From Halorubrum sp. Atlit-26R (GTDB lineage Archaea; Halobacteriota; Halobacteria; Halobacteriales; Haloferacaceae): a stretch of 64,000 nt of DNA. Location of the stretch: contig NZ_QPLT01000004.1 in assembly GCF_003666015.1 (NCBI RefSeq), positions 124,001 through 188,000 of the forward strand, given 5' to 3'. Under the pieces are notes generated by a model. The model saw only the letters and a program-made list of their open reading frames with translations. It was not told the DNA's origin and searched no databases. The position numbers and the translations under genes were made by a program. Numbering within the stretch: position 1 is the stretch's first letter; the number at the start of each line of letters is the position of its first letter. Below are positions 1 to 64,000 of the stretch, piece by piece.

Positions 1-2
1 GA

Positions 3-764
3 ATCGGATCGTTCGCGCTCGTGTTCGGGGTCCTCCTCTCGGTCGTCCTCGTCGGAGTCGGCCTCCTGATCGCGGCCGTTATCGGCTCGCGGCTCGTCGC
101 CGGGCTCGAACGGTGGCTGGCGAACCGCCTGCTCGGCACCGACCTCGTCGCGGCGGACGACCTCCCGGCCGCCGCCGCCGACGGCTCGACGGGCGCGACC
201 GCGACCGTTCGCGCCTACCTGTCGGCGCCGTCGACGTGGCGGGGGCTCGGGTTCATCTCGCTGAAGTTCTGGGTCACGGTGGCGGCGGTCGCGCCGTTCG
301 CCGTCCTCGCGCAGGCGCTCTCACTCGTCGGCGCCCCGGTCCGGTACCCGTACGAGACGACGTTCGGCGAGGTGAACGGCGAACCGGCGGTGTGGGCGAT
401 CGACACCGCGCCCGAGGCCGCCCTCGCCGCGGGGCTCGGGGCCGTCGGCCTGCTCGTCGGCCTCCACCTGACGAACCTGATCGCGGGCGGCGCCCGACTG
501 ATGGCCGTCGCGCTGCTCGGCGAGGACGCCGGGAGCGGCGACCGCCCGCCGGGCGACGCCGGGCGCGTCACCGTCGACGGCGACGCGGCCGATCGCGAGG
601 GCGATGCCGGCCGGAACCGCGACGGCGACCGCGATTCGGAGGAAGGGACCGAGTCGGGCGAGGGGTCCGACTCGGACGCCGACGGCTTCGAGTCCGACGC
701 GGACCCCGCCGACCCCGACGCGGACCCCGCCGACCCCGACGCGGACCGGAACGACCGCGACTGA
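3..764 (+). CDS. Sensor-domain membrane protein, 5' end cut off
   Basis: The frame is open to the left edge, so the true start lies outside the window; the GTG at 21 is only the first visible start codon. The visible part has three hydrophobic segments and a segment near residue 30 rich in Arg/Leu (LERWLANRLLG), which resembles the 'putative sensor' membrane domain PF13796 found in haloarchaeal proteins and some histidine kinases. The last ~75 residues are an acidic low-complexity tail with repeated DADPADP, coded by about two and a half copies of a 21-bp repeat near 699-745. No kinase domain follows, so this is a stand-alone membrane domain. The ligand is unknown. The family assignment is moderate. 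Confidence 0.6.
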   Translation: MGSFALVFGVLLSVVLVGVGLLIAAVIGSRLVAGLERWLANRLLGTDLVAADDLPAAAADGSTGATATVRAYLSAPSTWRGLGFISLKFWVTVAAVAPFAVLAQALSLVGAPVRYPYETTFGEVNGEPAVWAIDTAPEAALAAGLGAVGLLVGLHLTNLIAGGARLMAVALLGEDAGSGDRPPGDAGRVTVDGDAADREGDAGRNRDGDRDSEEGTESGEGSDSDADGFESDADPADPDADPADPDADRNDRD

Positions 765-806
765 CCCGCCCGGAGCGCTTATTCGCCTCCGAGCGTCAGG
801 ACGGGT

Positions 807-1484
807 ATGGCGCCGACGCTCGTGAGCGCGGCCGTTGGGGCGCTGCTCGCGGCCGCGCTGCTGGGCTTCGCCTTCGACCGGCGCGCGGTCGCGGTCGTCG
901 TCGCGGCCGCGCTCGTCCCCTCGCTCGACGCGGTCGCGAGCCTCGCCGTCCCCGGCGCGACGAACGCCCTCCTCCACGCCGTCTGGCTCCCCCTCCTCGC
1001 TGGTGGACTGCTGTACTGGGACGCGACGCTGCGCCCCGAGTCGACCCTCCGCGAGCGGTGGGGTCACCGCGGCGTGCGGGTCGCGTGGGTCGCGCTCGCG
1101 TCGCTCGTCGTCGCCGGGATCGGGTCGGCGCTGTTCGCCGGCGAGGGGGCGGCGCTGCTGTACCCGCTGGAGGACGCGCGCTACGTCGTCCGCGGGCGGC
1201 TCAGCTACTCGACGCGGGAGGGGATCGTCCAGACGTTCCTCGCGCTCGGCGCGGAGGGGCCGGGGATCCTGCCGATAACGAGCGTGGACGGGGCGGTCGC
1301 CGACCCGGTCGCCTCGTGGCTCAACCCCGACGGGCGCCCCGGCCTCGACCCGGGCGCCGACCGGGAGGTCAGGTTCGTCGACGGCGGGTGGCAGCTGGTC
1401 GTCGTCGCCGCCGCGGCCGCGACGCTCGCGGTCCGGTTCCGGCGGGACGGGGACGCGACGGGCGGAAACGGGGTGACCCGCTGA
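807..1484 (+). CDS. YdjM-like (PF04307) membrane protein, degenerate paralogue
   Basis: This 225-residue polytopic membrane protein is clearly paralogous to the next gene: same length, same Arg-rich loop after the first helix, and the same YSTREG/YSTADG segment near residue 130. The family is called 'metal-dependent hydrolase' (YdjM/LexA-binding, PF04307), but this copy has lost most polar residues that would bind metal. The His at position 7 of the sister protein is Ser here, and the HR pair and the later HVFAH segment are replaced. It abuts the next gene with no gap (TGA then ATG), so the two are probably co-transcribed. A structural role is more likely than catalysis, but that is inference. 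Confidence 0.7.
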   Translation: MAPTLVSAAVGALLAAALLGFAFDRRAVAVVVAAALVPSLDAVASLAVPGATNALLHAVWLPLLAGGLLYWDATLRPESTLRERWGHRGVRVAWVALASLVVAGIGSALFAGEGAALLYPLEDARYVVRGRLSYSTREGIVQTFLALGAEGPGILPITSVDGAVADPVASWLNPDGRPGLDPGADREVRFVDGGWQLVVVAAAAATLAVRFRRDGDATGGNGVTR

Positions 1485-2162
1485 ATGCCCTCGACGGTCG
1501 TCCACGCCGGGTTCGCGCTGCTGCTCGCGGCGGGGCTGCTCGGCGCGTACTACGACCGGCGGGCGCTCGCGGTCCTGCTGGTCGTCCTCGTGATACCGGA
1601 GGCGGACAGCTTCCTCGGGGTGGTCATGGCGGGCGCGCACCGCACGGTCGGCCACAACTTCGTCCTCCCCGCGGCCGCCGCGCTGGCGCTGTACTACGAC
1701 ACGCGCGTCCGGGAGCGGTCGCTGATCCGCGAGCGGCTCTCGCCGCGGTGGGTCGCGGTCGCGTGGGTCGCCGTCTTCGTCCACGTCTTCGCGCACGCCG
1801 CGCTCGACTGGACGCACCTCGACGGAGTGAACGCGTTCTGGCCGCTCCGCGACCGCTTCTTCCAGCTAAACGGGGAGGTCATCTACTCGACGGCCGACGG
1901 ATTCGTCCAGACGTTCGTCGACGTGCGCGTCGACCCGGAGACGGGATCTCGGACGGTCGACGCGGGCGCCGGCGGCACCAGCGAGTCGGTCCACGTCAGC
2001 AACCCGGTCCAGCCGCGCGACCCGGACGTCGACGTCGAGGAGCCGGTCGACCGGCGGTTCCCGGTCGCGAGCAGCGGGTGGCGGCTCTACCTGGTCGGGC
2101 TGGGGCTGTTCGCCCTCGGCGCCCGACGGCTCCAAGGGGACGGCGTCGGAGACGGGGAGTGA
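1485..2162 (+). CDS. YdjM-like metal-dependent hydrolase family membrane protein
   Basis: A 225-residue membrane protein of family PF04307. Candidate metal ligands are present: His7 after MPSTVV, Glu/Asp in PEADS, His in GAHRTVGHN, and HVFAHAALDW with two His and an Asp. The C-terminal ~90 residues are hydrophilic and end in one more hydrophobic segment. The ATG follows the TGA of the upstream paralogue directly, which points to a tandem duplication expressed as one message. The biochemical function of haloarchaeal members is not established; the hydrolase name comes from the family. Confidence 0.75.
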   Translation: MPSTVVHAGFALLLAAGLLGAYYDRRALAVLLVVLVIPEADSFLGVVMAGAHRTVGHNFVLPAAAALALYYDTRVRERSLIRERLSPRWVAVAWVAVFVHVFAHAALDWTHLDGVNAFWPLRDRFFQLNGEVIYSTADGFVQTFVDVRVDPETGSRTVDAGAGGTSESVHVSNPVQPRDPDVDVEEPVDRRFPVASSGWRLYLVGLGLFALGARRLQGDGVGDGE

Positions 2163-2256
2163 GCGGAGGACAGTATCCGGAAGGGCCGCCCGACCGCGGC
2201 GCCCCTAACATGGTATGACCCCAGCGTAAACGGCCCCCGACGCGTAGCCAGAGGTA

Positions 2257-3864
2257 ATGTCACCCCAACCAGACGCGGGTTCGTCGAACGCAGCCGAACC
2301 GCTCGCCGGGGAGTCGATCGCGGTCGTCGGCGCCGGCTTCGGCGGGCTCTCCGCGGCCAGCTACCTCGCCGACGCCGGGGCGGACGTGACGCTGTTCGAG
2401 CGGAACGAACACCCAGGCGGGTACGCCGGACGGATCGAGCGCGACGGGTTCCGGATCGACACCGGGCCCTCCTGGTACCTCATGCCGGAGGTGTTCGACC
2501 GGTTCTTCGAGCACTTCGGCCGCTCGACCGACGACTACTACGACCTGATCGAGTTGGACCCGCTGTACGAGGTGATCTGGAAGGACGGCGACCGCGCGTC
2601 GATGCCGGCCGACCGAGAGGGACAGAAGGCGCTGTTCGAGTCCTACGAGCCGGGGGCGGGGGAGGTCTTGGACGACTACCTCGCTGACGCCGCGGAGGCG
2701 TACGAGCTCGGCATGGACCGGTTCGTCTACCCGAGCCGGTCGCGGCTGCGCGACATGGTCGACGCCGACGTGCTCCGCTCCGGCCGCGCGCTGCCGAAGC
2801 TCCGCGAGATGGACGAGTACGTCGGCGACTACTTCGACGACGAGAAGCTCCGGCAGATCGCGGAGTACAAGCTTGTCTTCCTCGGCGGGTCGCCGTACAA
2901 CACGCCCGCGATCTACACGCTGATGAGCCACGTCGACATGAACCTCGGCGTCTACCACCCGGTCGGGGGGATCGCGAGCGTCGTCGACGCGATGGCCGAC
3001 CTCGCCGAGGAGCTCGGCGTCTCGGTCCGAACGAGCGAGCCGGTGACCGCGATCGAGCCGTCGGTCGCCGCGTCCGTCCCGAAGTTCACCGTGGAGACCG
3101 AGCGGCGCGACGGTGGCGGTGCGACGACGGGCGACGGCGCGTCCGGGGGCGGCCGCTTCGACCGGGTCGTGGCGAACGCCGCCCCGCCGCACGTCGAGCG
3201 CGAGCTCCTCCCCGCGGGGACCGTCGACCGCGAGTCGTACTGGGAGTCGCGGACGTACGCGCCCTCGGCGTACCTCTCGTACATCGGCGTGGAGGGCGAC
3301 GTCGACCTCGACCACCACACGCTCGTGTTCCCGACCGACTGGCGGCCCCACTTCGACGCCATCTTCGACGAGCCCGGGTGGCCCGACGACCCCGCGTACT
3401 ACGTCCACGTCCCGTCGAAGACGGACCCGGAGGCGGCGCCCGACGGTCACGAGGCCGTCTTCCTGCTCGTCCCGCTGGCGGCCGGGCTGGAGGACGACCC
3501 GGAGACGCGCGAGCGGTTCCGCGAGCTGGTGTTCGACGACCTCGCCGAGCACGCCGGGGTCGACTTCCGCGACCGGATCGTCTTCGAGGAGACGGCCTGC
3601 GTCTCCGACTTCCGGCAACGATTCAACGCGCCGCGCGGCACCGCGCTGGCGCTGTCGCACACGCTCGAACAGACCGGGCCGCTCCGCCCCGCGCACCGCG
3701 CGCCCGGCGTCGACGGCCTCTACTACGCCGGGGCGTACACCAACCCCGGCATCGGGATGCCGATGTGCCTGCTCAGCGGCGAACACGTCGCCGAGGCGGT
3801 CGTCGAGGACGCGACCGGCGGCGGCGTGCTCCCGTCGGTCGTCCCGACGTCGACGCTGCGGTGA
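2257..3864 (+). CDS. crtI: Phytoene desaturase (CrtI family)
   Basis: FAD-dependent desaturase of the CrtI/CrtD family, 535 residues, acting on C40 carotenoid precursors on the path to lycopene and bacterioruberin. An N-terminal Rossmann motif (VVGAGFGGLSAA, about residues 23-34) is followed by the family segment FRIDTGPSWYLMPEVF. Near the C-terminus is GLYYAGAYTNPGIGMPMCLLSG, the FAD-binding signature of carotenoid desaturases. A Gly/Asp-rich insertion sits near residue 290. The gene stands alone, without the lyeJ and cruF neighbours that usually go with the haloarchaeal 3,4-desaturase CrtD, so CrtI is the better guess, though CrtD cannot be excluded from sequence reading alone. Confidence 0.85.
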   Translation: MSPQPDAGSSNAAEPLAGESIAVVGAGFGGLSAASYLADAGADVTLFERNEHPGGYAGRIERDGFRIDTGPSWYLMPEVFDRFFEHFGRSTDDYYDLIELDPLYEVIWKDGDRASMPADREGQKALFESYEPGAGEVLDDYLADAAEAYELGMDRFVYPSRSRLRDMVDADVLRSGRALPKLREMDEYVGDYFDDEKLRQIAEYKLVFLGGSPYNTPAIYTLMSHVDMNLGVYHPVGGIASVVDAMADLAEELGVSVRTSEPVTAIEPSVAASVPKFTVETERRDGGGATTGDGASGGGRFDRVVANAAPPHVERELLPAGTVDRESYWESRTYAPSAYLSYIGVEGDVDLDHHTLVFPTDWRPHFDAIFDEPGWPDDPAYYVHVPSKTDPEAAPDGHEAVFLLVPLAAGLEDDPETRERFRELVFDDLAEHAGVDFRDRIVFEETACVSDFRQRFNAPRGTALALSHTLEQTGPLRPAHRAPGVDGLYYAGAYTNPGIGMPMCLLSGEHVAEAVVEDATGGGVLPSVVPTSTLR

Positions 3865-3918
3865 GCGGTCGAATCCGTTCGTTCGTCGGCGGCGGCCTCC
3901 GCCTCACACGTCACCACC

Positions 3919-4455
3919 TCACTCGCCGCCGGCGTTCGATCCCTCGATCGGTTCCGGTTCCTGCGCCGCGACCCAGTGCGTGACCGTCCCCGCGTCGCCG
4001 AACAGCGGCCGCAAGGTGACGCGGTTCGCGAACGGGACGCCGTCGCGGCGTCGGTTGCGGACGTCGACGGTGACCCGCGACCACGTCGACAGCGCCTCGC
4101 GGAAGTCCGCGCGGACCTCGTCGTCGACGTCCGGGGCCTGAAAGAGGCGCGGGTTCCGGCCGCGGAGTTCGTCGAACTCGTACCCGGTCCAGTCGCGGAA
4201 CCAGCGGTTGACGTAGACGATCGGCGTGTCGCGGTACGCCGGCCCGGTGAGCGTGAGCCCGAGCGGCGCGTCGTCGAACGCCCGAACGCGGTCGACGAGG
4301 GTCGCTTCGCGCTCGGACCGGTCGCCCGGGTGGTCCGGCTCTTCCGGGAAGGACGCGGCGTCGAGGTCGCGCTCGTCGGCGAGCGCCGCGAGCCGGTCGG
4401 CGAACTCCCCGGGATCGGCGTCGATCGCCGCGAGAACGTCGCTTCGAAGCGTCAC
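3919..4455 (-). CDS. Single PAS (LOV-like) domain protein
   Basis: I start it at the GTG at 4455 (VTLRSDVLAAID...), giving 178 residues; the frame stays open upstream to 4599, but that extension is basic and low-complexity and looks non-coding. The N-terminal ~65 residues are an acidic helical region. Residues ~70-165 are a PAS core with FRDWTGYEFDELRGRNPRLFQ, very like the LOV helix FxxxTGYxxEExxGRNCRFLQ, but with Pro where LOV photoreceptors have the flavin-binding Cys. No output domain follows. It probably senses through a ligand or partner; the role is unknown. It is convergent with crtI. Confidence 0.7.
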   Translation of the reverse strand: MTLRSDVLAAIDADPGEFADRLAALADERDLDAASFPEEPDHPGDRSEREATLVDRVRAFDDAPLGLTLTGPAYRDTPIVYVNRWFRDWTGYEFDELRGRNPRLFQAPDVDDEVRADFREALSTWSRVTVDVRNRRRDGVPFANRVTLRPLFGDAGTVTHWVAAQEPEPIEGSNAGGE

Positions 4456-4601
4456 GTGTGGGGTTGGACGCGCTGCGACAAGCACGTGTCGTTCGGGCGG
4501 AGGGCGCCGGGGTCGCGTCCGCGTTCCGGTCGCGTCCGCCTCACGTGATGGGGAGCTGAAACGAACGTTATGTACGTCCGGGCCCGACGGTGAGGTCACG
4601 G

Positions 4602-6155
4602 ATGCGCGACTCCACCGTCACCGCCGTCGTCGCCGTCGGGCTGCTCGTGGTACTCGCCGGCTGCGGCGGGCTCGGCGGCGACACCGCCGGAGGACTCTCG
4701 GGCGCGCCGTCGCCGTCGATCGAGTCCGTCGACGCGCCCGAGTCGCTCGGCCACGACGAGCGGGCGACGGTCGAGGCGAGCGTGCGGTGGGAGGGGCTCG
4801 CGAGCGACGGCGGCGGTGGTGAGAGCGGGGGTTCGGCGAGTTCGAACGCGACGCTCGACCCGGTTCGGGTCGCGGTTCGGGCCGGCGACGCGACGCTGCT
4901 CTCGGAGAACCGGTCGGTCCCGGCGAACGGGACGATGACGGTGACGGCGACGGTCGACGCCGCGGCGCTCGACCCGGGAGAACGCGAACTCGCGGTGTCG
5001 GTCGGCGAGGCGACGGCGAGCCGCACTGTCGTCGTCAAGGAGGCGCGGGCGGCGACGTTCGCGGTCTCCGAGGTCGAGGCCCCCGAGAGCGTCGGGTACG
5101 GCGATGACCTCGCGGTCACGGCGACGGTGACCAACGTCGGCGACCTGGCGGGCAACCAGACCGTCCGGATCCGGTACGGGTCCGGCACGAGCGCGAACGT
5201 GACGGACGCCCGGACCGTGGCGCTCGACGGCGGCGCGGAGGCGGAGGCGTCCGTCACGTTCGCGGACGTGCGGCTCGACGGCGGCGACTATCCGGTCGTC
5301 GTGACGACCGCGAATCGGACGCGCGAGCGGGCCGTCTCGGTGGTCCACCCGAGCCCGTACGGGAAGACGACGCTCGGGCTCTACGTCGACGACGCGGCGG
5401 TCGACCGGAACGTTTCGGACGTCGTCGTGGCCGCGACGGGCTACTGGGAGCGGAGCGACGAGCGCTACCTCGGCTACCCGGTCGAGTACGATCGGGTCGA
5501 CGACGAGGAGCGAGCCGACGTCGTCCTCCGGTTCGACCGCGTGGAGCGGTGCGGCGTGGAGGAGACCAACGAGACGCGGTACTTCGGCTGCGCGGACCTC
5601 CTCGTCGACGAGCCGCGGACGCCGATGACCGCGACCGTCGACCCCCGGATCTCCGACGCGGAGATGAACGCGACGATCATCCACGAGCTCGGCCACGTTC
5701 AGGGGCTCGAACACGGCGCGGAGCCCGCCGGACTGATGAACGCGACGAGCACGCTCGCGACCCACCGGGCGCTGAAGGTCCACCTGCGCGCCGACGAGGG
5801 CGCGGTCACGGGCCCCGTCGAGGACGAGGTCGCTGCCGCGCTCGACTACTTCGCCGGCCGTGACGATATCGCCGGGAACGACCGGTTCGCGTGGGAGTTC
5901 GTCGACGGCGCGCGCGAGGCGCACGTCCAGATCACCTACGACGAGCGCGGCGACGTCTGCTTCGCCGACGGCGGCGGGTCCTGTACGGTCGAGGGCGAGT
6001 ACTACGGACAAGAGGACGTGCGCTTGGAGGCGTTAGACGAGGAGGTCGTCGCGTGGCACGTCGGCGCGTCGCTGGCGCCGGTGTTGCTGGAGGAGGTGCC
6101 GCCGGAGCTTACAGGCGATGCGGAGCGGCGGGAGCGGGAGGCGTGGCCGGGATAG
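4602..6155 (+). CDS. Secreted lipoprotein with metzincin-type protease domain
   Basis: The ATG at 4602 puts a lipoprotein signal at the N-terminus (MRDSTVTAVVAVGLLVVLAGC, lipobox LAGC), so the protein is exported and anchored by a lipid on Cys. Two beta-rich, CARDB-like segments follow (roughly residues 30-140 and 145-250, the second with VEAPESVGYGDDLAVTATVTN). The C-terminal part has the zinc site HELGHVQGLEH near residue 361 and a downstream LMN that would be the Met-turn: the HExxHxxGxxH metzincin pattern. It is a candidate cell-surface protease. Substrates are unknown. An upstream GTG at 4590 would add four residues and is less likely given the signal. Confidence 0.8.
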   Translation: MRDSTVTAVVAVGLLVVLAGCGGLGGDTAGGLSGAPSPSIESVDAPESLGHDERATVEASVRWEGLASDGGGGESGGSASSNATLDPVRVAVRAGDATLLSENRSVPANGTMTVTATVDAAALDPGERELAVSVGEATASRTVVVKEARAATFAVSEVEAPESVGYGDDLAVTATVTNVGDLAGNQTVRIRYGSGTSANVTDARTVALDGGAEAEASVTFADVRLDGGDYPVVVTTANRTRERAVSVVHPSPYGKTTLGLYVDDAAVDRNVSDVVVAATGYWERSDERYLGYPVEYDRVDDEERADVVLRFDRVERCGVEETNETRYFGCADLLVDEPRTPMTATVDPRISDAEMNATIIHELGHVQGLEHGAEPAGLMNATSTLATHRALKVHLRADEGAVTGPVEDEVAAALDYFAGRDDIAGNDRFAWEFVDGAREAHVQITYDERGDVCFADGGGSCTVEGEYYGQEDVRLEALDEEVVAWHVGASLAPVLLEEVPPELTGDAERREREAWPG

Positions 6156-6170
6156 AGTTCGGGCGGCGAG

Positions 6171-6491
6171 CTACTCCCGATACCGCGCTTCGAGTTCGTC
6201 GGTGAAGTAGACGTATCGGCGCTCGACGCGTTCGAAGTCCGTCCCGGGGATGAGGATCGATTCCTCCGGTGAGCCGCTGTCGCGCACCGTCTCCTCGACC
6301 CGCTCGGTGGTGACGAGTCCCCTCGATTCGAGGCTCTCGATGGCCGTTTCGGCGCTGCCGTCGCTGCCGAGAACTCGGAGTTCTTCCGCGGGGAGGCCCT
6401 CCTCGATCATGAACTCGAACGTGTCCCGCTCGATGACCTCGCCCACCTCCAAGACGTCCTCGACGAGCCGTTCCTCGGGGTCGGTCAGCAC
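6171..6491 (-). CDS. Small acidic protein, possible winged-helix
   Basis: A 106-residue protein with a GTG start, about 25 bp downstream of a TATA-like CTTTAG on the minus strand, which fits a leaderless transcript. The sequence alternates predicted helices (DPEERLVEDVLEVGEVI, SAETAIESLESRGLV) and ends in a strand-rich YVYFTDELEARYRE, which could be a small winged-helix fold. I do not recognise a family. It is convergent with the metzincin gene (16 bp gap). Function is unknown. Confidence 0.55.
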   Translation of the reverse strand: MLTDPEERLVEDVLEVGEVIERDTFEFMIEEGLPAEELRVLGSDGSAETAIESLESRGLVTTERVEETVRDSGSPEESILIPGTDFERVERRYVYFTDELEARYRE

Positions 6492-6691
6492 GGTCGGCTG
6501 GTCGTCTGTCGCGATTTCACTTTAGCGTTCGTGCGGGAAGGCGAACGGAGTGCTCCCGTCTCGCCGGGAGAGACTCTCGATCCCGAGCCCAGTTTTGTGT
6601 CCCGAGGATCGAACCGTCCGCGGCTCGGGCGTTCGAAAACGGTGTTCGAAGCGACAGAACGCTTATTCCACGGTGACGACTACTACCATCC

Positions 6692-6895
6692 ATGAGTACT
6701 GGCCGGGAGATCCGCCTGATCGAGGAGGACGAGGGGGGATGGTCTGCGATCGATCAAGAGCTGAACGTCGCCAGCCAAGGTGAGACGCGTGAGGAGGCGC
6801 TTTCGAACCTCGACGAGGCGGTCGAACTGACGAAGGAAGCCCGCGAGGCGGACACGAACGCGCCAGAGCCGGACGCTCCCTGGTTCGAGGAATGA
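6692..6895 (+). CDS. hicB: HicB-family antitoxin
   Basis: A 67-residue HicB-like (UPF0150) protein: IRLIEEDEGGWSAIDQELNV with the strand pattern and the GETREEALSNLDEAVELT helix that define the family, with no DNA-binding tail. HicB antitoxins bind and block the mRNA-cleaving HicA toxin. Its last codons overlap the ATG of a hicA-like frame by 4 bp (ATGA), the usual coupling of such pairs. Because the downstream hicA is frameshifted, this antitoxin may now be an orphan. Confidence 0.8.
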   Translation: MSTGREIRLIEEDEGGWSAIDQELNVASQGETREEALSNLDEAVELTKEAREADTNAPEPDAPWFEE

Positions 6896-7142
6896 GCGGT
6901 CCACCGCGAAACTTCTCCGGCCGAGAGATCGTCACCGTCTCACCTCTTTCAATTACCGCAAAGACCGACAGCGCGGAAGCCACGCGATTCTGAAGTACAC
7001 GAACCCCGACACCGGCGAGGTCCGAACCGTCACCGTCCCGCTACACGACCGGGTGAAGATCGGGACGCTCCAGTCGATCGCGGATCAGTGCGGCGCAGAG
7101 GACTTCGACGCGTGGTGTCGCTGGATCGACGAGCATCGCTGA
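6892..7142 (+). pseudogene. hicA: hicA toxin gene, frameshifted
   Basis: The ATG at 6892 overlaps the hicB stop. In frame the product begins MSGPPRNFSGREIVTV, as HicA proteins do, then runs into a TGA about 17 residues later. If the frame moves back one base near 6939-6940 it continues LTSFNYRKDRQRGSHAIL and on through VTVPLHDRVKIGTL to WCRWIDEHR and a stop at 7142. That second part holds the catalytic His (GSH) and the rest of the dsRBD-like HicA fold. The gene is therefore broken by an indel, unless ribosomes shift frame here or the assembly has an error. It is too short in either frame to be picked up as one ORF. Confidence 0.75.
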
Positions 7143-7251
7143 CGCGGTCACACGCGAGTTCCTTCTACGCCGCTCACTGTCGGTATCGGCGACCTTGTCG
7201 ACCGCTGCGTCGCAAGAGAACGAGGAAATGAGGCGACCGGAGGGAATCGAA

Positions 7252-7264
7252 TGGACTCGCGGGG
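7252..7264 (-). repeat. Copy of the tRNA-Ala 3' end in the spacer
   Basis: TGGACTCGCGGGG occurs here and again at 7335-7347, where it forms the 3' end of tRNA-Ala (both read on the plus strand). The spacer copy is followed by an 8-bp hairpin (CTCGCGGG-GGT-CCCGCGAG, 7256-7274). The 7143-7334 spacer otherwise contains only short repeats of the GCGAACGNAGTGAGCG kind. A duplicated tRNA 3' end is what an old integration at the tRNA would leave, but only 83 bp separate the copies. Confidence 0.4.
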
Positions 7265-7334
7265 GTCCCGCGAGCGAACGGAGCGAGTGGGACCACGCGA
7301 GGGAACGACTAAGCGAACGAAGTGAGCGCAGGAG

Positions 7335-7406
7335 TGGACTCGCGGGGATTTGAACCCCGGGCCTTCCCCGTGCCAGGGGGATGATCTACCACTGATCTAC
7401 GAGCCC
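7335..7406 (-). tRNA. tRNA-Ala (GGC)
   Basis: On the minus strand a full cloverleaf can be drawn: 7-bp acceptor (GGGCTCG with CGAGTCC) containing the G3-U70 pair that marks alanine tRNAs, a 4-bp D stem, a 5-bp anticodon stem TCCCC/GGGGA with loop CTGGCAC giving anticodon GGC, a 5-base variable region, and a T arm CGGGG-TTCAAAT-CCCCG. The discriminator is A. CCA is not encoded and there is no intron. It lies just downstream of the SRPBCC gene's 3' end, on the same strand as that gene. Confidence 0.95.
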
Positions 7407-7486
7407 GCGAACGCATTCGTTCGTTCCGCGGTGAATATCTTAAGGGCTTCGAATCGCGGACCGACGAGGCCGCGCTCCGCCCGCGC

Positions 7487-8041
7487 TCAGATCCGGTCGG
7501 AATCGACGTACACGTCGAGGTCGACGTCCCGCGTCGACCCCTCTAAGTCCTGGACCGCGCGCTCGACGACGCGCTCGGCCTCGTCTCTGATCAGCGGGAT
7601 CGCCTTCTTCAACACCCAGTCGAACGAGACCAGCCGCGGGAGGTCGAGCGCGTCGGAGCTGGCCGATCCGGGGTCGAACTGGACTTCGAGTGCGACCTCG
7701 CAGGGGGCGTCGTCGGTCGCGTCCGCGTCGTCGTCGTCGTCGCCCTCGACGCTCTCGGGCGGCGTCACTCGCCAGCAGCCGCCGGCGTCGATGTCCTTCG
7801 TGATCTCCCAGTCGATGCGCTCGGGCGGCTCGACGCCGGTCACCTCCGAGCGAGCGGTGTAGGAGATCTTCCACCACGCGAACGTGAGCGCGTACTTGGT
7901 CCCGGGACCGCCGTCGCCGGTGACGGTCCGGACCTCGCGGAGGTACTCGGAGTAGTTCGCGTACCGCGGGAAATCGAGCAGGAAATCGTACACCTCCTCG
8001 GGGTCGGCGTACACCTCCGTTCGCACGACGAGTTCGTCCAC
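7487..8041 (-). CDS. SRPBCC (START/RatA-like) family protein
   Basis: A 184-residue protein starting MDELVVRTEVYADPEEVYDFLLDFPRYANYSEYL, the opening strand and helix of the SRPBCC/polyketide-cyclase-like fold, which forms a hydrophobic ligand cavity. An acidic insertion (about residues 103-117) lies in the middle, and the C-terminal long helix (ALDLPRLVSFDWVLKKAIPLIRDEAERVVERAV) closes the fold. It is soluble. Ligand and process are unknown; relatives include lipid-binding and ribosome-associated RatA-like proteins. Confidence 0.75.
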   Translation of the reverse strand: MDELVVRTEVYADPEEVYDFLLDFPRYANYSEYLREVRTVTGDGGPGTKYALTFAWWKISYTARSEVTGVEPPERIDWEITKDIDAGGCWRVTPPESVEGDDDDDADATDDAPCEVALEVQFDPGSASSDALDLPRLVSFDWVLKKAIPLIRDEAERVVERAVQDLEGSTRDVDLDVYVDSDRI

Positions 8042-8135
8042 GTACTGGGGTTCGGGCGGCGCTTATTAAACGGACCGGCGATGGTACTCGTTCAATATCT
8101 CTGTGGTGGTCGCTCTCCCGGCCTCGGCCGCTCGG

Positions 8136-8249
8136 TTATAAATGAGAGACTGTGGATCGGCGGCGTAAACCTCCAAAGCCCCAGCCGCTCGGTTATAAAT
8201 GAGAGACTGTGGATCGGCGGCGTAAACCTCCAAAGCCCCAGCCGTGAGG
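8136..8249 (+). repeat. Two tandem 57-bp units of the repeat element
   Basis: Two perfect 57-bp direct repeats begin at TTATAAATGA (8136 and 8193). A partial earlier unit may be left at about 8121-8135 (GCCTCGGCCGCTCGG). The second unit runs into the left arm of the 19-bp stem, so unit and stem are fused. Each unit contains an archaeal TATA-like box and a GGATC...ACCTCC segment. Confidence 0.9.
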
Positions 8250-8470
8250 CCGCAGTACGCTCGTTGCGCTCCTCGTCACTCGCTTCGCTCGTTCCTGCGG
8301 TGCTTACGTCGCCTACTGCGGCCTCACGGCTGCCCCTTTGAGTCCCACCCCGCACCGCACAGCACCGCACCTCACACCTCCCCAGCCTCGTCGCTGGCGC
8401 CGGCGGCGCCAGCGACTCCCTCGCGCGTGCTGCTCGCGCCCGCCGGGCGCTCGCAGGCACGCGCCACCGC
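8136..8470 (+). repeat. Modular non-coding repeat element, copy 1
   Basis: This fills most of the 540-bp gap 8042-8581. In order: two identical 57-bp units (8136-8192, 8193-8249), each opening with TTATAAATGA and carrying ACCTCCAAAGCCCCAG; a 19-bp perfect inverted repeat (8239-8257 with 8314-8332) enclosing 56 bases; box A CTGCCCCTTTGAGTCCCACC (8330-8349); a box ending CCTCCCCAGCCTC; a 12-bp perfect hairpin (8390-8401 with 8405-8416, loop GGC); a box GACTCCCTCGCGCGTGCTG; and a third hairpin (8436-8450). A second copy with the same order and orientation is at 44508-44864. No protein is credible: the apparent minus-strand ORF only repeats a 19-residue block because 57 is divisible by 3. I know no named family with this layout. 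Confidence 0.85.
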
Positions 8471-8481
8471 ACTCGGTCGGT

Positions 8482-8490
8482 TCTTTATAA
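8482..8490 (+). promoter_or_regulatory. TATA box for the ABC exporter gene
   Basis: TCTTTATAA, a good archaeal TATA box, lies just past the repeat element and about 92 bp before the ATG at 8582. This would give a 5' leader of roughly 65 bases, unusually long for a haloarchaeal mRNA. Confidence 0.5.
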
Positions 8491-8581
8491 GTGATCGGCG
8501 GGTCGAGAGCCGCAATCGTCGGAACCCGGAACGGGCCGCCGAGGCCGCCGGATACATGGGGCCTCCGGCGCTCGTACGCCT

Positions 8582-10690
8582 ATGGCTGCCGACGAGCGCA
8601 ACGCCTTCGAAGTGTACCGCGACCGGGTCGACCGACCCCTGGGTCGGCTGTTCCGCGAGTACGGGGCCTCGGAGGCCCACTGGCTCGTGATCGGAATGGT
8701 CGCCAACGTCGTCGCCCGGGTCGCGGGGCTGATCCCGCCGGTCGTCCTCGGCGTCGCCATCGACGCCGTCTTCACCGGCACCGGCCCCTACACGCTTCCC
8801 ATCGTTCCCGACGCGTGGCTCCCCACGGAGGCGGACGCGCAGTTCCGCCTCTCGGTGATCCTCATCTTCGGGTCGTTCATCGTGACGGGCGTGTTCACGT
8901 ACGTCTACGGCATCGCCGCGAACAACTTCGCCCACCGCGTGATGCACGCGGTCCGCACCGACTCCTTCGACCGGATGCAGCGGCTCGACATGACCTTCTT
9001 CGACGACAAGCAGACCGGCGAGGTCATGTCCGTCCTCAACAACGACGCCTCGAACTTAGAGGTCTTCCTCGATAACGCCCTCCAGAACTCCGCGCGCCTC
9101 GGCGTGATGCTCGTGGGGATCGCGGGCGTCCTCGTCTACTACAACTACGAGCTCGCGATCGTCACCCTGGCCGCGGTCCCGCTCATGTTCCTGTTCACGC
9201 TCTGGTTCATGCGCGCGGTCGAGCCGCGGTACGTCGCGCAGCGCTCGGTCGTCGGCGACCTGAACACCTCGCTCGAAAACGCGCTGTCGGGCGTCGAACT
9301 GGTGAAGACCTCCAACACGGAGGCCCACGAGAGCGAGCGCGTCGAGGACGCCTCGTTCTCGTATTTCAAGCGCACGATGTCGATCCTCCGGCTCAACTAC
9401 GTCTACCGGCCCGGGATGGAGCTGCTGGCCGGGCTCGCCTTCGCCGCGACATTCGCGGTCGGCGGCTTCTGGCTCGCGAACGGCCCGCCGGGCCCGTTCA
9501 CGACGGAGCTGACGGTCGGCACGTTCGTCACCTTCGTCCTCCTCACCCAGCAGTTCGTCGCCCCGCTCGCCGAGGTGTCGAACATCATCGACCAGTACGA
9601 GAACGCGAAGGCCTCCTGCGAGCGCGTGTTCGGCCTGCGGGACATCCCCGTCCGCATCGAGGACGACGACGACGCGGTCGAACTCGGCGGCGGGACGCGG
9701 AGCGACGGCGGAAGCCAACAAGCCGGCGGAACCGACGAGGGTAGCGGCGGCGTGACGCCGGCCGGCGACCCCGACCGCGGCGGCGTCGCCGGCGCCGTCG
9801 AGTACGACGACGTCTCCTTCGCGTACCCCGAGAACGCCCTCGTCGACCCCGAGGACGCCGAGGAGGAGGTCCTCAGCGGCGTCTCCTTCACGGCCGAGCC
9901 GGGCGACACCGTCGCCCTCGTCGGCCCGACCGGCGCCGGGAAGTCGACGCTGCTCAAGCTGCTCCTCCGGCTGTACGACGTCACCGACGGCGCCATCCGC
10001 GTCGACGGCCACGACGTCCGCGACGTGACCGTCGAGAGCCTCCGCTCGTCGGTCGGCTACGTCGCGCAGGACACGACGCTGTTCGATGGCACCATCGCGG
10101 AGAACATCCGCTACGGACGGTTCACGCGGATCGACGAGGCGGGCGCAGAGGGCCTCGACGAAGACGAGGTCCGAGAGCGCGTGGTCGAGGCAGCGAAGGC
10201 CGCGGAGGCCCACGAGTTCATCGACTCGCTACCGAACGGGTACGAGACGCGGATCGGCGAACGCGGCGTGAAGCTCTCCGGCGGCCAGCGCCAGCGGCTC
10301 GCCATCGCCCGCGTCGTCCTCCAGGACCCCGCGATACTCATCCTCGACGAGGCGACCTCGGCGGTCGACACGGAGACGGAGATGCTGATCCAGCGCTCGC
10401 TCGACCGGCTCGCGGCCGACCGCACCACCTTCGTCATCGCGCACCGCCTCTCGACGGTGACCGACGCCGACACGGCGCTCGTGTTAGAGGACGGCGAGGT
10501 CGTCGAGCGCGGCACCCACGACGACCTGCTCGCCGCGGACGGGCTCTACGCGAAGCTCTGGGGCGTTCAGGCGGGCGAGATAGACGAGTTGCCGGAGGAG
10601 TTCGTCGAGCGCGCCCGCGAGCGCCACGTCGACCGCGCGGTCGAGCGGGCGACGGCGGAGAGCGAGGTCGACTCGGAGACGCTCGACTGA
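8582..10690 (+). CDS. ABC exporter, fused permease and ATPase
   Basis: A 702-residue type I ABC exporter half-transporter. Residues ~30-340 form the six-helix membrane domain, with the typical coupling segment FFDDKQTGEVMSVLNND. An acidic Gly-rich linker (~365-400) leads to the ATPase: Walker A GPTGAGKST at about 448, Q-loop GYVAQDTTLFDG, signature LSGGQRQR at about 565, Walker B ILILDEATSAVD and H-loop FVIAHRLST. All catalytic residues are present, so it should pump as a homodimer. Substrate is unknown (lipid, peptide or drug). The ATG at 8582 gives a normal-length N-terminus. Confidence 0.93.
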   Translation: MAADERNAFEVYRDRVDRPLGRLFREYGASEAHWLVIGMVANVVARVAGLIPPVVLGVAIDAVFTGTGPYTLPIVPDAWLPTEADAQFRLSVILIFGSFIVTGVFTYVYGIAANNFAHRVMHAVRTDSFDRMQRLDMTFFDDKQTGEVMSVLNNDASNLEVFLDNALQNSARLGVMLVGIAGVLVYYNYELAIVTLAAVPLMFLFTLWFMRAVEPRYVAQRSVVGDLNTSLENALSGVELVKTSNTEAHESERVEDASFSYFKRTMSILRLNYVYRPGMELLAGLAFAATFAVGGFWLANGPPGPFTTELTVGTFVTFVLLTQQFVAPLAEVSNIIDQYENAKASCERVFGLRDIPVRIEDDDDAVELGGGTRSDGGSQQAGGTDEGSGGVTPAGDPDRGGVAGAVEYDDVSFAYPENALVDPEDAEEEVLSGVSFTAEPGDTVALVGPTGAGKSTLLKLLLRLYDVTDGAIRVDGHDVRDVTVESLRSSVGYVAQDTTLFDGTIAENIRYGRFTRIDEAGAEGLDEDEVRERVVEAAKAAEAHEFIDSLPNGYETRIGERGVKLSGGQRQRLAIARVVLQDPAILILDEATSAVDTETEMLIQRSLDRLAADRTTFVIAHRLSTVTDADTALVLEDGEVVERGTHDDLLAADGLYAKLWGVQAGEIDELPEEFVERARERHVDRAVERATAESEVDSETLD

Positions 10691-10714
10691 CCGCAGGCGA
10701 CTTTTCTCCGAGCC

Positions 10715-13700
10715 TCAGTCGTCGCTCGACACCTGACCGGTCGCGTCGGCGTCGGCGTCCGGCACCGCGGCGGCGGGCGCGGGCGGCTCCTCGCGCACGT
10801 CGGCGCCCGTGCCCTCCGCGATGACCTCGGCGTACGCGTCGGGGAAGACGCGGACGAAGTCGTCGAGCGCGGCCTCCCAGTCGTCGAGCAGGTCGGCCGC
10901 GCGCTCGCTGTCGGTGTAGGCGCGGTGGTTCTCGACGAGCCGGCGGAGCATCCGCTCGTCGGACTCCTCGAGCGTCTCGGAGACCGACACCATCCCGCGG
11001 TTCACGCGGTCGCCGAGCCGGTCGTCGGGGTCGTACACGTACGCGACGCCGCCGGACATCCCGGCCGCGAAGTTGCGGCCCGTGTCGCCCAAGACGGCGA
11101 CGACGCCGCCCGTCATGTACTCGCAGCCGTGGTCGCCGACGCCCTCGACGACCGCCCGGACGCCCGAGTTGCGGACGCCGAACCGCTCGCCCGCGACGCC
11201 GTTGACGTACATCTCGCCCGACGTGGCGCCGTACAGACAGACGTTACCCGCGACGACGTTCTCCGTCGGGTCGTACGCGGCCTCGGCGGGCGTATCGATC
11301 ACGATTCGGCCGCCGGAGAGCCCCTTCCCGACGTAGTCGTTGGCGGCGCCCGACAGCTCCATGGTGATCCCGGGCGCGAGGAACGCGCCGAAGCTCTGTC
11401 CGGCCTCGCCGTCGAACCGACAGGAGATGGTGTCGTCCGGGAGCCCCTCGCCGCCGTGCTCGGAGACGACGCGGTTCGAGAGCGTCGCGCCGACCGCGCG
11501 GTCGACGTTGCGCACGTCGCGGGTGAGCGCGACCGGCGCGCCGTCCTCGATGGCCGGCGCGGCCTCGTCGATGAGGTCCCAGTCGAGCAGGTCGTCGATG
11601 CCGCCGTGGGGCTGCTCGCGGACCTTCGTGCGGGACTCGCCCGCGGGCTCGGCGATCACCGCGGAGAGGTCGAGATGTTTCGCCTTCTCGTGGTCCGTCT
11701 CGCGCTGGGTGAGCAGTTCGGGGCGGCCGATGAACTCCTCCAGTTCCGTGTACCCCTGCTCGGCCATGATCTCGCGCAGCTCCTGCGCGATGAACGTCAT
11801 GTAGTTGATGACGTGGTCCGGCTGACCGGGGAACCGCTGGCGGAGGTCCTCGCGCTGGGTGGCGACGCCGACCGGGCAGGTGTTCTCGTGGCACTGCCGG
11901 GCCATCACGCAGCCCGCGGTGACGAGCGACGCGGTGCCGAAGACGTACTCCTCGGCGCCCAGCGCGGCCGCGACGGCGACGTCGCGGCCGGTCCGCAGCC
12001 CGCCGTCGGCCGACACGCGGATGCGGTCGCGAAGGCCGGTGGCGCGGAGCATCTGGTTCGCCTCCGCGAGCCCGAGCTCCCACGGCAGGCCGGCGTTCTT
12101 GATCGACGTCTTCGGCGAGGCGCCGGTCCCGCCGTCGTGGCCCGAGACGTGGACCACGTCGGCGTTCGCCTTCGCGACGCCGGCCGCGATGGTGCCGATG
12201 CCGGCCTCGGAGACCAGCTTCACGTTGACATCGGCCTCGGGGCTGGCGGCCTTCAGGTCGAAGATGAGCTGCTTGAGGTCCTCGATGGAGTAGATGTCGT
12301 GTTGCGGCGGCGGCGAGATGAGCCCGACGCCGGGGGTCGAACACCGGACGTGCGCGATCATCTCGTTGACCTTCTTGCCGGGGAGGTGGCCGCCCTCGCC
12401 GGGCTTCGACCCCTGCGCCATCTTGATCTGGAGCTCCTCGGCGCTCGCGAGGTACTCCGAGGTGACGCCGAACCGGCCCGAGGCGACCTGCTTGACCGTA
12501 CACTCCTTCTCCGTGTCGAACCGCTCGGGCGGCTCGCCGCCCTCGCCGGTGTTCGACTTCCCGCCGATCCGGTTCATCGCGACCGCGTTGTTCTCGTGGG
12601 CCTCCGGCGAGATGCTCCCGAGGCTCATCGCGGCCGTCGAGAAGCGCTCGACGATCGATTCGACGGACTCGACCTCGTCGACCGGCACCGGGTCGCGGTC
12701 GGAGTCGAACTCGAGCAGGCCGCGCAGCGACTGGAGCTCCTCGGTCTGGTCGTTCACCAGCTCGGCGAACTCCTGATACTGCTCGTAGTCGCCGCCGCGG
12801 ACCGCCTGCTGGAGCGTGCCGACGGTCTGGGGGTTCCAGCCGTGTTTCACGCCCGAGGAGCGGTGCTCGTACTCGCCGATCGTCTCCAGCTCGGGGTCGG
12901 CGCCGAAGGCCATCGCGTGGCGCGTGCGGAGGTCGTCTTCGATCTGTTCGATCCCGATCCCCTCGGTGCGGATCTCGGTCCCCTCGAAGTACTCGGCGAC
13001 GAAGTCGGAGTCGAGGCCGACCGCCTCGAAGATCTGGGCGCCCTGGTACGACTCCATCGTCGAGATGCCCATCTTCGCCATCGTCTTGAGGAGGCCGTCC
13101 TCCAGCGCGTGGCGGTACGCCGCGAGCGCCTCGTCCTCGTCGGCGCCGTCCGGACCGGCGACCACGTCGGCGATGGAGGCGTACGCGAGGTACGGGTCGA
13201 CCGCGTCCGCGCCGTAGCCGACGAGCGTCGCGAGGTGGTGGACCTCGTGGGGTTCGCCGGACTCGACGACGACGCCCGCGCGGTTGCGGAGCCCTTTCCG
13301 GACGAGGTGGTGGTGGACCGCGCCGGTCGCGAGCAGGCTCGGTACCGCGAGGCGGTCCGGCCCCACAGCGCGGTCAGAGAGGACGACCACGTCCGCGCCG
13401 TCCTCGATGGCGGCCGCGGCGTCCTCGCGGACTCTGCTCACGGCGTCGACGAGCGAGCCGTCGCGGTCGTAGGTGACGTCGACGGTGACCGAGGTGAACG
13501 AGGGCCCGCCGGACGCGTCGTCGTCGCCGTCGCGGTCCCCCGGACTTCGCTCGCCCGGCCCGGGGAGGTCTCGCAGAGCCGTCGTCTCGGCGTCGGTCAG
13601 GATCGGGGTGTCGGCGACGATCTGCTCGGCGTGTTCGGGCGTCTCGTCGAGGAGGTTCCGCTGGTTGCCGATTCGCGTCTCCAGCGAGGTGACGAGCTCC

Positions 13701-15445
13701 TCCCGGATGTAGTCGATCGGCGGGTTCGACACCTGCGCGAACAGCTGCTTGAAGTAGGTGAAGAGGGGGCGGTCGACGTCGGCGAGGACCGAGAGCGGCG
13801 TGTCGTCGCCCATCGAGCCGACCGGGTCCTTCCCGTCCTTCGCCATCGGCTCGACGAGGTGGTTCAGCGAGTCGGTGGTGTAGCCGAACGCGGCCTGGTG
13901 GGCGCGGACGGTGGGTTCAGTTTCGTCTTCGTCGTCCGCCTCGCTCGACTCACCCGTATCGTCTCCTTCCCCCACAGGCTCGGCGTCGATGCCGGCCGCG
14001 ACGCCGTCCTCGTCGGTGAGCGCGTCGAGGTCGACCTGGCCGTCCTCGACCCACTCGCCGTACTTCTCGTCGGTGAGTTCCTCGAACACCTCGTCGTCGG
14101 GGACGATCCGGCCCGCCTCGGGGTCGGCGACGAAGATCTCGCCGGGCTGGAGTCGACCGCGGCGCCGCACGTCGGCGGGCTCAGTCGGGAGCGCACCGAC
14201 CTCGCTGCCGACGACGAGTCGGTCGTCGGTCGTCACCTCGTAGCGGCACGGGCGCAGCCCGTTGCGGTCCAAGACGCCGGCGACGCGCTCGCCGTCGAAG
14301 CCGATGACCAGCGCGGGGCCGTCCCACGGCTCGACGAGCGAGGCGTGGTAGTCGTAGAAGTCGGCGCGGTCGTCGGCCATCAGGTCGTCGCCGCGGAACG
14401 CCTCCGGGATCAGCATCCGGAGCGCGTGGGGGAGGTCGCGGTCGGTCTGGAGCAGGAGTTCGAGCGCGTTGTCGACGCTCGCGGTGTCCGACTGGTTCGG
14501 GTCGTCGATCACCGGCTTGATCGTGTCGAGCTCGGCCCCGAACGCCGGGTGTTCGAGGTCGTTCTCGCGGGCGCGCATCCAGTTGACGTTGCCGCGGATC
14601 GTGTTGAACTCGCCGTTGTGGACGATGTTGCGGTACGGGTGCGCGAGGTGCCACGCGCCGAGCGTGTTCGTCGAGAACCGGGCGTGGACCAAGGCGACGT
14701 GGCTCGCGAACCGCTCGTCCGTCAGGTCCGGGTAGTAGCCGTCGAGCTGCGAGCCCTTCAGCAGGCCCTTGTAGACGACGCGCTGGCGGTCGAGCGAGCA
14801 GACGTAGAAGCGGCCGGCGCCGTCGACGTCCGACACCGCGTTCTCGATCTCGCGGCGGGCGGCGTACAGCGCGCGGTCGAACCCGAGCAGGTCGGGGTCG
14901 ACGTCGTCGGACCGATTCTCCTCGCTGGTGAACCGCTGGGCGAGTCCCGCGCCCTCGACGGGCGCGACGAACACCTGCGACACCTCCGGCTCGGAGTCGA
15001 GCGCCGTGGCGCCGAGGTCGCTGTTATCGGTCGGGACGGAGCGCCACGCCAGCACCTCCAGCCCGTAGACGGCGCACACCTCGGCGATGACGTCGTGGAT
15101 CTCCGCCTGGACACCCGGTTCGGGCGGCATGAACACGGAGCCGACCGCGTACTCCTCGGGGAGGTCGGCGTCGACGACCTCGCGGAAGAACTCGTCCGGA
15201 CGCGCGACCATGATCCCCGCGCCGTCGCCGGTGTTCTCCTCCGCGCCCGTCGTCCCGCGGTGTTCGAGGTTCTCGAGCAGTTCGACCGCGTCCGCGACGG
15301 CCTCGTGCGACGGCGCGCCGTCGAGGTCGACGACCCCGCCGATGCCGCAGTTCGACCGGTCGTCCGTCGGCGCCGCGAGCCCCCCCTCCTGACCCGAGGA
15401 CTCCGAGTCGCGTACGCCCCGGGTGGTACTACGTGACTTGGTCAT
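10715..15445 (-). CDS. gltB: Glutamate synthase large subunit
   Basis: A 1576-residue glutamate synthase converting 2-oxoglutarate and glutamine to two glutamates. I start it at the ATG at 15445, not the longer open frame. The Ntn-type glutaminase begins at Cys33 (SNCGIGG), so a ~32-residue propeptide must be removed. The central FMN-binding synthase domain carries the 3Fe-4S cysteines in CVMARQCHENTCPVG, and GEGGEPPERFDTEKE marks the FMN half. The C-terminal beta-helix (GGXIV.. repeats) is complete. There is an acidic insertion near residue 490-520 and another near 650. No small subunit (gltD) is nearby, as is usual in haloarchaea. The electron donor (ferredoxin or NAD(P)H) cannot be read from the sequence. 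Confidence 0.95.
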   Translation of the reverse strand: MTKSRSTTRGVRDSESSGQEGGLAAPTDDRSNCGIGGVVDLDGAPSHEAVADAVELLENLEHRGTTGAEENTGDGAGIMVARPDEFFREVVDADLPEEYAVGSVFMPPEPGVQAEIHDVIAEVCAVYGLEVLAWRSVPTDNSDLGATALDSEPEVSQVFVAPVEGAGLAQRFTSEENRSDDVDPDLLGFDRALYAARREIENAVSDVDGAGRFYVCSLDRQRVVYKGLLKGSQLDGYYPDLTDERFASHVALVHARFSTNTLGAWHLAHPYRNIVHNGEFNTIRGNVNWMRARENDLEHPAFGAELDTIKPVIDDPNQSDTASVDNALELLLQTDRDLPHALRMLIPEAFRGDDLMADDRADFYDYHASLVEPWDGPALVIGFDGERVAGVLDRNGLRPCRYEVTTDDRLVVGSEVGALPTEPADVRRRGRLQPGEIFVADPEAGRIVPDDEVFEELTDEKYGEWVEDGQVDLDALTDEDGVAAGIDAEPVGEGDDTGESSEADDEDETEPTVRAHQAAFGYTTDSLNHLVEPMAKDGKDPVGSMGDDTPLSVLADVDRPLFTYFKQLFAQVSNPPIDYIREELVTSLETRIGNQRNLLDETPEHAEQIVADTPILTDAETTALRDLPGPGERSPGDRDGDDDASGGPSFTSVTVDVTYDRDGSLVDAVSRVREDAAAAIEDGADVVVLSDRAVGPDRLAVPSLLATGAVHHHLVRKGLRNRAGVVVESGEPHEVHHLATLVGYGADAVDPYLAYASIADVVAGPDGADEDEALAAYRHALEDGLLKTMAKMGISTMESYQGAQIFEAVGLDSDFVAEYFEGTEIRTEGIGIEQIEDDLRTRHAMAFGADPELETIGEYEHRSSGVKHGWNPQTVGTLQQAVRGGDYEQYQEFAELVNDQTEELQSLRGLLEFDSDRDPVPVDEVESVESIVERFSTAAMSLGSISPEAHENNAVAMNRIGGKSNTGEGGEPPERFDTEKECTVKQVASGRFGVTSEYLASAEELQIKMAQGSKPGEGGHLPGKKVNEMIAHVRCSTPGVGLISPPPQHDIYSIEDLKQLIFDLKAASPEADVNVKLVSEAGIGTIAAGVAKANADVVHVSGHDGGTGASPKTSIKNAGLPWELGLAEANQMLRATGLRDRIRVSADGGLRTGRDVAVAAALGAEEYVFGTASLVTAGCVMARQCHENTCPVGVATQREDLRQRFPGQPDHVINYMTFIAQELREIMAEQGYTELEEFIGRPELLTQRETDHEKAKHLDLSAVIAEPAGESRTKVREQPHGGIDDLLDWDLIDEAAPAIEDGAPVALTRDVRNVDRAVGATLSNRVVSEHGGEGLPDDTISCRFDGEAGQSFGAFLAPGITMELSGAANDYVGKGLSGGRIVIDTPAEAAYDPTENVVAGNVCLYGATSGEMYVNGVAGERFGVRNSGVRAVVEGVGDHGCEYMTGGVVAVLGDTGRNFAAGMSGGVAYVYDPDDRLGDRVNRGMVSVSETLEESDERMLRRLVENHRAYTDSERAADLLDDWEAALDDFVRVFPDAYAEVIAEGTGADVREEPPAPAAAVPDADADATGQVSSDD

Positions 15446-15446
15446 A

Positions 15447-15462
15447 CACTCGCGTACGAGTG
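15447..15462. promoter_or_regulatory. Inverted repeat between TATA box and gltB start
   Basis: CACTCG-CGTA-CGAGTG, two perfect 6-bp arms around four bases, sits 2-17 bp upstream of the gltB ATG and downstream of its TATA box. A repressor bound here would block initiation, so it is a candidate operator. The regulator is unknown. Confidence 0.45.
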
Positions 15463-15467
15463 AACAG

Positions 15468-15473
15468 TTAAAG
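15468..15473 (-). promoter_or_regulatory. TATA box of gltB
   Basis: CTTTAA on the minus strand, centred 26 bp from the gltB ATG, which predicts an almost leaderless mRNA. A second, more distant TATA-like stretch (CTTATATT) lies around 15514-15524. The rest of 15474-15676 is AT-richer spacer with no gene that I can see. Confidence 0.5.
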
Positions 15474-15676
15474 GTATGACCCTGATAGGGGTAGGATCCA
15501 TCGTACACACATTAGGGAATATAAGGTAATTATTCATCACGGGTGGTGACCAGATCACACACCACGGTATCGATCAGAAATTCTTCACTACGAGCCACAT
15601 ATTGACGGATTCTACAGGAATTCTCCGCGGTCGTCTCACGGATTCCGATCAGAGTGGCGGAACGTCCAGTCGCGGA

Positions 15677-15844
15677 CTACTCTTCGAGGGGGACGAACGA
15701 GCCGTTGATGTCCCACTCGTGGATACAGTAGACGTTGCCGGGCTCGTCCGCGATGCGCCACCCGTCGACCTCGTCGTCCCACCGCTCATCGCGCCCGCAC
15801 AGCTCGCACGTGCGCTCCTCCGGCGGTGTGATGGTCACGCTCAT
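15677..15844 (-). CDS. Small CxxC zinc-binding protein with HEWDING tail
   Basis: A 55-residue protein when started at the ATG at 15844 (MSVTITPPEERTCELC). It contains CELCGRDE early and NVYCIHEWDINGSFVP near the end, so CxxC plus Cys/His could bind one zinc ion. Short haloarchaeal proteins with this HEWDI ending are common; none has a known function that I can name. The longer open frame upstream begins inside a non-conserved stretch. Confidence 0.65.
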   Translation of the reverse strand: MSVTITPPEERTCELCGRDERWDDEVDGWRIADEPGNVYCIHEWDINGSFVPLEE

Positions 15845-15967
15845 GTCCGGGCGAACGTCACCAGCGAGCAAAAGGATACCGGCGATCGGCGGCGCCGACC
15901 GCCCGCAGTGACCCGGTCCGACGGGGCCCCGCCGACCGCGACTCCGCGATCACGAGCGCCGTCGCGA

Positions 15968-18900
15968 TCACGATCCGCGTCCGCGACGCCGAGCGAGAAG
16001 CGACGCGCCCGCCAGCGCCGCGAGCGACGCGGCGGCGTCGAAACCGGGGAGGTCGTACACGGTCGATCGGATCGGCGCCTCGTCGTACCCGAGGTCGCTC
16101 GGCGCGGACGAGTCGGACGGCTCGATCGAGTCGGCGGATTCCGTCGACGTCGCGCCGTCGCCTTCACCGCCACCCGCGTCGTTCGACCGACCGTTCTCGG
16201 AGCGAGACCCGGCCGCCGGGGAGTCGCCCGCGCCGCGCTCACGTCCGCCGGGTCCGAAGAGCTCCGGCGGCACCGCGGACGGCGGAATCTCCGACGTCCC
16301 GGGAGCGATCGAGATGCCCACCCCGGGGCGCGGCGCCGGGCGGTTCGCGTCCGGTCCGGGCGACTCCTCGGACGAACCCGGACTGCCCGCGTTCGTGGCG
16401 TTACCGGCTCCGGCCGAGACTGCGGGGCCGGCGCCCCCTCCGGATGCGCTCCGGCCACCGGTCGAACTGCCGGCGGTCGAGCCGCCACTGGTCGAACTGC
16501 CACCGGTCGAGCCGCCACCGGTCGAGCCGCCACCGGCCGAGCCGCCACCAACCGAACTCCCGCCGACCGAACCGCCGCTGGCCGAACCGGAACCGCCCGC
16601 CGTGCCGGTCGAGCCCGACGCCTGCAAGTCGGCGGACGCGCTCGCTCCGGTCGAGTCGGCGGCGGCGTAGGTCAGCACAGTCGTCGCGCGGTGCCGGTCG
16701 TCCGCCGCAGTCCGACGGAGTCGGTCGTCGTCGACTCGGAACCCGGCCTCGAACGTCGCGCCGGGATCGGGGAGCGTCTCGGTGCCGAATGCGCGTTCGC
16801 CGTCGGCGACGACGTACAGGCCCTCCCGGTCGAGGTGGACCGCGGACTCGTTCGGCGTCCGACCGAGCGCGTCGCCCCCGATGGACTCGTTGTTCGCCGT
16901 CCCCGTCGGCGACACGCCGAACGAGAGGCCGTCGAGGCGGTCGAGGTCCGCACCTCGCTTCAGCGACGCGTTCGCGGCCGCCGGGAGGCCCGTCAGACCG
17001 GTCGCGTTCACGGCGTACACGACGGTGTCGTTCGCGGTCGCGGCCGTCGCCGGCGTGAGCGTTCCGTCGGCGATCGCCTCTCGAACCGCGGTCGCGTTCC
17101 CGAACTCGCCGGGAGCGACCGCTCGCGTGGTGTACGCGGCCAGGTCGCTCGTCGAGCGGGGTTCCACGGTGACCGTCGCGGTGTCGTTGGCGACTTCGGT
17201 GCCATGCTCCGACCGCAGCGTCAGGTCGTACGTCCCGGGCGAGAGCGGAGCGGTATCGCCCGTGACCGATTCGACGTCGATGCCGGACCCGGTCGTGACG
17301 AACTTCGACGGCGATTCCGGCGACGCGTACGTGTTGAGCGTGACTGGTGTCGGACTCGTCTCGGTGGTTGTCAGTTCGAGTGTTGTAGTGGTATTATCTG
17401 ATGACATCAAAGTTATCGAAGAGGTATCATATGTTGAATTTAGAACTAGATCGAGATGGCTGCCACTGTGTAATTTCTCATGAATAGTAGCACGGACAGT
17501 AGGGTTTCTGTCTTTCAAAACCTCTACATCCTGAGTAGTGGTGATATTCGTATCCAGATCATGTACTTCTACTGAATATATTCCGGGTTGAGAAACAGGA
17601 ATATATCTACTGACATTGGAAGCGTTATTCAACATAATCTCTGTCCGAGATATCATACCAGAATTTGCCTTCGAGACATTAAGAACAGCAGTCCGATTGG
17701 TTCCATTCGCTCCAATATGAATCGGTATCTGAGATCCGTTTACTGTGTCAGCTGTTTCAAAATGAATGGATGAGTCAATCAAATGGAAGGTGATATTCTC
17801 TGTTCCAGAATTAGAACTCACTGAGTAGTGGCCGGGACTAAGACCTTCTGTTCTTACCGTATGAACAGTGTTTAACCCAGTAGAATCTATTCGTCTAACT
17901 GAACTTCCGTTGATTTTTGATAGATTATAGGTATACTGTTGTTCTAATTGGATGCCAATATTTGAACCTTGATTGATTGTATATTCTTTCCCACTATAGA
18001 CTAAATTATCTACACGAACAGGAGAACTAAATTGGTTTTTGAACGGATTACTACTTGATGTGGAGACAATACCACCAACTTCGATATTGTTGATCACTGG
18101 TTGAATATCTTGAGTAGAAATGTTGGCTGCGGTCGGGGGATAAACATACAGAAACTCACCATTTATGTCAAACGCCTCTGGGTTGTTTTTAATAGAGATA
18201 TTTCCTGTCCTATTGTTGGATAATTTAGTAGTTATATATCCCTGAGAACGGGATATATTCGTGTTGAATTCGAACAGGAGAGTACCATTAGACCCCTTAT
18301 CCACGTCAGTTCTGCTGTAATAAAATGGACCACCTATGAGTTGAGCAGGCACAGAGACATTGATAGTTGTTGAATCTAAAGCGTAGATCGCATTGAAACC
18401 GTGCTTGTCCGGTGAAGAGTGAAGACCAATTATTATCTTTGTTTCACCTTCGATATTAGTGTCTCTGAGCGATATATTTTTACTAGATGTCTCTACAGTT
18501 TTGATTTTCTCTCCTAGGCCCCCATCTTGCTTCTCCTTCCAAATTGTTACAGCAGTGTTTAGACTTTGATTGTTGTTTGCGGAGTAATCGTAGAAAACAG
18601 ATTGTGTAGATTGGTTATACGTGTCAGATTTGAATTCGATAGATCCAAGAGAAGATATGGTAAAACTAACAGATGCTTTCTTTCCTCCCTGTTCAGCGGT
18701 ATATGAAAGATCGCGATTTATTTTTGCTCCTTCTTCATCGTATTTACTAACATTTGTTGTATCTATATTGTTGATGTATAGATCAAACCGGCCAGGACTG
18801 GAAATTGCTGAAGCAGACACGACAACGGTCGCATTTGAGCTGTTCGGGTTTTCTATATACACCTCTGAGCTATTCGTTTTCTCATCAATGTCTATTCGAT

Positions 18901-19168
18901 AGGATGTCGCGTTGTGATCTAACTCTGCGCCAGAGTCAACAAGAGCTCCAACATGAATCTCGACAGGCTCGTTAGAGTCAAGAACTTCGATATTGGTGAC
19001 TACTTGCTGCTGTTCGGATCCAATTTCAAGATCGCTCGCACTATCTACATCCCATAGTTGTGCGGAGGCTGCGAATGTCCCAGAGATAATTAGTAAGACA
19101 ACGGCGCCCACCACAGCACTCATTACGACGACGACCCACAGCCATCGAAGCGATCGCGTCCGGATCAT
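15968..19168 (-). CDS. PGF-CTERM surface glycoprotein, AT-rich N-terminal half
   Basis: A 1066-residue exported protein. The N-terminus has a basic patch and a long hydrophobic segment ending TFAASA, a signal peptide or anchor. The C-terminus ends DLPGFDAAASLAALAGASLLARRRGRGS: the PGF motif, a membrane helix and Arg cluster that archaeosortase A recognises before swapping the tail for a lipid. Residues ~1-600 are Asn/Ser/Thr-rich with more than twenty N-x-S/T sequons and are coded by AT-rich DNA (e.g. 16 G/C of 60 at 18181-18240). From about 17370 on, the coding DNA returns to normal high GC. A Gly/Ser-rich repeat (about residues 850-920, DNA 16440-16620) serves as a stalk. The sharp change in composition suggests the outer half was replaced by transfer. 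The binding or structural role is unknown. Confidence 0.85.
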   Translation of the reverse strand: MIRTRSLRWLWVVVVMSAVVGAVVLLIISGTFAASAQLWDVDSASDLEIGSEQQQVVTNIEVLDSNEPVEIHVGALVDSGAELDHNATSYRIDIDEKTNSSEVYIENPNSSNATVVVSASAISSPGRFDLYINNIDTTNVSKYDEEGAKINRDLSYTAEQGGKKASVSFTISSLGSIEFKSDTYNQSTQSVFYDYSANNNQSLNTAVTIWKEKQDGGLGEKIKTVETSSKNISLRDTNIEGETKIIIGLHSSPDKHGFNAIYALDSTTINVSVPAQLIGGPFYYSRTDVDKGSNGTLLFEFNTNISRSQGYITTKLSNNRTGNISIKNNPEAFDINGEFLYVYPPTAANISTQDIQPVINNIEVGGIVSTSSSNPFKNQFSSPVRVDNLVYSGKEYTINQGSNIGIQLEQQYTYNLSKINGSSVRRIDSTGLNTVHTVRTEGLSPGHYSVSSNSGTENITFHLIDSSIHFETADTVNGSQIPIHIGANGTNRTAVLNVSKANSGMISRTEIMLNNASNVSRYIPVSQPGIYSVEVHDLDTNITTTQDVEVLKDRNPTVRATIHEKLHSGSHLDLVLNSTYDTSSITLMSSDNTTTTLELTTTETSPTPVTLNTYASPESPSKFVTTGSGIDVESVTGDTAPLSPGTYDLTLRSEHGTEVANDTATVTVEPRSTSDLAAYTTRAVAPGEFGNATAVREAIADGTLTPATAATANDTVVYAVNATGLTGLPAAANASLKRGADLDRLDGLSFGVSPTGTANNESIGGDALGRTPNESAVHLDREGLYVVADGERAFGTETLPDPGATFEAGFRVDDDRLRRTAADDRHRATTVLTYAAADSTGASASADLQASGSTGTAGGSGSASGGSVGGSSVGGGSAGGGSTGGGSTGGSSTSGGSTAGSSTGGRSASGGGAGPAVSAGAGNATNAGSPGSSEESPGPDANRPAPRPGVGISIAPGTSEIPPSAVPPELFGPGGRERGAGDSPAAGSRSENGRSNDAGGGEGDGATSTESADSIEPSDSSAPSDLGYDEAPIRSTVYDLPGFDAAASLAALAGASLLARRRGRGS

Positions 19169-19436
19169 AGCGAACGAGCCACGGATGCCAGAGCGGTCGC
19201 TCTCGGGGCGGCGCGGCGTCAGTAGTCGGCCAGGCCCCGCGAAGCGCCTCTTGTCACACCGCGGGATCTCTCACTCGGGTCGATCGCTTATAAGTGACTT
19301 ACGGACGTGAAAGCTTCCGTTCGAAGAAATAATCGCATGACTGCGTCGCCTCGTAACCGGGTCGTGGTCGGAGATTCGTGCGGGACGACCGAAACCTGAG
19401 GGAGAGAAGAGCGGAGAGGCGAGTCGCCGGGGCGGG

Positions 19437-20117
19437 TCAGTGTTCGACCGCTTCCATCATCGAGAGCAACTGCTCGCGCTGGGACGCCTGTTCCGGGTGG
19501 ACGCCGACCATCGCGATCGCGTCTTCGCTGTCCGCGCCGTCCGCGGTGTGTTGGACGGTAGCGATGTACAGGAGAACGGGGACGTCTTCGACGGATCCGG
19601 TCGAGTTACCCGTCCCCTCGACGTCGGCGCTGATCGTCGTCTCGAAGACCGGGATGGTGGTCTCTTCGCCGAGGATCGTCCGAGTCTCCTCGCCGCGCTC
19701 CTCGATGTCGTCCGTTTGGATGTCGGCGTTGCCGCCGCCGACGTCCTGCTGATTGATCTGGTTGAGGAGCCGTCGGATGAGATCCGCGCCCTCCACCCTG
19801 ACGAGCGGATTGACCGACTGGCCGGCGACGGAGGCGTTCGGCGTACTCGCCACGAACAGCGCCGACTGGGTCGTCGAGTTGGTGTACCGGGCGACCCACG
19901 TCGTCGCCGTGACCTTCGCGTTCACGCCAGTGACGTTGAACTCGCGGTCGATGGTGTACGATTCCGGATCCTCCCCGGAGTAGCCCTCCGCGTACGCGGA
20001 CTCGGGAACGCGCGCCGGTTCCGCGTCGAACTCGTAGCTCCCGTCCTCGCCGGCGCACCCGGCGATAGCGACCGAGGTCGACGCCGCGAGTGCCGCGAGC
20101 AGTCCACGTCGTTTCAT
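19437..20117 (-). CDS. Haloarchaeal lipoprotein (probably DUF6517)
   Basis: Start at the ATG at 20117 gives MKRRGLLAALAASTSVAIAGC, a signal peptide with twin Arg and a lipobox ending in Cys, so a Tat-exported lipoprotein is likely. The mature part is ~200 residues, mostly beta, with the segments VTATTWVARYTN, FVASTPNASVAGQSVNPL and a C-terminal ...EDAIAMVGVHPEQASQ. This pattern fits the haloarchaeal family I remember as DUF6517. No function is known. It is divergent from the next gene. Confidence 0.7.
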   Translation of the reverse strand: MKRRGLLAALAASTSVAIAGCAGEDGSYEFDAEPARVPESAYAEGYSGEDPESYTIDREFNVTGVNAKVTATTWVARYTNSTTQSALFVASTPNASVAGQSVNPLVRVEGADLIRRLLNQINQQDVGGGNADIQTDDIEERGEETRTILGEETTIPVFETTISADVEGTGNSTGSVEDVPVLLYIATVQHTADGADSEDAIAMVGVHPEQASQREQLLSMMEAVEH

Positions 20118-20230
20118 GTGTTCCGGTAGGTCTACACGGTTCTTTAAGCCTATCGACGCGTCTATCGGTCGCGAGAACCCCGCAGCCGAAGGCACAAAGT
20201 TCACGTCGGGCCGCGCGCGACGTGAGGCAA

Positions 20231-20998
20231 ATGGAACGACGAGGACAAACCGGGCTGGTGGAAGCGCTCTTCTTAGACGTGGTTCGCCTCCACGAGACGT
20301 GGATGGAGGTGGTCTTCCCGCGGCAGCTCGACCCGAGCGCCGTCTTAGGGAAGTGGAAGCCCGAGACGGCCGTCCAGTCGGTCGGCTACTACCTCTGGGC
20401 GGTGCTGGGCGCGCCGCTCGTCGCGGTCGCGTACCCCCTCCTGCTCGTCGGGTTCGCCACGCGCTTCTACGCGGCGAAGCTCGACTCCGCGGTCACGCGC
20501 TTCGGCGTGCTCGGCGCGGTGATCGTCGCGACCGTCGTGTGGGGTTCATTGACGCTCCTCGCCCATTTCCAACTGCCGACGGACATCATGCTCGTCATCG
20601 GGCTAGCCAGCATCGTTGCAGTCGTCTCTGCCGGGCTTGCGGCCGGCTTCTCGAAGGTCGGCGGTCGGTTCGTCAGCGTCTTCCTCGCCTATCCGTTCGC
20701 GATGACGGCGATATTCCTGCCGCCGGTCGTCGCGGCAGTGATCACACCGGCAATCGGTGAAATAATCCTCCCACCGAGCTCCCAACTCGCGCAGTGGATC
20801 CTCGACACGTTCCTTACGGTCGGCGGGATCAACGAGACGCTTCAGGGCGCGTTCGATCTGGACACGTTCGGACAACAGTGGGGTGCTCCCGGTCTCGGCT
20901 ACGTGCTGATGTGGATCGGCATCTCCGTTCCGCTCGGCTGGTTCCTCGGGCTGCTCGTCGCGCTGGCGAACCTGATCCGGCCGAAATCGGACAACTGA
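20231..20998 (+). CDS. Polytopic membrane protein, family unknown
   Basis: A 255-residue protein from the ATG at 20231. After a soluble ~50-residue start (VEALFLDVVRLHETWMEVVFPRQL) there are about five hydrophobic segments, including LAAGFSKVGGRFVSVFLAYPF and a final GLGYVLMWIGISVPLGWFLGL. I see no transporter signature, metal motif or kinase domain. The upstream in-frame extension to 20090 lies over the neighbouring lipoprotein's start region and is not credible. Confidence 0.65.
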   Translation: MERRGQTGLVEALFLDVVRLHETWMEVVFPRQLDPSAVLGKWKPETAVQSVGYYLWAVLGAPLVAVAYPLLLVGFATRFYAAKLDSAVTRFGVLGAVIVATVVWGSLTLLAHFQLPTDIMLVIGLASIVAVVSAGLAAGFSKVGGRFVSVFLAYPFAMTAIFLPPVVAAVITPAIGEIILPPSSQLAQWILDTFLTVGGINETLQGAFDLDTFGQQWGAPGLGYVLMWIGISVPLGWFLGLLVALANLIRPKSDN

Positions 20999-21039
20999 GT
21001 CGACGCGTCGACCGACGTTTCCCTCCCCGTTCTGTCCCG

Positions 21040-21603
21040 CTACTCCTGCCGGTCGAACCGCTCGCTCGCGGTCTCGAACGCGGACTCCGACTGCTCCTTG
21101 CTCCGGCGGCTCTCGCGGGCCGCGATCGCCTCGGGATCGGGGACGGCGTCGTCGTCGATCCGTGCGAACGACTTGTGGACCTTCGTGTGACACCAGCGAC
21201 ACAGCGCGACGGTGATCTCGTGGGGGCCGGCGCCGTCGGATTCTGAGTCGTCCGATTCTGAGGCGCCGGGTGCGGAGGAATCGGCGTCGCCGTACGAGAG
21301 GTGGTGCTCCTCCACCAGCGGTCGGGCGTCGTCGTGCGCCAGCCGGACCTCCGCCAGTCCGCATCGGTGGCACTCGCGCCCGTCCGTCGTCGACCGGTAG
21401 TGCGGGCACCTGGGCCACTCGCCGTCGGCGCCGACGTGGCAGTCGTACCCGTCCGCGCGCCGGGCCGCCGCGAACTCGCGGTCGTCACCGGCCCGCGTCA
21501 GCGCGAACCGACAGCGGCCGTCGTCGGTGAGGTGGTCGCAGACGCCGGCGACCGCGTACGGGTCGTCGACGCCGACGGGAGTCCCGTCGGGGGTGCGCTC
21601 CAT
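21040..21603 (-). CDS. HNH-type zinc-binding protein
   Basis: A 187-residue protein from the ATG at 21603. Several Cys/His clusters are visible: CDHLTDDGRCRF, CHVGADGEWPRCPHY, then an HNH-like core CHRCG ... EEHHLSY ... LCRWCHTKVH. The last part (two CxxC pairs around HH and a final H) is the treble-clef HNH nuclease layout, here split by a ~30-residue Ser/Asp insertion. It may be a nuclease or only a zinc-binding protein. The small haloarchaeal family is not characterised as far as I know. Confidence 0.7.
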   Translation of the reverse strand: MERTPDGTPVGVDDPYAVAGVCDHLTDDGRCRFALTRAGDDREFAAARRADGYDCHVGADGEWPRCPHYRSTTDGRECHRCGLAEVRLAHDDARPLVEEHHLSYGDADSSAPGASESDDSESDGAGPHEITVALCRWCHTKVHKSFARIDDDAVPDPEAIAARESRRSKEQSESAFETASERFDRQE

Positions 21604-21687
21604 ACCGACCGGTGGGGACGGGCCCACTTCAATGCGGTCGACCGTCTCGGGGGGGAAGCGGTCGCCGCGAGAGGACTCTCGGCCGAC

Positions 21688-23034
21688 TCAGACCAGGGAG
21701 GCCCCGTCGAAGTCCGTGCGGCCGTAGTCAATGTCGAGTAGTCGGAGGAGGGTGGGGGCGACATCGAGGAGGTCGGCGTCCTCGATCGTCGCGTCCGGGT
21801 GGTCGACGAACAGCGCGGCGTCGTCGAAGGCGTGCATCCCGGTCCGGGGTCCGTCGGGGTCGAACACCTCGTCGTGCGGGCGGAACCCGGACTTGAGGTC
21901 GAAGCCGTCGTTCGGGAGGACGACGAGGTCGGGGGCGATGGCCGCGTGGTCGCCCCGGAACACCGTCTCGCGGTCGACGACGCGGTCGGCCACGGGGTTC
22001 CCGTCGGGACCGGTCCACGACTCCAGCGCATCGCGCAGCTCCGCGCGCGTCTCCTCGTACTCGGACTCGGGGACGACGCCGTTCGGCTCGCGGCCCTCCA
22101 CGTTGAGGTAGAAGCGGCCGGGGACGAGCGAGTACGCGCGGGCGTCGTCGTCGATGTCGGCGAGCGCGTCGTGGTCGTCGTCCGCGTAGGAGAGCCACCC
22201 CTCGCGTTCGAGCCACTCGTTACAGTAGACGTCGTAGCGCAGCCGCCGGAACCCGTGCGTCGAGCCGACGACGAGCGTGACGTCGTCCGGGAGCGCCTCG
22301 CGGATCGAGCCGACGTGCTCGTCTAAGGCGGCGTGGAACGAGAGCAGCTCCTCCCGGTACGTCCCGCCGTCCTCGTAGTCGCCCCACAGGAAGTGGTTGA
22401 CGCGGTCGGGAGCGGTGAAGACGCCGACGAAGAGGTCCCAGTCGTCGCGCTCGACGTACCGCTCGAAGGCCGCGGCGCGGGCGTCGAGGGTCTCGCGGGC
22501 GTGTTCGAAGAACGCGCTCTTGTCCTCCTTGTGGCCGAGCTTCGCGTTGACCGACAGCCGGTAGTCGCTCTCGGTGAGGTTCTCCCGGAGCTCCTCGGGA
22601 TGCGCGGCCGCGTCGAGGTCGGGCGAGAGGTAGCCGGAGACCATCCGCTGGACGGTCCGCTGCGGCGGGAACGTGACTGGGACGTTCATCACGGTCGCGT
22701 CGAACCCCGCGTCGGTCGCGCGGTCCCACACACGGGGGGCCTGAACGTCGCGGCCCATCGGCACGTACGTGTCGTAGGATCCGACCTCGCGGTCCTGAAA
22801 GCCGTACACGCCCGTCTCGCCCGGGTTCTTTCCCGTCGTGAGGCTCGGCCAACACGCGCTCGACTCCGCGGGGACGATGCTGTCGATCCGTCCGCCCTCG
22901 CCGTCGTCCGCGATCGCCGACAGCGTCGGGAACGTCTCCGGGTTGTCGGCGACGAGCCGGTACGAGAGGCCGTCGATCCCGATGAACGCCACCCGCGGCG
23001 TCTCGCTCCCACGCAGCCGGTCGAAGAGGCCCAT
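21688..23034 (-). CDS. Phosphodiesterase/nucleotide pyrophosphatase-like (alkaline phosphatase superfamily)
   Basis: A 448-residue soluble protein started at the ATG at 23034 (MGLFDRLRG). It opens with FIGIDGLSYRLV (first metal Asp), then SACWPSLTTGKNPGETGVYGF (nucleophile region), TAPDRVNHFLW (Asp/His ligands), and a late GMHAFDD (last His). The metal motif SDHGF of this family reads STHGF here, so one Asp ligand is replaced by Thr and activity may be altered or lost. Relatives include nucleotide pyrophosphatases and phosphotransferases acting on isoprenoid-linked sugars. The real substrate is unknown. Confidence 0.75.
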   Translation of the reverse strand: MGLFDRLRGSETPRVAFIGIDGLSYRLVADNPETFPTLSAIADDGEGGRIDSIVPAESSACWPSLTTGKNPGETGVYGFQDREVGSYDTYVPMGRDVQAPRVWDRATDAGFDATVMNVPVTFPPQRTVQRMVSGYLSPDLDAAAHPEELRENLTESDYRLSVNAKLGHKEDKSAFFEHARETLDARAAAFERYVERDDWDLFVGVFTAPDRVNHFLWGDYEDGGTYREELLSFHAALDEHVGSIREALPDDVTLVVGSTHGFRRLRYDVYCNEWLEREGWLSYADDDHDALADIDDDARAYSLVPGRFYLNVEGREPNGVVPESEYEETRAELRDALESWTGPDGNPVADRVVDRETVFRGDHAAIAPDLVVLPNDGFDLKSGFRPHDEVFDPDGPRTGMHAFDDAALFVDHPDATIEDADLLDVAPTLLRLLDIDYGRTDFDGASLV

Positions 23035-23081
23035 ACACACCCATCCGCGGTCGAAGGCAAAAGGATTGACATCGGCCGCTG

Positions 23082-23303
23082 GGTCGCGTTAAGTTAAGCA
23101 GAAACGCAAGACGGTAAGAGTATCCCGCGAGTTTTGGAAAGCCGATTTATATACTCAAGATAGGTAGTAACTCCGGGAGAAACTGGATCTGCCTTCTCAG
23201 TTCTCCTTCTCGTTGATCCTCAGAACACGATCCGCTACAACATTCCAGAACACTACAAAAAATCGCATGACAGCAGCTAGGTGAGTACTAACTTAACGCG
23301 ACC
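23082..23303. mobile_element. MITE (222 bp) with 15-bp inverted ends and 8-bp target duplication
   Basis: The element begins GGTCGCGTTAAGTTA (23082-23096), and the exact reverse complement closes it at 23289-23303. GGCCGCTG stands directly on both sides (23074-23081 and 23304-23311), the mark of an 8-bp target duplication. The inside is AT-rich compared with the flanks and has no ORF, so transposition must use a transposase coded elsewhere. No insertion sequence with these ends is in the window. It accounts for nearly all of the 349-bp gap 23035-23383, upstream of the PhzF gene, and may carry or disturb its promoter. Confidence 0.9.
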
Positions 23304-23383
23304 GGCCGCTGCGCCGGAACGCCGTCTGACGGCCCCGGAGCGGCTCGGGAGGCTTTTTGTCCGTGACCCGCGGAGGGTCCGAC

Positions 23384-24328
23384 ATGGAGACCCGACGCGC
23401 GCTGCTCGTCGACGCGTTCGCCGCTGAGCCGCTGACCGGGAACGCCGCGGGCGTCGTCCCGGACGCCGAGGGGCTGAGCGACGACCAGATGGCCGCGGTC
23501 GCCGCGGAACTCGGCGCATCGGAGACGGCGTTCCTGGCCGACGGCGACGGGGCGGCCGGTGACGGCGATGAGTCGGCCGGCGACGGCGCGGCCGACGACC
23601 GGCTCCGCTACTTCTCGCCGACGACGGAGGTGGACCTCTGCGGGCACGCCACGATCGCGACCTACGGTGCCCTGTTCGCCGAGGGGGCGATCGACGGCGG
23701 CGAGCGCACTGTCCGCACGAACGTCGGCGACGTCGCGGTCGCGGTCGACGACGACGGCACCGTCTGGATGCGACAGCAGGCGCCGAGCGTGGAGGTCGTC
23801 GACGTCGACCTCGACCGAGTGGCGGCCGCGCTCGGGGTCGACCCCGCCGCGCTGCGCGACGTGGGCGCGGACCTCCCCGTCGCGGTGGCGTCGACCGGGC
23901 TGCCGTTCCTCGTCGTCCCCGTGAACTTCTTGGAGCGGCTCGGCGAGGCCGACCCGGACGACGACGCGGTCGAGGCGCTCTCCGAGGAGTTCGACGTCGC
24001 GGGCGTGTACGCGTTCACCTTCGACGCGCTCGACGCGGACTCGACGCTCCACGGCCGGGCATTCGTGCCGTCGCTCGGCATCCCCGAGGATCCGGTCACG
24101 GGCACCGCGAGCGGGGCGGTCGGGGGGTACCTCCGCCGCGTCGACGCCTTCGACGGCGACGAACCCGACGAGTTCCGGTTCGAACAGGGCCACTTCGTCG
24201 ACCGGCCGGGCCACGTCCGCGTCCGCGTCGAGGCGGAGGGCGTCCGCGTCGGCGGGCAGGCAACGGTCGCGCTCGACGGCGAGATCCGGGTCCCCGACGA
24301 CGAGGACGACGAGATTATCGAGGCGTGA
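23384..24328 (+). CDS. PhzF-family isomerase
   Basis: A 314-residue PhzF/DapF-like protein from the ATG at 23384. Family marks are FAAEPLTGNAAGVV near the start, SETAFL with the catalytic Glu, RYFSPTTEVDLCGHATIA, and EDPVTGTASGAVGGYL in the second lobe. Two similar alpha/beta halves form the active-site cleft. An acidic Gly/Ala insertion of ~18 residues follows the Glu motif. Substrates of haloarchaeal members are unknown. The MITE ends 80 bp upstream. Confidence 0.85.
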   Translation: METRRALLVDAFAAEPLTGNAAGVVPDAEGLSDDQMAAVAAELGASETAFLADGDGAAGDGDESAGDGAADDRLRYFSPTTEVDLCGHATIATYGALFAEGAIDGGERTVRTNVGDVAVAVDDDGTVWMRQQAPSVEVVDVDLDRVAAALGVDPAALRDVGADLPVAVASTGLPFLVVPVNFLERLGEADPDDDAVEALSEEFDVAGVYAFTFDALDADSTLHGRAFVPSLGIPEDPVTGTASGAVGGYLRRVDAFDGDEPDEFRFEQGHFVDRPGHVRVRVEAEGVRVGGQATVALDGEIRVPDDEDDEIIEA

Positions 24329-24402
24329 GCGCGGTCGGTTCTGGGACCCGGAACCCGTCCCGCGGACCGAACGTTTAGGCTCGCTCGCGACGTACCCGGT
24401 CC

Positions 24403-24597
24403 ATGGAGTTCGACCTTCCACGCGCGGCAGCGATCCTCGTACTGATCGTCGCGATCGGCGCCGGCGGCCTCATCGGCGCGGGGATGATGCCCCTCCAGAC
24501 GACGCTGATGATGGTCGTCCCGTCGATGCTCGTCTTCGGCGCGCTCGCGTTCGCGATCGGCGTAAAACACGGCGAGTTCCGGTCGGCACACGCCTGA
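24403..24597 (+). CDS. Small two-helix membrane protein
   Basis: A 64-residue protein with two hydrophobic segments (AAAILVLIVAIGAGGLIGAG and LMMVVPSMLVFGALAFAIGV) and a short polar tail. A TATA-like GTTTAG ~30 bp upstream fits a near-leaderless message. It resembles short haloarchaeal membrane proteins annotated as DUFs. Function unknown. Confidence 0.65.
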   Translation: MEFDLPRAAAILVLIVAIGAGGLIGAGMMPLQTTLMMVVPSMLVFGALAFAIGVKHGEFRSAHA

Positions 24598-24706
24598 ATC
24601 GACGCCGAAGGCGAGAGACGGGCGCCCGACCGCGAAGCGATCAGCCGCGGCCGTCCCCCGACCGGGGATCACGAGCCTTTTGAAACGGCGTTGCGAACCG
24701 GGAGCC

Positions 24707-25657
24707 GTGCTGCCCGGGTCGCCACTCGTCGAACTGCTGCTGATCGCCGGCGGCGTCGCCCTCCTGTACGCCGGCGCCGAACTGCTCGTCGCGGGCGCGA
24801 GGGACCTCGCGCTCGCCGTCGGGCTGAAGGCGTCGACCGTCGGCGTCACCGTCGTCGCGTTCGCGACGACCGCCCCGGAACTCTTCGTCTCGCTCCTCGG
24901 CGCCGTCACGGTGTCGACCGACATCGGCCTCGGCGCGATCGTCGGCTCGAACATCGCGAACATCGGGCTCGTGTTGGGCGTCTCGGCGATCATCCGCCCG
25001 CTCGACGTCTCCGACACCGTGTTCCGCCGGGACGTGCCGTTCATGGTGCTGGCCGCGGTGCTGCTCGTCGGCCTCGGCTGGGACGGCCGGATCGGCCTGT
25101 TCGACGGCGCGGTGCTGCTCGCGGCGCTCGTCGCGTTCACCGCCGCGGTCCTGCGGCGCGTCCAGGAGAACCAGTCGGCGATCACCGACAGCGAGCGTGA
25201 CGAGATGCCCGACGCGAAGCTCCGCGACGCCGCGATCGTCGTCGCCGGGATCGCCGCGCTCGTCCTCGGCTCGCAGTGGCTGATCGACGGCAGCGAGTCG
25301 CTTCTGGCGGCCGCGGGCTTCTCAGACATCTTCATCGGGCTCACAGTGTTGGCGCTCGGCACGTCGCTGCCGGAGCTGGCCGCGAGCGTCGTGGCCGCGG
25401 TGCGCGGCGAGGCGGAGTTCAGCGTCGGCAACGTCGTCGGCTCGAACATCTACAACATCCTCGCGGTCATCGGCATCGTCGCGGTGGTGACCCCCATCGG
25501 CGTCGCGCCGGGCGTCCGGGGCTTCGAGTTCCCCGCGCTGCTCGCGTTCACGGCCGCCATCGTCGGGGTGATGGCGTACCGCGAGCGGATCACCCGCGTC
25601 GACGGCGCGGTCCTCACGGTCGGCTACGGGGTCTTCGTCTACCTGTTGCTCCCGTGA
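24707..25657 (+). CDS. Calcium/sodium exchanger (CaCA family)
   Basis: A 316-residue membrane protein with about ten helices and two inverted repeats. Each repeat has an ion-binding signature: VVAFATTAPELFVSL with VGSNIANIGLVLG in the first half, and LTVLALGTSLPELAAS with VGSNIYNILAVIG in the second, as in YrbG/NCX_Mj-type antiporters. I start it at the GTG at 24707, just before the first helix; the TTG at 24680 adds a basic, non-conserved nine residues. It would export Ca2+ in exchange for Na+. Confidence 0.9.
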   Translation: MLPGSPLVELLLIAGGVALLYAGAELLVAGARDLALAVGLKASTVGVTVVAFATTAPELFVSLLGAVTVSTDIGLGAIVGSNIANIGLVLGVSAIIRPLDVSDTVFRRDVPFMVLAAVLLVGLGWDGRIGLFDGAVLLAALVAFTAAVLRRVQENQSAITDSERDEMPDAKLRDAAIVVAGIAALVLGSQWLIDGSESLLAAAGFSDIFIGLTVLALGTSLPELAASVVAAVRGEAEFSVGNVVGSNIYNILAVIGIVAVVTPIGVAPGVRGFEFPALLAFTAAIVGVMAYRERITRVDGAVLTVGYGVFVYLLLP

Positions 25658-25745
25658 CGACGGACGGCGTGCGGGCGTCCGAGGAACGGGGCTGAGGGGC
25701 GCGCGAACCGACGGGTATTCGGTCGCGGGCGGCGGAGCCGGTGAC

Positions 25746-27152
25746 GTGATAGCGATCGTCGTCAGCCGGGCCGACGGCGCCTCGGCGCACATCGGCGAGC
25801 GGCTGTTGGAGGTCGGCGACTGGGAGGCCCGGGAGGATGACGCGCTCCCCGACGCCGACGGGGGCGGGACCTACTACCGGACCGAGGGCTTCGAGCTCCG
25901 CGAGTTCGACGAGCTCCACATCCGCCTGTCGGACCCGACCGCCGCGTTCGACTGCGACCCCGAGTTCCTCGCGTTCGTCTCCCGGCACTCGGGCGAGACC
26001 GGGAAGCTCCTCACCGCACACGTCACCGGGAACTTCGGCGGCGCCGAGTACGGCGGCGAACCCGAGTCGCTGGCGCGGGCGGCGCCCGGCGCCGAGAAGC
26101 GCGTCGTCGAGGCGCTCGCGCGACACGCGCCGGACGGGTACGAGGTCGGGATCGAATGTACGCACCACGGCCCGACGGACGTCTCGGTCCCCTCCCTGTT
26201 CGTCGAACTCGGCTCCGACGAGCCGCAGTGGGAGGACCCGGACGCGGCCCGGGCAGTCGCGCGGGCGGTCCTCGATCTGCGGGGGACCGGAGCGGACCTG
26301 CCCGACGCCGAGGGTCGGCCCCGCCACGTCGTCGGCTTCGGCGGCGGTCACTACGCGCCGCGGTTCACCCGGATCGTCCGCGAGACCGAGTGGGCGGTGG
26401 GGCACGTCGGCGCCGACTGGGCGCTCGCCGACCTCGGCGCGCCGGAAGCGAACCGCGACGTGATAGCGGCCGCCTTCGATCGGAGTCGGGCCGAACGCGC
26501 CGTGATCGACGGCGACCGTCCCGAGCTCGCCGCGGTCGTCGAGGATCTCGGCCATCGGGTGGTGAGCGAGACGTGGGTCCGTGAGGTCGGCGACGCCCCG
26601 CTCCCGCTCGTCGAGCACCTGGAGGCAGAGATCGGTCCCGTCGACGAGGGGCTGCGGTTCGGCGCGGTCGAACCGAGACTGGCCGGCGAGCAGCGCGGCG
26701 ACGGGATCGCCGACGAGGTCCGCGTCCGCGACCTCCCGGACGAACTGCTCTCGCGGGCACAGGGACTTGACGCCGACGCGGCTCGCGCGGCGGTCGAGCG
26801 CGTCGCCGTCGCGTTCGACACGGAGCAGGGCGGTACTCGTGCGGCCGGGCGCGTCGCGTTCGCGACAGACCCCGAGACGCCCGGGTACGCGGACCTCGTC
26901 GAGGGGTTGGCGGACGTGCTGGAAACGGGATACGACGCGGTCGAGGTGTCGCCCGACGAGGGCGCGGTCGTCGCAAGCGAGAGGGCGTTCGACCCGTCGC
27001 TGGCCGCCGAGCGGGGCGTCCCGGAGGGGCCGGCGTTCGGTCGGCTCGCCGACGGCGAGGCCGTCGAGGTCGACGGCGAGGCCGTCGAGCCGGAGGACGT
27101 GTCGCGGACGCGCACGGACCGGTTCCCGATCGACGGCTCCGGCCTGAAATAA
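25746..27152 (+). CDS. dtdA: D-aminoacyl-tRNA deacylase (DTD2 type)
   Basis: A 468-residue protein with a GTG start, MIAIVVSRADGASAHIGERLL. The first ~280 residues are the archaeal/plant DTD2 domain, with GIECTHHGPTDVSVPSLFVELGS and VVGFGGGHYAPRFT, the conserved His-rich active-site region that removes D-amino acids (and aldehyde adducts) from tRNA. A ~180-residue C-terminal extension, acidic and without a clear motif, is common in haloarchaea. The stop codon TAA runs into TTTATAA, a TATA-like sequence. Confidence 0.92.
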   Translation: MIAIVVSRADGASAHIGERLLEVGDWEAREDDALPDADGGGTYYRTEGFELREFDELHIRLSDPTAAFDCDPEFLAFVSRHSGETGKLLTAHVTGNFGGAEYGGEPESLARAAPGAEKRVVEALARHAPDGYEVGIECTHHGPTDVSVPSLFVELGSDEPQWEDPDAARAVARAVLDLRGTGADLPDAEGRPRHVVGFGGGHYAPRFTRIVRETEWAVGHVGADWALADLGAPEANRDVIAAAFDRSRAERAVIDGDRPELAAVVEDLGHRVVSETWVREVGDAPLPLVEHLEAEIGPVDEGLRFGAVEPRLAGEQRGDGIADEVRVRDLPDELLSRAQGLDADAARAAVERVAVAFDTEQGGTRAAGRVAFATDPETPGYADLVEGLADVLETGYDAVEVSPDEGAVVASERAFDPSLAAERGVPEGPAFGRLADGEAVEVDGEAVEPEDVSRTRTDRFPIDGSGLK

Positions 27153-27261
27153 TTTATAAACGCCCGCGGCAGCGTCAGCTCGCCCGCGGGAGCCGTACGT
27201 GCTCGGGTCGGCCGCGAACGCCGGGGATTTCGGTGTCTGACGCGAGTCAGACGAACGGGCA

Positions 27262-27271
27262 AAAATAAATA
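27262..27271 (+). promoter_or_regulatory. TATA box of ftsZ1
   Basis: AAAATAAATA lies 27-36 bp before the ftsZ1 ATG, fitting a leaderless or nearly leaderless transcript. A second TATA-like TTTATAA at about 27154-27160 overlaps the dtdA stop and could start a longer leader. Confidence 0.5.
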
Positions 27272-27297
27272 CGTCCGGGTCGCAACCTCACCACATA

Positions 27298-28455
27298 ATG
27301 GACTCCATCGTTGAGGACGCCATCGACGAAGCCGAAGAGGCCCCCGCAGACGACGCCGGGGGAGCCGGCGAGAGCGCCGCCGGGGGGAGCGCCGGCGCGC
27401 CGCCGCAGACCGGGACGATGACCGACGACGAGCTGCAGGACGTCCTCCAGGACCTCCAGACGAACATCACGGTCGTCGGCTGCGGGGGCGCCGGCGGCAA
27501 CACGGTCAACCGCATGACCGAGGAGGGGATCCACGGCGCGAAGCTGGTCGCGGCGAACACCGACGTCCAGCACCTCGTCAACATCGAGGCCGACACGAAG
27601 ATCCTCATGGGCCAGCAGAAGACGCAGGGGCGCGGCGCGGGCTCGCTCCCGCAGGTCGGCGAGGAGGCCGCCATCGAGTCCCAAGAGGAGATCCAGGACG
27701 CCATCGACGGCTCCGACATGGTGTTCGTCACCGCCGGGCTCGGCGGCGGCACCGGGACCGGCTCGGCGCCGGTCGTCGCGAAGGCGGCCCGCGAGTCGGG
27801 CGCGCTCACCATCGCCATCGTCACGACGCCGTTCACGGCGGAGGGCGAGGTGCGCCGGACGAACGCCGAGGCCGGCTTAGAGCGGCTCCGCGACGTGAGC
27901 GACACCGTCATCGTCGTCCCCAACGACCGCCTGCTCGACGCGGTCGGGAAGCTCCCGGTCCGGCAGGCGTTCAAGGTGTCCGACGAGGTCCTGATGCGCT
28001 CTGTGAAGGGGATCACCGAGCTGATCACGATGCCCGGGCTCGTCAACCTCGACTTCGCCGACGTCCGCACCGTGATGGAGAAGGGCGGCGTCGCGATGAT
28101 CGGGCTCGGCGAGTCCGACTCCGACTCGAAGGCGCAGGACTCCGTGAAGTCCGCGCTGCGCTCGCCGCTGCTCGACGTCGACATCTCCGGCGCGAACTCC
28201 GCCCTCGTCAACGTCACCGGCGGCACCGACATGTCCATCGAGGAGGCGGAGGGCGTCGTCGAGGAGATCTACGACCGGATCGACCCCGACGCGCGGATCA
28301 TCTGGGGGACCTCCGTCGACGACGAACTGGAGGGCGAGATGCGGACGATGATCGTCGTGACCGGCGTCGAGTCGCCGCAGATCTACGGGAGCAACGGCGA
28401 GCCGCCGGAGGGCGGCGCGCCGAGCGACGTCGAGGACATCGACTACGTCGAGTAA
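27298..28455 (+). CDS. ftsZ1: Cell division GTPase FtsZ1
   Basis: A 385-residue tubulin-superfamily GTPase. After an acidic Ala/Gly-rich N-terminal extension (~55 residues), the GTP-binding domain runs [15 protein letters not shown], the tubulin signature [13 protein letters not shown], and [12 protein letters not shown]. The T7 loop [11 protein letters not shown] supplies the catalytic Asp pair region. It polymerises at mid-cell. The gene is directly upstream of secE and spt5, the order found in haloarchaea for ftsZ1, which separates it from ftsZ2 and the cetZ paralogues. The C-terminal tail is short and acidic. Confidence 0.95.
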
Positions 28456-28574
28456 CGGGCGCCGGACGACGGAGTCGGTCGCCTCGCGCGGCCGGGCGAC
28501 CGCGGTCGCGTGGCCGCCCGACTCGGGCCCGCATCAAAAGGTAAAAACCGTCTCGTCTCGAATCTGCTCGCAAC

Positions 28575-28751
28575 ATGGACGTTCCGTACGACCTCAACAG
28601 CTACATTCGGGTGCTGAAGCTGGCGAGCACGCCGAGCACCGACGAATTCCTCCAGGTGTCGAAGATCGCCGGCGCCGGCATTCTGCTCATCGGGTTCATC
28701 GGCTTCCTGATCTTCGCGATCATGAGCCTGCTCCCGGGGGTCGGCGCGTAA
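28575..28751 (+). CDS. secE: Protein translocase SecE/Sec61-gamma
   Basis: A 58-residue protein read directly from the sequence: MDVPYDLNSYIRVLKLAS, an amphipathic helix, then one membrane helix (GAGILLIGFIGFLIFAIMSLL). It clamps the SecY channel in the cytoplasmic membrane. The stop TAA shares one base with the ATG of spt5 (TAATG), so translation is coupled. The position between ftsZ1 and spt5 is conserved in archaea. Confidence 0.93.
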   Translation: MDVPYDLNSYIRVLKLASTPSTDEFLQVSKIAGAGILLIGFIGFLIFAIMSLLPGVGA

Positions 28752-29203
28752 TGCCGATTTACTCGGTCAAGACGACGGCGAGCCAGGAGCGGACGGTCGC
28801 CGACATGATCGCCGAGAAGGAGGCGCCGGAGATCCAGGCCGTCATCGCCCCCGACCAGCTCACGAGCTACGTGATGGTCGAGGCGACCGACGGGACCGCT
28901 TTCGGGCGGATCCTCGACGAGATTCCGCACGCCCGCGGCGTCATTCAGGGCGGCGACGGCCCCGCCGAGAGCCCCTTCTCCGAGGTCGAGCACTTCCTCT
29001 CGCCGACCCCGGACGTGGAGGGGATCGGCGAGGGCGACATCGTCGAGCTGATCGCCGGCCCGTTCAAGGGCGAGAAGGCGCGCGTCCAGCGGATCGACGA
29101 GGGGAAAGACCAGGTGACCGTCGAGCTGTACGAGGCGACTGTCCCGATTCCGGTGACGGTCCGCGGCGACCAGATCCGCGTGCTCGACAGCGAGGAGCGC
29201 TAG
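28751..29203 (+). CDS. spt5: Transcription elongation factor Spt5 (NusG)
   Basis: A 150-residue archaeal Spt5. The NGN domain (residues ~1-85, MPIYSVKTTASQERTVADMI) binds the RNA polymerase clamp, and the KOW domain follows (GDIVELIAGPFKGEKARVQRID). It keeps the polymerase processive and can link it to the ribosome. It overlaps the secE stop by one base. Confidence 0.95.
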   Translation: MPIYSVKTTASQERTVADMIAEKEAPEIQAVIAPDQLTSYVMVEATDGTAFGRILDEIPHARGVIQGGDGPAESPFSEVEHFLSPTPDVEGIGEGDIVELIAGPFKGEKARVQRIDEGKDQVTVELYEATVPIPVTVRGDQIRVLDSEER

Positions 29204-29325
29204 CTCCTCAAATTGAGCGAGCGGCGCGACGGACGGCGGAGCCGCGACGGAACGGTCCGGCGCTCTGACATCGGTCTCGCACGCAACGACAAGGGCTTTA
29301 TTCGACGACGACGGACGAAACGGAT

Positions 29326-30288
29326 ATGTTCGGCCACGGCGCGCCGGCGGTGTTGAGCGTGATCCCCGACACGTTCACGTTCGCGTGGATCGTCGCGATC
29401 CTCTTCGCGACGGCGTGGCTGCTCGACAGCCGCGGACTGTCCGCGGGGCGGACGCTCGCGGCCGCAACGTGGGCGCTGTTCGGACTCTTTTGGCTGTCGA
29501 CGGTACCGTACTTCGCGTTCGAACACCAGAGCTACGTGGAGTCGATCCTCGCGCTCGTCGGCTTTCCGGCCAGCGTGTACGCGGGGTACCTCCTGTACGA
29601 CGGGCGGGCGTCGCTTTTCACCCTCACCCGGGCCATCGCGATCATGCTGTTCATCTACCTCCCGTTCGAGACGATCCCGGCGTTCACGTTCGCCGGGGTC
29701 GCGGTGCCGGAGCCCCGTCGGATCCTCATCGAAATCGTGGCTTCGCAGACCGGGGCGCTCATCGATCTGCTCGGCTACGCGCCCGAGGCGGTGACGAGCA
29801 ACGAGGGGTACGAGGCGGCGTACTCGTGGACGCTCGACGACGGCCACACGGTCATCATCCACATCGTGCTGGCGTGTACGGGGCTCGGGAGCATGGCCAT
29901 CTTCGGCGGCCTCGTGGCCGCCGTCGAGGCGCCGCTCTCCCGGAAGCTCCGCGCGCTCGCGGTGTCGCTCCCGCTCATCTACGTCCTCAACATCCTCCGG
30001 ACGACGTTCATCTCGGTGGTGGCGGGTAACCAGTACATGCACTGGTACCCGGACCTGGTGTTGACGATGTTCGGCGCGACCGACCCGTACCGCGTCTCCT
30101 TCCTCATCTCCGACCGGATCATGAGCCAGCTGTTGGCGGTCGTGGCGCTCATCGCGATCACTTTCCTCGCGGTGCGCGAGCTGCCCGAGCTCGCGGTGAT
30201 CTTAGAGGACGTCCTCTACCTCATCACCGGCGATGAACACGACCTGACGGAGTCGCTCGACCTGCCGCGCGAGCCGACGAACCGGTAG
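29326..30288 (+). CDS. artA: Archaeosortase A
   Basis: A 320-residue polytopic membrane transpeptidase that cuts PGF-CTERM tails from surface proteins so they can be lipid-anchored. Catalytic residues are visible: Cys184 in ACTGLGS, Arg225 in LNILRTT, and Arg264 in SDRIM. The 41- and 39-residue spacings match those I recall for the characterised Haloferax enzyme (Cys173, Arg214, Arg253). A short cytosolic tail of ~40 residues ends the protein. Likely substrates in this window are the products of 15968-19168 and, less surely, 41357-42607. Confidence 0.94.
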   Translation: MFGHGAPAVLSVIPDTFTFAWIVAILFATAWLLDSRGLSAGRTLAAATWALFGLFWLSTVPYFAFEHQSYVESILALVGFPASVYAGYLLYDGRASLFTLTRAIAIMLFIYLPFETIPAFTFAGVAVPEPRRILIEIVASQTGALIDLLGYAPEAVTSNEGYEAAYSWTLDDGHTVIIHIVLACTGLGSMAIFGGLVAAVEAPLSRKLRALAVSLPLIYVLNILRTTFISVVAGNQYMHWYPDLVLTMFGATDPYRVSFLISDRIMSQLLAVVALIAITFLAVRELPELAVILEDVLYLITGDEHDLTESLDLPREPTNR

Positions 30289-30363
30289 CTCGGAGGCCGG
30301 ACGACGGCACCCGCGGGCGATCGAGGGCGGTCGTGTCCCGGAGTAATCCCGAGGATACATAGT

Positions 30364-30373
30364 GCTATATAGC
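30364..30373. promoter_or_regulatory. Palindromic TATA region upstream of the MgtC-like gene
   Basis: GCTATATAGC is a perfect 10-bp palindrome, followed four bases later by a further CTATAG. It is the only TATA-like sequence before the GTG at 30479, so promoter and possible operator coincide. The leader would be about 90 bases. Confidence 0.4.
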
Positions 30374-30478
30374 AAGCTATAGACGTTGGGGACGGGTACG
30401 AGCGACCATGACTGCGAGGACGCGGGACGGACCGCCGGGCTCCGGCCGCGGAGCCCGGCCGCGACGGGGTGTTCGCCG

Positions 30479-31726
30479 GTGCTGAGCGGGGTCGACCCGT
30501 TCGTCTACCTGGAGACGAACGTCGCCAAGCTGGTGCTCGCGACCGCGCTCGGCATGTTCCTCGGGTTAGAGCGCGAGTGGTCCCAGAAGTCGGCGGGGAT
30601 CCGGACGTTCGCGCTCGTCAGCCTCGCGGCCGCGGTGTTCTCGCTGCTCGGCGAGCCGGGGCTGCTCGTCGTCGGTGGGGTGTTGGTGGTCGCCAGCGCG
30701 GTGCTTTTAGCGGTCCGGAGCTTCGTCGAGGCCGACGTCGACGGGCTCTCGCTGACGACGTCGGCGTCGATGCTCGTCGCGTACGGAGTCGGCGTCCTCG
30801 TCGCGGAGGGACTCTTCATCGAGTCGGTGACGGTCGCCGTGCTCTCGTCGCTGCTGCTCGTGTTGAAGCGGGAGCTCCACGCGTTCGCGTGGGGGCTCTC
30901 CCGGCAGGAGGTCCGCAGCGCGGTGGAGTTCACCATCCTCGCGTTCGTCGTCTTCCCCCTCCTCCCCGCGGAGACGATCGACCCGTGGAACGCGGTCCAG
31001 CCGCGGCTCGTCTGGTCGCTCGTGGTCGCGGTCAGCGCCATCGGCTTCGTCAACTACGTGCTGGTGAAGCGGTACCAGGGGCGCGGCTACGCGGTGACGG
31101 GCTTCTTCGGCGGGCTCGTCAACTCGACCGCGGTCGTCGCCGAGATGGCGAAGCGCGCGAAGGGACGGGCGGACCTGCGCGAGATCGCGGTGGGGTCGAT
31201 CCTCCTCGCGAACGCGGCCATGGCCTTCCGCAACGCCGCGGTGGTCGCCGTCTTCGTCCCGGAGGCGGCGCTCGTCGTCGGAGTGCCCCTCGGCGCGATC
31301 ACGCTGGCGGGGATCGGCGTCGCGGTGTGGCGAAGCGACTGGCGGACGAACATGGAAGCGGAACTCACCTCCCCGTTCAGCCTCGGCAACGCGCTCACGT
31401 TCGGCGCGCTCTTCCTCGTCGTGCTGCTCGTCTCGGCGGTCGCCGAGGAGACGTTCGGCGCGGGCGGGTTCGTCGTCACCTCCTTCCTCGCCGGGCTGGT
31501 GTCGTCGGGGACCTCGACCACCACGGCCGTCTCGCTGCTCGGGACCGGACAGATCGGGGTCGACACCGCGGTCGCGGGCGTGGTCGCCGGCACGGCCGCC
31601 AGCATCCTGATCAAGACCGCCTTCGCGGCGAGCATCGCGCGCGAACTGGTGCGGCCGGTGTTCCTGTGGAACCTCCTGCTGATCGCCGTGGGCGTGATCG
31701 CGGGGATACCGTTGCTGCTGCTCTGA
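30479..31726 (+). CDS. MgtC/DUF4010-family membrane protein
   Basis: From the GTG at 30479 the product has 415 residues and about twelve membrane helices. The N-terminal part contains LGLEREWSQKSAGIRTFALVSL, the MgtC/SapB-like motif, and the rest (VTGFFGGLVNSTAVVAEMAKRAK, FLAGLVSSGTSTTTAVSLL) is the DUF4010 repeat. A start further upstream (30386) would add 31 polar, low-complexity residues. Relatives are implicated in magnesium or membrane homeostasis; the transported solute, if any, is not known. Confidence 0.8.
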   Translation: MLSGVDPFVYLETNVAKLVLATALGMFLGLEREWSQKSAGIRTFALVSLAAAVFSLLGEPGLLVVGGVLVVASAVLLAVRSFVEADVDGLSLTTSASMLVAYGVGVLVAEGLFIESVTVAVLSSLLLVLKRELHAFAWGLSRQEVRSAVEFTILAFVVFPLLPAETIDPWNAVQPRLVWSLVVAVSAIGFVNYVLVKRYQGRGYAVTGFFGGLVNSTAVVAEMAKRAKGRADLREIAVGSILLANAAMAFRNAAVVAVFVPEAALVVGVPLGAITLAGIGVAVWRSDWRTNMEAELTSPFSLGNALTFGALFLVVLLVSAVAEETFGAGGFVVTSFLAGLVSSGTSTTTAVSLLGTGQIGVDTAVAGVVAGTAASILIKTAFAASIARELVRPVFLWNLLLIAVGVIAGIPLLLL

Positions 31727-31769
31727 TCGGTTTCGCCACGAAATCGGGGTGAGTCGGGAACTCTCGCCC

Positions 31770-32144
31770 TCAGGAGAGGTGTTCGGCGATGTCCGTCGAC
31801 GAGACCATGCCGACGTAGTCGTCGTCGACCACCGGGAGGTGTTTCACGCCGTACATCGTCATCATCGCGGCGACCTCCTGCATCATGAGGTCGGGCGTCA
31901 CCGTCTCCACGTCCTCGGTCATCACGTCGCGGACCGCCGTCGTCTCCGGGTCGAGCCCGTCGGCGACGGCGCCGACGACGTCGCTCTGCGTGACGATACA
32001 GCCGCCGCCGGTCGTCACGACGAGCGCGCTGATGCCGTCGTCACGCATCCGCTTCGCCGCTTCCCGGATCGGCGCGGACGCGCCGATCGTCTCCAGCGGG
32101 GTCGACATCACGTCCGCGACGCGGGTCCTGTCGTCGAGATCCAT
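31770..32144 (-). CDS. Two-CBS-domain protein
   Basis: A 124-residue stand-alone CBS pair (a Bateman module): VADVMSTPLETIGASAPIREAAKRM and VRDVMTEDVETVTPDLMMQEVAAMM. Such modules bind adenine nucleotides and regulate partners. There is no fused enzyme or channel. It is a paralogue of the next gene on the same strand, 76 bp away. Confidence 0.85.
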   Translation of the reverse strand: MDLDDRTRVADVMSTPLETIGASAPIREAAKRMRDDGISALVVTTGGGCIVTQSDVVGAVADGLDPETTAVRDVMTEDVETVTPDLMMQEVAAMMTMYGVKHLPVVDDDYVGMVSSTDIAEHLS

Positions 32145-32220
32145 GCCTCGTCGTGTGTTACCGTGTCACATTACTCTTCCGGAACGCACAACGCGGGGCG
32201 GGCGCCGCGGTTCCGGCCCG

Positions 32221-32607
32221 TCACCGCGCCTTCGAGAGGTGCGCGGTGAGGTCCGTCGTCGACACCATCCCGATCGGCCTGCCGTCGGCGTCGGTCACCG
32301 GGAGGTGGGTGTACCCGTGTGCGGTCGGCTCCGCCAGCTCGGCGACCGTGTCCTCGCGACCCACCGTGACGACGTCGGTGGTCATGAACGCCTCGACCGG
32401 CGTCCGGTCCTTCGGGTCGTTGTCGCGGACGAGCGCGACGAAGTCCGTGGCGGTGATCAGCCCGGCCAGCGTCCCGTCGGACTCGACGACGAGGATCGAA
32501 CTGACGCCAGTGTCGCGCATCCGCTTCGCCGCGTCGGCCGCGGCGGCCCCGCGTTCGATCGTCGTGAGGTCGGTCGACATGAGCCGGTCGACGGGCACGT
32601 CGTTCAT
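32221..32607 (-). CDS. Two-CBS-domain protein, paralogue
   Basis: A 128-residue CBS pair: VDRLMSTDLTTIERGAAAADAAKRM, then VEAFMTTDVVTVGREDTVAELAE and ending MVSTTDLTAHLSKAR, which mirrors MVSSTDIAEHLS in the neighbouring copy. A tandem duplication is likely. Both lie downstream of dph5 on the same strand and could be read through from it, but the 93-bp gap leaves room for an own promoter. Confidence 0.85.
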   Translation of the reverse strand: MNDVPVDRLMSTDLTTIERGAAAADAAKRMRDTGVSSILVVESDGTLAGLITATDFVALVRDNDPKDRTPVEAFMTTDVVTVGREDTVAELAEPTAHGYTHLPVTDADGRPIGMVSTTDLTAHLSKAR

Positions 32608-32700
32608 GGAGCGTGGTAACGCGAGGCACGGTAATCAAACGTCCGGTCGGCAGGAGGCGGTCGCGGGGTCCGACCGCCGCGGGGTCCGACCGCGAGGGAC

Positions 32701-33498
32701 TCACTCCTCGACGAGCGACTCCGGAGCACCGGCGAGGCCGACGAGGGCGTCCGCCTCGACGTGGTGGAGGTCGCCGGGGATCACGAGCAGGTGGAGCGGG
32801 TCGCCGAACTCGCGCTCGGCGAGCGCGCTCAGGCGGTCGGCCGCGACGACCGCGTCCGGCGAGCCGGCGCGCGCGACGACGACCGCGAGCTCGTCGCCCC
32901 AGTTGTCGGCGAGTAACCGGGCGGCGACGTCCGCGGTCATGTACTCCTCGTGGTCGGGGTCCGGTCCGGTCGGCCCCGTGCCGACCTTGATGTCGAGGTA
33001 GACGACGGTGTGGAGGCCGCGTTCCCGGTTCGCCTCGATCGTCTCGATCACGCTCGCGGGCACGTCGTCGCCGCCGTGCGCGTACGGGAACGGGAGCGTC
33101 GTCGCCTTGCCGAACCGATAGTTCTGGAGGCCGGTGAGGCTCGACGCCGCCGACTGCGCGGTGACGCCGTGGATCACCCGCGTGTCGATCCCCCGCTCCT
33201 CGGCGCGAAGCCGGAGGTCGGTGTGGGTGGTCGAGATCATCGTGTCGCCGGCGGTGAGGAACGCCGCGTCGCCGGATTCGGCGGCCTCCAAGATCGGCTC
33301 CGGGTCGCGCTCGACGCCGGCGCGGTCCCGGACCTCGATCTCGACGTCGTGGTGCGCCTCCAGGTCGGCGACGTCGGCGCCGACGAGCCGACTGGTGTAG
33401 AACTCCGCGAAGACGCGGTCGGCCTCGCGCAGCGCCTCCCGTCCCTCGACGGTGACGGAGCGCTCGTCGTAGAGGCCGAGCCCGATGAACGTGAGCAT
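32701..33498 (-). CDS. dph5: Diphthine synthase
   Basis: A 265-residue SAM-dependent methyltransferase from the ATG at 33498 (MLTFIGLGLYDERSVTVEG). Family segments include AFLTAGDTMISTTHTDLRLRA and VIHGVTAQSAASSLTGLQNY, the SAM-binding core of DphB/Dph5. It methylates the modified histidine of elongation factor 2 on the way to diphthamide. The upstream open frame (to 33663) is not conserved-looking and lies in the promoter region of korA. Confidence 0.93.
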   Translation of the reverse strand: MLTFIGLGLYDERSVTVEGREALREADRVFAEFYTSRLVGADVADLEAHHDVEIEVRDRAGVERDPEPILEAAESGDAAFLTAGDTMISTTHTDLRLRAEERGIDTRVIHGVTAQSAASSLTGLQNYRFGKATTLPFPYAHGGDDVPASVIETIEANRERGLHTVVYLDIKVGTGPTGPDPDHEEYMTADVAARLLADNWGDELAVVVARAGSPDAVVAADRLSALAEREFGDPLHLLVIPGDLHHVEADALVGLAGAPESLVEE

Positions 33499-33671
33499 GC
33501 GAGCGCTCGGCGCGCGTCGAAGTAAAAGGGCGCGGAACCCCGGTCGGCGGCGTGGGACAGCGTGGCACCCTAATAGACCTTCATGATTGTCCCTTGGGAT
33601 TCCATAGCAAGCCCTAAGAGGGAACCAACACAACTTCCGACCACGAGGCCCACTCGGGCTCACACACCACT

Positions 33672-35567
33672 ATGACTGACGACGAACTCATCTGGCGGAT
33701 ATCGGGGGGGTCCGGTGACGGGATCGCTTCGACAAGCCAGAACTTCGCGAAGGCCTTGATGCGATCGGGGCTCAACGTCTTCACGCATCGGCACTACCCG
33801 TCGCGGATCCGCGGCGGTCACACCTACACCGAGGTCCGCGCGTCGGCGGGCCCCGTCGAATCCCGAGGCGACGGCTACAACTTCCTGCTCGCGCTGGGCG
33901 ACTCGTTCGCCCGCAACCCGCAGGAGGAGGCCGTCTACGGCAACGAGGAGATCAAGCCGCTCTCGGAGAACCTCGACGAGCTCCGCGAGGGCGGGGTCAT
34001 CGTCTACGACGAGGGGCTCCTCGACGCCTCGGAGATTCCGGACTTCGAGGAGCGCGCCGAGGAGAACGACTGGCACGTGTACCCCCTCGACCTCCGCGGG
34101 CTCGCCCGCGATCAGGGGCGTGAGGTCATGCGGAACACCGCCGGCGTCGGCGCGACCTGCGCGCTGACCGGGATGGACCTCGACCACGTCCAGGACCTCA
34201 TGCGCGACGCGATGCCGGAGAAGATCCTCGAGCCGAACCTCGAGATCCTCCAGATCGCGTACGATCAGGTCAAAGAGGAGTACGACGTGGACGCCCCGGA
34301 CGTGTCGGTACCGACGGGCGAACACGACGAGACCCAGCTGCTCATGTCCGGCTCGGACGCCATCTCCTACGGCGCCATCGACGAGGGCTGCCGGTTCATC
34401 GCCGGCTACCCGATGACGCCGTGGACCGAGGTGTTCACCATCATGACGCAGAACCTGCCGAAGCTCGGGGGGATCTCCGAGCAGGTGGAAGACGAGATCG
34501 CGGCGGCCGCGCTCGCGGTCGGCGCCTCGCACGCCGGCGTGAAGGCGATGTCCGGCTCCTCCGGCGGCGGGTTCGCGCTGATGTCGGAGCCGCTCGGGCT
34601 CGCGGAGATGACGGAGACGCCCGTCGTCCTCGTCGAGGCCATGCGCGCCGGCCCCTCGACCGGGATGCCGACGAAGCCGGAGCAGTCCGACCTCGAACAC
34701 GTCCTCTACACCTCGCAGGGCGACTCCCAGCGCGTCGTCTTGGCGCCCGGGACCGTCGAGGAGGCGTACGAGCAGTCGCGGATCGCCTTCCGGCTGGCCT
34801 ACGAGTACCAGATCCCGACGATCCTGCTGTACGACCAGAAGCTCGGCGGCGAACTGAAGAACGTCCCGAAGAGCCACTTCGACCGCGAGCCGAACCCGAC
34901 GCTCGGGAAGACGCTCTCCGAGGACGCGCTCGCCGACGAGCCGCACTCGCCCGACGGGAAGTTCCACCGGTTCCAGCACGACGTCGAGGACGGCGTCTCC
35001 CCGCGGTCGATCCCCGGCCAGAAGGGCGGTCGCTTCCTCGCGACCGGCAACGAGCACGACCCCACCGGGCACATCGCCGAGTCGCCCGACAACCGCGTCG
35101 CGCAGATCGACCGGCGGACCCAGAAGCTGGAGGCGATCCGCGACGACCTCGATCAGGAGGACACGGGCTCGTACGCCGGCCCCGAGGACGCCGAGTACGG
35201 CATCCTCACGTTCGGCAGCCAGCAGGGGACCGTCGAGGAGGCGGTCGGTCGCCTCAACGACGCCGGGATCTCGGTGAAGTCGTACGGCGTCTCCGACATG
35301 CTCCCGTTCCCGACCGAGCAGGTCAGGGAGTTCGTCGAGAGCGTCGACGAGGTCCTCGTCGTCGAGATGACGGCGTCCGGACAGTTCCGCGGGCTCGTCC
35401 AGAAGAACCTCGGTCAGTACGGTGAGAAGCTGTCGAGCCTGCTGAAGTACAACGGGAACCCGTTCGAGCCGGCGGAGGTCGTCGACGGGTTCGAGGCCGC
35501 GATCGTCGAGGGCGACGGCGACGCGTCCGGCCATCAGACCACCTTCGTCCCAGCCGCAGGTGACTAA
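33672..35567 (+). CDS. korA: 2-oxoacid:ferredoxin oxidoreductase, alpha subunit (gamma-alpha fusion)
   Basis: A 631-residue subunit: residues ~1-190 are the gamma domain (WRISGGSGDGIASTSQNFAKAL), the rest is the pyrimidine-binding alpha domain with GYPMTPWTEV and SGSSGGGFALMSEPLGLAEM. With KorB it decarboxylates a 2-oxoacid with CoA, reducing ferredoxin. It is four bases ahead of the beta gene. I lean to 2-oxoglutarate (KorA) over pyruvate (PorA) because the beta partner resembles the KorB I remember, but specificity is not proven by sequence reading. Confidence 0.88.
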   Translation: MTDDELIWRISGGSGDGIASTSQNFAKALMRSGLNVFTHRHYPSRIRGGHTYTEVRASAGPVESRGDGYNFLLALGDSFARNPQEEAVYGNEEIKPLSENLDELREGGVIVYDEGLLDASEIPDFEERAEENDWHVYPLDLRGLARDQGREVMRNTAGVGATCALTGMDLDHVQDLMRDAMPEKILEPNLEILQIAYDQVKEEYDVDAPDVSVPTGEHDETQLLMSGSDAISYGAIDEGCRFIAGYPMTPWTEVFTIMTQNLPKLGGISEQVEDEIAAAALAVGASHAGVKAMSGSSGGGFALMSEPLGLAEMTETPVVLVEAMRAGPSTGMPTKPEQSDLEHVLYTSQGDSQRVVLAPGTVEEAYEQSRIAFRLAYEYQIPTILLYDQKLGGELKNVPKSHFDREPNPTLGKTLSEDALADEPHSPDGKFHRFQHDVEDGVSPRSIPGQKGGRFLATGNEHDPTGHIAESPDNRVAQIDRRTQKLEAIRDDLDQEDTGSYAGPEDAEYGILTFGSQQGTVEEAVGRLNDAGISVKSYGVSDMLPFPTEQVREFVESVDEVLVVEMTASGQFRGLVQKNLGQYGEKLSSLLKYNGNPFEPAEVVDGFEAAIVEGDGDASGHQTTFVPAAGD

Positions 35568-35570
35568 CCA

Positions 35571-36509
35571 ATGAGCACGTTTTCAGCGATCGGAGAGGAG
35601 CGAGAGATCGACCGCGACGAGTACACCCCCGGCGTGGAGCCGCAGCCGACGTGGTGTCCCGGCTGCGGTGACTTCAGCGTCCTGAAGGCGCTGAAACAGG
35701 CGCTGCCGGAGGTCGGGCGCACGCCCGAGGAGACCCTGCTGTGCACGGGGATCGGCTGTTCGGGCAAGCTGAACAGCTACCTCGACACGTACGGGTTCCA
35801 CACGATCCACGGGCGCTCGCTGCCCGTGGCCCGCGCCGCGAAGCTCGCGAACCCCGACCTCGAAGTGATCGCCGCCGGCGGCGACGGCGACGGCTACGGG
35901 ATCGGCGGGAACCACTTCATCCACACGGCCCGGGAGAACCACGACATGACGTACATCGTCTTCAACAACGAGATCTTCGGGCTCACGAAGGGGCAGACCT
36001 CCCCGACCAGCCCGAAGGGCCACAAGTCGAAGACGCAGCCCCACGGGAGCGCCAAGGAGCCGATCAAGCCGCTCTCGATGTCGCTGAACGCCGGCGCCTC
36101 CTACGTCGCCCGGACGGCCGCGGTGAACCCGAACCAGGCGAAGGAGATCATCATCGAGGCGATCGAACACGACGGGTTCGCGCACGTCGACTTCCTCACC
36201 CAGTGTCCGACCTGGAACAAGGACGCGCGCCAGTACGTCCCGTACATCGACGTCAACGAGTCCGACGACTACGAGTTCGACAAGACGGACCGCGTCGAGG
36301 CCGCCGAGATGATGCGCGAGACGGAGGAGTCGCTGTACGAGGGCGAGGTCCTCACCGGCCGCTTCTACGTCGACGAGGAGCGCCCCTCCTACGGGGCCGA
36401 GAAGCAGGAAATCGGCGAGATGCCCGAGGAGCCGCTGGCCGAGCGCTACTGGGACGACGACTACGAGTGGGAGCGTTCCCACGACATGTTCCTCGACAAA
36501 CACGCCTGA
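35571..36509 (+). CDS. korB: 2-oxoacid:ferredoxin oxidoreductase, beta subunit
   Basis: A 312-residue thiamine-diphosphate-binding subunit with the 4Fe-4S cysteines CPGCGDF and CTGIGCSG and later QCPTW, and the ThDP/Mg motif GDGDGYGIGGNHF ... NNEIFGLTKGQTSPTS. It forms the catalytic centre with KorA, whose stop is 3 bp upstream. The ~90-residue C-terminal part is acidic and typical of haloarchaeal KorB. An Lrp-type regulator follows 83 bp downstream. Confidence 0.92.
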   Translation: MSTFSAIGEEREIDRDEYTPGVEPQPTWCPGCGDFSVLKALKQALPEVGRTPEETLLCTGIGCSGKLNSYLDTYGFHTIHGRSLPVARAAKLANPDLEVIAAGGDGDGYGIGGNHFIHTARENHDMTYIVFNNEIFGLTKGQTSPTSPKGHKSKTQPHGSAKEPIKPLSMSLNAGASYVARTAAVNPNQAKEIIIEAIEHDGFAHVDFLTQCPTWNKDARQYVPYIDVNESDDYEFDKTDRVEAAEMMRETEESLYEGEVLTGRFYVDEERPSYGAEKQEIGEMPEEPLAERYWDDDYEWERSHDMFLDKHA

Positions 36510-36592
36510 GCGGGGCCGGCGACCGTTCACGGCGCCGTGCGTTCGTTTTTTGATTCGCAAGGTATTTTTTCATTGGTGACAAACGGAGTGGT

Positions 36593-37021
36593 ATGAGTAC
36601 CGTATCGACGGAGGAACGGATCCTCTCCGTGTTAGAGGAGGACGCGCAGGCGTCCTGCGGAGAGATCGCCGAGCGGGCCGACGTCTCGAAACCGACGGTG
36701 CGGAAGTACATCGACCGCCTCGAGGAGCGGGGCGTGATCGTCGGCTACTCCGCGGAGGTCGACCCGAAGAAGCTCTCGTCGCAGTCGATCGCGATGGTCG
36801 GAATGGACGTGGACTCGGGGCAGTACGTGGAGGCAACCCGCGAGCTGAAGTCGCTCGACGAGGTCCAGGCGCTGTACACCTCCTCCGGCGACCACATGCT
36901 GATGGCCGAGGTCCGCGCCGGCGACGGCGACGAGCTCGGCGACGTCATCTCCGAGAAGCTGCTCGGCGTCGACGGCGTCACCGCGGCGCACCCCTCCTTC
37001 CTCCAGGAGCGCCTGAAGTAA
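36593..37021 (+). CDS. Lrp/AsnC-family regulator
   Basis: A 142-residue regulator: N-terminal winged helix-turn-helix (ILSVLEEDAQASCGEIAERADVSKPTVRKYIDRL) and C-terminal RAM ligand-binding domain (VGMDVDSGQYVEATRELKS, ALYTSSGDHMLMAEV). A Shine-Dalgarno-like GGAG precedes the ATG, and an AT-rich stretch (36545-36570) holds the promoter. Its place right after korAB suggests control of that operon or of amino-acid/central metabolism. Confidence 0.9.
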   Translation: MSTVSTEERILSVLEEDAQASCGEIAERADVSKPTVRKYIDRLEERGVIVGYSAEVDPKKLSSQSIAMVGMDVDSGQYVEATRELKSLDEVQALYTSSGDHMLMAEVRAGDGDELGDVISEKLLGVDGVTAAHPSFLQERLK

Positions 37022-37062
37022 GCCGACGCAAAAACCCCGTTTTCCGACGTCGCGCTCGCGAG

Positions 37063-37536
37063 TTACGTGAGCGCGTGCGGGTCTGCGACGACGATCGACT
37101 CGTCGCCGGCGGGGCTGCGACGCGTGCCGCGGTGCGCGAACCCGTGCGCAGTGAAGAACTCCGCCGCGCTGGGCCGGTCCGCGGGGACCGTCGCGCGCAG
37201 GGTCTCGACCCCGCGGTCCGCGAGCGCGTTGCCGACGCGGGCGAGCAGCTCGTCCGCGACGCCCTCGCCCGCGCGGCTCGGGTGAACCCACAGCGCCAGC
37301 AGCTCCGCCTCGGTCTCGTCCGGGTCCGGGTGCGCGATGGCGAGCCCGACGGGTCCCTCCTCGGCGTGTTCCATCAGGAACGACCACTCCGCCTCGGCGG
37401 CGGCCTCTCGAACGCCGGCGGCGGACACGTCGAGCAGCGGCGCGCCGATGTCGTCGAACACCGTCTCCTCGCGGGCTCGCGAGACCGCCGTTCGCAGGTC
37501 CTCCGCGTCGTCGGGCCGAGCCGCCCGGACATCCAT
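37063..37536 (-). CDS. GNAT acetyltransferase
   Basis: A 157-residue GNAT protein: MDVRAARPDDAEDLRTAV at the start, then LLALWVHPSRAGEGVADELLARVGNAL, the acetyl-CoA pyrophosphate-binding segment (RxGxG-like), and FFTAHGFAHRGTRRS. The acceptor is unknown. A palindromic CCTATAGG ~25 bp upstream of the ATG is the likely TATA element. It is convergent with the Lrp gene. Confidence 0.85.
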   Translation of the reverse strand: MDVRAARPDDAEDLRTAVSRAREETVFDDIGAPLLDVSAAGVREAAAEAEWSFLMEHAEEGPVGLAIAHPDPDETEAELLALWVHPSRAGEGVADELLARVGNALADRGVETLRATVPADRPSAAEFFTAHGFAHRGTRRSPAGDESIVVADPHALT

Positions 37537-37639
37537 GTTCGACCGTGAGTAAAGAACGCACCTATAGGTTTCGGGATGGGAACTGTTGGCACAGTACCGC
37601 CGGGAGAAGGAGCCGGGGGTCCGGGGAGCCGCCGAGTCC

Positions 37640-40600
37640 CTACGCGACCGGCTCGACGCCGATCGTGACCGCGACGCCCTCGACCTCCCACTCCTCGACG
37701 AGGCCGCCGTCGGCGTTCGCGGCGTCGCTCGGGTCGTCGAGCCACGCGTCGGCGCGCACCTCGCCCGCGATCAGGTCGGCGTGGTCGTCGACGAAGCCGG
37801 CGACCCGCTCGTCGTCGACCGCGACGCCGACGCGGATCCGCGCCTCAACGTCCAAGTCGAGCTCCTTGCGCATCTCCTGAACGCGGCGGATCACGTCGCG
37901 GGCGTATCCCTCGGACTCGATGTCGGGCGTGAGGGAGGTGTCGACGTAGACGGTGCCGCCCTCGAAGTCGGCGCCGGAGACGTCCTCCGGCGGCTCCGCG
38001 ACGTACTCGACCATCTCGTCGTCGAGGTCGACGGGGTCGCCGTCGACGGTCACCTCGCCGCCCTCGACCGCGGCACGGGTGGCGCCCTGAACCGCCTCCA
38101 TCACCTTCTGCGCGTCGCCGCCGAAGGCGGGGCCGACAGCCGCCATCTGCGGCTCCGCGGTCTCGATCAGCTCGTCGAAGGCGTCGGTGACGACCACCTC
38201 CCGAGCGTTGACGCGGTCGGCGATCAGGGCTTCGAGCCGGTCGACCGCGGCCGCGACCGTCTCGTCGTCGGTCTCGACGACGACGCGCGGCACGGGCCAG
38301 CGGAGCTTCCGGCCGGCCTGTTGGCGCGCGTTCGCGGCCGCCTCCTCCACGTCGCGGAAGACCGCCACGTCGCGTTCGAGGTCCGGGTCGCGCAGGTCGG
38401 CGTCCGGCTCGGGGTACGACAGCGCGTGGACCGTCGTCGCCTCGCCGTCGAGCCGCTGGTGCATCCGCTCGGTGAGGTACGGGGCGATCGGCGCGAGCAG
38501 CCGGATCACCTCGTCGAGGACCGTCGCGAGCGTGGCGTAGGCGCCGCGCTTCGAGGCGGAGTCCGCCTCCTCCCACATGCGGTCGCGGACGGCCTTCACG
38601 TAGAAGCGCGAGACGTCCTGCGTGACGAACTCGATCACGGCGTTGACCGCGTCGCTCACGCGGTAGTCGTCCCACGCGTCGCCGACCTCGGCCTCGACCG
38701 ACTGGAGCCGCGAGAGCACCCACTCGTCGACGAGCTCCAGCTCGCCGTCCGAGAGGTCGGCGTCGGCGGGGTCGTAGCCGTCGAGCTCCATGTACTCCAA
38801 GGGGAACCGGAACACGTTCCAGAGGATGTTGAGCTTCCCCTGGATCTCGCCGAGCCCGTCCCACTCGAACGCGAGGTCGACGCCCTGCTGGTCGTGGCTG
38901 AGGAGGTACGTGCGGAGCGGGTCGCGACCGGCGCGCTCGATCGCCTCCTCCGGCGTGACGATGTTGCCGACCGACTTCGACATCTTCCGGCCGTCCTCGT
39001 CGTTGGCGAAGCCGTGCATCAGCACCTCCTCGTAGGGGATCTGGTCGACCGCGGCGGTCCCCATGCCGAGCTGCGACCAGAACCAGCCGCGGGTCTGGTC
39101 GTGCGCCTCGATGATGAGGTCGGCGGGCCACAGCTCGTCGTGGGCGTCCGTCTCGCTCGGATAGCCCAGCGTGCCCCACGAGGCGACCGACGAGTCGAGC
39201 CACACGTCGAACACGTCCTCGACGCGGCGGTACGTCGTCCCGTCCTCGACGATGGAGAGATCGTCGACGGAGGGCCGGTGGAGGTCGATCGAGTCGGGGT
39301 CGACGTCCTCCTCGACGCGGTCGGCGAGCTCCTCGCGGGTGCCGATAACGATCATGTCCTCGTCGAGGTTGCCGGCGTCGGCGTTCTCCGGCACCCAGAT
39401 GGGGATCGGGACGCCCCAGTAGCGCTGGCGGGAGACGTTCCAGTCGGGCGCGTCCTCGATGAAGTCGCGGAACCGGTTGTCGCGGGCCCACTGCGGGTGC
39501 CACTCCGACTCCTCCATGTTGTCGAGGAGGTCCGCCTTCACGTCCGTGATCGAGATGAACCACTGGTCGGTGACCAGCTGGATGATCCCGGTGTCACAGC
39601 GCCAGCAGTGGCCGTAGCTGTGCTCGACGGTGCCGTGCGCGAGCATGTGCCCGTCCGCGACCAGATCGTCGACGATGTCGTCGTTGGCGTCGCGCACGAA
39701 CTGGCCGGCGTACTCGCCGGCCGCCTCGGTGAACTCGCCGTTCGGCCCGACGGGGCAGTGGATGTCGAGCCCGAGCTCCGTTCCGCGGTGGAAGTCCTCC
39801 TCCCCGTGGCCCGGCGCGGAGTGGACGAGGCCGGTGCGGTCGGCCTCGACGTAGTCGGCGGCGTACACCCGCCCGGCGCCCTCGAAGTCGGGGTACTCGG
39901 CGACCCGGTCGGCGAGGGGGTGGTCGTACGCCCAGCCGACGAGCTCGTCGCCGGTCAGCTCCGCCTCGACCTCGTACTCCTCGTAGCGGCCCTCCCCGAG
40001 GACGTCCTCGACGCACTCGGCCGCGACGTACAGCAGCTCCTCTTCGCCGTCCTTCTCCGCGCGGACCGCGTTGTAGGTGAGGTCCTCGTCGACGGCGACG
40101 AAGGTGTTCGCGGGGATGGTCCACGGCGTCGTCGTCCAGATGACGAGGCTCCCCTCGCGGTCCGCGAGCGGGAACTTCACGTAGATCGAGGGGTCCTCGA
40201 CCTCCTCGTACTCGACCTCGTTGTTGGCGAGCCCCGTCTCGCAGCGCGGGCACTGCGAGATCGAGCGTTTCCCCTGCTCGACGAGCCCGTTGTCGGCGAC
40301 CTCGGAGAACGCCCACCAGGCGGCCTCCATGTACTCCGGCGAGACCGTCTCGTACGGGTCGTCCCAGTCCATCCAGACGCCGATGGACTTGAAGTCCTCG
40401 TCCATCGCCGCCCGGTTCTCCAGGGCGAACTCCTTGCACTTCTCGATGAACGACTCCATCCCGTACGCCTCGATGTCCCGCTTGTTCTCGAAGCCGAGCT
40501 CCTCCTCGACTTTCACCTCGATCGGGAGCCCGTGCATGTCGTAGCCCGGGCGGTCGGTGACGCGGTGGCCGGTCATCCGCTTGTGCCGGATGACCGCGTC

Positions 40601-40792
40601 CTTCAGCGTCTTGTTCCAGGCGGTTCCGAGGTGCATCTGCCCGGAGGTGTACGGCGGCCCGTCCACGAAGAAGAACGGCGGGTCGTCGGCGTGCGCCTCT
40701 TTCGCCGCCTCGTAGGCGTCGTGCTCGTCCCAGTACTCGTCGACCGCGGACTCGACGTCCCCGGGCGTGTACTGGTCGTCGATCTGCTCCAT
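37640..40792 (-). CDS. ileS: Isoleucyl-tRNA synthetase
   Basis: A 1050-residue class I synthetase starting at the ATG at 40792 (MEQIDDQYTPGDVESAV). The HIGH-type motif is QMHLG around residue 54 within FFVDGPPYTSGQMHLG. The KMSKS loop is GRKMSKSVGN near residue 600, and the editing domain lies between. Anticodon-binding helices and a C-terminal domain follow. The open frame upstream of 40792 crosses the divergent gene's promoter and is not used. Very long open frames on the opposite strand are an effect of GC-rich codon use. Confidence 0.96.
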   Translation of the reverse strand: MEQIDDQYTPGDVESAVDEYWDEHDAYEAAKEAHADDPPFFFVDGPPYTSGQMHLGTAWNKTLKDAVIRHKRMTGHRVTDRPGYDMHGLPIEVKVEEELGFENKRDIEAYGMESFIEKCKEFALENRAAMDEDFKSIGVWMDWDDPYETVSPEYMEAAWWAFSEVADNGLVEQGKRSISQCPRCETGLANNEVEYEEVEDPSIYVKFPLADREGSLVIWTTTPWTIPANTFVAVDEDLTYNAVRAEKDGEEELLYVAAECVEDVLGEGRYEEYEVEAELTGDELVGWAYDHPLADRVAEYPDFEGAGRVYAADYVEADRTGLVHSAPGHGEEDFHRGTELGLDIHCPVGPNGEFTEAAGEYAGQFVRDANDDIVDDLVADGHMLAHGTVEHSYGHCWRCDTGIIQLVTDQWFISITDVKADLLDNMEESEWHPQWARDNRFRDFIEDAPDWNVSRQRYWGVPIPIWVPENADAGNLDEDMIVIGTREELADRVEEDVDPDSIDLHRPSVDDLSIVEDGTTYRRVEDVFDVWLDSSVASWGTLGYPSETDAHDELWPADLIIEAHDQTRGWFWSQLGMGTAAVDQIPYEEVLMHGFANDEDGRKMSKSVGNIVTPEEAIERAGRDPLRTYLLSHDQQGVDLAFEWDGLGEIQGKLNILWNVFRFPLEYMELDGYDPADADLSDGELELVDEWVLSRLQSVEAEVGDAWDDYRVSDAVNAVIEFVTQDVSRFYVKAVRDRMWEEADSASKRGAYATLATVLDEVIRLLAPIAPYLTERMHQRLDGEATTVHALSYPEPDADLRDPDLERDVAVFRDVEEAAANARQQAGRKLRWPVPRVVVETDDETVAAAVDRLEALIADRVNAREVVVTDAFDELIETAEPQMAAVGPAFGGDAQKVMEAVQGATRAAVEGGEVTVDGDPVDLDDEMVEYVAEPPEDVSGADFEGGTVYVDTSLTPDIESEGYARDVIRRVQEMRKELDLDVEARIRVGVAVDDERVAGFVDDHADLIAGEVRADAWLDDPSDAANADGGLVEEWEVEGVAVTIGVEPVA

Positions 40793-40925
40793 ACGCGTTG
40801 GTCTCCGCGCGCGTATTTGAATACGGCGGAGTCGTGGGAACGGTTCGAACCGGCGAAGCCGCGGGAACGGTTCGAACGGCGAAACGGAGACAAGACACTT
40901 CCGCCGGGAGCCGGACGCCTCGGAC

Positions 40926-41204
40926 ATGGAGACGCCGCGAGTCCTGCGCGAGAACCTCGGGTACGCGCTCCTCGGCGGGCCGGCGCTGGCCGCCGTCTCG
41001 TTCGCCGTCGGCGCACAGCTCTCCGGCACCGCCGCGGGCGTCGCCGTCGCGGTCGCGACGTACGCGCTCGGCTGGGCGCTCTCGGCGCGGCGGTCCGGGT
41101 CGGAGCCGGAGCGGTCGCCGTCGGACGCGGACGACGAGCGCGAGCGCCGCGAGCGGGAGGCCGAAGCGGGGAAGGGCGGCTTCGGCGGGGGCGGCGACGG
41201 GTAA
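40926..41204 (+). CDS. Small membrane protein with acidic Gly-rich tail
   Basis: A 92-residue protein with two hydrophobic segments (LLGGPALAAVSFAVGAQLSG and GVAVAVATYALGWAL), then a charged tail DERERREREAEAGKGGFGGGGDG. The stop codon TAA is the first of several identical TAA codons carried by the 21-bp tandem repeat that follows. It is divergent from ileS. The function is unknown. Confidence 0.65.
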   Translation: METPRVLRENLGYALLGGPALAAVSFAVGAQLSGTAAGVAVAVATYALGWALSARRSGSEPERSPSDADDERERREREAEAGKGGFGGGGDG

Positions 41205-41282
41205 CGCGGGGGCGGCGGCGGGTAACGCGGGGGCGGCGGCGGGTAACGCGGGGGCGGCGGCGGGTAACGCGGGGGCGGCGGG
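41202..41282 (+). repeat. 21-bp tandem repeat (about four copies)
   Basis: Three exact copies of the 21-bp unit starting TAACGCGGGGGCGGCGGCGGG (41202, 41223, 41244), then one of 18 bp (41265), then TAACGCG again at 41283. Each copy brings an in-frame TAA for the gene just upstream, so loss or gain of copies does not alter that protein. Slippage in the G-rich unit is the simple explanation. Confidence 0.9.
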
Positions 41283-41356
41283 TAACGCGTGGCTTCAGCG
41301 CCGGCCGGCCGGGTAACTACCGTATACCAATACCGGTAGCGCCTCGCGTCTCGGGC

Positions 41357-42607
41357 ATGGACGCCACACGCTCGGCGCTCGTCGGGGCGGCGGTACTGTT
41401 CGTCGCGATCCTCGCCAGCGGCGGCGCAGTCGCCGACGATCCGGTAACGCTCACCGTCTCGGTGACCGACCGGGACGGCGACGCCGTCGGCGGCGCGACC
41501 GTCGAGGCGACGTGGGAGACCGACGCGGGCGACACGGGGAGCGCGTCGGGAACGACGGCGAGCAACGGGCGGGTGCTCCTCGACGTTCCCGAGGGGGCGA
41601 GCGTCGAGTTAGACGTCGACGACGACAGGTACGTCCGGAACCGACCGCTCGCGATCGCGAACGCGAGCGAGACCGACGTGGCGCTCGGCGTCGCCCGGAG
41701 CGGGACCGCGACCGTGACCGTGGTCGACGGAGAGAACCGGTCGCAGGCCGGCGCGAGTGTGACGGTCCGCGAGGACGGGCGGGCGGTCGACCGCGGCGAG
41801 ACGGACGATGACGGGACGTACGAGACGGCGCGCCTCGAACGGGGCGAGTACGAGGTCGTCGTCGTGAAGCCGGGGTACGTCGAGGCCGAGGGGCGGGCGA
41901 CCGCGGGGCCGGACGGGGCGGTGACGGTCCCGATCGAGCGGGGGACCACGACCCTTCGAGTGCGTGCCCTCGACGAACACTTCGATCCGCCCGTCCCGAT
42001 CGAGAACGGGTCGGTCGAGGCGTCCTCGTCGGTGTACGACGGCGAGGTGACGCTGACCGACGGGACGGCCTCGTTCACCGTTCCCGTGAACGCGCTGTAC
42101 ACGGTCGAGGTGATCAAGGAGGGGTACGACCCGTCCGCCGAACGGGTCCGGGTGCGGGAGGAACCGGTGACCGCGAACGCCACGGCGCAGCGAACCCCCG
42201 CGCTCTCGGTCGAACCGGCGAACGACCGCGTCCTCGTCGGGGAGACGACCCGCGTGACGGTCCGGAACGCGTACGGCGAGCGCGTCGCCGGAGCGACCGT
42301 CGAGGTCGACGGCGAGGCGGTCGGCGAGACCGACGACCGGGGGGAGATCGACGTGCGCGTCCCGGCGACGGGGAACCGGACGATCCGCGCCCAAGACGGG
42401 GCAGTCGCGTCCGAGCCGGCGTCGGTCGAAGGCGTCGAAGCCAACGAGAGCGGCGACGGAGTCGGAAACGGCTCGGACGGGAACGGCTCCGAGGGCTCGG
42501 ACGACGACGCGGGGACCACGGACGACGGCGCGGCCGGGTTCGGGGCCGTCGCGGCGCTCGTCTCGCTCCTGACGCTCGGAGCCGCGAGTCGCCGTCGCGG
42601 ACGGTGA
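41357..42607 (+). CDS. Surface protein with Ig-like/PEGA repeats and variant PGF-CTERM tail
   Basis: A 416-residue exported protein from the ATG at 41357 (signal ALVGAAVLFVAILASGGAVA). It consists of several ~80-residue carboxypeptidase-regulatory/PEGA-like beta domains, seen as repeats of VTVREDGRAVDRGETDDDG and VEVDGEAVGETDDRGE with GEYEVVVVKPGYVEAEG. An acidic Ser/Gly/Asn linker leads to a final GFGAVAALVSLLTLGAASRRRGR: the membrane helix and Arg cluster of a PGF-CTERM sorting signal, but with Ala in place of the Pro. It is probably anchored at the cell surface. The binding partner is unknown. Confidence 0.8.
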   Translation: MDATRSALVGAAVLFVAILASGGAVADDPVTLTVSVTDRDGDAVGGATVEATWETDAGDTGSASGTTASNGRVLLDVPEGASVELDVDDDRYVRNRPLAIANASETDVALGVARSGTATVTVVDGENRSQAGASVTVREDGRAVDRGETDDDGTYETARLERGEYEVVVVKPGYVEAEGRATAGPDGAVTVPIERGTTTLRVRALDEHFDPPVPIENGSVEASSSVYDGEVTLTDGTASFTVPVNALYTVEVIKEGYDPSAERVRVREEPVTANATAQRTPALSVEPANDRVLVGETTRVTVRNAYGERVAGATVEVDGEAVGETDDRGEIDVRVPATGNRTIRAQDGAVASEPASVEGVEANESGDGVGNGSDGNGSEGSDDDAGTTDDGAAGFGAVAALVSLLTLGAASRRRGR

Positions 42608-42622
42608 GCGGCTCCGCCGAGG

Positions 42623-43744
42623 TCACCGCGGGTCGGGACCGCCGTCGTCGAAGTACTCCGCGAGCCGCTCGGCGGCCTCGGCCGCGCGCGGCGTCACTAA
42701 GGCGAACCGGATCCACTCGTCGCGGGCAGTGCCGAACGCCTCGCCGGGCATGCCGGCGACGCCCGCCTCGTCGATCAGGCGCTTGACGTTCGCCATCGTG
42801 CCGGGGAACCCGTCGAAGCGCGCGAGCACGTAGAACGCGCCCTCCGGGCGGCTGTACTCCGCGCCGGCCGCGTCGAGGGCGTCGGTGAACGCGTCGACGC
42901 GCTCCGCGAGCAGCTCGCGCGACTCGGCGTAGTAGTCCGGCTGCGTCTCCGCGAGCGCGTGGTGGACCGCGTACTGGGAGGGGCGCGCGCCGGTGACGTT
43001 CACGAGCATGTGTCGCGTCTTCGCGGCGCCGACGTGCGCCTCGGGGAACACGCCGTAGCCGACGCGGAGCCCCGTGATCGCCATCGACTTCGAGAAGCCG
43101 CTGGTGACGATCACGCGGTCCGAATCGAGGGTGAGGGCGGACTCGAACGAGCCGGCGAGGTCAAACTGGTCGTACACCTCGTCGACGACGACCACGGCGT
43201 CGACCGACTCGGCGAGGTCGACGACCTCGCGGACCGCGTCGAGGTCGTACACCGCGCCGGTCGGGTTGTTCGGCGTGTTGAGGACGACGAGGGCGGTGTC
43301 CTCGCTCGCCGCCTCGCGGACCGCGTCGACGTCGAGGCTCCCGTCGCGGGCGGTCGGCACGAGCGTCGGCTCCCCGCCGAGCAGGTGCGTCTTCCCCGGG
43401 TAGTACGGGTACACCGGGTCCATCAGCAGCGCCTCGTCGCCGGCGCCGCGGTCGAGTGCGCGCGCCATCGCGAGGTAGTTCGCCTCACCGGTGCCGTTGG
43501 TGACGACCACGCGCTCGGGGTCGACGCCGCGCCGCCCGGCGATCGCCTCGCGGAGCTCGCGGAGCCCGTCGCTCGGCGGGTACTGGAAGTCGGCGGGCGG
43601 GAGGTCGGCGTACTCGCGGAGCGCCTCGCGGAGCGCGGCGGGCGGCTCCCAGTCGGGGTTGCCGCTCACCATGTCGATGACGTCGCCGTCGGCGGCCGCG
43701 GCGTACTGCATCACGTGGAAGAACTTCGGCTCCTCGTACTCCAT
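42623..43744 (-). CDS. PLP-dependent aminotransferase, class I/II
   Basis: A 373-residue fold-type I aminotransferase from the ATG at 43744. Seen are SGNPDWEPP, the substrate-side NTPNNPTGAVYDLD, the Asp/Tyr segment VVVDEVYDQFD, and the PLP lysine in TSGFSKSMAITGLRVGYG. Such enzymes move the amino group of aspartate or aromatic/branched amino acids; the specificity is not readable. It is convergent with the surface-protein gene (15 bp gap). Confidence 0.9.
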   Translation of the reverse strand: MEYEEPKFFHVMQYAAAADGDVIDMVSGNPDWEPPAALREALREYADLPPADFQYPPSDGLRELREAIAGRRGVDPERVVVTNGTGEANYLAMARALDRGAGDEALLMDPVYPYYPGKTHLLGGEPTLVPTARDGSLDVDAVREAASEDTALVVLNTPNNPTGAVYDLDAVREVVDLAESVDAVVVVDEVYDQFDLAGSFESALTLDSDRVIVTSGFSKSMAITGLRVGYGVFPEAHVGAAKTRHMLVNVTGARPSQYAVHHALAETQPDYYAESRELLAERVDAFTDALDAAGAEYSRPEGAFYVLARFDGFPGTMANVKRLIDEAGVAGMPGEAFGTARDEWIRFALVTPRAAEAAERLAEYFDDGGPDPR

Positions 43745-43875
43745 ACGGTCGGGTCGGGCGCGCCCGCCGTGGCTCTTTCGACCGCTCCGGAGCGGCGGCT
43801 CGGAGGATCGTAAGCGGCGCCTACCGAGGGGCGGCGATCCGGTGGTTTGACCTGCCGACCCGCACACGGGGGGAC

Positions 43876-44376
43876 ATGAACAAACGCGGCCACGTCCTCA
43901 ACGGCCTGCTGCTCGCCCTCGGGCTCGGCTTCATCGTGGAACCCGGCCTCGACGCGGCGACGGCGACGACCGTCGCCGAGATCACCGTCCCGGTCGTGTT
44001 GGGGGCGCTGTTCCCCGACGTCGACACCGCCTTCGGGCGCCACCGGAAGACGCTCCACAGCCTGCCCGTGCTGGCGGTGTTCCTCGCGTACCCGATCGTC
44101 TTCGGCAACCTCCAGTACGTGTGGATCGGCGTGTTGACCCACTACCTCCTCGACATGGTCGGGAGCCGGCGCGGCATCGCGCTGTTCCACCCGCTCTCGG
44201 ACAAGGAGTACGGGCTGCCGAGCGGCGTGACGACGAGCAGCAAGTACGCCGACCTCGTCACCGTGATCATCACCGCGATCGAGCTGGCGGGCTTCTGGGC
44301 GATCCACACCTACGTCGTCAACCTCGACCTCGACCTCTCGGCGGCCTCGCAGGCCGCAGCGGGGTTAGGTTTATAA
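43876..44376 (+). CDS. YdjM-family (PF04307) membrane protein
   Basis: A 166-residue protein with the clear family layout: MNKRGHVLNGLLLA (His near the start), FPDVDTAFGRHRKTLHSLP (Asp, His, His) and GVLTHYLLDMVGSRRGIALFHPLS (His, Asp, His), so all putative metal ligands are present, unlike the copy at 807. Four membrane segments. The stop TAA lies inside TTATAAATAA, the same motif that opens units of the nearby repeat element. Confidence 0.85.
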   Translation: MNKRGHVLNGLLLALGLGFIVEPGLDAATATTVAEITVPVVLGALFPDVDTAFGRHRKTLHSLPVLAVFLAYPIVFGNLQYVWIGVLTHYLLDMVGSRRGIALFHPLSDKEYGLPSGVTTSSKYADLVTVIITAIELAGFWAIHTYVVNLDLDLSAASQAAAGLGL

Positions 44377-44507
44377 ATAACTCGCGGGCGAGGCGGTCGT
44401 CCGGCGATCGGCGAACTCGACGATAGCGTGGGGGGGGCCAGGTTGGTTATTTATAAGCAAGCGACCGCAAAGCGGCGGAGTACAGTTTCGGATTTTCAGA
44501 CGTTTAC

Positions 44508-44621
44508 TTATAAATAATCGACTGAAGATCGACGGTGACTACCTCCAAATCCCCAGTCGCTCGTTTATAAATGACTGAGCAGGGATCGACAGAGAATACC
44601 TCCAAAGCCCCAGTCGCGAGG
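44508..44621 (+). repeat. Two diverged 57-bp units of the repeat element
   Basis: Both units keep the exact 57-bp length seen in copy 1 although only about half of their bases agree with each other. Conserved positions are TTATAAAT at the start, GATCGAC in the middle, and ACCTCCAAA followed by CCCCAGTCGC at the end. Equal length despite divergence suggests constraint on spacing. Confidence 0.85.
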
Positions 44622-44864
44622 GCGGCGCACGCTCGCTGCGCTCCTCGCTCGCGTTGCTCGCTGCGGTGCTTGCGTCGCCTGCGCCGCCCTCGCGACTGCC
44701 CCTTTGAGTCCCACCCGACCGCGACCGCACCGCACCTCACGCCTCCCCAGCCTCGTCGGGCGCGTCCTTCGGGCTCCCTTCGGTCGCCCTCGGAGCGCCC
44801 GACTCCCTCGCGCGTGCTGTCTCGCGGTCGCCGGGGGCGACCGCTCGCAGCCACGCGCCGCCGC
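44508..44864 (+). repeat. Modular non-coding repeat element, copy 2
   Basis: This fills most of the 543-bp gap 44377-44919. Two diverged 57-bp units (44508-44564, 44565-44621) open with TTATAAAT and share ATCGAC and ACCTCCAAA-CCCCAG. Then come a 19-bp perfect stem (44611-44629 with 44680-44698), box A CTGCCCCTTTGAGTCCCACC (44696-44715), CCTCCCCAGCCTC, hairpin II (44755-44763 with 44795-44803), GACTCCCTCGCGCGTGCTG, and hairpin III (44824-44832 with 44836-44844). Order and orientation match copy 1. Upstream, 44377-44507 holds further TATA-like TTATAAATAA and TTATTTATAAGC sequences that may be decayed units, and no gene. The FAD oxidoreductase starts 55 bp after it. Confidence 0.85.
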
Positions 44865-44919
44865 AGCGTTTCCATCGCCGTCCCGGTGGCTTTTCGTCGT
44901 CGCTCGCGTGTCTCGGGGC

Positions 44920-46185
44920 ATGACCGAGGAAGACGAGTCAGCGCCGTCGGTCGCGGTCGTCGGCGGCGGCGCGGTCGGCGTCACGGCGGCTCACGACCTC
45001 GCGGCCCGCGGCGCCGACGTGACGCTGTTCGAGCGCGAGGAGTTGGCGGCCGAGAGCTCCGGGCGCGCGGCTGGGGTCCTCTACGACGCCTACGCCGAGG
45101 ACGTCGACGCCGCGGTCGGCGCCCGCGCGCTGGAGCGGTTCCGCGCGTTCGACCGGTCGCTGCCCGGCTTCTCGTTTTCCGCGTGCCCGTACGTGATCGC
45201 GGTCCGCGAGGGCGACCCCGACGCGGACGCCGTCCCGGCGATGGTCGAGCGCATGCGCGAGCACGGCCGCGAGGTATCGCTCGTCGCCCCCGACGCGCTC
45301 GGTAAGCGCTTCCCCGCCCTCCGCGCCGACGACCTCGCCGTCGCGGCGGTCGCGGAGGGGGCGGGCTGGACAGACCCGCCGAGCTACGTCCGCGCGCTCG
45401 GCGAGCGGGCCGCTCGGGAAGGGGTCGAGATAGAGACGGAGACCGCTGTCGCGCTCGGCCCGGAGACGGGTTCGGGACGCGAACTCTCGATCCGAGACGC
45501 GGGCGACGGGAACTCGACGACCGGCACACGCGCGTTCGACGCCGTCGTCGTCGCCGCCGGGGCGCACACCCGGTCGCTGCTCGCGGACGCCGGCGTCTCG
45601 GTCCCGGTCGTCCCCTACCGCGTTCAGGCGCTCGTCGCCCCCGGGCCCTACGACGGGCCGATGGTCTACGACGCCACCGCGGACGCGTACTTCCGCCCAC
45701 ACCCGGACGGACTGCTCGCGGGCGACGGCACGGAGCCCGTCCCGGCCGACCCCGACGACTACCGCCGCGAGGCGGACGACTGGTTCCGCGAGGACGTCGC
45801 CGCGGTCCTCGACGAGCGACTCGCCCGCGGCGACTCCGCGGAGCGGGCCGACCCCGGCGACCGCGATCTCGACGTCTCCCCGGCCTGGGCCGGACTCTGT
45901 ACCGCGACGCCGGACGGCGACCCGCTCGTGGGGCCGGTGGACGCGGACGGCGCTCCCGCCCCTACCCTATTCGTCGCCGCCGGCTGGCAGGGACACGGGT
46001 TCATGCGCGCGCCGGCGATCGGCGAGACGGTCGCCGAGGGCGTGCTCGCGTCGCTCGCGGGGGCCGGGTTCGGGGATCCGGACTCCCCGTGGATCGGCGC
46101 GTTCGACCCCGGGCGGTTCGACGGGAACGAGGAGTTCGAGATCGCGGAGGGGATGTCGCTGTCGGAGCGGTCGGAGGAGATTTAA
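44920..46185 (+). CDS. FAD-dependent oxidoreductase (DAO family)
   Basis: A 421-residue D-amino-acid-oxidase-like flavoprotein from the ATG at 44920. The Rossmann motif VAVVGGGAVGVTAAHDLAARGADVTLFE opens it. The FAD closing part is LFVAAGWQGHGFMRAPAIGE near the C-terminus. AAGVLYDAYAEDVDAAV and VVPYRVQALV are in family positions for sarcosine/glycine/D-amino acid oxidases. The substrate is not known. Longer frames upstream read through the non-coding repeat element and are rejected. Confidence 0.88.
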   Translation: MTEEDESAPSVAVVGGGAVGVTAAHDLAARGADVTLFEREELAAESSGRAAGVLYDAYAEDVDAAVGARALERFRAFDRSLPGFSFSACPYVIAVREGDPDADAVPAMVERMREHGREVSLVAPDALGKRFPALRADDLAVAAVAEGAGWTDPPSYVRALGERAAREGVEIETETAVALGPETGSGRELSIRDAGDGNSTTGTRAFDAVVVAAGAHTRSLLADAGVSVPVVPYRVQALVAPGPYDGPMVYDATADAYFRPHPDGLLAGDGTEPVPADPDDYRREADDWFREDVAAVLDERLARGDSAERADPGDRDLDVSPAWAGLCTATPDGDPLVGPVDADGAPAPTLFVAAGWQGHGFMRAPAIGETVAEGVLASLAGAGFGDPDSPWIGAFDPGRFDGNEEFEIAEGMSLSERSEEI

Positions 46186-46200
46186 AAGGCAGCCGCCGCG

Positions 46201-46617
46201 TCAGTCGTCTTCTTCGACGACGTCGACGTCGCTCGACCCGCCGCGCTTGGGGATCTCGACGTGGAGCGTCCCGTTGCGCGTGAGCGTCGCGTTCGCGCCT
46301 TCCGGGGTCACGTCGGCGTCGCGCGGGAGGTCGACGCTCCCGGACAGCGAGACGCCGCGGCCCGGGAACACGAGGTCGTAGCCGTCGTAGAAGTCGCGGA
46401 AGCGCTCCAAGTTCACCTCGACGGTGCGGTCGAGGAAGGTGACGTCGACGTCCTCGCCGCGCACGCCGGGGGCGTCGAACACGACGAGGTACGCGTCGTC
46501 GCTCTCGAGGAGGTCAGAGGAGAGCGGGCGGCGCTCCTGGACGCGGCCCCAGCCGCGGCCGACGCGTTCGAGGGCGCTCCGGAGCGCTGACCGACCGGTC
46601 TCGACGAGTCGGCTCAC
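46201..46617 (-). CDS. Hsp20/alpha-crystallin small heat-shock protein
   Basis: A 138-residue small heat-shock protein with a GTG start. The alpha-crystallin domain runs from about residue 40 (DAYLVVFDAPGVRGEDVDVTFLDRTVEVNLE) to SVDLPRDADVTPEGANATLTRNGTLHVEIPKR; the ATLTRNGTLHVEIPK part corresponds to the usual AxLxNGVLxIxxPK. It forms oligomeric holdases. It starts 4 bp after the stop of the zinc-ribbon gene, so the two form an operon. Confidence 0.9.
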   Translation of the reverse strand: MSRLVETGRSALRSALERVGRGWGRVQERRPLSSDLLESDDAYLVVFDAPGVRGEDVDVTFLDRTVEVNLERFRDFYDGYDLVFPGRGVSLSGSVDLPRDADVTPEGANATLTRNGTLHVEIPKRGGSSDVDVVEEDD

Positions 46618-46621
46618 GGGC

Positions 46622-46777
46622 TCACACCTCGATCTCGACGAGGTCGCTCCCGCCGCAGTACGGGCACGACAGGTCCTCGACCGCGTGGTCGTCGGGCACG
46701 TCGTACGTGTAGTGGTTCTCGAACATGTCGAGCTCGCAGTCGTCGCTGACGCACTTGACCTCCATCGTCGATGGCAT
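46622..46777 (-). CDS. Small zinc-ribbon protein
   Basis: A 51-residue protein read directly from the minus strand: MPSTMEVKCVSDDCELDM, then NHYTYDVPDD and a final LSCPYCGGSDLVEIEV. The Cys-x4-Cys and CxxC pairs would bind one zinc. A TATA-like TTTAAG lies 25-30 bp before the ATG, giving a leaderless message. It precedes hsp20 with a 4-bp gap, so it may work with protein folding or stress response, but no function is known. Confidence 0.8.
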   Translation of the reverse strand: MPSTMEVKCVSDDCELDMFENHYTYDVPDDHAVEDLSCPYCGGSDLVEIEV

Positions 46778-46801
46778 ATCCGACAGTTGTGTCGGCGTGG
46801 G

Positions 46802-46807
46802 CTTAAA
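46802..46807 (-). promoter_or_regulatory. TATA box of the zinc-ribbon/hsp20 operon
   Basis: TTTAAG on the minus strand, 25-30 bp from the ATG at 46777. This is the usual distance for a leaderless haloarchaeal transcript. Confidence 0.5.
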
Positions 46808-46837
46808 CGGCGTGGCGGCGGCGGTCGCGTCCCCGTC

Positions 46838-48265
46838 TCAGGGGGTCGGCTCCGTCCGGACCTCGATCCGCGCTCCGTCCGCTCCCTCGACGGCCTCGAC
46901 GCTCCAGCCGTGTGCCTCCGCGATCCGGGAGACGATCCGCAACCCGAAGCCGGTTCCGTCCGAGGCGGTGGTGAAACCCGCCTCGAAGGCCCGATCGCGT
47001 ACGTCCTCCGGGATACCCGGCCCGTCGTCGGCGACGAAGAACCCCGGGGTCGAGCCGAGTTCGCCGACTCGGACCCGGACGTCGCCGCCGCCGTGGTCGA
47101 CGGCGTTCCGCACGAGGTTCTCGAGGAGCTGTACGAGCCGGTCGCGATCCGCCTCGACGGTCAGGTCCGCCTCGACGTCGAGGCTCGCGTCCTCCGTGGC
47201 GGTCCCCGACCAACAGCGGTCGACGGCGTCGGCGAGGTCGACCGGTTCGACGTCGGTGACTCGCTCCCCGTTTCGCGCGAGCGTGAGCAGCTGATCGATC
47301 CGATCGCTCATCCGTTCGTGCGCGCTCGCGACGTGGTCGAGGTTGGGATCGTCACACCGCTCGCGCGCCAGTTCGACCCGTCCCCTCGCGACCGAGAGCG
47401 GATTCTGAAGATCGTGTGAAACGACGCTGGCGAACGATTCGAGCTCCTTGTTGCGGCGTTCGAGCTCCGCCTCGTACTCCTTCCGCTCGGTTACGTCCGT
47501 GATGAACCCCTCCAACACGGCGGTTCCCTCGACGGTGGACTCGACGAGACACCCGCGCTCCCACATCCAGCGCAGCTCGTCGTCCCGCGTGCGGATCCGG
47601 TAGGTGATCTCGAACTCCTCGTCCGCGTCTATCGCCGCTTGGACGACCTCCCACGCCCGTTCCCGGTCGTCGGGGTGGATGACGTCTTCGCCCCAGACGA
47701 CCGCGTCGCTCGCGAGTTCCGCCGTCGTGTAGCCGGTGATCGGCTCGCTTTCGCCGCGAACGAACTCCATCGGCCACTCGGGCGCGTTCCGGCAGCGATA
47801 GACGAACCCGGGGAGGTTCCCGATGAGCGTCTCCAACCGCCGCCTGTCGCGTTCGCGGGCCTCCTCGGCCGCGCGCCTTCGGCCGCGGGCCGCGGCCCGA
47901 CGCGTCCTGTCGCGGAGTTCCTCGCTCCCGCCGGACGCGTCGAGGGTGACGTAGTCGGTGACGCCGCTCGCGATCGCCTCGCTCGCTATCCGCTCCGAGC
48001 CCGACGCCGTGGCGAGCACGAAGGGCGTTCCCGGACGACGGTCTCGGACTTCCCCGAGCAGTTCGATCCCGTCCCCGTCCGGCAGATCGTATCCGGCGAG
48101 GACGCAGTCGACCGGCTCTCGTCCCAGTCGCTCGACCGCCGACGCGACGTTCGGCTCGACCGTGACGTCGAACTCCGCGTTCGGCCACTCCCTCCCGAAG
48201 GTGCGCGCGTCGCCGCTCTCCGGGACGCTGAGGACGCGAACCGTCTCCCCGGGAACGCTTGCCAT
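46838..48265 (-). CDS. Histidine kinase: degenerate receiver, PAS, HisKA, HATPase
   Basis: A 475-residue soluble sensor kinase. Residues ~8-125 are receiver-like, but where the phospho-accepting Asp should be, the segment reads VLAGYDLPDGDGIELL, with Gly in the usual Asp place. A PAS/PAC domain follows (LIGNLPGFVYRC ... WRMMER-like WMWERGCLVESTVEG, ITDVTERKEYE). The HisKA box is FASVVSHDLQNPLSVARG with the phospho-His, then the ATPase N box ENLVRNAVDH, DDGPGIP and GTGFGLRIV. There is no membrane segment and no partner regulator next to it. Confidence 0.9.
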   Translation of the reverse strand: MASVPGETVRVLSVPESGDARTFGREWPNAEFDVTVEPNVASAVERLGREPVDCVLAGYDLPDGDGIELLGEVRDRRPGTPFVLATASGSERIASEAIASGVTDYVTLDASGGSEELRDRTRRAAARGRRRAAEEARERDRRRLETLIGNLPGFVYRCRNAPEWPMEFVRGESEPITGYTTAELASDAVVWGEDVIHPDDRERAWEVVQAAIDADEEFEITYRIRTRDDELRWMWERGCLVESTVEGTAVLEGFITDVTERKEYEAELERRNKELESFASVVSHDLQNPLSVARGRVELARERCDDPNLDHVASAHERMSDRIDQLLTLARNGERVTDVEPVDLADAVDRCWSGTATEDASLDVEADLTVEADRDRLVQLLENLVRNAVDHGGGDVRVRVGELGSTPGFFVADDGPGIPEDVRDRAFEAGFTTASDGTGFGLRIVSRIAEAHGWSVEAVEGADGARIEVRTEPTP

Positions 48266-48313
48266 ACCCGTTCCTCATCGGAGTACAACATAACAATTTG
48301 GGAACCGATCGGA

Positions 48314-48709
48314 TCACGCCTTCAGTCCGCGGTACCGGTCGGGAACGACGGTCCGCTCGGCGAACAACGCGAGGAGGGTCCCGAACGCGACGCCGGTGAC
48401 GAACCCCGGACCGTACGGGAACAGGCTCGGCGCGAACGCGAGCGACGCGCCGAGCCAGACGGACGCGGCGAGGATCGCGGCGCCCGCGGCGACGTACGCC
48501 AGCGTCTCGTACCGGTCCGGCGGGAGTCGGTCCCGGGCCAGCCACGCGACCGGTCCGACGACGACGGCGGTGGCGGTCGCCCATCCCGCCGCAAGTGCCC
48601 ACGGACGGGGCTCGGCGGCGTAGAACTGTACCGCGGCGAACGCGCAGACGACGCCGATCGGGAGATACTGCCCGATCAGTCGGCGCCGATCGACCGTCTC
48701 GGAGGGCAT
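48314..48709 (-). CDS. Small membrane protein, unknown
   Basis: A 131-residue protein from the ATG at 48709 (MPSETVDRRRLIGQYLPIG). Four hydrophobic segments (e.g. ALAAGWATATAVVVGPVAWLA, GAAILAASVWLGASLAF, GFVTGVAFGTLLALFA) and a short basic end. I recognise no family. It is 48 bp downstream of the kinase start on the same strand, but transcribed towards it. Confidence 0.65.
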   Translation of the reverse strand: MPSETVDRRRLIGQYLPIGVVCAFAAVQFYAAEPRPWALAAGWATATAVVVGPVAWLARDRLPPDRYETLAYVAAGAAILAASVWLGASLAFAPSLFPYGPGFVTGVAFGTLLALFAERTVVPDRYRGLKA

Positions 48710-48810
48710 ACCCGTCGTTACCGGGTGCTTTCTAATAAGTGACCGGCCGCGGAGCGTCGGGTCGGCCGTTCCGCACGCTTTTCCCCTCTCGGCCGAGTAC
48801 GGTGGGTAAC

Positions 48811-50673
48811 ATGACCGATTCGCCCGCGTCGGCACGGGGGTCGCTCCCGGCCGACCCGAACGACCTCTCCGTCACGATCGTCGACGGGTACGTCGACGAG
48901 CCGGCCCACTTCGGCGTCCCGCCGTACCTCTCGACGTACCCCCGGTACACGGCGGGCGCGCTCGTCGACGCCGGCGTCCCGGAGTCGCAGATCACCTACC
49001 ACACCATCGACGAGCTCCGCGACCACCGGAGCAAACACGCCGACGTCGCGGACGCCGACCTCATGGTGTACGTCGGCGGGATGACCGTTCCCGGGAAGTA
49101 CGTCGGCGGGACCCCCGCGGAGCCGGACGAGGTGCGCGAGCTCGGCTGGACCGCCGACGGCGTGACCCTGCTCGGCGGCCCCGTGCGGTTCGGGGTCGGC
49201 GAGGAGAACGCGGGCGCACAGGAGACGCGGCGCGACGACCTCGACTACGACTTCGTCGCGATGGGCGACGTCGAGGCCGCGGCCCACGACCTCGTCCGCG
49301 AGGGGTTGGAGGGGTACGGCAACCGGATGCGGACCAACGAGGAGGTCGACCGCTGGGCCCGGCAGGGGGCGTTCGTCGTCGAGCAGCACCCGAACCACCC
49401 GGACTACCTCATCTGCGAGATGGAGACCTCCCGCGGCTGCGCGTACCGGTGTTCGTTCTGTACGGAACCGCTGTACGGCGACCCGGCGTTCCGCGCCGCG
49501 CGGTCGGTCGTCGACGAAGTTGACGCGCTCTCGAACAGGGGGGTGAGACACTTCCGTCTCGGCCGGCAAGCCGACATCCTCGCGTTCGGCGGCGACGGCG
49601 AGGCGCCGAACCCGGACGCCCTCCGCGAGCTGTACGGCGGGATCCGCGAGGTCGCGCCCGACCTCCGGACGCTCCACCTCGACAACATGAACCCCGTGAC
49701 GATCACGGACTACCCCGAGGCGTCGCGGGAGGCGATCCGCGTCATCGCGGAGCACAACACCCCCGGCGACACGGCGGCGTTCGGACTCGAATCGGCGGAC
49801 CCGGTGGTCCAGGAGGAGAACAACCTGCTCGTCACCGCCGAGGAGTGCTTAGAGGCCGTCCGCGTCGTCAACGAGGAGGGCGGCTGGCGCCCCGGTGACG
49901 GCCCCGAGACGACGCCGGGCGACGCGAGCCGCGTCACCGGCCCCTCGACCGGCCCGGACGCCTCGCCGCGGCTACCGAAGCTCCTCCCCGGGATCAACCT
50001 CGTCCACGGGCTCGCGGGCGAGCGCCCGGAGACGTACGAGCACAACAAGGAGTTCCTCCAGACGGTGTACGACGAGGGGCTGATGCTCCGCCGGATCAAC
50101 ATCCGGCAGGTGATGGCGTTCGCGGGCACGGAGATGGCGGAGACGGGCGCGGACGTGGCACAGGAGCACAAAGACCAGTTCCAGGCGTACAAGCGCGAGG
50201 TGCGCGAGACCATCGACAACCCGATGCTCGACCGGGTGGTCCCGCCCGGAACGGTCCTTCCGGACGTCCACTTAGAGTACCACCAGGACGGCAAGACGTT
50301 CGGGCGCCAGCTCGGCACCTACGCGCTCCTCGTCGCGGTCCCGGGCGAGCGCGAGCTGGGGACGAGCATCGACGTGGCGATCACCGACCACGGCTACCGC
50401 TCCGTGACGGGCGTCCCGTACCCGCTCGACGTCAACGCGGCCTCGATGGACGAGCTGACCGCCATCCCGGGTATCAACCGGAGTACGGCCGGCGACGTCG
50501 TCGTCGGCCGACCGTACGACTCCGTCGCGGCCGTCGACGCGGTCGCCCCGGGCACCGTCGACCTCTCCGCGTACGCGGTCGCCGGGGACACCGACGTGCC
50601 GATCCCGGGCCGCGACCGTCCCGGTTCCGGCCCCGGTCCGGCCGCGCGGTCGTCGCTCGGCCGCGGGGACTGA
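48811..50673 (+). CDS. Radical SAM protein with C-terminal helix-hairpin-helix
   Basis: A 620-residue protein from the ATG at 48811. An N-terminal B12-binding-like alpha/beta region (VTIVDGYVDEPAHFGVPPYL, VYVGGMTVPGKYVGG) precedes a radical SAM core with the 4Fe-4S cysteines in SRGCAYRCSFC (Cys-x3-Cys-x2-Cys). The core continues with FRLGRQADILAFGG and HLDNMNPVTITDYPE. Near the end, VNAASMDELTAIPGINRSTAGDVVVGRPY is a helix-hairpin-helix (ComEA-like) that usually binds DNA or RNA. This arrangement resembles UPF0313-like proteins; the reaction is unknown. The metallo-beta-lactamase gene follows after 3 bp. Confidence 0.85.
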   Translation: MTDSPASARGSLPADPNDLSVTIVDGYVDEPAHFGVPPYLSTYPRYTAGALVDAGVPESQITYHTIDELRDHRSKHADVADADLMVYVGGMTVPGKYVGGTPAEPDEVRELGWTADGVTLLGGPVRFGVGEENAGAQETRRDDLDYDFVAMGDVEAAAHDLVREGLEGYGNRMRTNEEVDRWARQGAFVVEQHPNHPDYLICEMETSRGCAYRCSFCTEPLYGDPAFRAARSVVDEVDALSNRGVRHFRLGRQADILAFGGDGEAPNPDALRELYGGIREVAPDLRTLHLDNMNPVTITDYPEASREAIRVIAEHNTPGDTAAFGLESADPVVQEENNLLVTAEECLEAVRVVNEEGGWRPGDGPETTPGDASRVTGPSTGPDASPRLPKLLPGINLVHGLAGERPETYEHNKEFLQTVYDEGLMLRRINIRQVMAFAGTEMAETGADVAQEHKDQFQAYKREVRETIDNPMLDRVVPPGTVLPDVHLEYHQDGKTFGRQLGTYALLVAVPGERELGTSIDVAITDHGYRSVTGVPYPLDVNAASMDELTAIPGINRSTAGDVVVGRPYDSVAAVDAVAPGTVDLSAYAVAGDTDVPIPGRDRPGSGPGPAARSSLGRGD

Positions 50674-50676
50674 GCG

Positions 50677-51573
50677 ATGTCGGAGGACGACGCGGCGTCG
50701 AACGGCGACGCGACGCCCGGCGACCGCGGTGACGCCGACCGGGGCACGGCCGTCGCAGTCACCCGGATCGAAGTCCCCGTCGACACGCGCGCCCCGGACG
50801 GAACGACGAACGCGTACGTCCTCGACGGACTGCTCGTCGACCCGGCGGCCCGGACCGACGCCCTCGACGCCGCGGTGGCGGAGCACGGGTCGGGCGACGC
50901 GGCCCTCCCCTCGGTCGAGGCGATCGCGGCCACCCACGCGCACCCGGACCACGTCGGCGCGGTCGCCGACTACGCCGCGATGACGAACGCGACGGTCGTC
51001 GCCCGCGAGGGCCACGCAGAGCGGTTCGCAGAGGCGGCCGGGGTCGAGCCGGACGAGACGGTCGCCCCGGGAGACACCGTCGGCCACACCGCGGTCCGCG
51101 TCGTGGACACGCCCGGACACGCCCCCGACCACGTCGCGTTCGCGGCCCAAAATTCGGCGACGGACCCGACGCGGTCCGTGCTGTGCTGCGGCGACCTCGC
51201 CGTCGCCGGGGGGAGCGTCGCGGTCGCCGCGCCCGAGGGCGACCTGTCCGCGTACCTCGCGAGCCTCGAACGGGTGCGCGACGCCGGCTACGACCGACTG
51301 CTCCCCGGACACGGGCCCGCGATCGACGACCCGGCAACGACGTGCGACCGGCTGATCGAGCATCGGTTGGCTCGCGAGCGCGACGTGGTCGCGGCGATCG
51401 ACGGCGGCGCCGCCGACCTCGACGCGGTCGTCGACGGCGCCTACGAGAAGGACCTTGCCGGCGTGCGAGACCTCGCGCTGGCGACGGTCGCCGCGCACGT
51501 CGAGAAGCTTGTCGCGGAGGGGCGGGTCGACGAGGCGTGGCGCGCGCGACTCGCCGACCGCGGCTTCGAGTAG
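50677..51573 (+). CDS. Metallo-beta-lactamase-fold hydrolase
   Basis: A 298-residue MBL protein with the zinc motif THAHPDHVGAV (HxHxDH), later VVDTPGHAPDHVAF and CCGDLAVAGG (metal-bridging Asp), and LLPGHGPAIDD. A C-terminal winged-helix-like region (DLDAVVDGAYEKDLAGVRDLALATVAAHVEKLVAEGRVDEAW) is typical of LACTB2-like proteins. The ATG is 3 bp after the radical SAM stop, so they are co-expressed. The substrate is unknown. Confidence 0.88.
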   Translation: MSEDDAASNGDATPGDRGDADRGTAVAVTRIEVPVDTRAPDGTTNAYVLDGLLVDPAARTDALDAAVAEHGSGDAALPSVEAIAATHAHPDHVGAVADYAAMTNATVVAREGHAERFAEAAGVEPDETVAPGDTVGHTAVRVVDTPGHAPDHVAFAAQNSATDPTRSVLCCGDLAVAGGSVAVAAPEGDLSAYLASLERVRDAGYDRLLPGHGPAIDDPATTCDRLIEHRLARERDVVAAIDGGAADLDAVVDGAYEKDLAGVRDLALATVAAHVEKLVAEGRVDEAWRARLADRGFE

Positions 51574-51612
51574 TCCGCTCGCCGCAACTCCGACGAACCC
51601 GCTCCGGTTCCC

Positions 51613-52233
51613 CTACGGCTCCGCCTCGAGCTCGCCGACGACCTCGGAGAGCGGCGTCTCCGTCACGTCGACGAAGCGGCCGCCCGCGGCGACGATGCCG
51701 CCGTCGGTCTCGGGGTCGTCGCCGACGTGGACGAGCCCCGTCGTCGTCGCGTCGAGCGCCTCGGCCGCCGCCTCGAACGCGGAGGGATGCGGCTTCCGCC
51801 AGCCGCAGCCGACGCTCGTCGTGACCGCGTCGAACTCGCCGCGGAGCCCCGCGCGGATCAGCGTCCGCGGAACGAGCTCGGGGACCGCGCAGTTCGAGAG
51901 CAGGCCCACCGGGCCGCGCTCGCTCGCGCCGCGGACCGCGTCGAGCGCGTCGTCGCGCCGGGTCACGTCCGGATCGAACGCCGCGATCACGGCGTGTCTG
52001 GCGACGTTCCGCTCCGCGTCGACGCCGCGGGAGTCGAGCGCGCGGGCGACGTGCGCCGGGAGGGGGACCTCCGCCCCGGCCGGCGCCTCGACGTGCTGCT
52101 CGCCGTACGCGACGTGCCAGTCGTCGGGGACCGCCACGCCGCGGGACTCCAGTTCGCGCGCGACCGCTTCCGCCGGGTCCGCCGGGTACTCGACGTCGAC
52201 GAGGGTCCCGAAGAGGTCGAAAGTGACTGCCAC
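51613..52233 (-). CDS. HAD-superfamily phosphatase
   Basis: A 206-residue HAD hydrolase with a GTG start at 52233, putting motif I at the N-terminus (VTFDLFGTLVDVEYP). Motif II is VGLLSNCAVPEL, the Lys is in GCGWRKPHPSAF, and motif III is VHVGDDPETDGGIVAAG. The cap lies between residues ~15 and ~85. The substrate is unknown. The open frame upstream of 52233 runs over the neighbouring gene and is not used. Confidence 0.88.
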   Translation of the reverse strand: MAVTFDLFGTLVDVEYPADPAEAVARELESRGVAVPDDWHVAYGEQHVEAPAGAEVPLPAHVARALDSRGVDAERNVARHAVIAAFDPDVTRRDDALDAVRGASERGPVGLLSNCAVPELVPRTLIRAGLRGEFDAVTTSVGCGWRKPHPSAFEAAAEALDATTTGLVHVGDDPETDGGIVAAGGRFVDVTETPLSEVVGELEAEP

Positions 52234-52328
52234 GATACCCCTGTTACGAGCAAACCAAGATTGAACCTGTCGGTCGGGGAGACGGGGTTCGACGCGCGTC
52301 AAATGGGCCGTTCGCCGGGGCGCCGCGG

Positions 52329-52811
52329 TCAGATCATCGACGCGAGGTGGAGCGTGTACAGCCGGTAGAGCCCGGTCACCCACGCGCAGAGCCACAGGAG
52401 CATGAAGCCGGCGACGCCGGCGCGGAGCCGCTTCCGCCAGTGGCCCATGTCCTCGTGGATCTCGTCGATGTCGACGTCGAGGTCCTCGTAGGCGTCCGCG
52501 TTCCGCTTCGCCTGGAAGATCCGCACGATACCGGTGAGCGCGAACGCCAGGAGGGCGTACGCCTGGACGCCGAAGAACGCGTGGAGGATCGCCATTCCCG
52601 TCAGCTGATCGAGGACGCGCGGGATCATCCACCCGACGATGGGGACGGTCGTGAGCACCAGTCCCGCGACGATGTACCGCAGGTGCCGCATCAGCACGTT
52701 CCACGACACCGTCTCCGCGTCGATCATGATCCAGGCGCCGTACAGGAGGAAGGGGAGGCTCGTCGTCACGGACACCCCGGCGAGCGCCGCGATGACCGAC
52801 TCGTCGACCAT
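52329..52811 (-). CDS. Membrane protein next to the cytochrome b cluster (DUF7321-like)
   Basis: A 160-residue protein from the ATG at 52811 with four membrane segments (VIAALAGVSVTTSLPFLLYGAW, IVAGLVLTTVPIVGWMI, LHAFFGVQAYALLAFALTGIV, AGFMLLWLCAWVTGLYRLY) and an acidic loop (YEDLDVDIDEIHEDMGHWRK). The single His in helix three could bind haem. It is divergent from the cluster that follows, and I believe the family is DUF7321. Function unknown. Confidence 0.7.
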   Translation of the reverse strand: MVDESVIAALAGVSVTTSLPFLLYGAWIMIDAETVSWNVLMRHLRYIVAGLVLTTVPIVGWMIPRVLDQLTGMAILHAFFGVQAYALLAFALTGIVRIFQAKRNADAYEDLDVDIDEIHEDMGHWRKRLRAGVAGFMLLWLCAWVTGLYRLYTLHLASMI

Positions 52812-52950
52812 GTGAGCGGCTACGTGCTCCGGCGCGTAAAGCCCCGCGATCCGCGTCCGGCGACGCCGTCTCCGGAGGTGCGGTCCCGGGCCCCCGGCGG
52901 CCGGGCGCGGACGAAAACAGTTAGCGTCAGGAGCACGTAGCGCCGGGGTG

Positions 52951-53880
52951 ATGGAGGACACCTCGACGCGGTCGGAGTCGGAGTCGCCGCCGGAGGAGTC
53001 GGCCGATCCGGCGTCCGACGGTTCGGACGACCGCACGTCACCCGACGACGGCGAGTCCGCGGCGGGCGAGGGCGACCGATCCGCGGCGGCCGACGTCGAC
53101 GATCCCGCGACGGCCGACGCCGAGGGGACGCGAGCGGACGAGAGCGACATCGAGGCCCTCCGCGAGCGCGTCGAGTCGGAGTACGACTTCGACGACTTCG
53201 GCCCCTCCGACATGGCGCAGATGAGCGCCGAGGAGTGGGACGCCGCCTTCGACCCGGACACGTGGATCACCGGCGACCGGCTCCTCGAGCGCGTCGACGC
53301 TGAGCTGAAGTCGCGGATCGCGACCCGCGACGTGTTCGGCGTCTTGGAGCGCGTCCGCGAGGACGGCGAGGAGCGCATCCTCGTCTACTCCGACGAGGGG
53401 TACGCGATCATCCGCCCCACGGGCGAGGTGCGCGGCGAGGGAACGGTGCTTCGGGACATCGAGCCGGTCGTCGCGCTCGCGGCGATGGAGTCGTACGACG
53501 TGCCCGAGCCGCCGGAGAACTGGTCGCTCCCGCACCCGGACAGCGTCCCGGAGGGCTCCGGCGAGTTCGGCAACCTCGTGGTGCAGGCCGTCGCCGCGGT
53601 CCAGGTGCTCGCCGGCGCGGCGCTCCTCGTCGCGAGCGCCGTGGCCGACCTCGGGACGATCGTCGCGCCGGCGATGGGCGTCGTCTTCCTCCTGGTCGGC
53701 CTCTTCCTCTTCGCGATGGTGGCGAACGCGCGGCTCTCGGACCGGTTCCGCTCGGAGGAGTACCGGGACCGGCTGCGCGCGCTCCGCGAGGCGAAGGAGC
53801 GGCCCGGGTTCGTCCCCCTCGAAGACGGCGCCGCGACCGACGAGGACGCCGACGCAGCGGAGCGCGATCGAGGGGAGTAA
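52951..53880 (+). CDS. Acidic membrane-anchored protein of the cytochrome b cluster (DUF7319-like)
   Basis: A 309-residue protein from the ATG at 52951. The first ~80 residues are acidic and disordered. The middle (residues ~95-205) is a soluble domain (DMAQMSAEEWDAAF, RVDAELKSRIATRDVFGVLERV). Two membrane segments follow (VVQAVAAVQVLAGAALLVASAV and IVAPAMGVVFLLVGLFLFAMV), and a charged end. It precedes the halocyanin gene and probably belongs to the same respiratory complex, going by position. I believe the family is DUF7319. Confidence 0.7.
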   Translation: MEDTSTRSESESPPEESADPASDGSDDRTSPDDGESAAGEGDRSAAADVDDPATADAEGTRADESDIEALRERVESEYDFDDFGPSDMAQMSAEEWDAAFDPDTWITGDRLLERVDAELKSRIATRDVFGVLERVREDGEERILVYSDEGYAIIRPTGEVRGEGTVLRDIEPVVALAAMESYDVPEPPENWSLPHPDSVPEGSGEFGNLVVQAVAAVQVLAGAALLVASAVADLGTIVAPAMGVVFLLVGLFLFAMVANARLSDRFRSEEYRDRLRALREAKERPGFVPLEDGAATDEDADAAERDRGE

Positions 53881-53975
53881 TCCGACGATTTCGACGGTTT
53901 CAGCCCCCGAGACCTCCTCCACGTCGGCAGTTTCAGTCGGTGGGTTTAAGCGAACCCCGTCCCGAGTGAGCCTGT

Positions 53976-54623
53976 ATGAAAAGGCGGGACTTCGTGCGGA
54001 CGGCCGGCGGCGCGACCGCCGCCGTCGCGGCCTCCGCCGGGGCGACCGGAACGGTGGCTGCACAGGAGGTACAGCCCGACTGGCCGAGCGGGGCGGCCGA
54101 CGGCAACGTCGGGTCGTACACCGACGCCCGCGGCCAAGACGAGGTGACCATCTCGGTCGGCGCCGGCAGCGACGGCCTCGCGTTCGATCCGACGCTGGTG
54201 TGGGTCGACGAGGGAACGACGATCGTTTGGGAGTGGACCGGTAACGGCGGCGACCACAACGTCCAGACGGTCGACGACGGTGGCCCGGCCAGCCTCGACA
54301 GCGGCAACCCCGTCGGCGAGGAGGGGTACACCTACGAGTACGAGACGTCCGGCGAGGACGCCGGCATCACCCACTACCACTGCGTCCCCCACACCGCGGT
54401 CGGCATGCACGGCGGCATCGCAGTCGGCGGGGACGTCGCCACCGTCGAGACCGGCGGCGCGAGCACCGGGTGGCCGGAGGACATCGCCAAGGTAGGCGTC
54501 CCCCTCCACGCTCACTGGGTCGGGATCTCCGCGATGCTCGGCATCGGGCTGACGTTCGTGTTCACGTTCTACATGCTCAAGTACGGCGAGTCGGCCCACA
54601 CGGGCCACGGAGGTGCCAGATGA
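53976..54623 (+). CDS. Membrane-anchored halocyanin
   Basis: A 215-residue blue-copper protein. The N-terminus MKRRDFVRTAGGATAAVAAS is a Tat signal. The plastocyanin-like domain has the type 1 copper ligands: His in GGDHNVQT, then Cys, His and Met in HYHCVPHTAVGMHGG. A C-terminal membrane helix (ISAMLGIGLTFVFTFYMLK) anchors it outside the cell. It is the likely electron acceptor of the cytochrome b complex coded just downstream; it overlaps the next gene by 4 bp (ATGA). Confidence 0.9.
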   Translation: MKRRDFVRTAGGATAAVAASAGATGTVAAQEVQPDWPSGAADGNVGSYTDARGQDEVTISVGAGSDGLAFDPTLVWVDEGTTIVWEWTGNGGDHNVQTVDDGGPASLDSGNPVGEEGYTYEYETSGEDAGITHYHCVPHTAVGMHGGIAVGGDVATVETGGASTGWPEDIAKVGVPLHAHWVGISAMLGIGLTFVFTFYMLKYGESAHTGHGGAR

Positions 54624-55009
54624 GCTCCGGCGGCTCCTCGTACGGCGACATCCACCGGTACGAGCCGGCCCGCGAGAGCACCGCCGCCGCGATCGCGATC
54701 GTCCTGCTCACCGTCATCGAAGTCGTGTTCGTCGCCCTGTTCACCTACGGACTGATGTCCGCGTGGGCGTCGACGGAGGCGGGGAACATGTACGTCGGTG
54801 CGCTGTTGGCCTTCATCTTTATTGATCTCGCGTTCATCCTTCTCCTATACCGGAAGGAGTTCCTGCCGGACGTGATGATCGTGAAAAAGCGCCGCCGCAA
54901 GTGGGAGGATCTGTACGTCCGCGAAGAGGACAAGGAGGGCAAGGGTATCGACACCGGCGGCCTCACGGAGACGCTGAAGCGCGCGGTGTACCCGTACTAC
55001 AAGAAGTGA
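54620..55009 (+). CDS. Small membrane subunit (DUF7318-like)
   Basis: A 129-residue protein with two membrane segments (AAIAIVLLTVIEVVFVALFTYGL and GALLAFIFIDLAFILLLY) and a basic, soluble end (MIVKKRRRKWEDLYVREEDKEGK). The ATG overlaps the halocyanin stop, and the cytochrome b gene follows after 7 bp, so it is probably a small subunit of that complex. I believe the family is DUF7318. Confidence 0.75.
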   Translation: MSSGGSSYGDIHRYEPARESTAAAIAIVLLTVIEVVFVALFTYGLMSAWASTEAGNMYVGALLAFIFIDLAFILLLYRKEFLPDVMIVKKRRRKWEDLYVREEDKEGKGIDTGGLTETLKRAVYPYYKK

Positions 55010-55016
55010 TTCGACA

Positions 55017-55826
55017 ATGAGTCTGAAAAAACAAGACGACATGGACCACAACGCGTGGCTCAAGAGTCAGGATCTCACGGCCATCGAGACGGCGTTCCTG
55101 ACCACGCTCATCTGGCTGGACAAGCGGCTCCGCATCGTCGACTACCTCGAGCTGCTGGAGACGATGTACTACCGCGCGAACCTCCAGATGCCGAAGAGCC
55201 ACACCGAGCAGTACGACCTCGACAACAAGTTCTGGTACTGGTACCCGCTGTACTCGCTCGGGTCCCTATCCATCATCGCGTACCTGCTTGCGGCCGTCTC
55301 GGGCGCCATGCTCGGGTTCTACTACGCGCCGTCGACCGCGGGCGCGGCGGCGCAGGGCGACCCCACCGCCGCGTACGACTCGATGGTGATGATCATGCAG
55401 GACGTCCAGTTCGGCTTCATGCTCCGGTCGATCCACCGCTGGGCGGCGCAGTTCATGGTGGCGGCGGTGTTCCTCCACATGCTGCGCGTCTACTTCACCG
55501 GCGCGTACAAGGAGCCGCGCGAGGTCAACTGGATCCTCGGCGTCGTGCTCATCGCCCTGACGCTGCTGTTCGGCTTCTCCGGGTACGTCCTCCCGTGGAA
55601 GCAGCTGTCCTTCTGGGCGGCGCAGATCGGCGTCGAGCTGGCGCTCGCGACCCCCATCGTGGGCGAGTGGGCGGCCCAGCTGCTGTTCGGCGGGTTCACC
55701 CTCGGACAGGCGACGCTCGTGAGAATGTACATCCTGCACGTGTTCGTGCTGCCGTTCGTGGTCACCGCGCTCATCGCGATCCACGTCGGCATCGTCTGGG
55801 TGCAGGGCATCGCGGAGCCGCACTAA
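55017..55826 (+). CDS. petB: Cytochrome b N-terminal subunit (b6-like)
   Basis: A 269-residue cytochrome b with four membrane helices. Two His pairs bind the two b haems: HRWAAQFMVAAVFLH (13 residues between) and HVFVLPFVVTALIAIH (14 between). A 14-residue second gap is the cytochrome b6 pattern, whereas mitochondrial-type cytochrome b has 13. The position of the extra-haem Cys of chloroplast b6 appears to be Ser (LYSLG). With the next gene it oxidises menaquinol and passes electrons towards halocyanin. The gene is split in two, as in b6f. Confidence 0.93.
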   Translation: MSLKKQDDMDHNAWLKSQDLTAIETAFLTTLIWLDKRLRIVDYLELLETMYYRANLQMPKSHTEQYDLDNKFWYWYPLYSLGSLSIIAYLLAAVSGAMLGFYYAPSTAGAAAQGDPTAAYDSMVMIMQDVQFGFMLRSIHRWAAQFMVAAVFLHMLRVYFTGAYKEPREVNWILGVVLIALTLLFGFSGYVLPWKQLSFWAAQIGVELALATPIVGEWAAQLLFGGFTLGQATLVRMYILHVFVLPFVVTALIAIHVGIVWVQGIAEPH

Positions 55827-55830
55827 TCCA

Positions 55831-56619
55831 ATGACCGACGACACCACACCCATGACGGACGGAGGCACCGACGACGAGGCGCGGACCGACGGCGGCCCGC
55901 CGGCGACGGTCCCGCCGGACGACGAGACGCCGACCTGGTCCGACCGGAAGGAGCGCAGCCAGGGGCTCGCACAGCTCACCTACCAGTACTTCGAGCGCTC
56001 CCGACGCGAGGACGAGGACCTGCGCGCGGAGTCGACGTACGTCGAGCGCGACGTGCTCGGCTTCCCGACGTGGCCCCACGAGACGATCCGGAACCTCGCT
56101 ATCACCTCGTTTTTCCTCGGGATGATCCTGCTCGTGGCCTCGATCCTGCCGTCGCACTTCGGCGACCCGGCGAACGCCGGCTCCACGCCGGCGATCATCC
56201 TGCCCGACTGGTACCTCTACTGGTCGTTCGGCCTGCTGAAGCTCAGCCCGATCAACCCCGACCTCGCCGTGTTGGGCGGTAACATCATCGTGTCCAACGA
56301 GCTGTACGGGCTCATCGCCCACGGCGCCATCTTCGGCGTCATCACGCTCGTCCCCTTCCTCAACAAGGGCAACGCGCGGCGTCCCGTGGAGGAGCCCGGG
56401 TGGGCCGCGCTCGGCGTGACCGGGGTCATCCTGGCGATCACGCTGGCAGTGCTGGCCATCCAGAACTTCTTCCCGGTCCCGCTCGAGCTGCTGTTCTCGC
56501 TCGTGTTCATGCTCCCCGTCGCGGGCGGCGTCATCACCTACGCGGTGTTGAAGACGATGCGCGAGGGGTACATGTACGACCTCAACCGCCGGTACTACAT
56601 GCTGCGGCCGCCGAAGTAA
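55831..56619 (+). CDS. petD: Cytochrome b C-terminal subunit (subunit IV-like)
   Basis: A 262-residue protein: ~75 acidic residues, then four membrane helices. The quinol-site motif of the family is PEWY; here it is PDWYLYWSFGLLKLS at about residues 127-140. A loop (NPDLAVLGGNIIVSNELY) and two further helices finish it, one more than the three-helix subunit IV. It completes the split cytochrome b started by the previous gene, 4 bp upstream. Confidence 0.88.
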   Translation: MTDDTTPMTDGGTDDEARTDGGPPATVPPDDETPTWSDRKERSQGLAQLTYQYFERSRREDEDLRAESTYVERDVLGFPTWPHETIRNLAITSFFLGMILLVASILPSHFGDPANAGSTPAIILPDWYLYWSFGLLKLSPINPDLAVLGGNIIVSNELYGLIAHGAIFGVITLVPFLNKGNARRPVEEPGWAALGVTGVILAITLAVLAIQNFFPVPLELLFSLVFMLPVAGGVITYAVLKTMREGYMYDLNRRYYMLRPPK

Positions 56620-56701
56620 TCGGCCGACCCAGTCCGCTGCGGTCCCGCTGCCGAAGCGCGGCCGGGCTCCTGCCCCCGCCGTTCCGACGCTCCGTATTCC
56701 C

Positions 56702-57133
56702 ATGTCATCCTCAACAGACGGCGACGCATCGCAGGCGTTCGACGAGACCGGCGATCCGATCGCGACCGACGACGACGCCGACCCGCGCAACGAGCCGACG
56801 GGCCCGCGAGAGGGGGCGAGCGGCCGGGAGGTCGTCGTCCCCTTCCGGCTGTACAAGGCCGTCACCGTCTTCTCGACGCTCGCCGCGGTCGTCACCTACT
56901 TCGTCGGGTTCACGCTCATCGACGCCGCGACGCTTCAGATAAGCTTCGTCCGGACGACCATCGTCTACCTGCTCGACAGCGCCGGAATCTTGCCGCCGGA
57001 GGACGTGCTCGTAGCGATACTGGCGATCACCGGCGTCGGCTTCATCGTCCTCGGGACCGCCGTGTACGTCCTCGGGACCCGGTTCCGCGGACAAGGGATG
57101 GGAAAGTCTCAAGACGACTCCAGCGAAACGTGA
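56702..57133 (+). CDS. Small membrane protein of the cytochrome b cluster (DUF7315-like)
   Basis: A 143-residue protein: acidic, disordered start, then two membrane segments (LYKAVTVFSTLAAVVTYFVGFTL and VLVAILAITGVGFIVLGTAVYVL) around a loop. It ends polar. The next gene starts 4 bp downstream. The role is presumably assembly or stabilisation of the complex; I believe the family is DUF7315. Confidence 0.72.
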   Translation: MSSSTDGDASQAFDETGDPIATDDDADPRNEPTGPREGASGREVVVPFRLYKAVTVFSTLAAVVTYFVGFTLIDAATLQISFVRTTIVYLLDSAGILPPEDVLVAILAITGVGFIVLGTAVYVLGTRFRGQGMGKSQDDSSET

Positions 57134-57137
57134 GATA

Positions 57138-57422
57138 ATGGCAGACGAGTTCATGAAGGGCTTCGCCCTGTTCGCGATCGGCGGTCTCGGGTGGATCACC
57201 TTCGGCGGCTGGTACCGGACGCCGTCGTACTACCAGGTGTCACAGCTCGTGAACCCGGCGGAGGGCGTGAACACGGCGTACGGCGAGGTCGGCCTGCTCG
57301 CGGGCGACGTGTTGTTCTGGCTGATGGTCCTCGGCGCGCTGACGTTCTGGGTGCTCATCCCCGCCAGCCGGCAGCTCCGCGACGCCCTCGACGACGGCGA
57401 CGACGACGCGGCCGCGAACTGA
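57138..57422 (+). CDS. Small membrane protein of the cytochrome b cluster (DUF7314-like)
   Basis: A 94-residue protein with two membrane segments (MKGFALFAIGGLGWITFGGWY and LLAGDVLFWLMVLGALTFWVL) and an acidic end. It is the last gene of the tightly packed run 53976-57422. I believe the family is DUF7314. The function is unknown beyond its place in the cluster. Confidence 0.72.
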   Translation: MADEFMKGFALFAIGGLGWITFGGWYRTPSYYQVSQLVNPAEGVNTAYGEVGLLAGDVLFWLMVLGALTFWVLIPASRQLRDALDDGDDDAAAN

Positions 57423-57533
57423 ACGCACCCTCTCGTCTCGCTTTCTCCGTCCGTTCCGCCGCCCGAGAGCGGCGGCGACGGTCCTCGCCGACGAACCGAG
57501 AGCTTTTCACCGCCGCTCGCCCCAGCCTCGCGC

Positions 57534-58280
57534 ATGAGTGAGCCGACGCGCCGCCTCGCGGTTCTGGGCGACGGCGACCCGGCGGCGGCGATCCGATCCG
57601 CGGTCGACGGCGCGGGCGCCCGTCTCGTCGACCGCACCGAGGCGGACGCGGTCGTCGCCGTCGGGGACGCCGCGCTTCGGGAGGCGATGCGCGCGGCCGC
57701 GACCGGAGACGCGCGGTCGGCTCCGATTCTCCCGGTCGGGGACGGTCGTCACGCGGTCGACCCGGACCGCGGGACCGAGCGCGTCGCGGAGGTCGTCGAC
57801 GGACTCGGCGGGTCGACGGGCGCGGTCGACGGGTTCGCTCGCGTCGCGCACCCGGTCTTGGCGGTCGACGGCGCCGGCGACGCCCCCCGTCGGTTCGCGG
57901 CCGCGGACGTCGCCTTCGTGACGGCGGAGCCGGCCCGGATCTCCGAGTACGGGATCGCCTTTTCCGACGGGGAGTCGGTCTCGGTGCGCGCTGACGGCGC
58001 CGTGGTCGCGACGCCGCTCGGGAGCGACGGCTACGCGGCGGCGGCCGGCGGGGCGGTCGTGTCGCCCGGCGGCGGCCTCTCGGTCGTCCCCGTTTCGCCG
58101 TTCACGACTCGCCCCGAGACGTGGGTCGCGAGCGGCGGCGTCCGCGTCACGATCGAGCGCGAGGCGGAACCGGTCGCGCTGGTCGTCGACGGCGATCGCC
58201 GCGGGACCGTCGAGCCGCACCGCGCGGTCGGCGTCGAGATCGCGGCGACGGTCGATCTCCTCTCGGCGACGGCGGAGTGA
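57534..58280 (+). CDS. Degenerate NAD kinase-like protein
   Basis: A 248-residue protein resembling ATP-NAD kinases in the second half: ATPLGSDGYAAAAGGAVVSP corresponds to the TPTGSTAYxxSAGGP segment, followed by VVPVSPFT. The first half has VVAVGDAALREAM where active kinases have the GGDG motif needed for NAD/ATP binding, so GGDG is lost. It is likely a non-kinase paralogue, perhaps a nucleotide sensor; that is inference. A true NAD kinase should be elsewhere in the genome. Confidence 0.7.
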   Translation: MSEPTRRLAVLGDGDPAAAIRSAVDGAGARLVDRTEADAVVAVGDAALREAMRAAATGDARSAPILPVGDGRHAVDPDRGTERVAEVVDGLGGSTGAVDGFARVAHPVLAVDGAGDAPRRFAAADVAFVTAEPARISEYGIAFSDGESVSVRADGAVVATPLGSDGYAAAAGGAVVSPGGGLSVVPVSPFTTRPETWVASGGVRVTIEREAEPVALVVDGDRRGTVEPHRAVGVEIAATVDLLSATAE

Positions 58281-58366
58281 GGGGGCTGCTCCCTCACGCC
58301 CAACGGCGTCCGCGGCCCCGTCGCGGGAGCGCCGATCGGAAACACTCTAATACGTCGTGAACGGAA

Positions 58367-58819
58367 ATGGTGGATATGGACCCACTGCAGTTCCTCGTTC
58401 CCCTCGGCTGGCTGGCGGCCGCCGGGCCGGCGCTGCCGTACGCGATCTTCGTGATGACCGTCGCGAACCTCGCGACCCGGCACCTCGCGCACAGGCGACA
58501 CGTCGATCAGGGACAGGAGGCGGACAGCGTGGAGGCGTATACGCCGCACGTGTTCACCAACGTCGGGCTCGTCCTCCTGTCGTTCGTATACATCCTCGTT
58601 GCGCCCGTGCGAGGGACGATCCTGTCGGTCCTCGTCCTGGCGATGTTCATCGCCGACTTCTTCGAGCTGGAGGCGCGCAACGTCGAGGCACGCAACGACA
58701 TGGAGATCGAGGCGCCGAAGAGCTCGATCGCCGCCTCGCTGGTCGTGTTAGTGTGGACGTCGTACTTCGCGCTGTTCTTCGTCGTCGAAGGGATCTGGAA
58801 CCAGTTCGTCGTCGCCTGA
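58367..58819 (+). CDS. Four-helix membrane protein (DUF7313-like)
   Basis: A 150-residue protein (ATG at 58367; 58376 is also possible). Four membrane segments: LQFLVPLGWLAAAGPALPYAI, VGLVLLSFVYILVA, ILSVLVLAMFIADFFELEA and SLVVLVWTSYFALFFVVEGIW. Loops are His- and Glu-rich (HLAHRRHVDQGQEADSVEAY). I believe the family is DUF7313, which travels with this cytochrome cluster. Function unknown. Confidence 0.7.
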   Translation: MVDMDPLQFLVPLGWLAAAGPALPYAIFVMTVANLATRHLAHRRHVDQGQEADSVEAYTPHVFTNVGLVLLSFVYILVAPVRGTILSVLVLAMFIADFFELEARNVEARNDMEIEAPKSSIAASLVVLVWTSYFALFFVVEGIWNQFVVA

Positions 58820-58861
58820 CGGACCTCGCCCCCGACCGCGGTTTCCCTTTCCGCCCTCCGC

Positions 58862-60184
58862 TTAGAACGTCCAGTCGCCGGTGAGCTTCATCCCCGTCGC
58901 CTTCCCCTCGGCTTCGAGCGCCGCGGCGATCTCGTCGGTGTCGCGGCGCGGGATCGACGCGTCCGCCTCGGCCAGGTCGACGACGAGTTCGGTGAGGAGG
59001 ATCGCCTGCTCCCGGAGGTTCCGCGACTCAAGCTTGTCGAGCGTGTCCGCGTGGGTGTGCCCCCAGCCGCGGCCGCGCCCCTCGGTCTCGCCCGAGATCA
59101 TGTACCCCGGGATCCCCCGCTTCACGAACGGCCAGTGGTCGCTGTGGGGGACCAGCTCCTCACCCGTCGAGACCGGGTGGTCGAAGCGGTCGCTCACGCG
59201 CTCGGCGGCGGCTTCGAGCGCGTCGAAGTCGTGGTGATCGAGCCGGAGCGTCCGGCCGAACACGTTGCTGTCGACGTTGACGACGGCGCGGACCGCGTCC
59301 CGGTCGGCCGCCTCGGCGGCCACCGACGAGCCGACGAGGCCGACCTCCTCGGCGCCGAACGCGGCGAACCGCACCTTCACGTCGAGCTCGTCTTCGCGGG
59401 CCGCGAGCGCCCGCGCGACCTCGACGATCGTGGCCGTCCCGGCGCCGTTGTCCATGGCGCCCTCCGCGAGGTCGTGGGCGTCGACGTGCGAGGAGACGAT
59501 CAGGTGTTCGTCGGTGTCGGGCCCCAGCTCGGCGACCGCGTTCCCGCTCGTCGCGCTCGGCGTCTCGCAGTCGACCGCGACGGTCAGGTCGTCGCCCTCG
59601 TGCCGCCGCGCGAGCCGGGCGCCGGTCTCCTTCGAGACGCCGACAGCCGGAACCGCCCCGATCGGGTCGTCGGCGGTCCCGACGCTCCCGGTCGGCGGGA
59701 GCGTCCCCTCGACGTGGTTGGCGAAGACGAAGGCTGCGGCGCCCGCGTCGACCGCGCGGTAGTACTTCTCGCGGCGGTGGACGAACCGGTCGACGGAGTC
59801 CGGGGTGTCCGACGAGACCATCACGACCGTCCCGTCGAGGTCGGCCTCGAAGTCCTCTGGGATCCCGTAGCCGAGGTCGACGAACTCCCCGGTCGCCTCG
59901 CCGCTCGGGCTCCGCGGCAGCGCGATACACTCGTTCGGGCCGACCGCGACCGGGTCGTCGCTCTCGGCGTCCCGCACCGCGCTGTCGCCGCGCTCCCAGC
60001 CCTGTATCTCGAACTCCTCAACCGCCGCGTTTCGCGCGCCGGCGTCGGCGAACGCGTCGCGCGTCAGCTCCAGCGCCTCGCGCTCGCCCGCCGAGCCGGC
60101 CATCCGGTCGCCGACGTCGACGAGGTCGAGGAGGTGGTTCCAGCCCGCGTCGCTCGTGAACGTCTCGCCGATCCAGTCTGTCAT
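58862..60184 (-). CDS. M28-family metallopeptidase (aminopeptidase) with PA domain
   Basis: A 440-residue peptidase without a signal peptide. The PA insert is at residues ~120-210 (FEADLDGTVVMVSSD, AFVFANHVEG). The zinc site follows: SSHVDAHDLAEGAMDNGAG (His/Asp), FAAFGAEEVGLVGS (Glu pair), VVNVDSNV (Asp), and HTHADTLDKLES (His). It probably trims peptides in the cytoplasm. The downstream spacer (60185-60281) holds nothing that I recognise. Confidence 0.9.
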   Translation of the reverse strand: MTDWIGETFTSDAGWNHLLDLVDVGDRMAGSAGEREALELTRDAFADAGARNAAVEEFEIQGWERGDSAVRDAESDDPVAVGPNECIALPRSPSGEATGEFVDLGYGIPEDFEADLDGTVVMVSSDTPDSVDRFVHRREKYYRAVDAGAAAFVFANHVEGTLPPTGSVGTADDPIGAVPAVGVSKETGARLARRHEGDDLTVAVDCETPSATSGNAVAELGPDTDEHLIVSSHVDAHDLAEGAMDNGAGTATIVEVARALAAREDELDVKVRFAAFGAEEVGLVGSSVAAEAADRDAVRAVVNVDSNVFGRTLRLDHHDFDALEAAAERVSDRFDHPVSTGEELVPHSDHWPFVKRGIPGYMISGETEGRGRGWGHTHADTLDKLESRNLREQAILLTELVVDLAEADASIPRRDTDEIAAALEAEGKATGMKLTGDWTF

Positions 60185-60281
60185 GGGTAGGCGTGTCGCG
60201 GCCGCCGCTCAAGCGTTTCGGTGGCGGCGGGGGCGGCCGGAAGCGAGGAACGAGACGACGGGCGATCGAGGGCGGCGGCTC

Positions 60282-60941
60282 TCAGACCGGCACGGCCGGC
60301 AGGAGGACCGTCGCGGCCTCGGCGGCCGCGAACGTCGAGTCGTACAGGTGGTTGAGGAGGAGGTAGGTGACGACGCCGAGGACGAGCGAGAGGATCCACG
60401 CGCTCGCGGCGATCCGGCCGACGCGCCGGTGGGGCGTCTCGTTCCGGAGCTCCCGCTCCGTGTGCGTGAGCCCGAGGACGATGGCGTAGAGGACGACGGG
60501 CACCGAGACGACGGAGAGGACGATGTGGATCGCGAGCATGAGCAGGTACGCGGGGTACACCCAGTCCCACAGCGGGACCCACGCGTACGCCGAGTCCAGC
60601 ACGAACTCCTTGGTGCCGCCGCCGGCGACCTTCGGGAGGTACATCCCGAGGAACAGGAGGATGAGGCCGAACGAGGTTGTCATCGCCGCGGCGTGTTTCT
60701 TCACCTCGTCGTTGCGGATCCAGTACCACCCGAGCGAGAGGGTGATCACGGTGACGGTGTTGACGGCGGCGATTGCGTGTGCGAGCAGGTTCACAGTCTC
60801 CTGCGTGAGCGTCGGGAACAGCGCCTGAAACTCGGGGACGAGGAACACGCCGCCGACGGCGCCGTAGCCGACGACGGTGAGGAGGACGGTTATCTCTGTA
60901 GCCCGCGCTTTGGCCCGGTCGCGAACGCTGGCGGTGGACAT
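60282..60941 (-). CDS. DUF420 membrane protein
   Basis: A 219-residue protein with six membrane helices and the DUF420 pattern: FPTLTQETVNLLAHAIAAVNTVTVITLSLGWYWI near the start, MYLPKVAGGG in the middle, and HIVLSVVSVPVVLYAIVLGL later, with conserved His that could bind haem or copper. Family members sit near haem-copper oxidase genes and are thought to help assemble them; here no oxidase is adjacent. A stretch of 26-bp repeats lies upstream. Confidence 0.82.
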   Translation of the reverse strand: MSTASVRDRAKARATEITVLLTVVGYGAVGGVFLVPEFQALFPTLTQETVNLLAHAIAAVNTVTVITLSLGWYWIRNDEVKKHAAAMTTSFGLILLFLGMYLPKVAGGGTKEFVLDSAYAWVPLWDWVYPAYLLMLAIHIVLSVVSVPVVLYAIVLGLTHTERELRNETPHRRVGRIAASAWILSLVLGVVTYLLLNHLYDSTFAAAEAATVLLPAVPV

Positions 60942-61034
60942 ATCGGAGGCAGGGCGCGGAGCGATAAGTCGGCTTCGGGTACTCCCGTCGGTCGAGACGT
61001 TTCGCCCCCGCCTGCGCCGTCGCGATTCCGGTTC

Positions 61035-61128
61035 GATGACGCCCGTCGCGACTACCGGTCGATGACGCCCGTCGCGACTACCGGTCGATGACGCCCGTCG
61101 CGACTACCGGTCGATGACGCCCGTCGCG
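61035..61128. repeat. 26-bp tandem repeat at the egsA 3' end
   Basis: Three exact 26-bp copies of a unit beginning GATGACGCCCGTCGCG (61035, 61061, 61087) and a 16-bp fourth (61113). The last copies cover the final codons and stop of egsA, so the repeat seems to have grown out of the gene end. The unit contains ACTACCGGTC and lies between egsA and DUF420. 26 is not a multiple of three. Confidence 0.9.
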
Positions 61129-62156
61129 GTCGCGACCTCGACTGCGGCCTCCTCGTTGATCCCCCCTTGGAGGATGGTGTAGCGGTCGCGGATCTCGTGG
61201 GCGCTCGTCAGGGCGGCGAGCAGCTCCGCGTCGTCGATCCCCAGCTCGCTCGCGGTCGTGGGGGCGTCGAGCTCGTCGAGGGCGTCGCGGATGGCGCTCC
61301 ACCGCCCGTTCTCGCCGCTGTGGAGGTACTCGGTCATGATCGACGCGACGCCCACCTGGTGGCCGTGGAGCGCCTTGCCGGGCGCGATCCGGTCGAGCTG
61401 GTGGGAGATGAGGTGTTCGGCGCCGGAGGCGGGCCGCGAGGAGCCGGCGATCGACATCGCGACGCCCGAGGAGACGAGCGCCTTCACGACGACCCACGCC
61501 GACTCCTCTAAGCCCGGGCGGATCATGTCGGCGTTCTCGACGAGCAGCTCCGCGGTCATCTCCGAGAGCGCCCCCGCGTACTCGCTGTACTCGACGTTGC
61601 GGAGGCGGCGTGCGAGCCGCCAGTCCTTCACCGCGGTGTAGTTGGAGATGATGTCCGCACAGCCGGCGGTGGTGAGCCGCCACGGGGCGTCCGCGATGAG
61701 CGTCGTGTCCGCCACGACGGCGAGCGGCGGGTCGGCCGCGACGGAGTGGCGGGTGTCGCCCTCGGGGATCGAGGAGCGCCCGGAGACGATGCCGTCGTGG
61801 GAGGCGACGGTCGGGACGGAGACGAAGCCGACGTCGAGGTGGTCGGCGGCCATCTTCGCGATGTCGATCGGCTTCCCGCCGCCGAGGGCGATCAGGTAGC
61901 CGGGGTCGACCGCCTCGGCGGTCGCCTTCAGCTCCTCGACGGCGTCGAAGGAGGCCTCCTCGACGACGGCGGTCGCGGGGTCGTCGAACTGCGCCCGGAC
62001 GCGGTCGCCGGCGATCTCGTTCGGCGTCGGGCTCGTCACGATCAGCGGCCGCCCCGTCAGGTAGAGTTCGCCGACCGCCTCGCCGAGGTCGTCGATGACG
62101 TCGTGTCCCACGAGGACGTTCCGCGGGAGCTTGATCCACGTCGTCTTCTCGAACAT
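61104..62156 (-). CDS. egsA: sn-Glycerol-1-phosphate dehydrogenase
   Basis: A 350-residue Zn-dependent NAD(P)H enzyme reducing dihydroxyacetone phosphate to sn-glycerol-1-phosphate, the stereo-defining step of archaeal lipids. Start at the ATG at 62156 (MFEKTTWIKLPRNVLVG). Seen are LIALGGGKPIDIAK (nucleotide binding), VPTVASHDGIVSGRSS, and the metal ligands in GAEHLISHQLD and ALHGHQVGV. The end ATATGVIDR lies in the 26-bp repeat. An upstream frame to 62195 is not needed. Confidence 0.95.
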   Translation of the reverse strand: MFEKTTWIKLPRNVLVGHDVIDDLGEAVGELYLTGRPLIVTSPTPNEIAGDRVRAQFDDPATAVVEEASFDAVEELKATAEAVDPGYLIALGGGKPIDIAKMAADHLDVGFVSVPTVASHDGIVSGRSSIPEGDTRHSVAADPPLAVVADTTLIADAPWRLTTAGCADIISNYTAVKDWRLARRLRNVEYSEYAGALSEMTAELLVENADMIRPGLEESAWVVVKALVSSGVAMSIAGSSRPASGAEHLISHQLDRIAPGKALHGHQVGVASIMTEYLHSGENGRWSAIRDALDELDAPTTASELGIDDAELLAALTSAHEIRDRYTILQGGINEEAAVEVATATGVIDR

Positions 62157-62262
62157 ACGGGCCGGTCGCGCCCGCGAGTGAAAGCCGTTGTCCATGCGGA
62201 TCGCGGACCGCTCGGGCGCGACGGGCCGGCGCGCGCAGGGAACCGGTCAGCGGCCGCTCCCG

Positions 62263-62961
62263 CTACGCGCCGAGCGCGGCCAGCGTCGTCGCCGCGTCGT
62301 AGAGGAAGTACACGCCGAAGCCGGCGAGCACGACGGCGGAACCGACGGCGACGAGCGGCGCGAACGTCTCGATCCGGCGCTCGGCGGCGACGAGCCCGGT
62401 CGGGAAGCTCACGATCCACGTCAGCACGCCGAGGAAGAACCCGCCGATGAGCGCCGGCGAGCCGGTGGCGACCACGAGCGTCCCGGCGAGGTCGCTCCCG
62501 ACGACGGGGAGCCGGGCGAGCACGTCGAGCTCGCCCGGCCGGAGGAGACCGACGCCGATCGTCAGCCAGAACAGCACCTGATAGGGGTTCGTTAAGGCGA
62601 GCACCAGCGCCTTGCGGAACCCCTTCCCCTCCGCGACCATCGGATCATCGCCCGAGGTCGGACGGAAGGACTCTCGGGCCCCTCGGGCGGCGCCGACGGC
62701 GAAGTACAGCATCAGGACCCCGCCGACCGCGACCATCGCGCCCTGTAACAGCGGGAACGACTCCACGACCGCGACGACGCCGACGTACGCGAGGACGAAG
62801 AAGATCGCGTCGGCGGTCGCCGCGCCGAGCCCGGCCCGGAAGCCGGCGATTCGGCCGCGGAGGACGGACTCCTCGGCGATCACCGCGTTCATCGGCCCGG
62901 GCGGCGCCGCGAGCGCCAAGCCGAAGACGACGCCCGCACCGAGCGTAGCGAGGGTACTCAC
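62263..62961 (-). CDS. LysE-family exporter
   Basis: From the GTG at 62961 the product has 232 residues and six membrane helices. It opens VSTLATLGAGVVFGLALAAPPGPMNAVI, with the family motif around APPGPMN, and later KALVLALTNPYQVLFW (the NP motif). A TATA-like TTTTTCA about 25 bp upstream supports a leaderless start at this GTG instead of the longer frame. It would export an amino acid or similar small solute; which one is not known. Confidence 0.85.
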   Translation of the reverse strand: MSTLATLGAGVVFGLALAAPPGPMNAVIAEESVLRGRIAGFRAGLGAATADAIFFVLAYVGVVAVVESFPLLQGAMVAVGGVLMLYFAVGAARGARESFRPTSGDDPMVAEGKGFRKALVLALTNPYQVLFWLTIGVGLLRPGELDVLARLPVVGSDLAGTLVVATGSPALIGGFFLGVLTWIVSFPTGLVAAERRIETFAPLVAVGSAVVLAGFGVYFLYDAATTLAALGA

Positions 62962-63109
62962 ACCGCTCGCAACGCCCGGTTTCGTGAAAAACCTCGCGAC
63001 AGAGAGGCGGTCGGTAGCGGTCGGTTCCGGGCCGCACGCCCGAGATTGACGCATCGACGGACGGATCCGCACACTGGGGCCGAAACCCGACCGGGACCGT
63101 GGCTCGCGG

Positions 63110-63904
63110 CTACGCGTCCTGGAGTTCGGCGTCGCGGAGCGCCTCGTTGAGGTCCTCGCGGACGCGCTCGCCGGTCTCGCGGTCCATCGCCGTGGTGACG
63201 ATCCGGTTCTCCTGAACGCTGGAGCCGTCGCGCAAGAGGAGTCGGACGTTGCCGTTCGTCCCCGCGCGCGTCGCCTTCGCGCGGAGGCCCGTCCGCGACC
63301 CCGTCCCGCCGGCGTCGATGGGACCGGGGACGATCTTCTTGACGTGGGGGTGTTCCGCGACGGTCTGGACGGCCTTCCGTCCCTTGCGGTCGCCGATGAG
63401 CGTGGAGTGCGATCCGCCGATCTTCTCCCGGGGCGGCGTCTCGACGACCGCCAGCGACCGGTCGCCCCGGCGGTCGAGGACCCACGCGACGACCGGGCTC
63501 ACGTCCGCCTCGCGGTCGTCACGGGAGCCCGCCGCCGCCCCGTCCTGACCGCTCCCGCTCGCGCCGCCGTCGGGGACGCGGTAGAACTCGTGGTGGAGCT
63601 GCGCGCGCGTCTCGCGGAGCGGCTCGCGCTCGCCGGCGGCGTAGACGGTCTCGGGGCGCTTCCGCCGGATCTCGTCGGCGACGCGGCCCGCGAAGTTCCG
63701 CAGCTGGACCTCGCTCAACCGCTCGCCCTCCTCCGGGCGCGTGGTGACCGTCGTCTCGCCGACCACGTCGTCCTCGTCGAGCACGGTCAGGTGCGCGCGG
63801 TCGGTCTCGAACTCGGCGACGACGGCGTCGGCGTTGGCGGTGTTACAGGTGAGACAGTAATCCCCCGGCTTCTCGATGGGGGTGCCACACCGCCGACAGT
63901 TCAT
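63110..63904 (-). CDS. DUF2103 zinc-ribbon protein
   Basis: A 264-residue protein with an N-terminal zinc ribbon (MNCRRCGTPIEKPGDYCLTC) and a body matching the archaeal family DUF2103: SHSTLIGDRKGRKAVQTVAEHPHVKKIVPGPI and AKATRAGTNGNVRLLLRDGSSVQENRIVT. There is a Gly/Ser-rich insertion near residue 115-130. The basic, conserved second part suggests nucleic-acid binding. Function is not established. The upstream region to the window end carries TATA-like sequences and no gene. Confidence 0.85.
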   Translation of the reverse strand: MNCRRCGTPIEKPGDYCLTCNTANADAVVAEFETDRAHLTVLDEDDVVGETTVTTRPEEGERLSEVQLRNFAGRVADEIRRKRPETVYAAGEREPLRETRAQLHHEFYRVPDGGASGSGQDGAAAGSRDDREADVSPVVAWVLDRRGDRSLAVVETPPREKIGGSHSTLIGDRKGRKAVQTVAEHPHVKKIVPGPIDAGGTGSRTGLRAKATRAGTNGNVRLLLRDGSSVQENRIVTTAMDRETGERVREDLNEALRDAELQDA

Positions 63905-64000
63905 ACGGATCCGAGGGCCGTGCGGAATAAAAGGGCGTCCGTTCGGCGCCCGGGACGGAGGCCGCCCCGAGGCCCGGAGCGACCCCTTATTACCCTCCCC

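Follow-up and report, generated by a model that had tools for sequence, protein, structure and literature searches.

The window, a 64,000-nucleotide stretch of the Halorubrum sp. Atlit-26R genome, carries a gene for a surface glycoprotein assembled from parts of contrasting base composition and history. The gene is present as a single copy in its own genome, and its product comprises a short leader, a long outer head, and a tail with a stalk and a C-terminal anchor motif (Table 1). As described below, the heads of related genes fall into two classes, A and B; the window gene has a class A head. Downstream lies a conserved gene that we take, from its sequence, to encode a gltB-like glutamate synthase large subunit. 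Upstream lies a predicted lipoprotein gene, a flank that is also seen at class A loci (L043 and L044) and class B loci (L045, L047, and L048).

Table 1. Features of the surface glycoprotein locus in the window
Feature	Coordinates	Strand	Basis or remarks
PGF-CTERM surface glycoprotein gene	15968..19168	-	ATG start, 1066 aa; ORF and translation
Leader: signal peptide/hydrophobic segment, codons 1 to about 25	19094..19168	-	GC-richer; common to both head classes
AT-rich exchangeable head cassette, class A, codons about 26-592	17393..19093	-	Heterology limits against the class B-headed gene L081
Junction zone	17345..17392	-	Class B homology resumes at codon about 593; GC step at codons 600-608
GC-rich conserved tail core, codons about 597-845	16634..17380	-	Alignment; distant relation to part of the canonical S-layer glycoprotein
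Low-complexity Gly/Ser-rich stalk of variable length	16049..16633	-	Sequence and alignment
PGF-CTERM anchor motif, residues 1041-1062	15983..16048	-	Pfam PF18204 and NCBIfam TIGR04126 scores
gltB-like glutamate synthase large subunit, conserved 3' flank	10715..15508	-	Independent marker for tree
Predicted lipoprotein gene, conserved 5' flank of A- and B-headed genes	19437..20204	-	

Base composition changes abruptly inside the reading frame. GC content is 0.69-0.78 across positions 15850-17349 and 0.36-0.41 across about 17350-18999; at 4-fold sites it is 0.32 in codons 29-602 and 0.82-0.91 thereafter, and the transition, near codon 600, is sharp. A two-change-point fit to GC3 divides the gene after codons 22 and 600 into segments of 0.73, 0.34, and 0.85 and improves the log-likelihood by 151. 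Codon 600 ends at position 17369, in agreement with a first-pass annotation that placed a composition switch at about 17370 within one gene. That annotation also assigned residues 600-1066 to GC-rich DNA with a Gly/Ser stalk and a PGF-CTERM tail, an assignment that stands, and all of residues 1-600 to AT-rich DNA. The latter holds for codons from about 25 to 600 and fails for residues 1 to about 25, the signal peptide, which are GC-richer; the AT-rich piece is thus an insert, not the entire N-terminal half. Its reported density of N-glycosylation sequons (more than 20) is borne out: residues 31-602 contain 26, whereas shuffling this segment gives 12.2 +- 2.8, and the tail contains 8. The GC3 step is the largest intragenic one among 272 naive ORFs in 464 kb of the same genome, a rough baseline only, as naive ORFs include antisense and over-extended frames. 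The lowest 600-bp GC in the 464 kb, 0.37, also sits in this gene (1% quantile, 0.454). On the same contig, segment C4:60001-80000 holds an 8.6-kb AT-rich island at its positions 1-8623, where 600-bp GC falls to 0.44.

The C-terminus displays the features of an archaeosortase-anchored protein: a C-terminal motif aligned in the orthologues, a hydrophobic stretch, and a basic end. The motif scores 18.8 bits with Pfam PF18204, exactly at the 18.8 cutoff, and 17.2 bits with NCBIfam TIGR04126, under its cutoff of 24.5. We therefore predict a surface protein of the PGF-CTERM type. The protein is related to the canonical S-layer glycoproteins at a distance. Neither the family model NF041335 nor the signal-peptide model TIGR04207 matches it at E<=10. 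Two paralogues in the genus, L109 and L054, match both models and PGF-CTERM, with NF041335 scores below the cutoff, and the tail profile shows weak similarity to both (E 1.1e-5 and 3.6e-8, respectively). Class A columns 238-514 and the tail are colinear in L122. Because the models miss the window protein and match paralogues that distantly resemble its tail, the protein is best placed, by profile comparison, as a relative and not a member of the canonical family. Structure prediction, based on an alignment of five sequences that left out the loci from the genome search, returned an all-beta head at low confidence (mean pLDDT 51) and a poor tail (mean pLDDT 42). The model of residues 477-551 resembles a fibronectin/Ig-type sandwich with a Z of about 8, which is background for such searches. 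Pfam searches of the heads gave only stray matches (GBD_IRG7_N in two class A heads and DUF7282 in one class B head), on which we do not rely.

Orthologues in perfect synteny occur in Halorubrum distributum, H. californiense, H. coriense, and H. tebenquichense, as found by a scan of public genomes. Their heads are, respectively, 91, 63, 51, and 47% identical to that of the window gene, and the composition step falls at the same codon in all four. Across the five genes, the heads have a 4-fold GC of 0.31-0.39 and the tails one of 0.79-0.91, while synonymous (4-fold) divergence reaches 0.68. The head is more diverged than the flanking genes, except in the pair formed by the window and H. distributum. 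Next to the locus, the membrane-protein gene at window positions 20228-20998 is 98.8% identical to its H. californiense counterpart (4-fold difference 0.024) and 83.5% identical to that of H. distributum; its neighbours display the opposite or an average pattern, suggesting a recent interspecies recombination tract that adjoins the locus.

We extended the comparison to the genus, with one genome per species and draft assemblies among them. The tail was detected in 42 of 50 Halorubrum-genus genomes. The step is present in all 37 homologues with long heads (more than 350 head residues), whichever class the head belongs to: GC4 is 0.22-0.47 in the heads (mean 0.31) and 0.74-0.93 in the tails (mean 0.86), and the change points range from -31 to +10 codons relative to a single residue. 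Several draft contigs (among L145-L153; genomes G002, G003, G009, and G013) end inside or just past the head, which suggests mixed alleles or repeats. Two loci, L046 (G003) and L047 (G006), have broken class B heads, one by an apparent insertion-sequence transposase of normal GC and the other by a frameshift; these may be real head losses or draft errors.

At 40 loci in the genus, the same leader and PGF-CTERM tail enclose a head of either class A or class B, and the two are mutually exclusive. Blastp alignments of at least 250 aa separate the heads into two disjoint classes of 18 each, and four further short or broken loci were classed by their partial heads (one truncated locus to A, three truncated or broken loci to B). 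Without the 250-aa requirement, single-linkage clustering merged A and B through their common leader. Links between the classes consist mainly of the leader and the tail-proximal part (for example, 80% over 35 aa of leader between L050 and L051), and the best profile-profile comparison of A with B heads reached a probability of 10.8% over 72 columns. A side case is L146 (G047), a 1336-aa protein in which a class B-like head (GC 0.36-0.48) precedes a more distant PGF-CTERM tail (GC about 0.7), with the same step.

The two classes are scattered over the relationships of the genes that carry them. Class changes 10 times on the tail tree, 9 of these forced by well-supported branches (shuffled mean, 13.6). 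It also changes 10 times, 7 of them forced, on a tree of the gltB flank, a marker that was recovered at 38 of the 40 classified loci and that may itself recombine. Clustering by class on the trees is modest: 17-47 of 500 shuffles gave counts as low. The tail and the gltB gene nearest to those of the window (91 and 97% identical) accompany a class B head. In the sister pair formed by the window gene (A) and L081 (B), the tails are 91% identical and the upstream DNA 92.8%; in the pair L006 (A) and L087 (B), the figures are 92 and 95.4%. In both pairs, there is no DNA match in between. Whole head cassettes have been exchanged between common flanks. The cross-strain alignment proposed by the first-pass annotation, which expected conserved tails and flanks with alternative N-terminal halves, therefore came out positive, as did its proposal that the exposed half was replaced while the anchor was kept.

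Close A/B pairs delimit the exchanged segment. DNA identity of 84-95% runs from upstream into the leader, is lost, and returns 4-21 codons before the tail. Between the window and L081, 92.8% identity extends over 1.66 kb of upstream DNA and ends at about codon 25. The window swap limits, codons about 25 and 593, lie near the composition steps; the GC boundary of the window gene falls 7-15 codons inside the common part. Across pairs, the 5' limit varies from about codon 14 to codon 31 and the 3' limit from -4 to -21 codons. Because the limits differ between pairs, they are as expected of homologous and not site-specific exchange, and ordinary homologous recombination is the probable route.

The distribution of the classes also bears on their age. 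Of the five clades of the genus, I, II, and III contain both, with class A in clade III resting on L050 and the unplaced draft L117, and IIb and IV have one class only. Each head tree recovers the genus clades, as defined by the tail tree, as strongly supported monophyletic groups. With both classes present in clades I, II, and III, and with heads specific to each clade, the dimorphism appears to match these clades in age, and the two classes most likely predate them.

We therefore favor, with considerable confidence, an ancient head polymorphism that is reshuffled through flank recombination and probably kept by virus or symbiont recognition. The outer half of about 570 codons would act as an exchangeable cassette, with two ancient classes occupying one locus in the manner of idiomorphs. 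Upstream DNA and the leader would serve as the 5' homology arm, and the tail and downstream DNA as the 3' arm; recombination in these conserved GC-rich flanks would swap a whole A for a whole B head across strains and species without disturbing the anchor or the stalk. The product would be a secreted, sequon-rich glycoprotein with a predicted PGF-CTERM anchor, and distant kin of the haloarchaeal S-layer glycoprotein. Phage- or recognition-driven diversification of the head, as the first-pass annotation suggested, may be at work; the polymorphism may be maintained by frequency-dependent selection on surface recognition by viruses or DPANN symbionts. Surface variation in haloarchaea is generally ascribed to viruses (PMC6011602).

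As to why the heads stay AT-rich, the leading idea, though a weak one, is that GC-biased gene conversion drives the high GC content of the genus, and that heads too diverged for internal recombination escape it and drift to an AT-rich mutational equilibrium, with the recombining flanks remaining GC-rich. We hold this only tentatively; it is compatible with the favored reading, as the cause of the composition. The step lies at or near the homology limit at both ends, and both non-homologous classes share the same composition. Since leader, head, and tail are read in a single frame, the difference cannot come from transcript-level expression. Other large surface-type proteins (L147 and L148 of the H. 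californiense genome G034, and L152 of G018) carry a domain related to class B columns about 80-373 whose GC is normal (mostly 0.57-0.68), implicating the locus rather than the domain. A link between recombination and GC has been reported in bacteria (PMC4450053). The main evidence against the idea comes from the same genus: in the pairs considered from a study of H. ezzemoulense, other divergent cassettes average 65.3-70.5% G+C (PMC11078007), so that divergence alone, at least for those pairs, does not make a cassette AT-rich. In addition, the direction of gene conversion in Haloferax is independent of GC (PMC8223754), and the GC boundary follows the homology boundary loosely (Spearman 0.21, p 0.11, with at least 4 of the 57 pairs having a spurious late junction).

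Selection on codons is an alternative cause that we judge unlikely, and less probable than escape from conversion. Here, the head would favor AT-ending or rare codons, for instance because slower translation helps a large beta-sandwich ectodomain to be exported, folded, or glycosylated. The head indeed uses ATA, TTA, AGA, TCA, and GTA often, and the tail does not use them at all; the composition has been kept across near-saturating synonymous change. Yet the tail of the same protein lacks such a shift, as do S-layer glycoproteins from other genera, whose GC is mostly 0.5-0.65, and by appearance the usage is broadly AT-shifted, not site-specific.

The first-pass annotation took the AT-rich composition itself as the trace of replacement by transfer. 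Read as a recent import, an AT-rich domain from outside the genus would have displaced the exposed half of the protein in this lineage without yet having ameliorated. The sharp intragenic step speaks for such an import, and the exchange of heads is real, but the remaining evidence makes it very improbable. The step recurs in 37 of 37 long-headed homologues of both classes, so the proposal as stated is refuted by conservation in relatives, and class A heads have diverged by up to 0.68 at 4-fold sites with their composition unchanged. A likelihood fit gave equilibrium GC3 values of 0.334 for A heads, 0.315 for B heads, and 0.810 for the tail of A genes; with the equilibrium fixed at 0.89, the fit to the heads is worse by 835 and 853 log units. 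This fit, of which the root GC3 estimates are not trustworthy, took the place of a parsimony polarisation of W/S changes that was biased by the distant outgroup. Together with head trees that track the genus clades, an equilibrium GC3 of about 0.33 argues against both recent and recurrent import of AT-rich DNA from outside. None of 91 genomes from other genera of the family contains a full-length class A head; matches there involve the proximal class A columns only, in S-layer glycoproteins of ordinary composition. Viral, phage, plasmid, and PHROG collections yielded no relative of either head. Neither mark of unameliorated DNA, a composition moving to the host value or absence from relatives, was found. 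Because the step is universal among long heads, the equilibrium is low in GC3, and the head trees follow the clades, the AT-rich composition is, on these comparisons, old and maintained.

Programmed antigenic variation from silent cassettes in the same genome would also exchange whole cassettes between conserved arms, but it is scarcely credible here: the window genome has one head copy, of class A, and no class B sequence anywhere, a class A search found no A copy in the B carriers G016, G019, and G020, and none of the A carriers searched with class B had a full-length B head, so nothing points to a silent archive.

The favored polymorphism may be taken a step further, in a form that we regard as possible but doubtful: a trans-species, idiomorph-like dimorphism of the ectodomain that balancing selection has preserved as the genus radiated, and in which the composition step marks the limit of homologous recombination. 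If this were true, one gene would offer a natural test of recombination as a driver of high haloarchaeal GC. High- and low-GC parts within one ORF separate transcript-level expression from local, DNA-level causes of composition, a long-open question. The locus is also a counterexample to the equation of low GC in a GC-rich genome with recent foreign DNA: every long-headed homologue examined retains a synonymous GC step of 0.3 versus 0.9 despite near-saturating divergence. Finally, it is a clean archaeal example of a surface polymorphism with two old classes that recombination reshuffles within defined swap limits, and it suits tests of virus or symbiont recognition.

Unrelated or highly diverged alternatives between common flanks are familiar from fungal mating-type idiomorphs and from bacterial flagellin and O-antigen loci. 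The locus described here differs from these in being a single-gene archaeal ectodomain with no evidence of a mating role.

Closer at hand are the homeocassettes, or homeoalleles, of Halorubrum ezzemoulense (PMC11078007). They are divergent alternatives that exclude one another and share their conserved neighbours; they occur in the same genus, are exchanged by flank recombination, and persist over the long term. The heads likewise are mutually exclusive versions at the same genomic position. The homeocassettes are multi-gene islands within one species with an average G+C of 65-70%; the head cassette is not a multi-gene island with at least half of its gene content homologous, but part of one gene, genus-wide, AT-rich, and with versions lacking detectable homology.

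The nearest protein family for comparison is the ArtA-dependent S-layer glycoprotein (NF041335), which diverges between Haloferax species (PMC5867893) and has 54% identity between strains of Halorubrum lacusprofundi (PMC6011602). Both are PGF-CTERM surface glycoproteins, distantly homologous in the tail and the C-proximal head, and both display strain-level divergence against a conserved background. The window gene is distinct from the canonical S-layer gene, it matches neither NF041335 nor TIGR04207, and it combines a sharp composition step with a clean two-class exchange.
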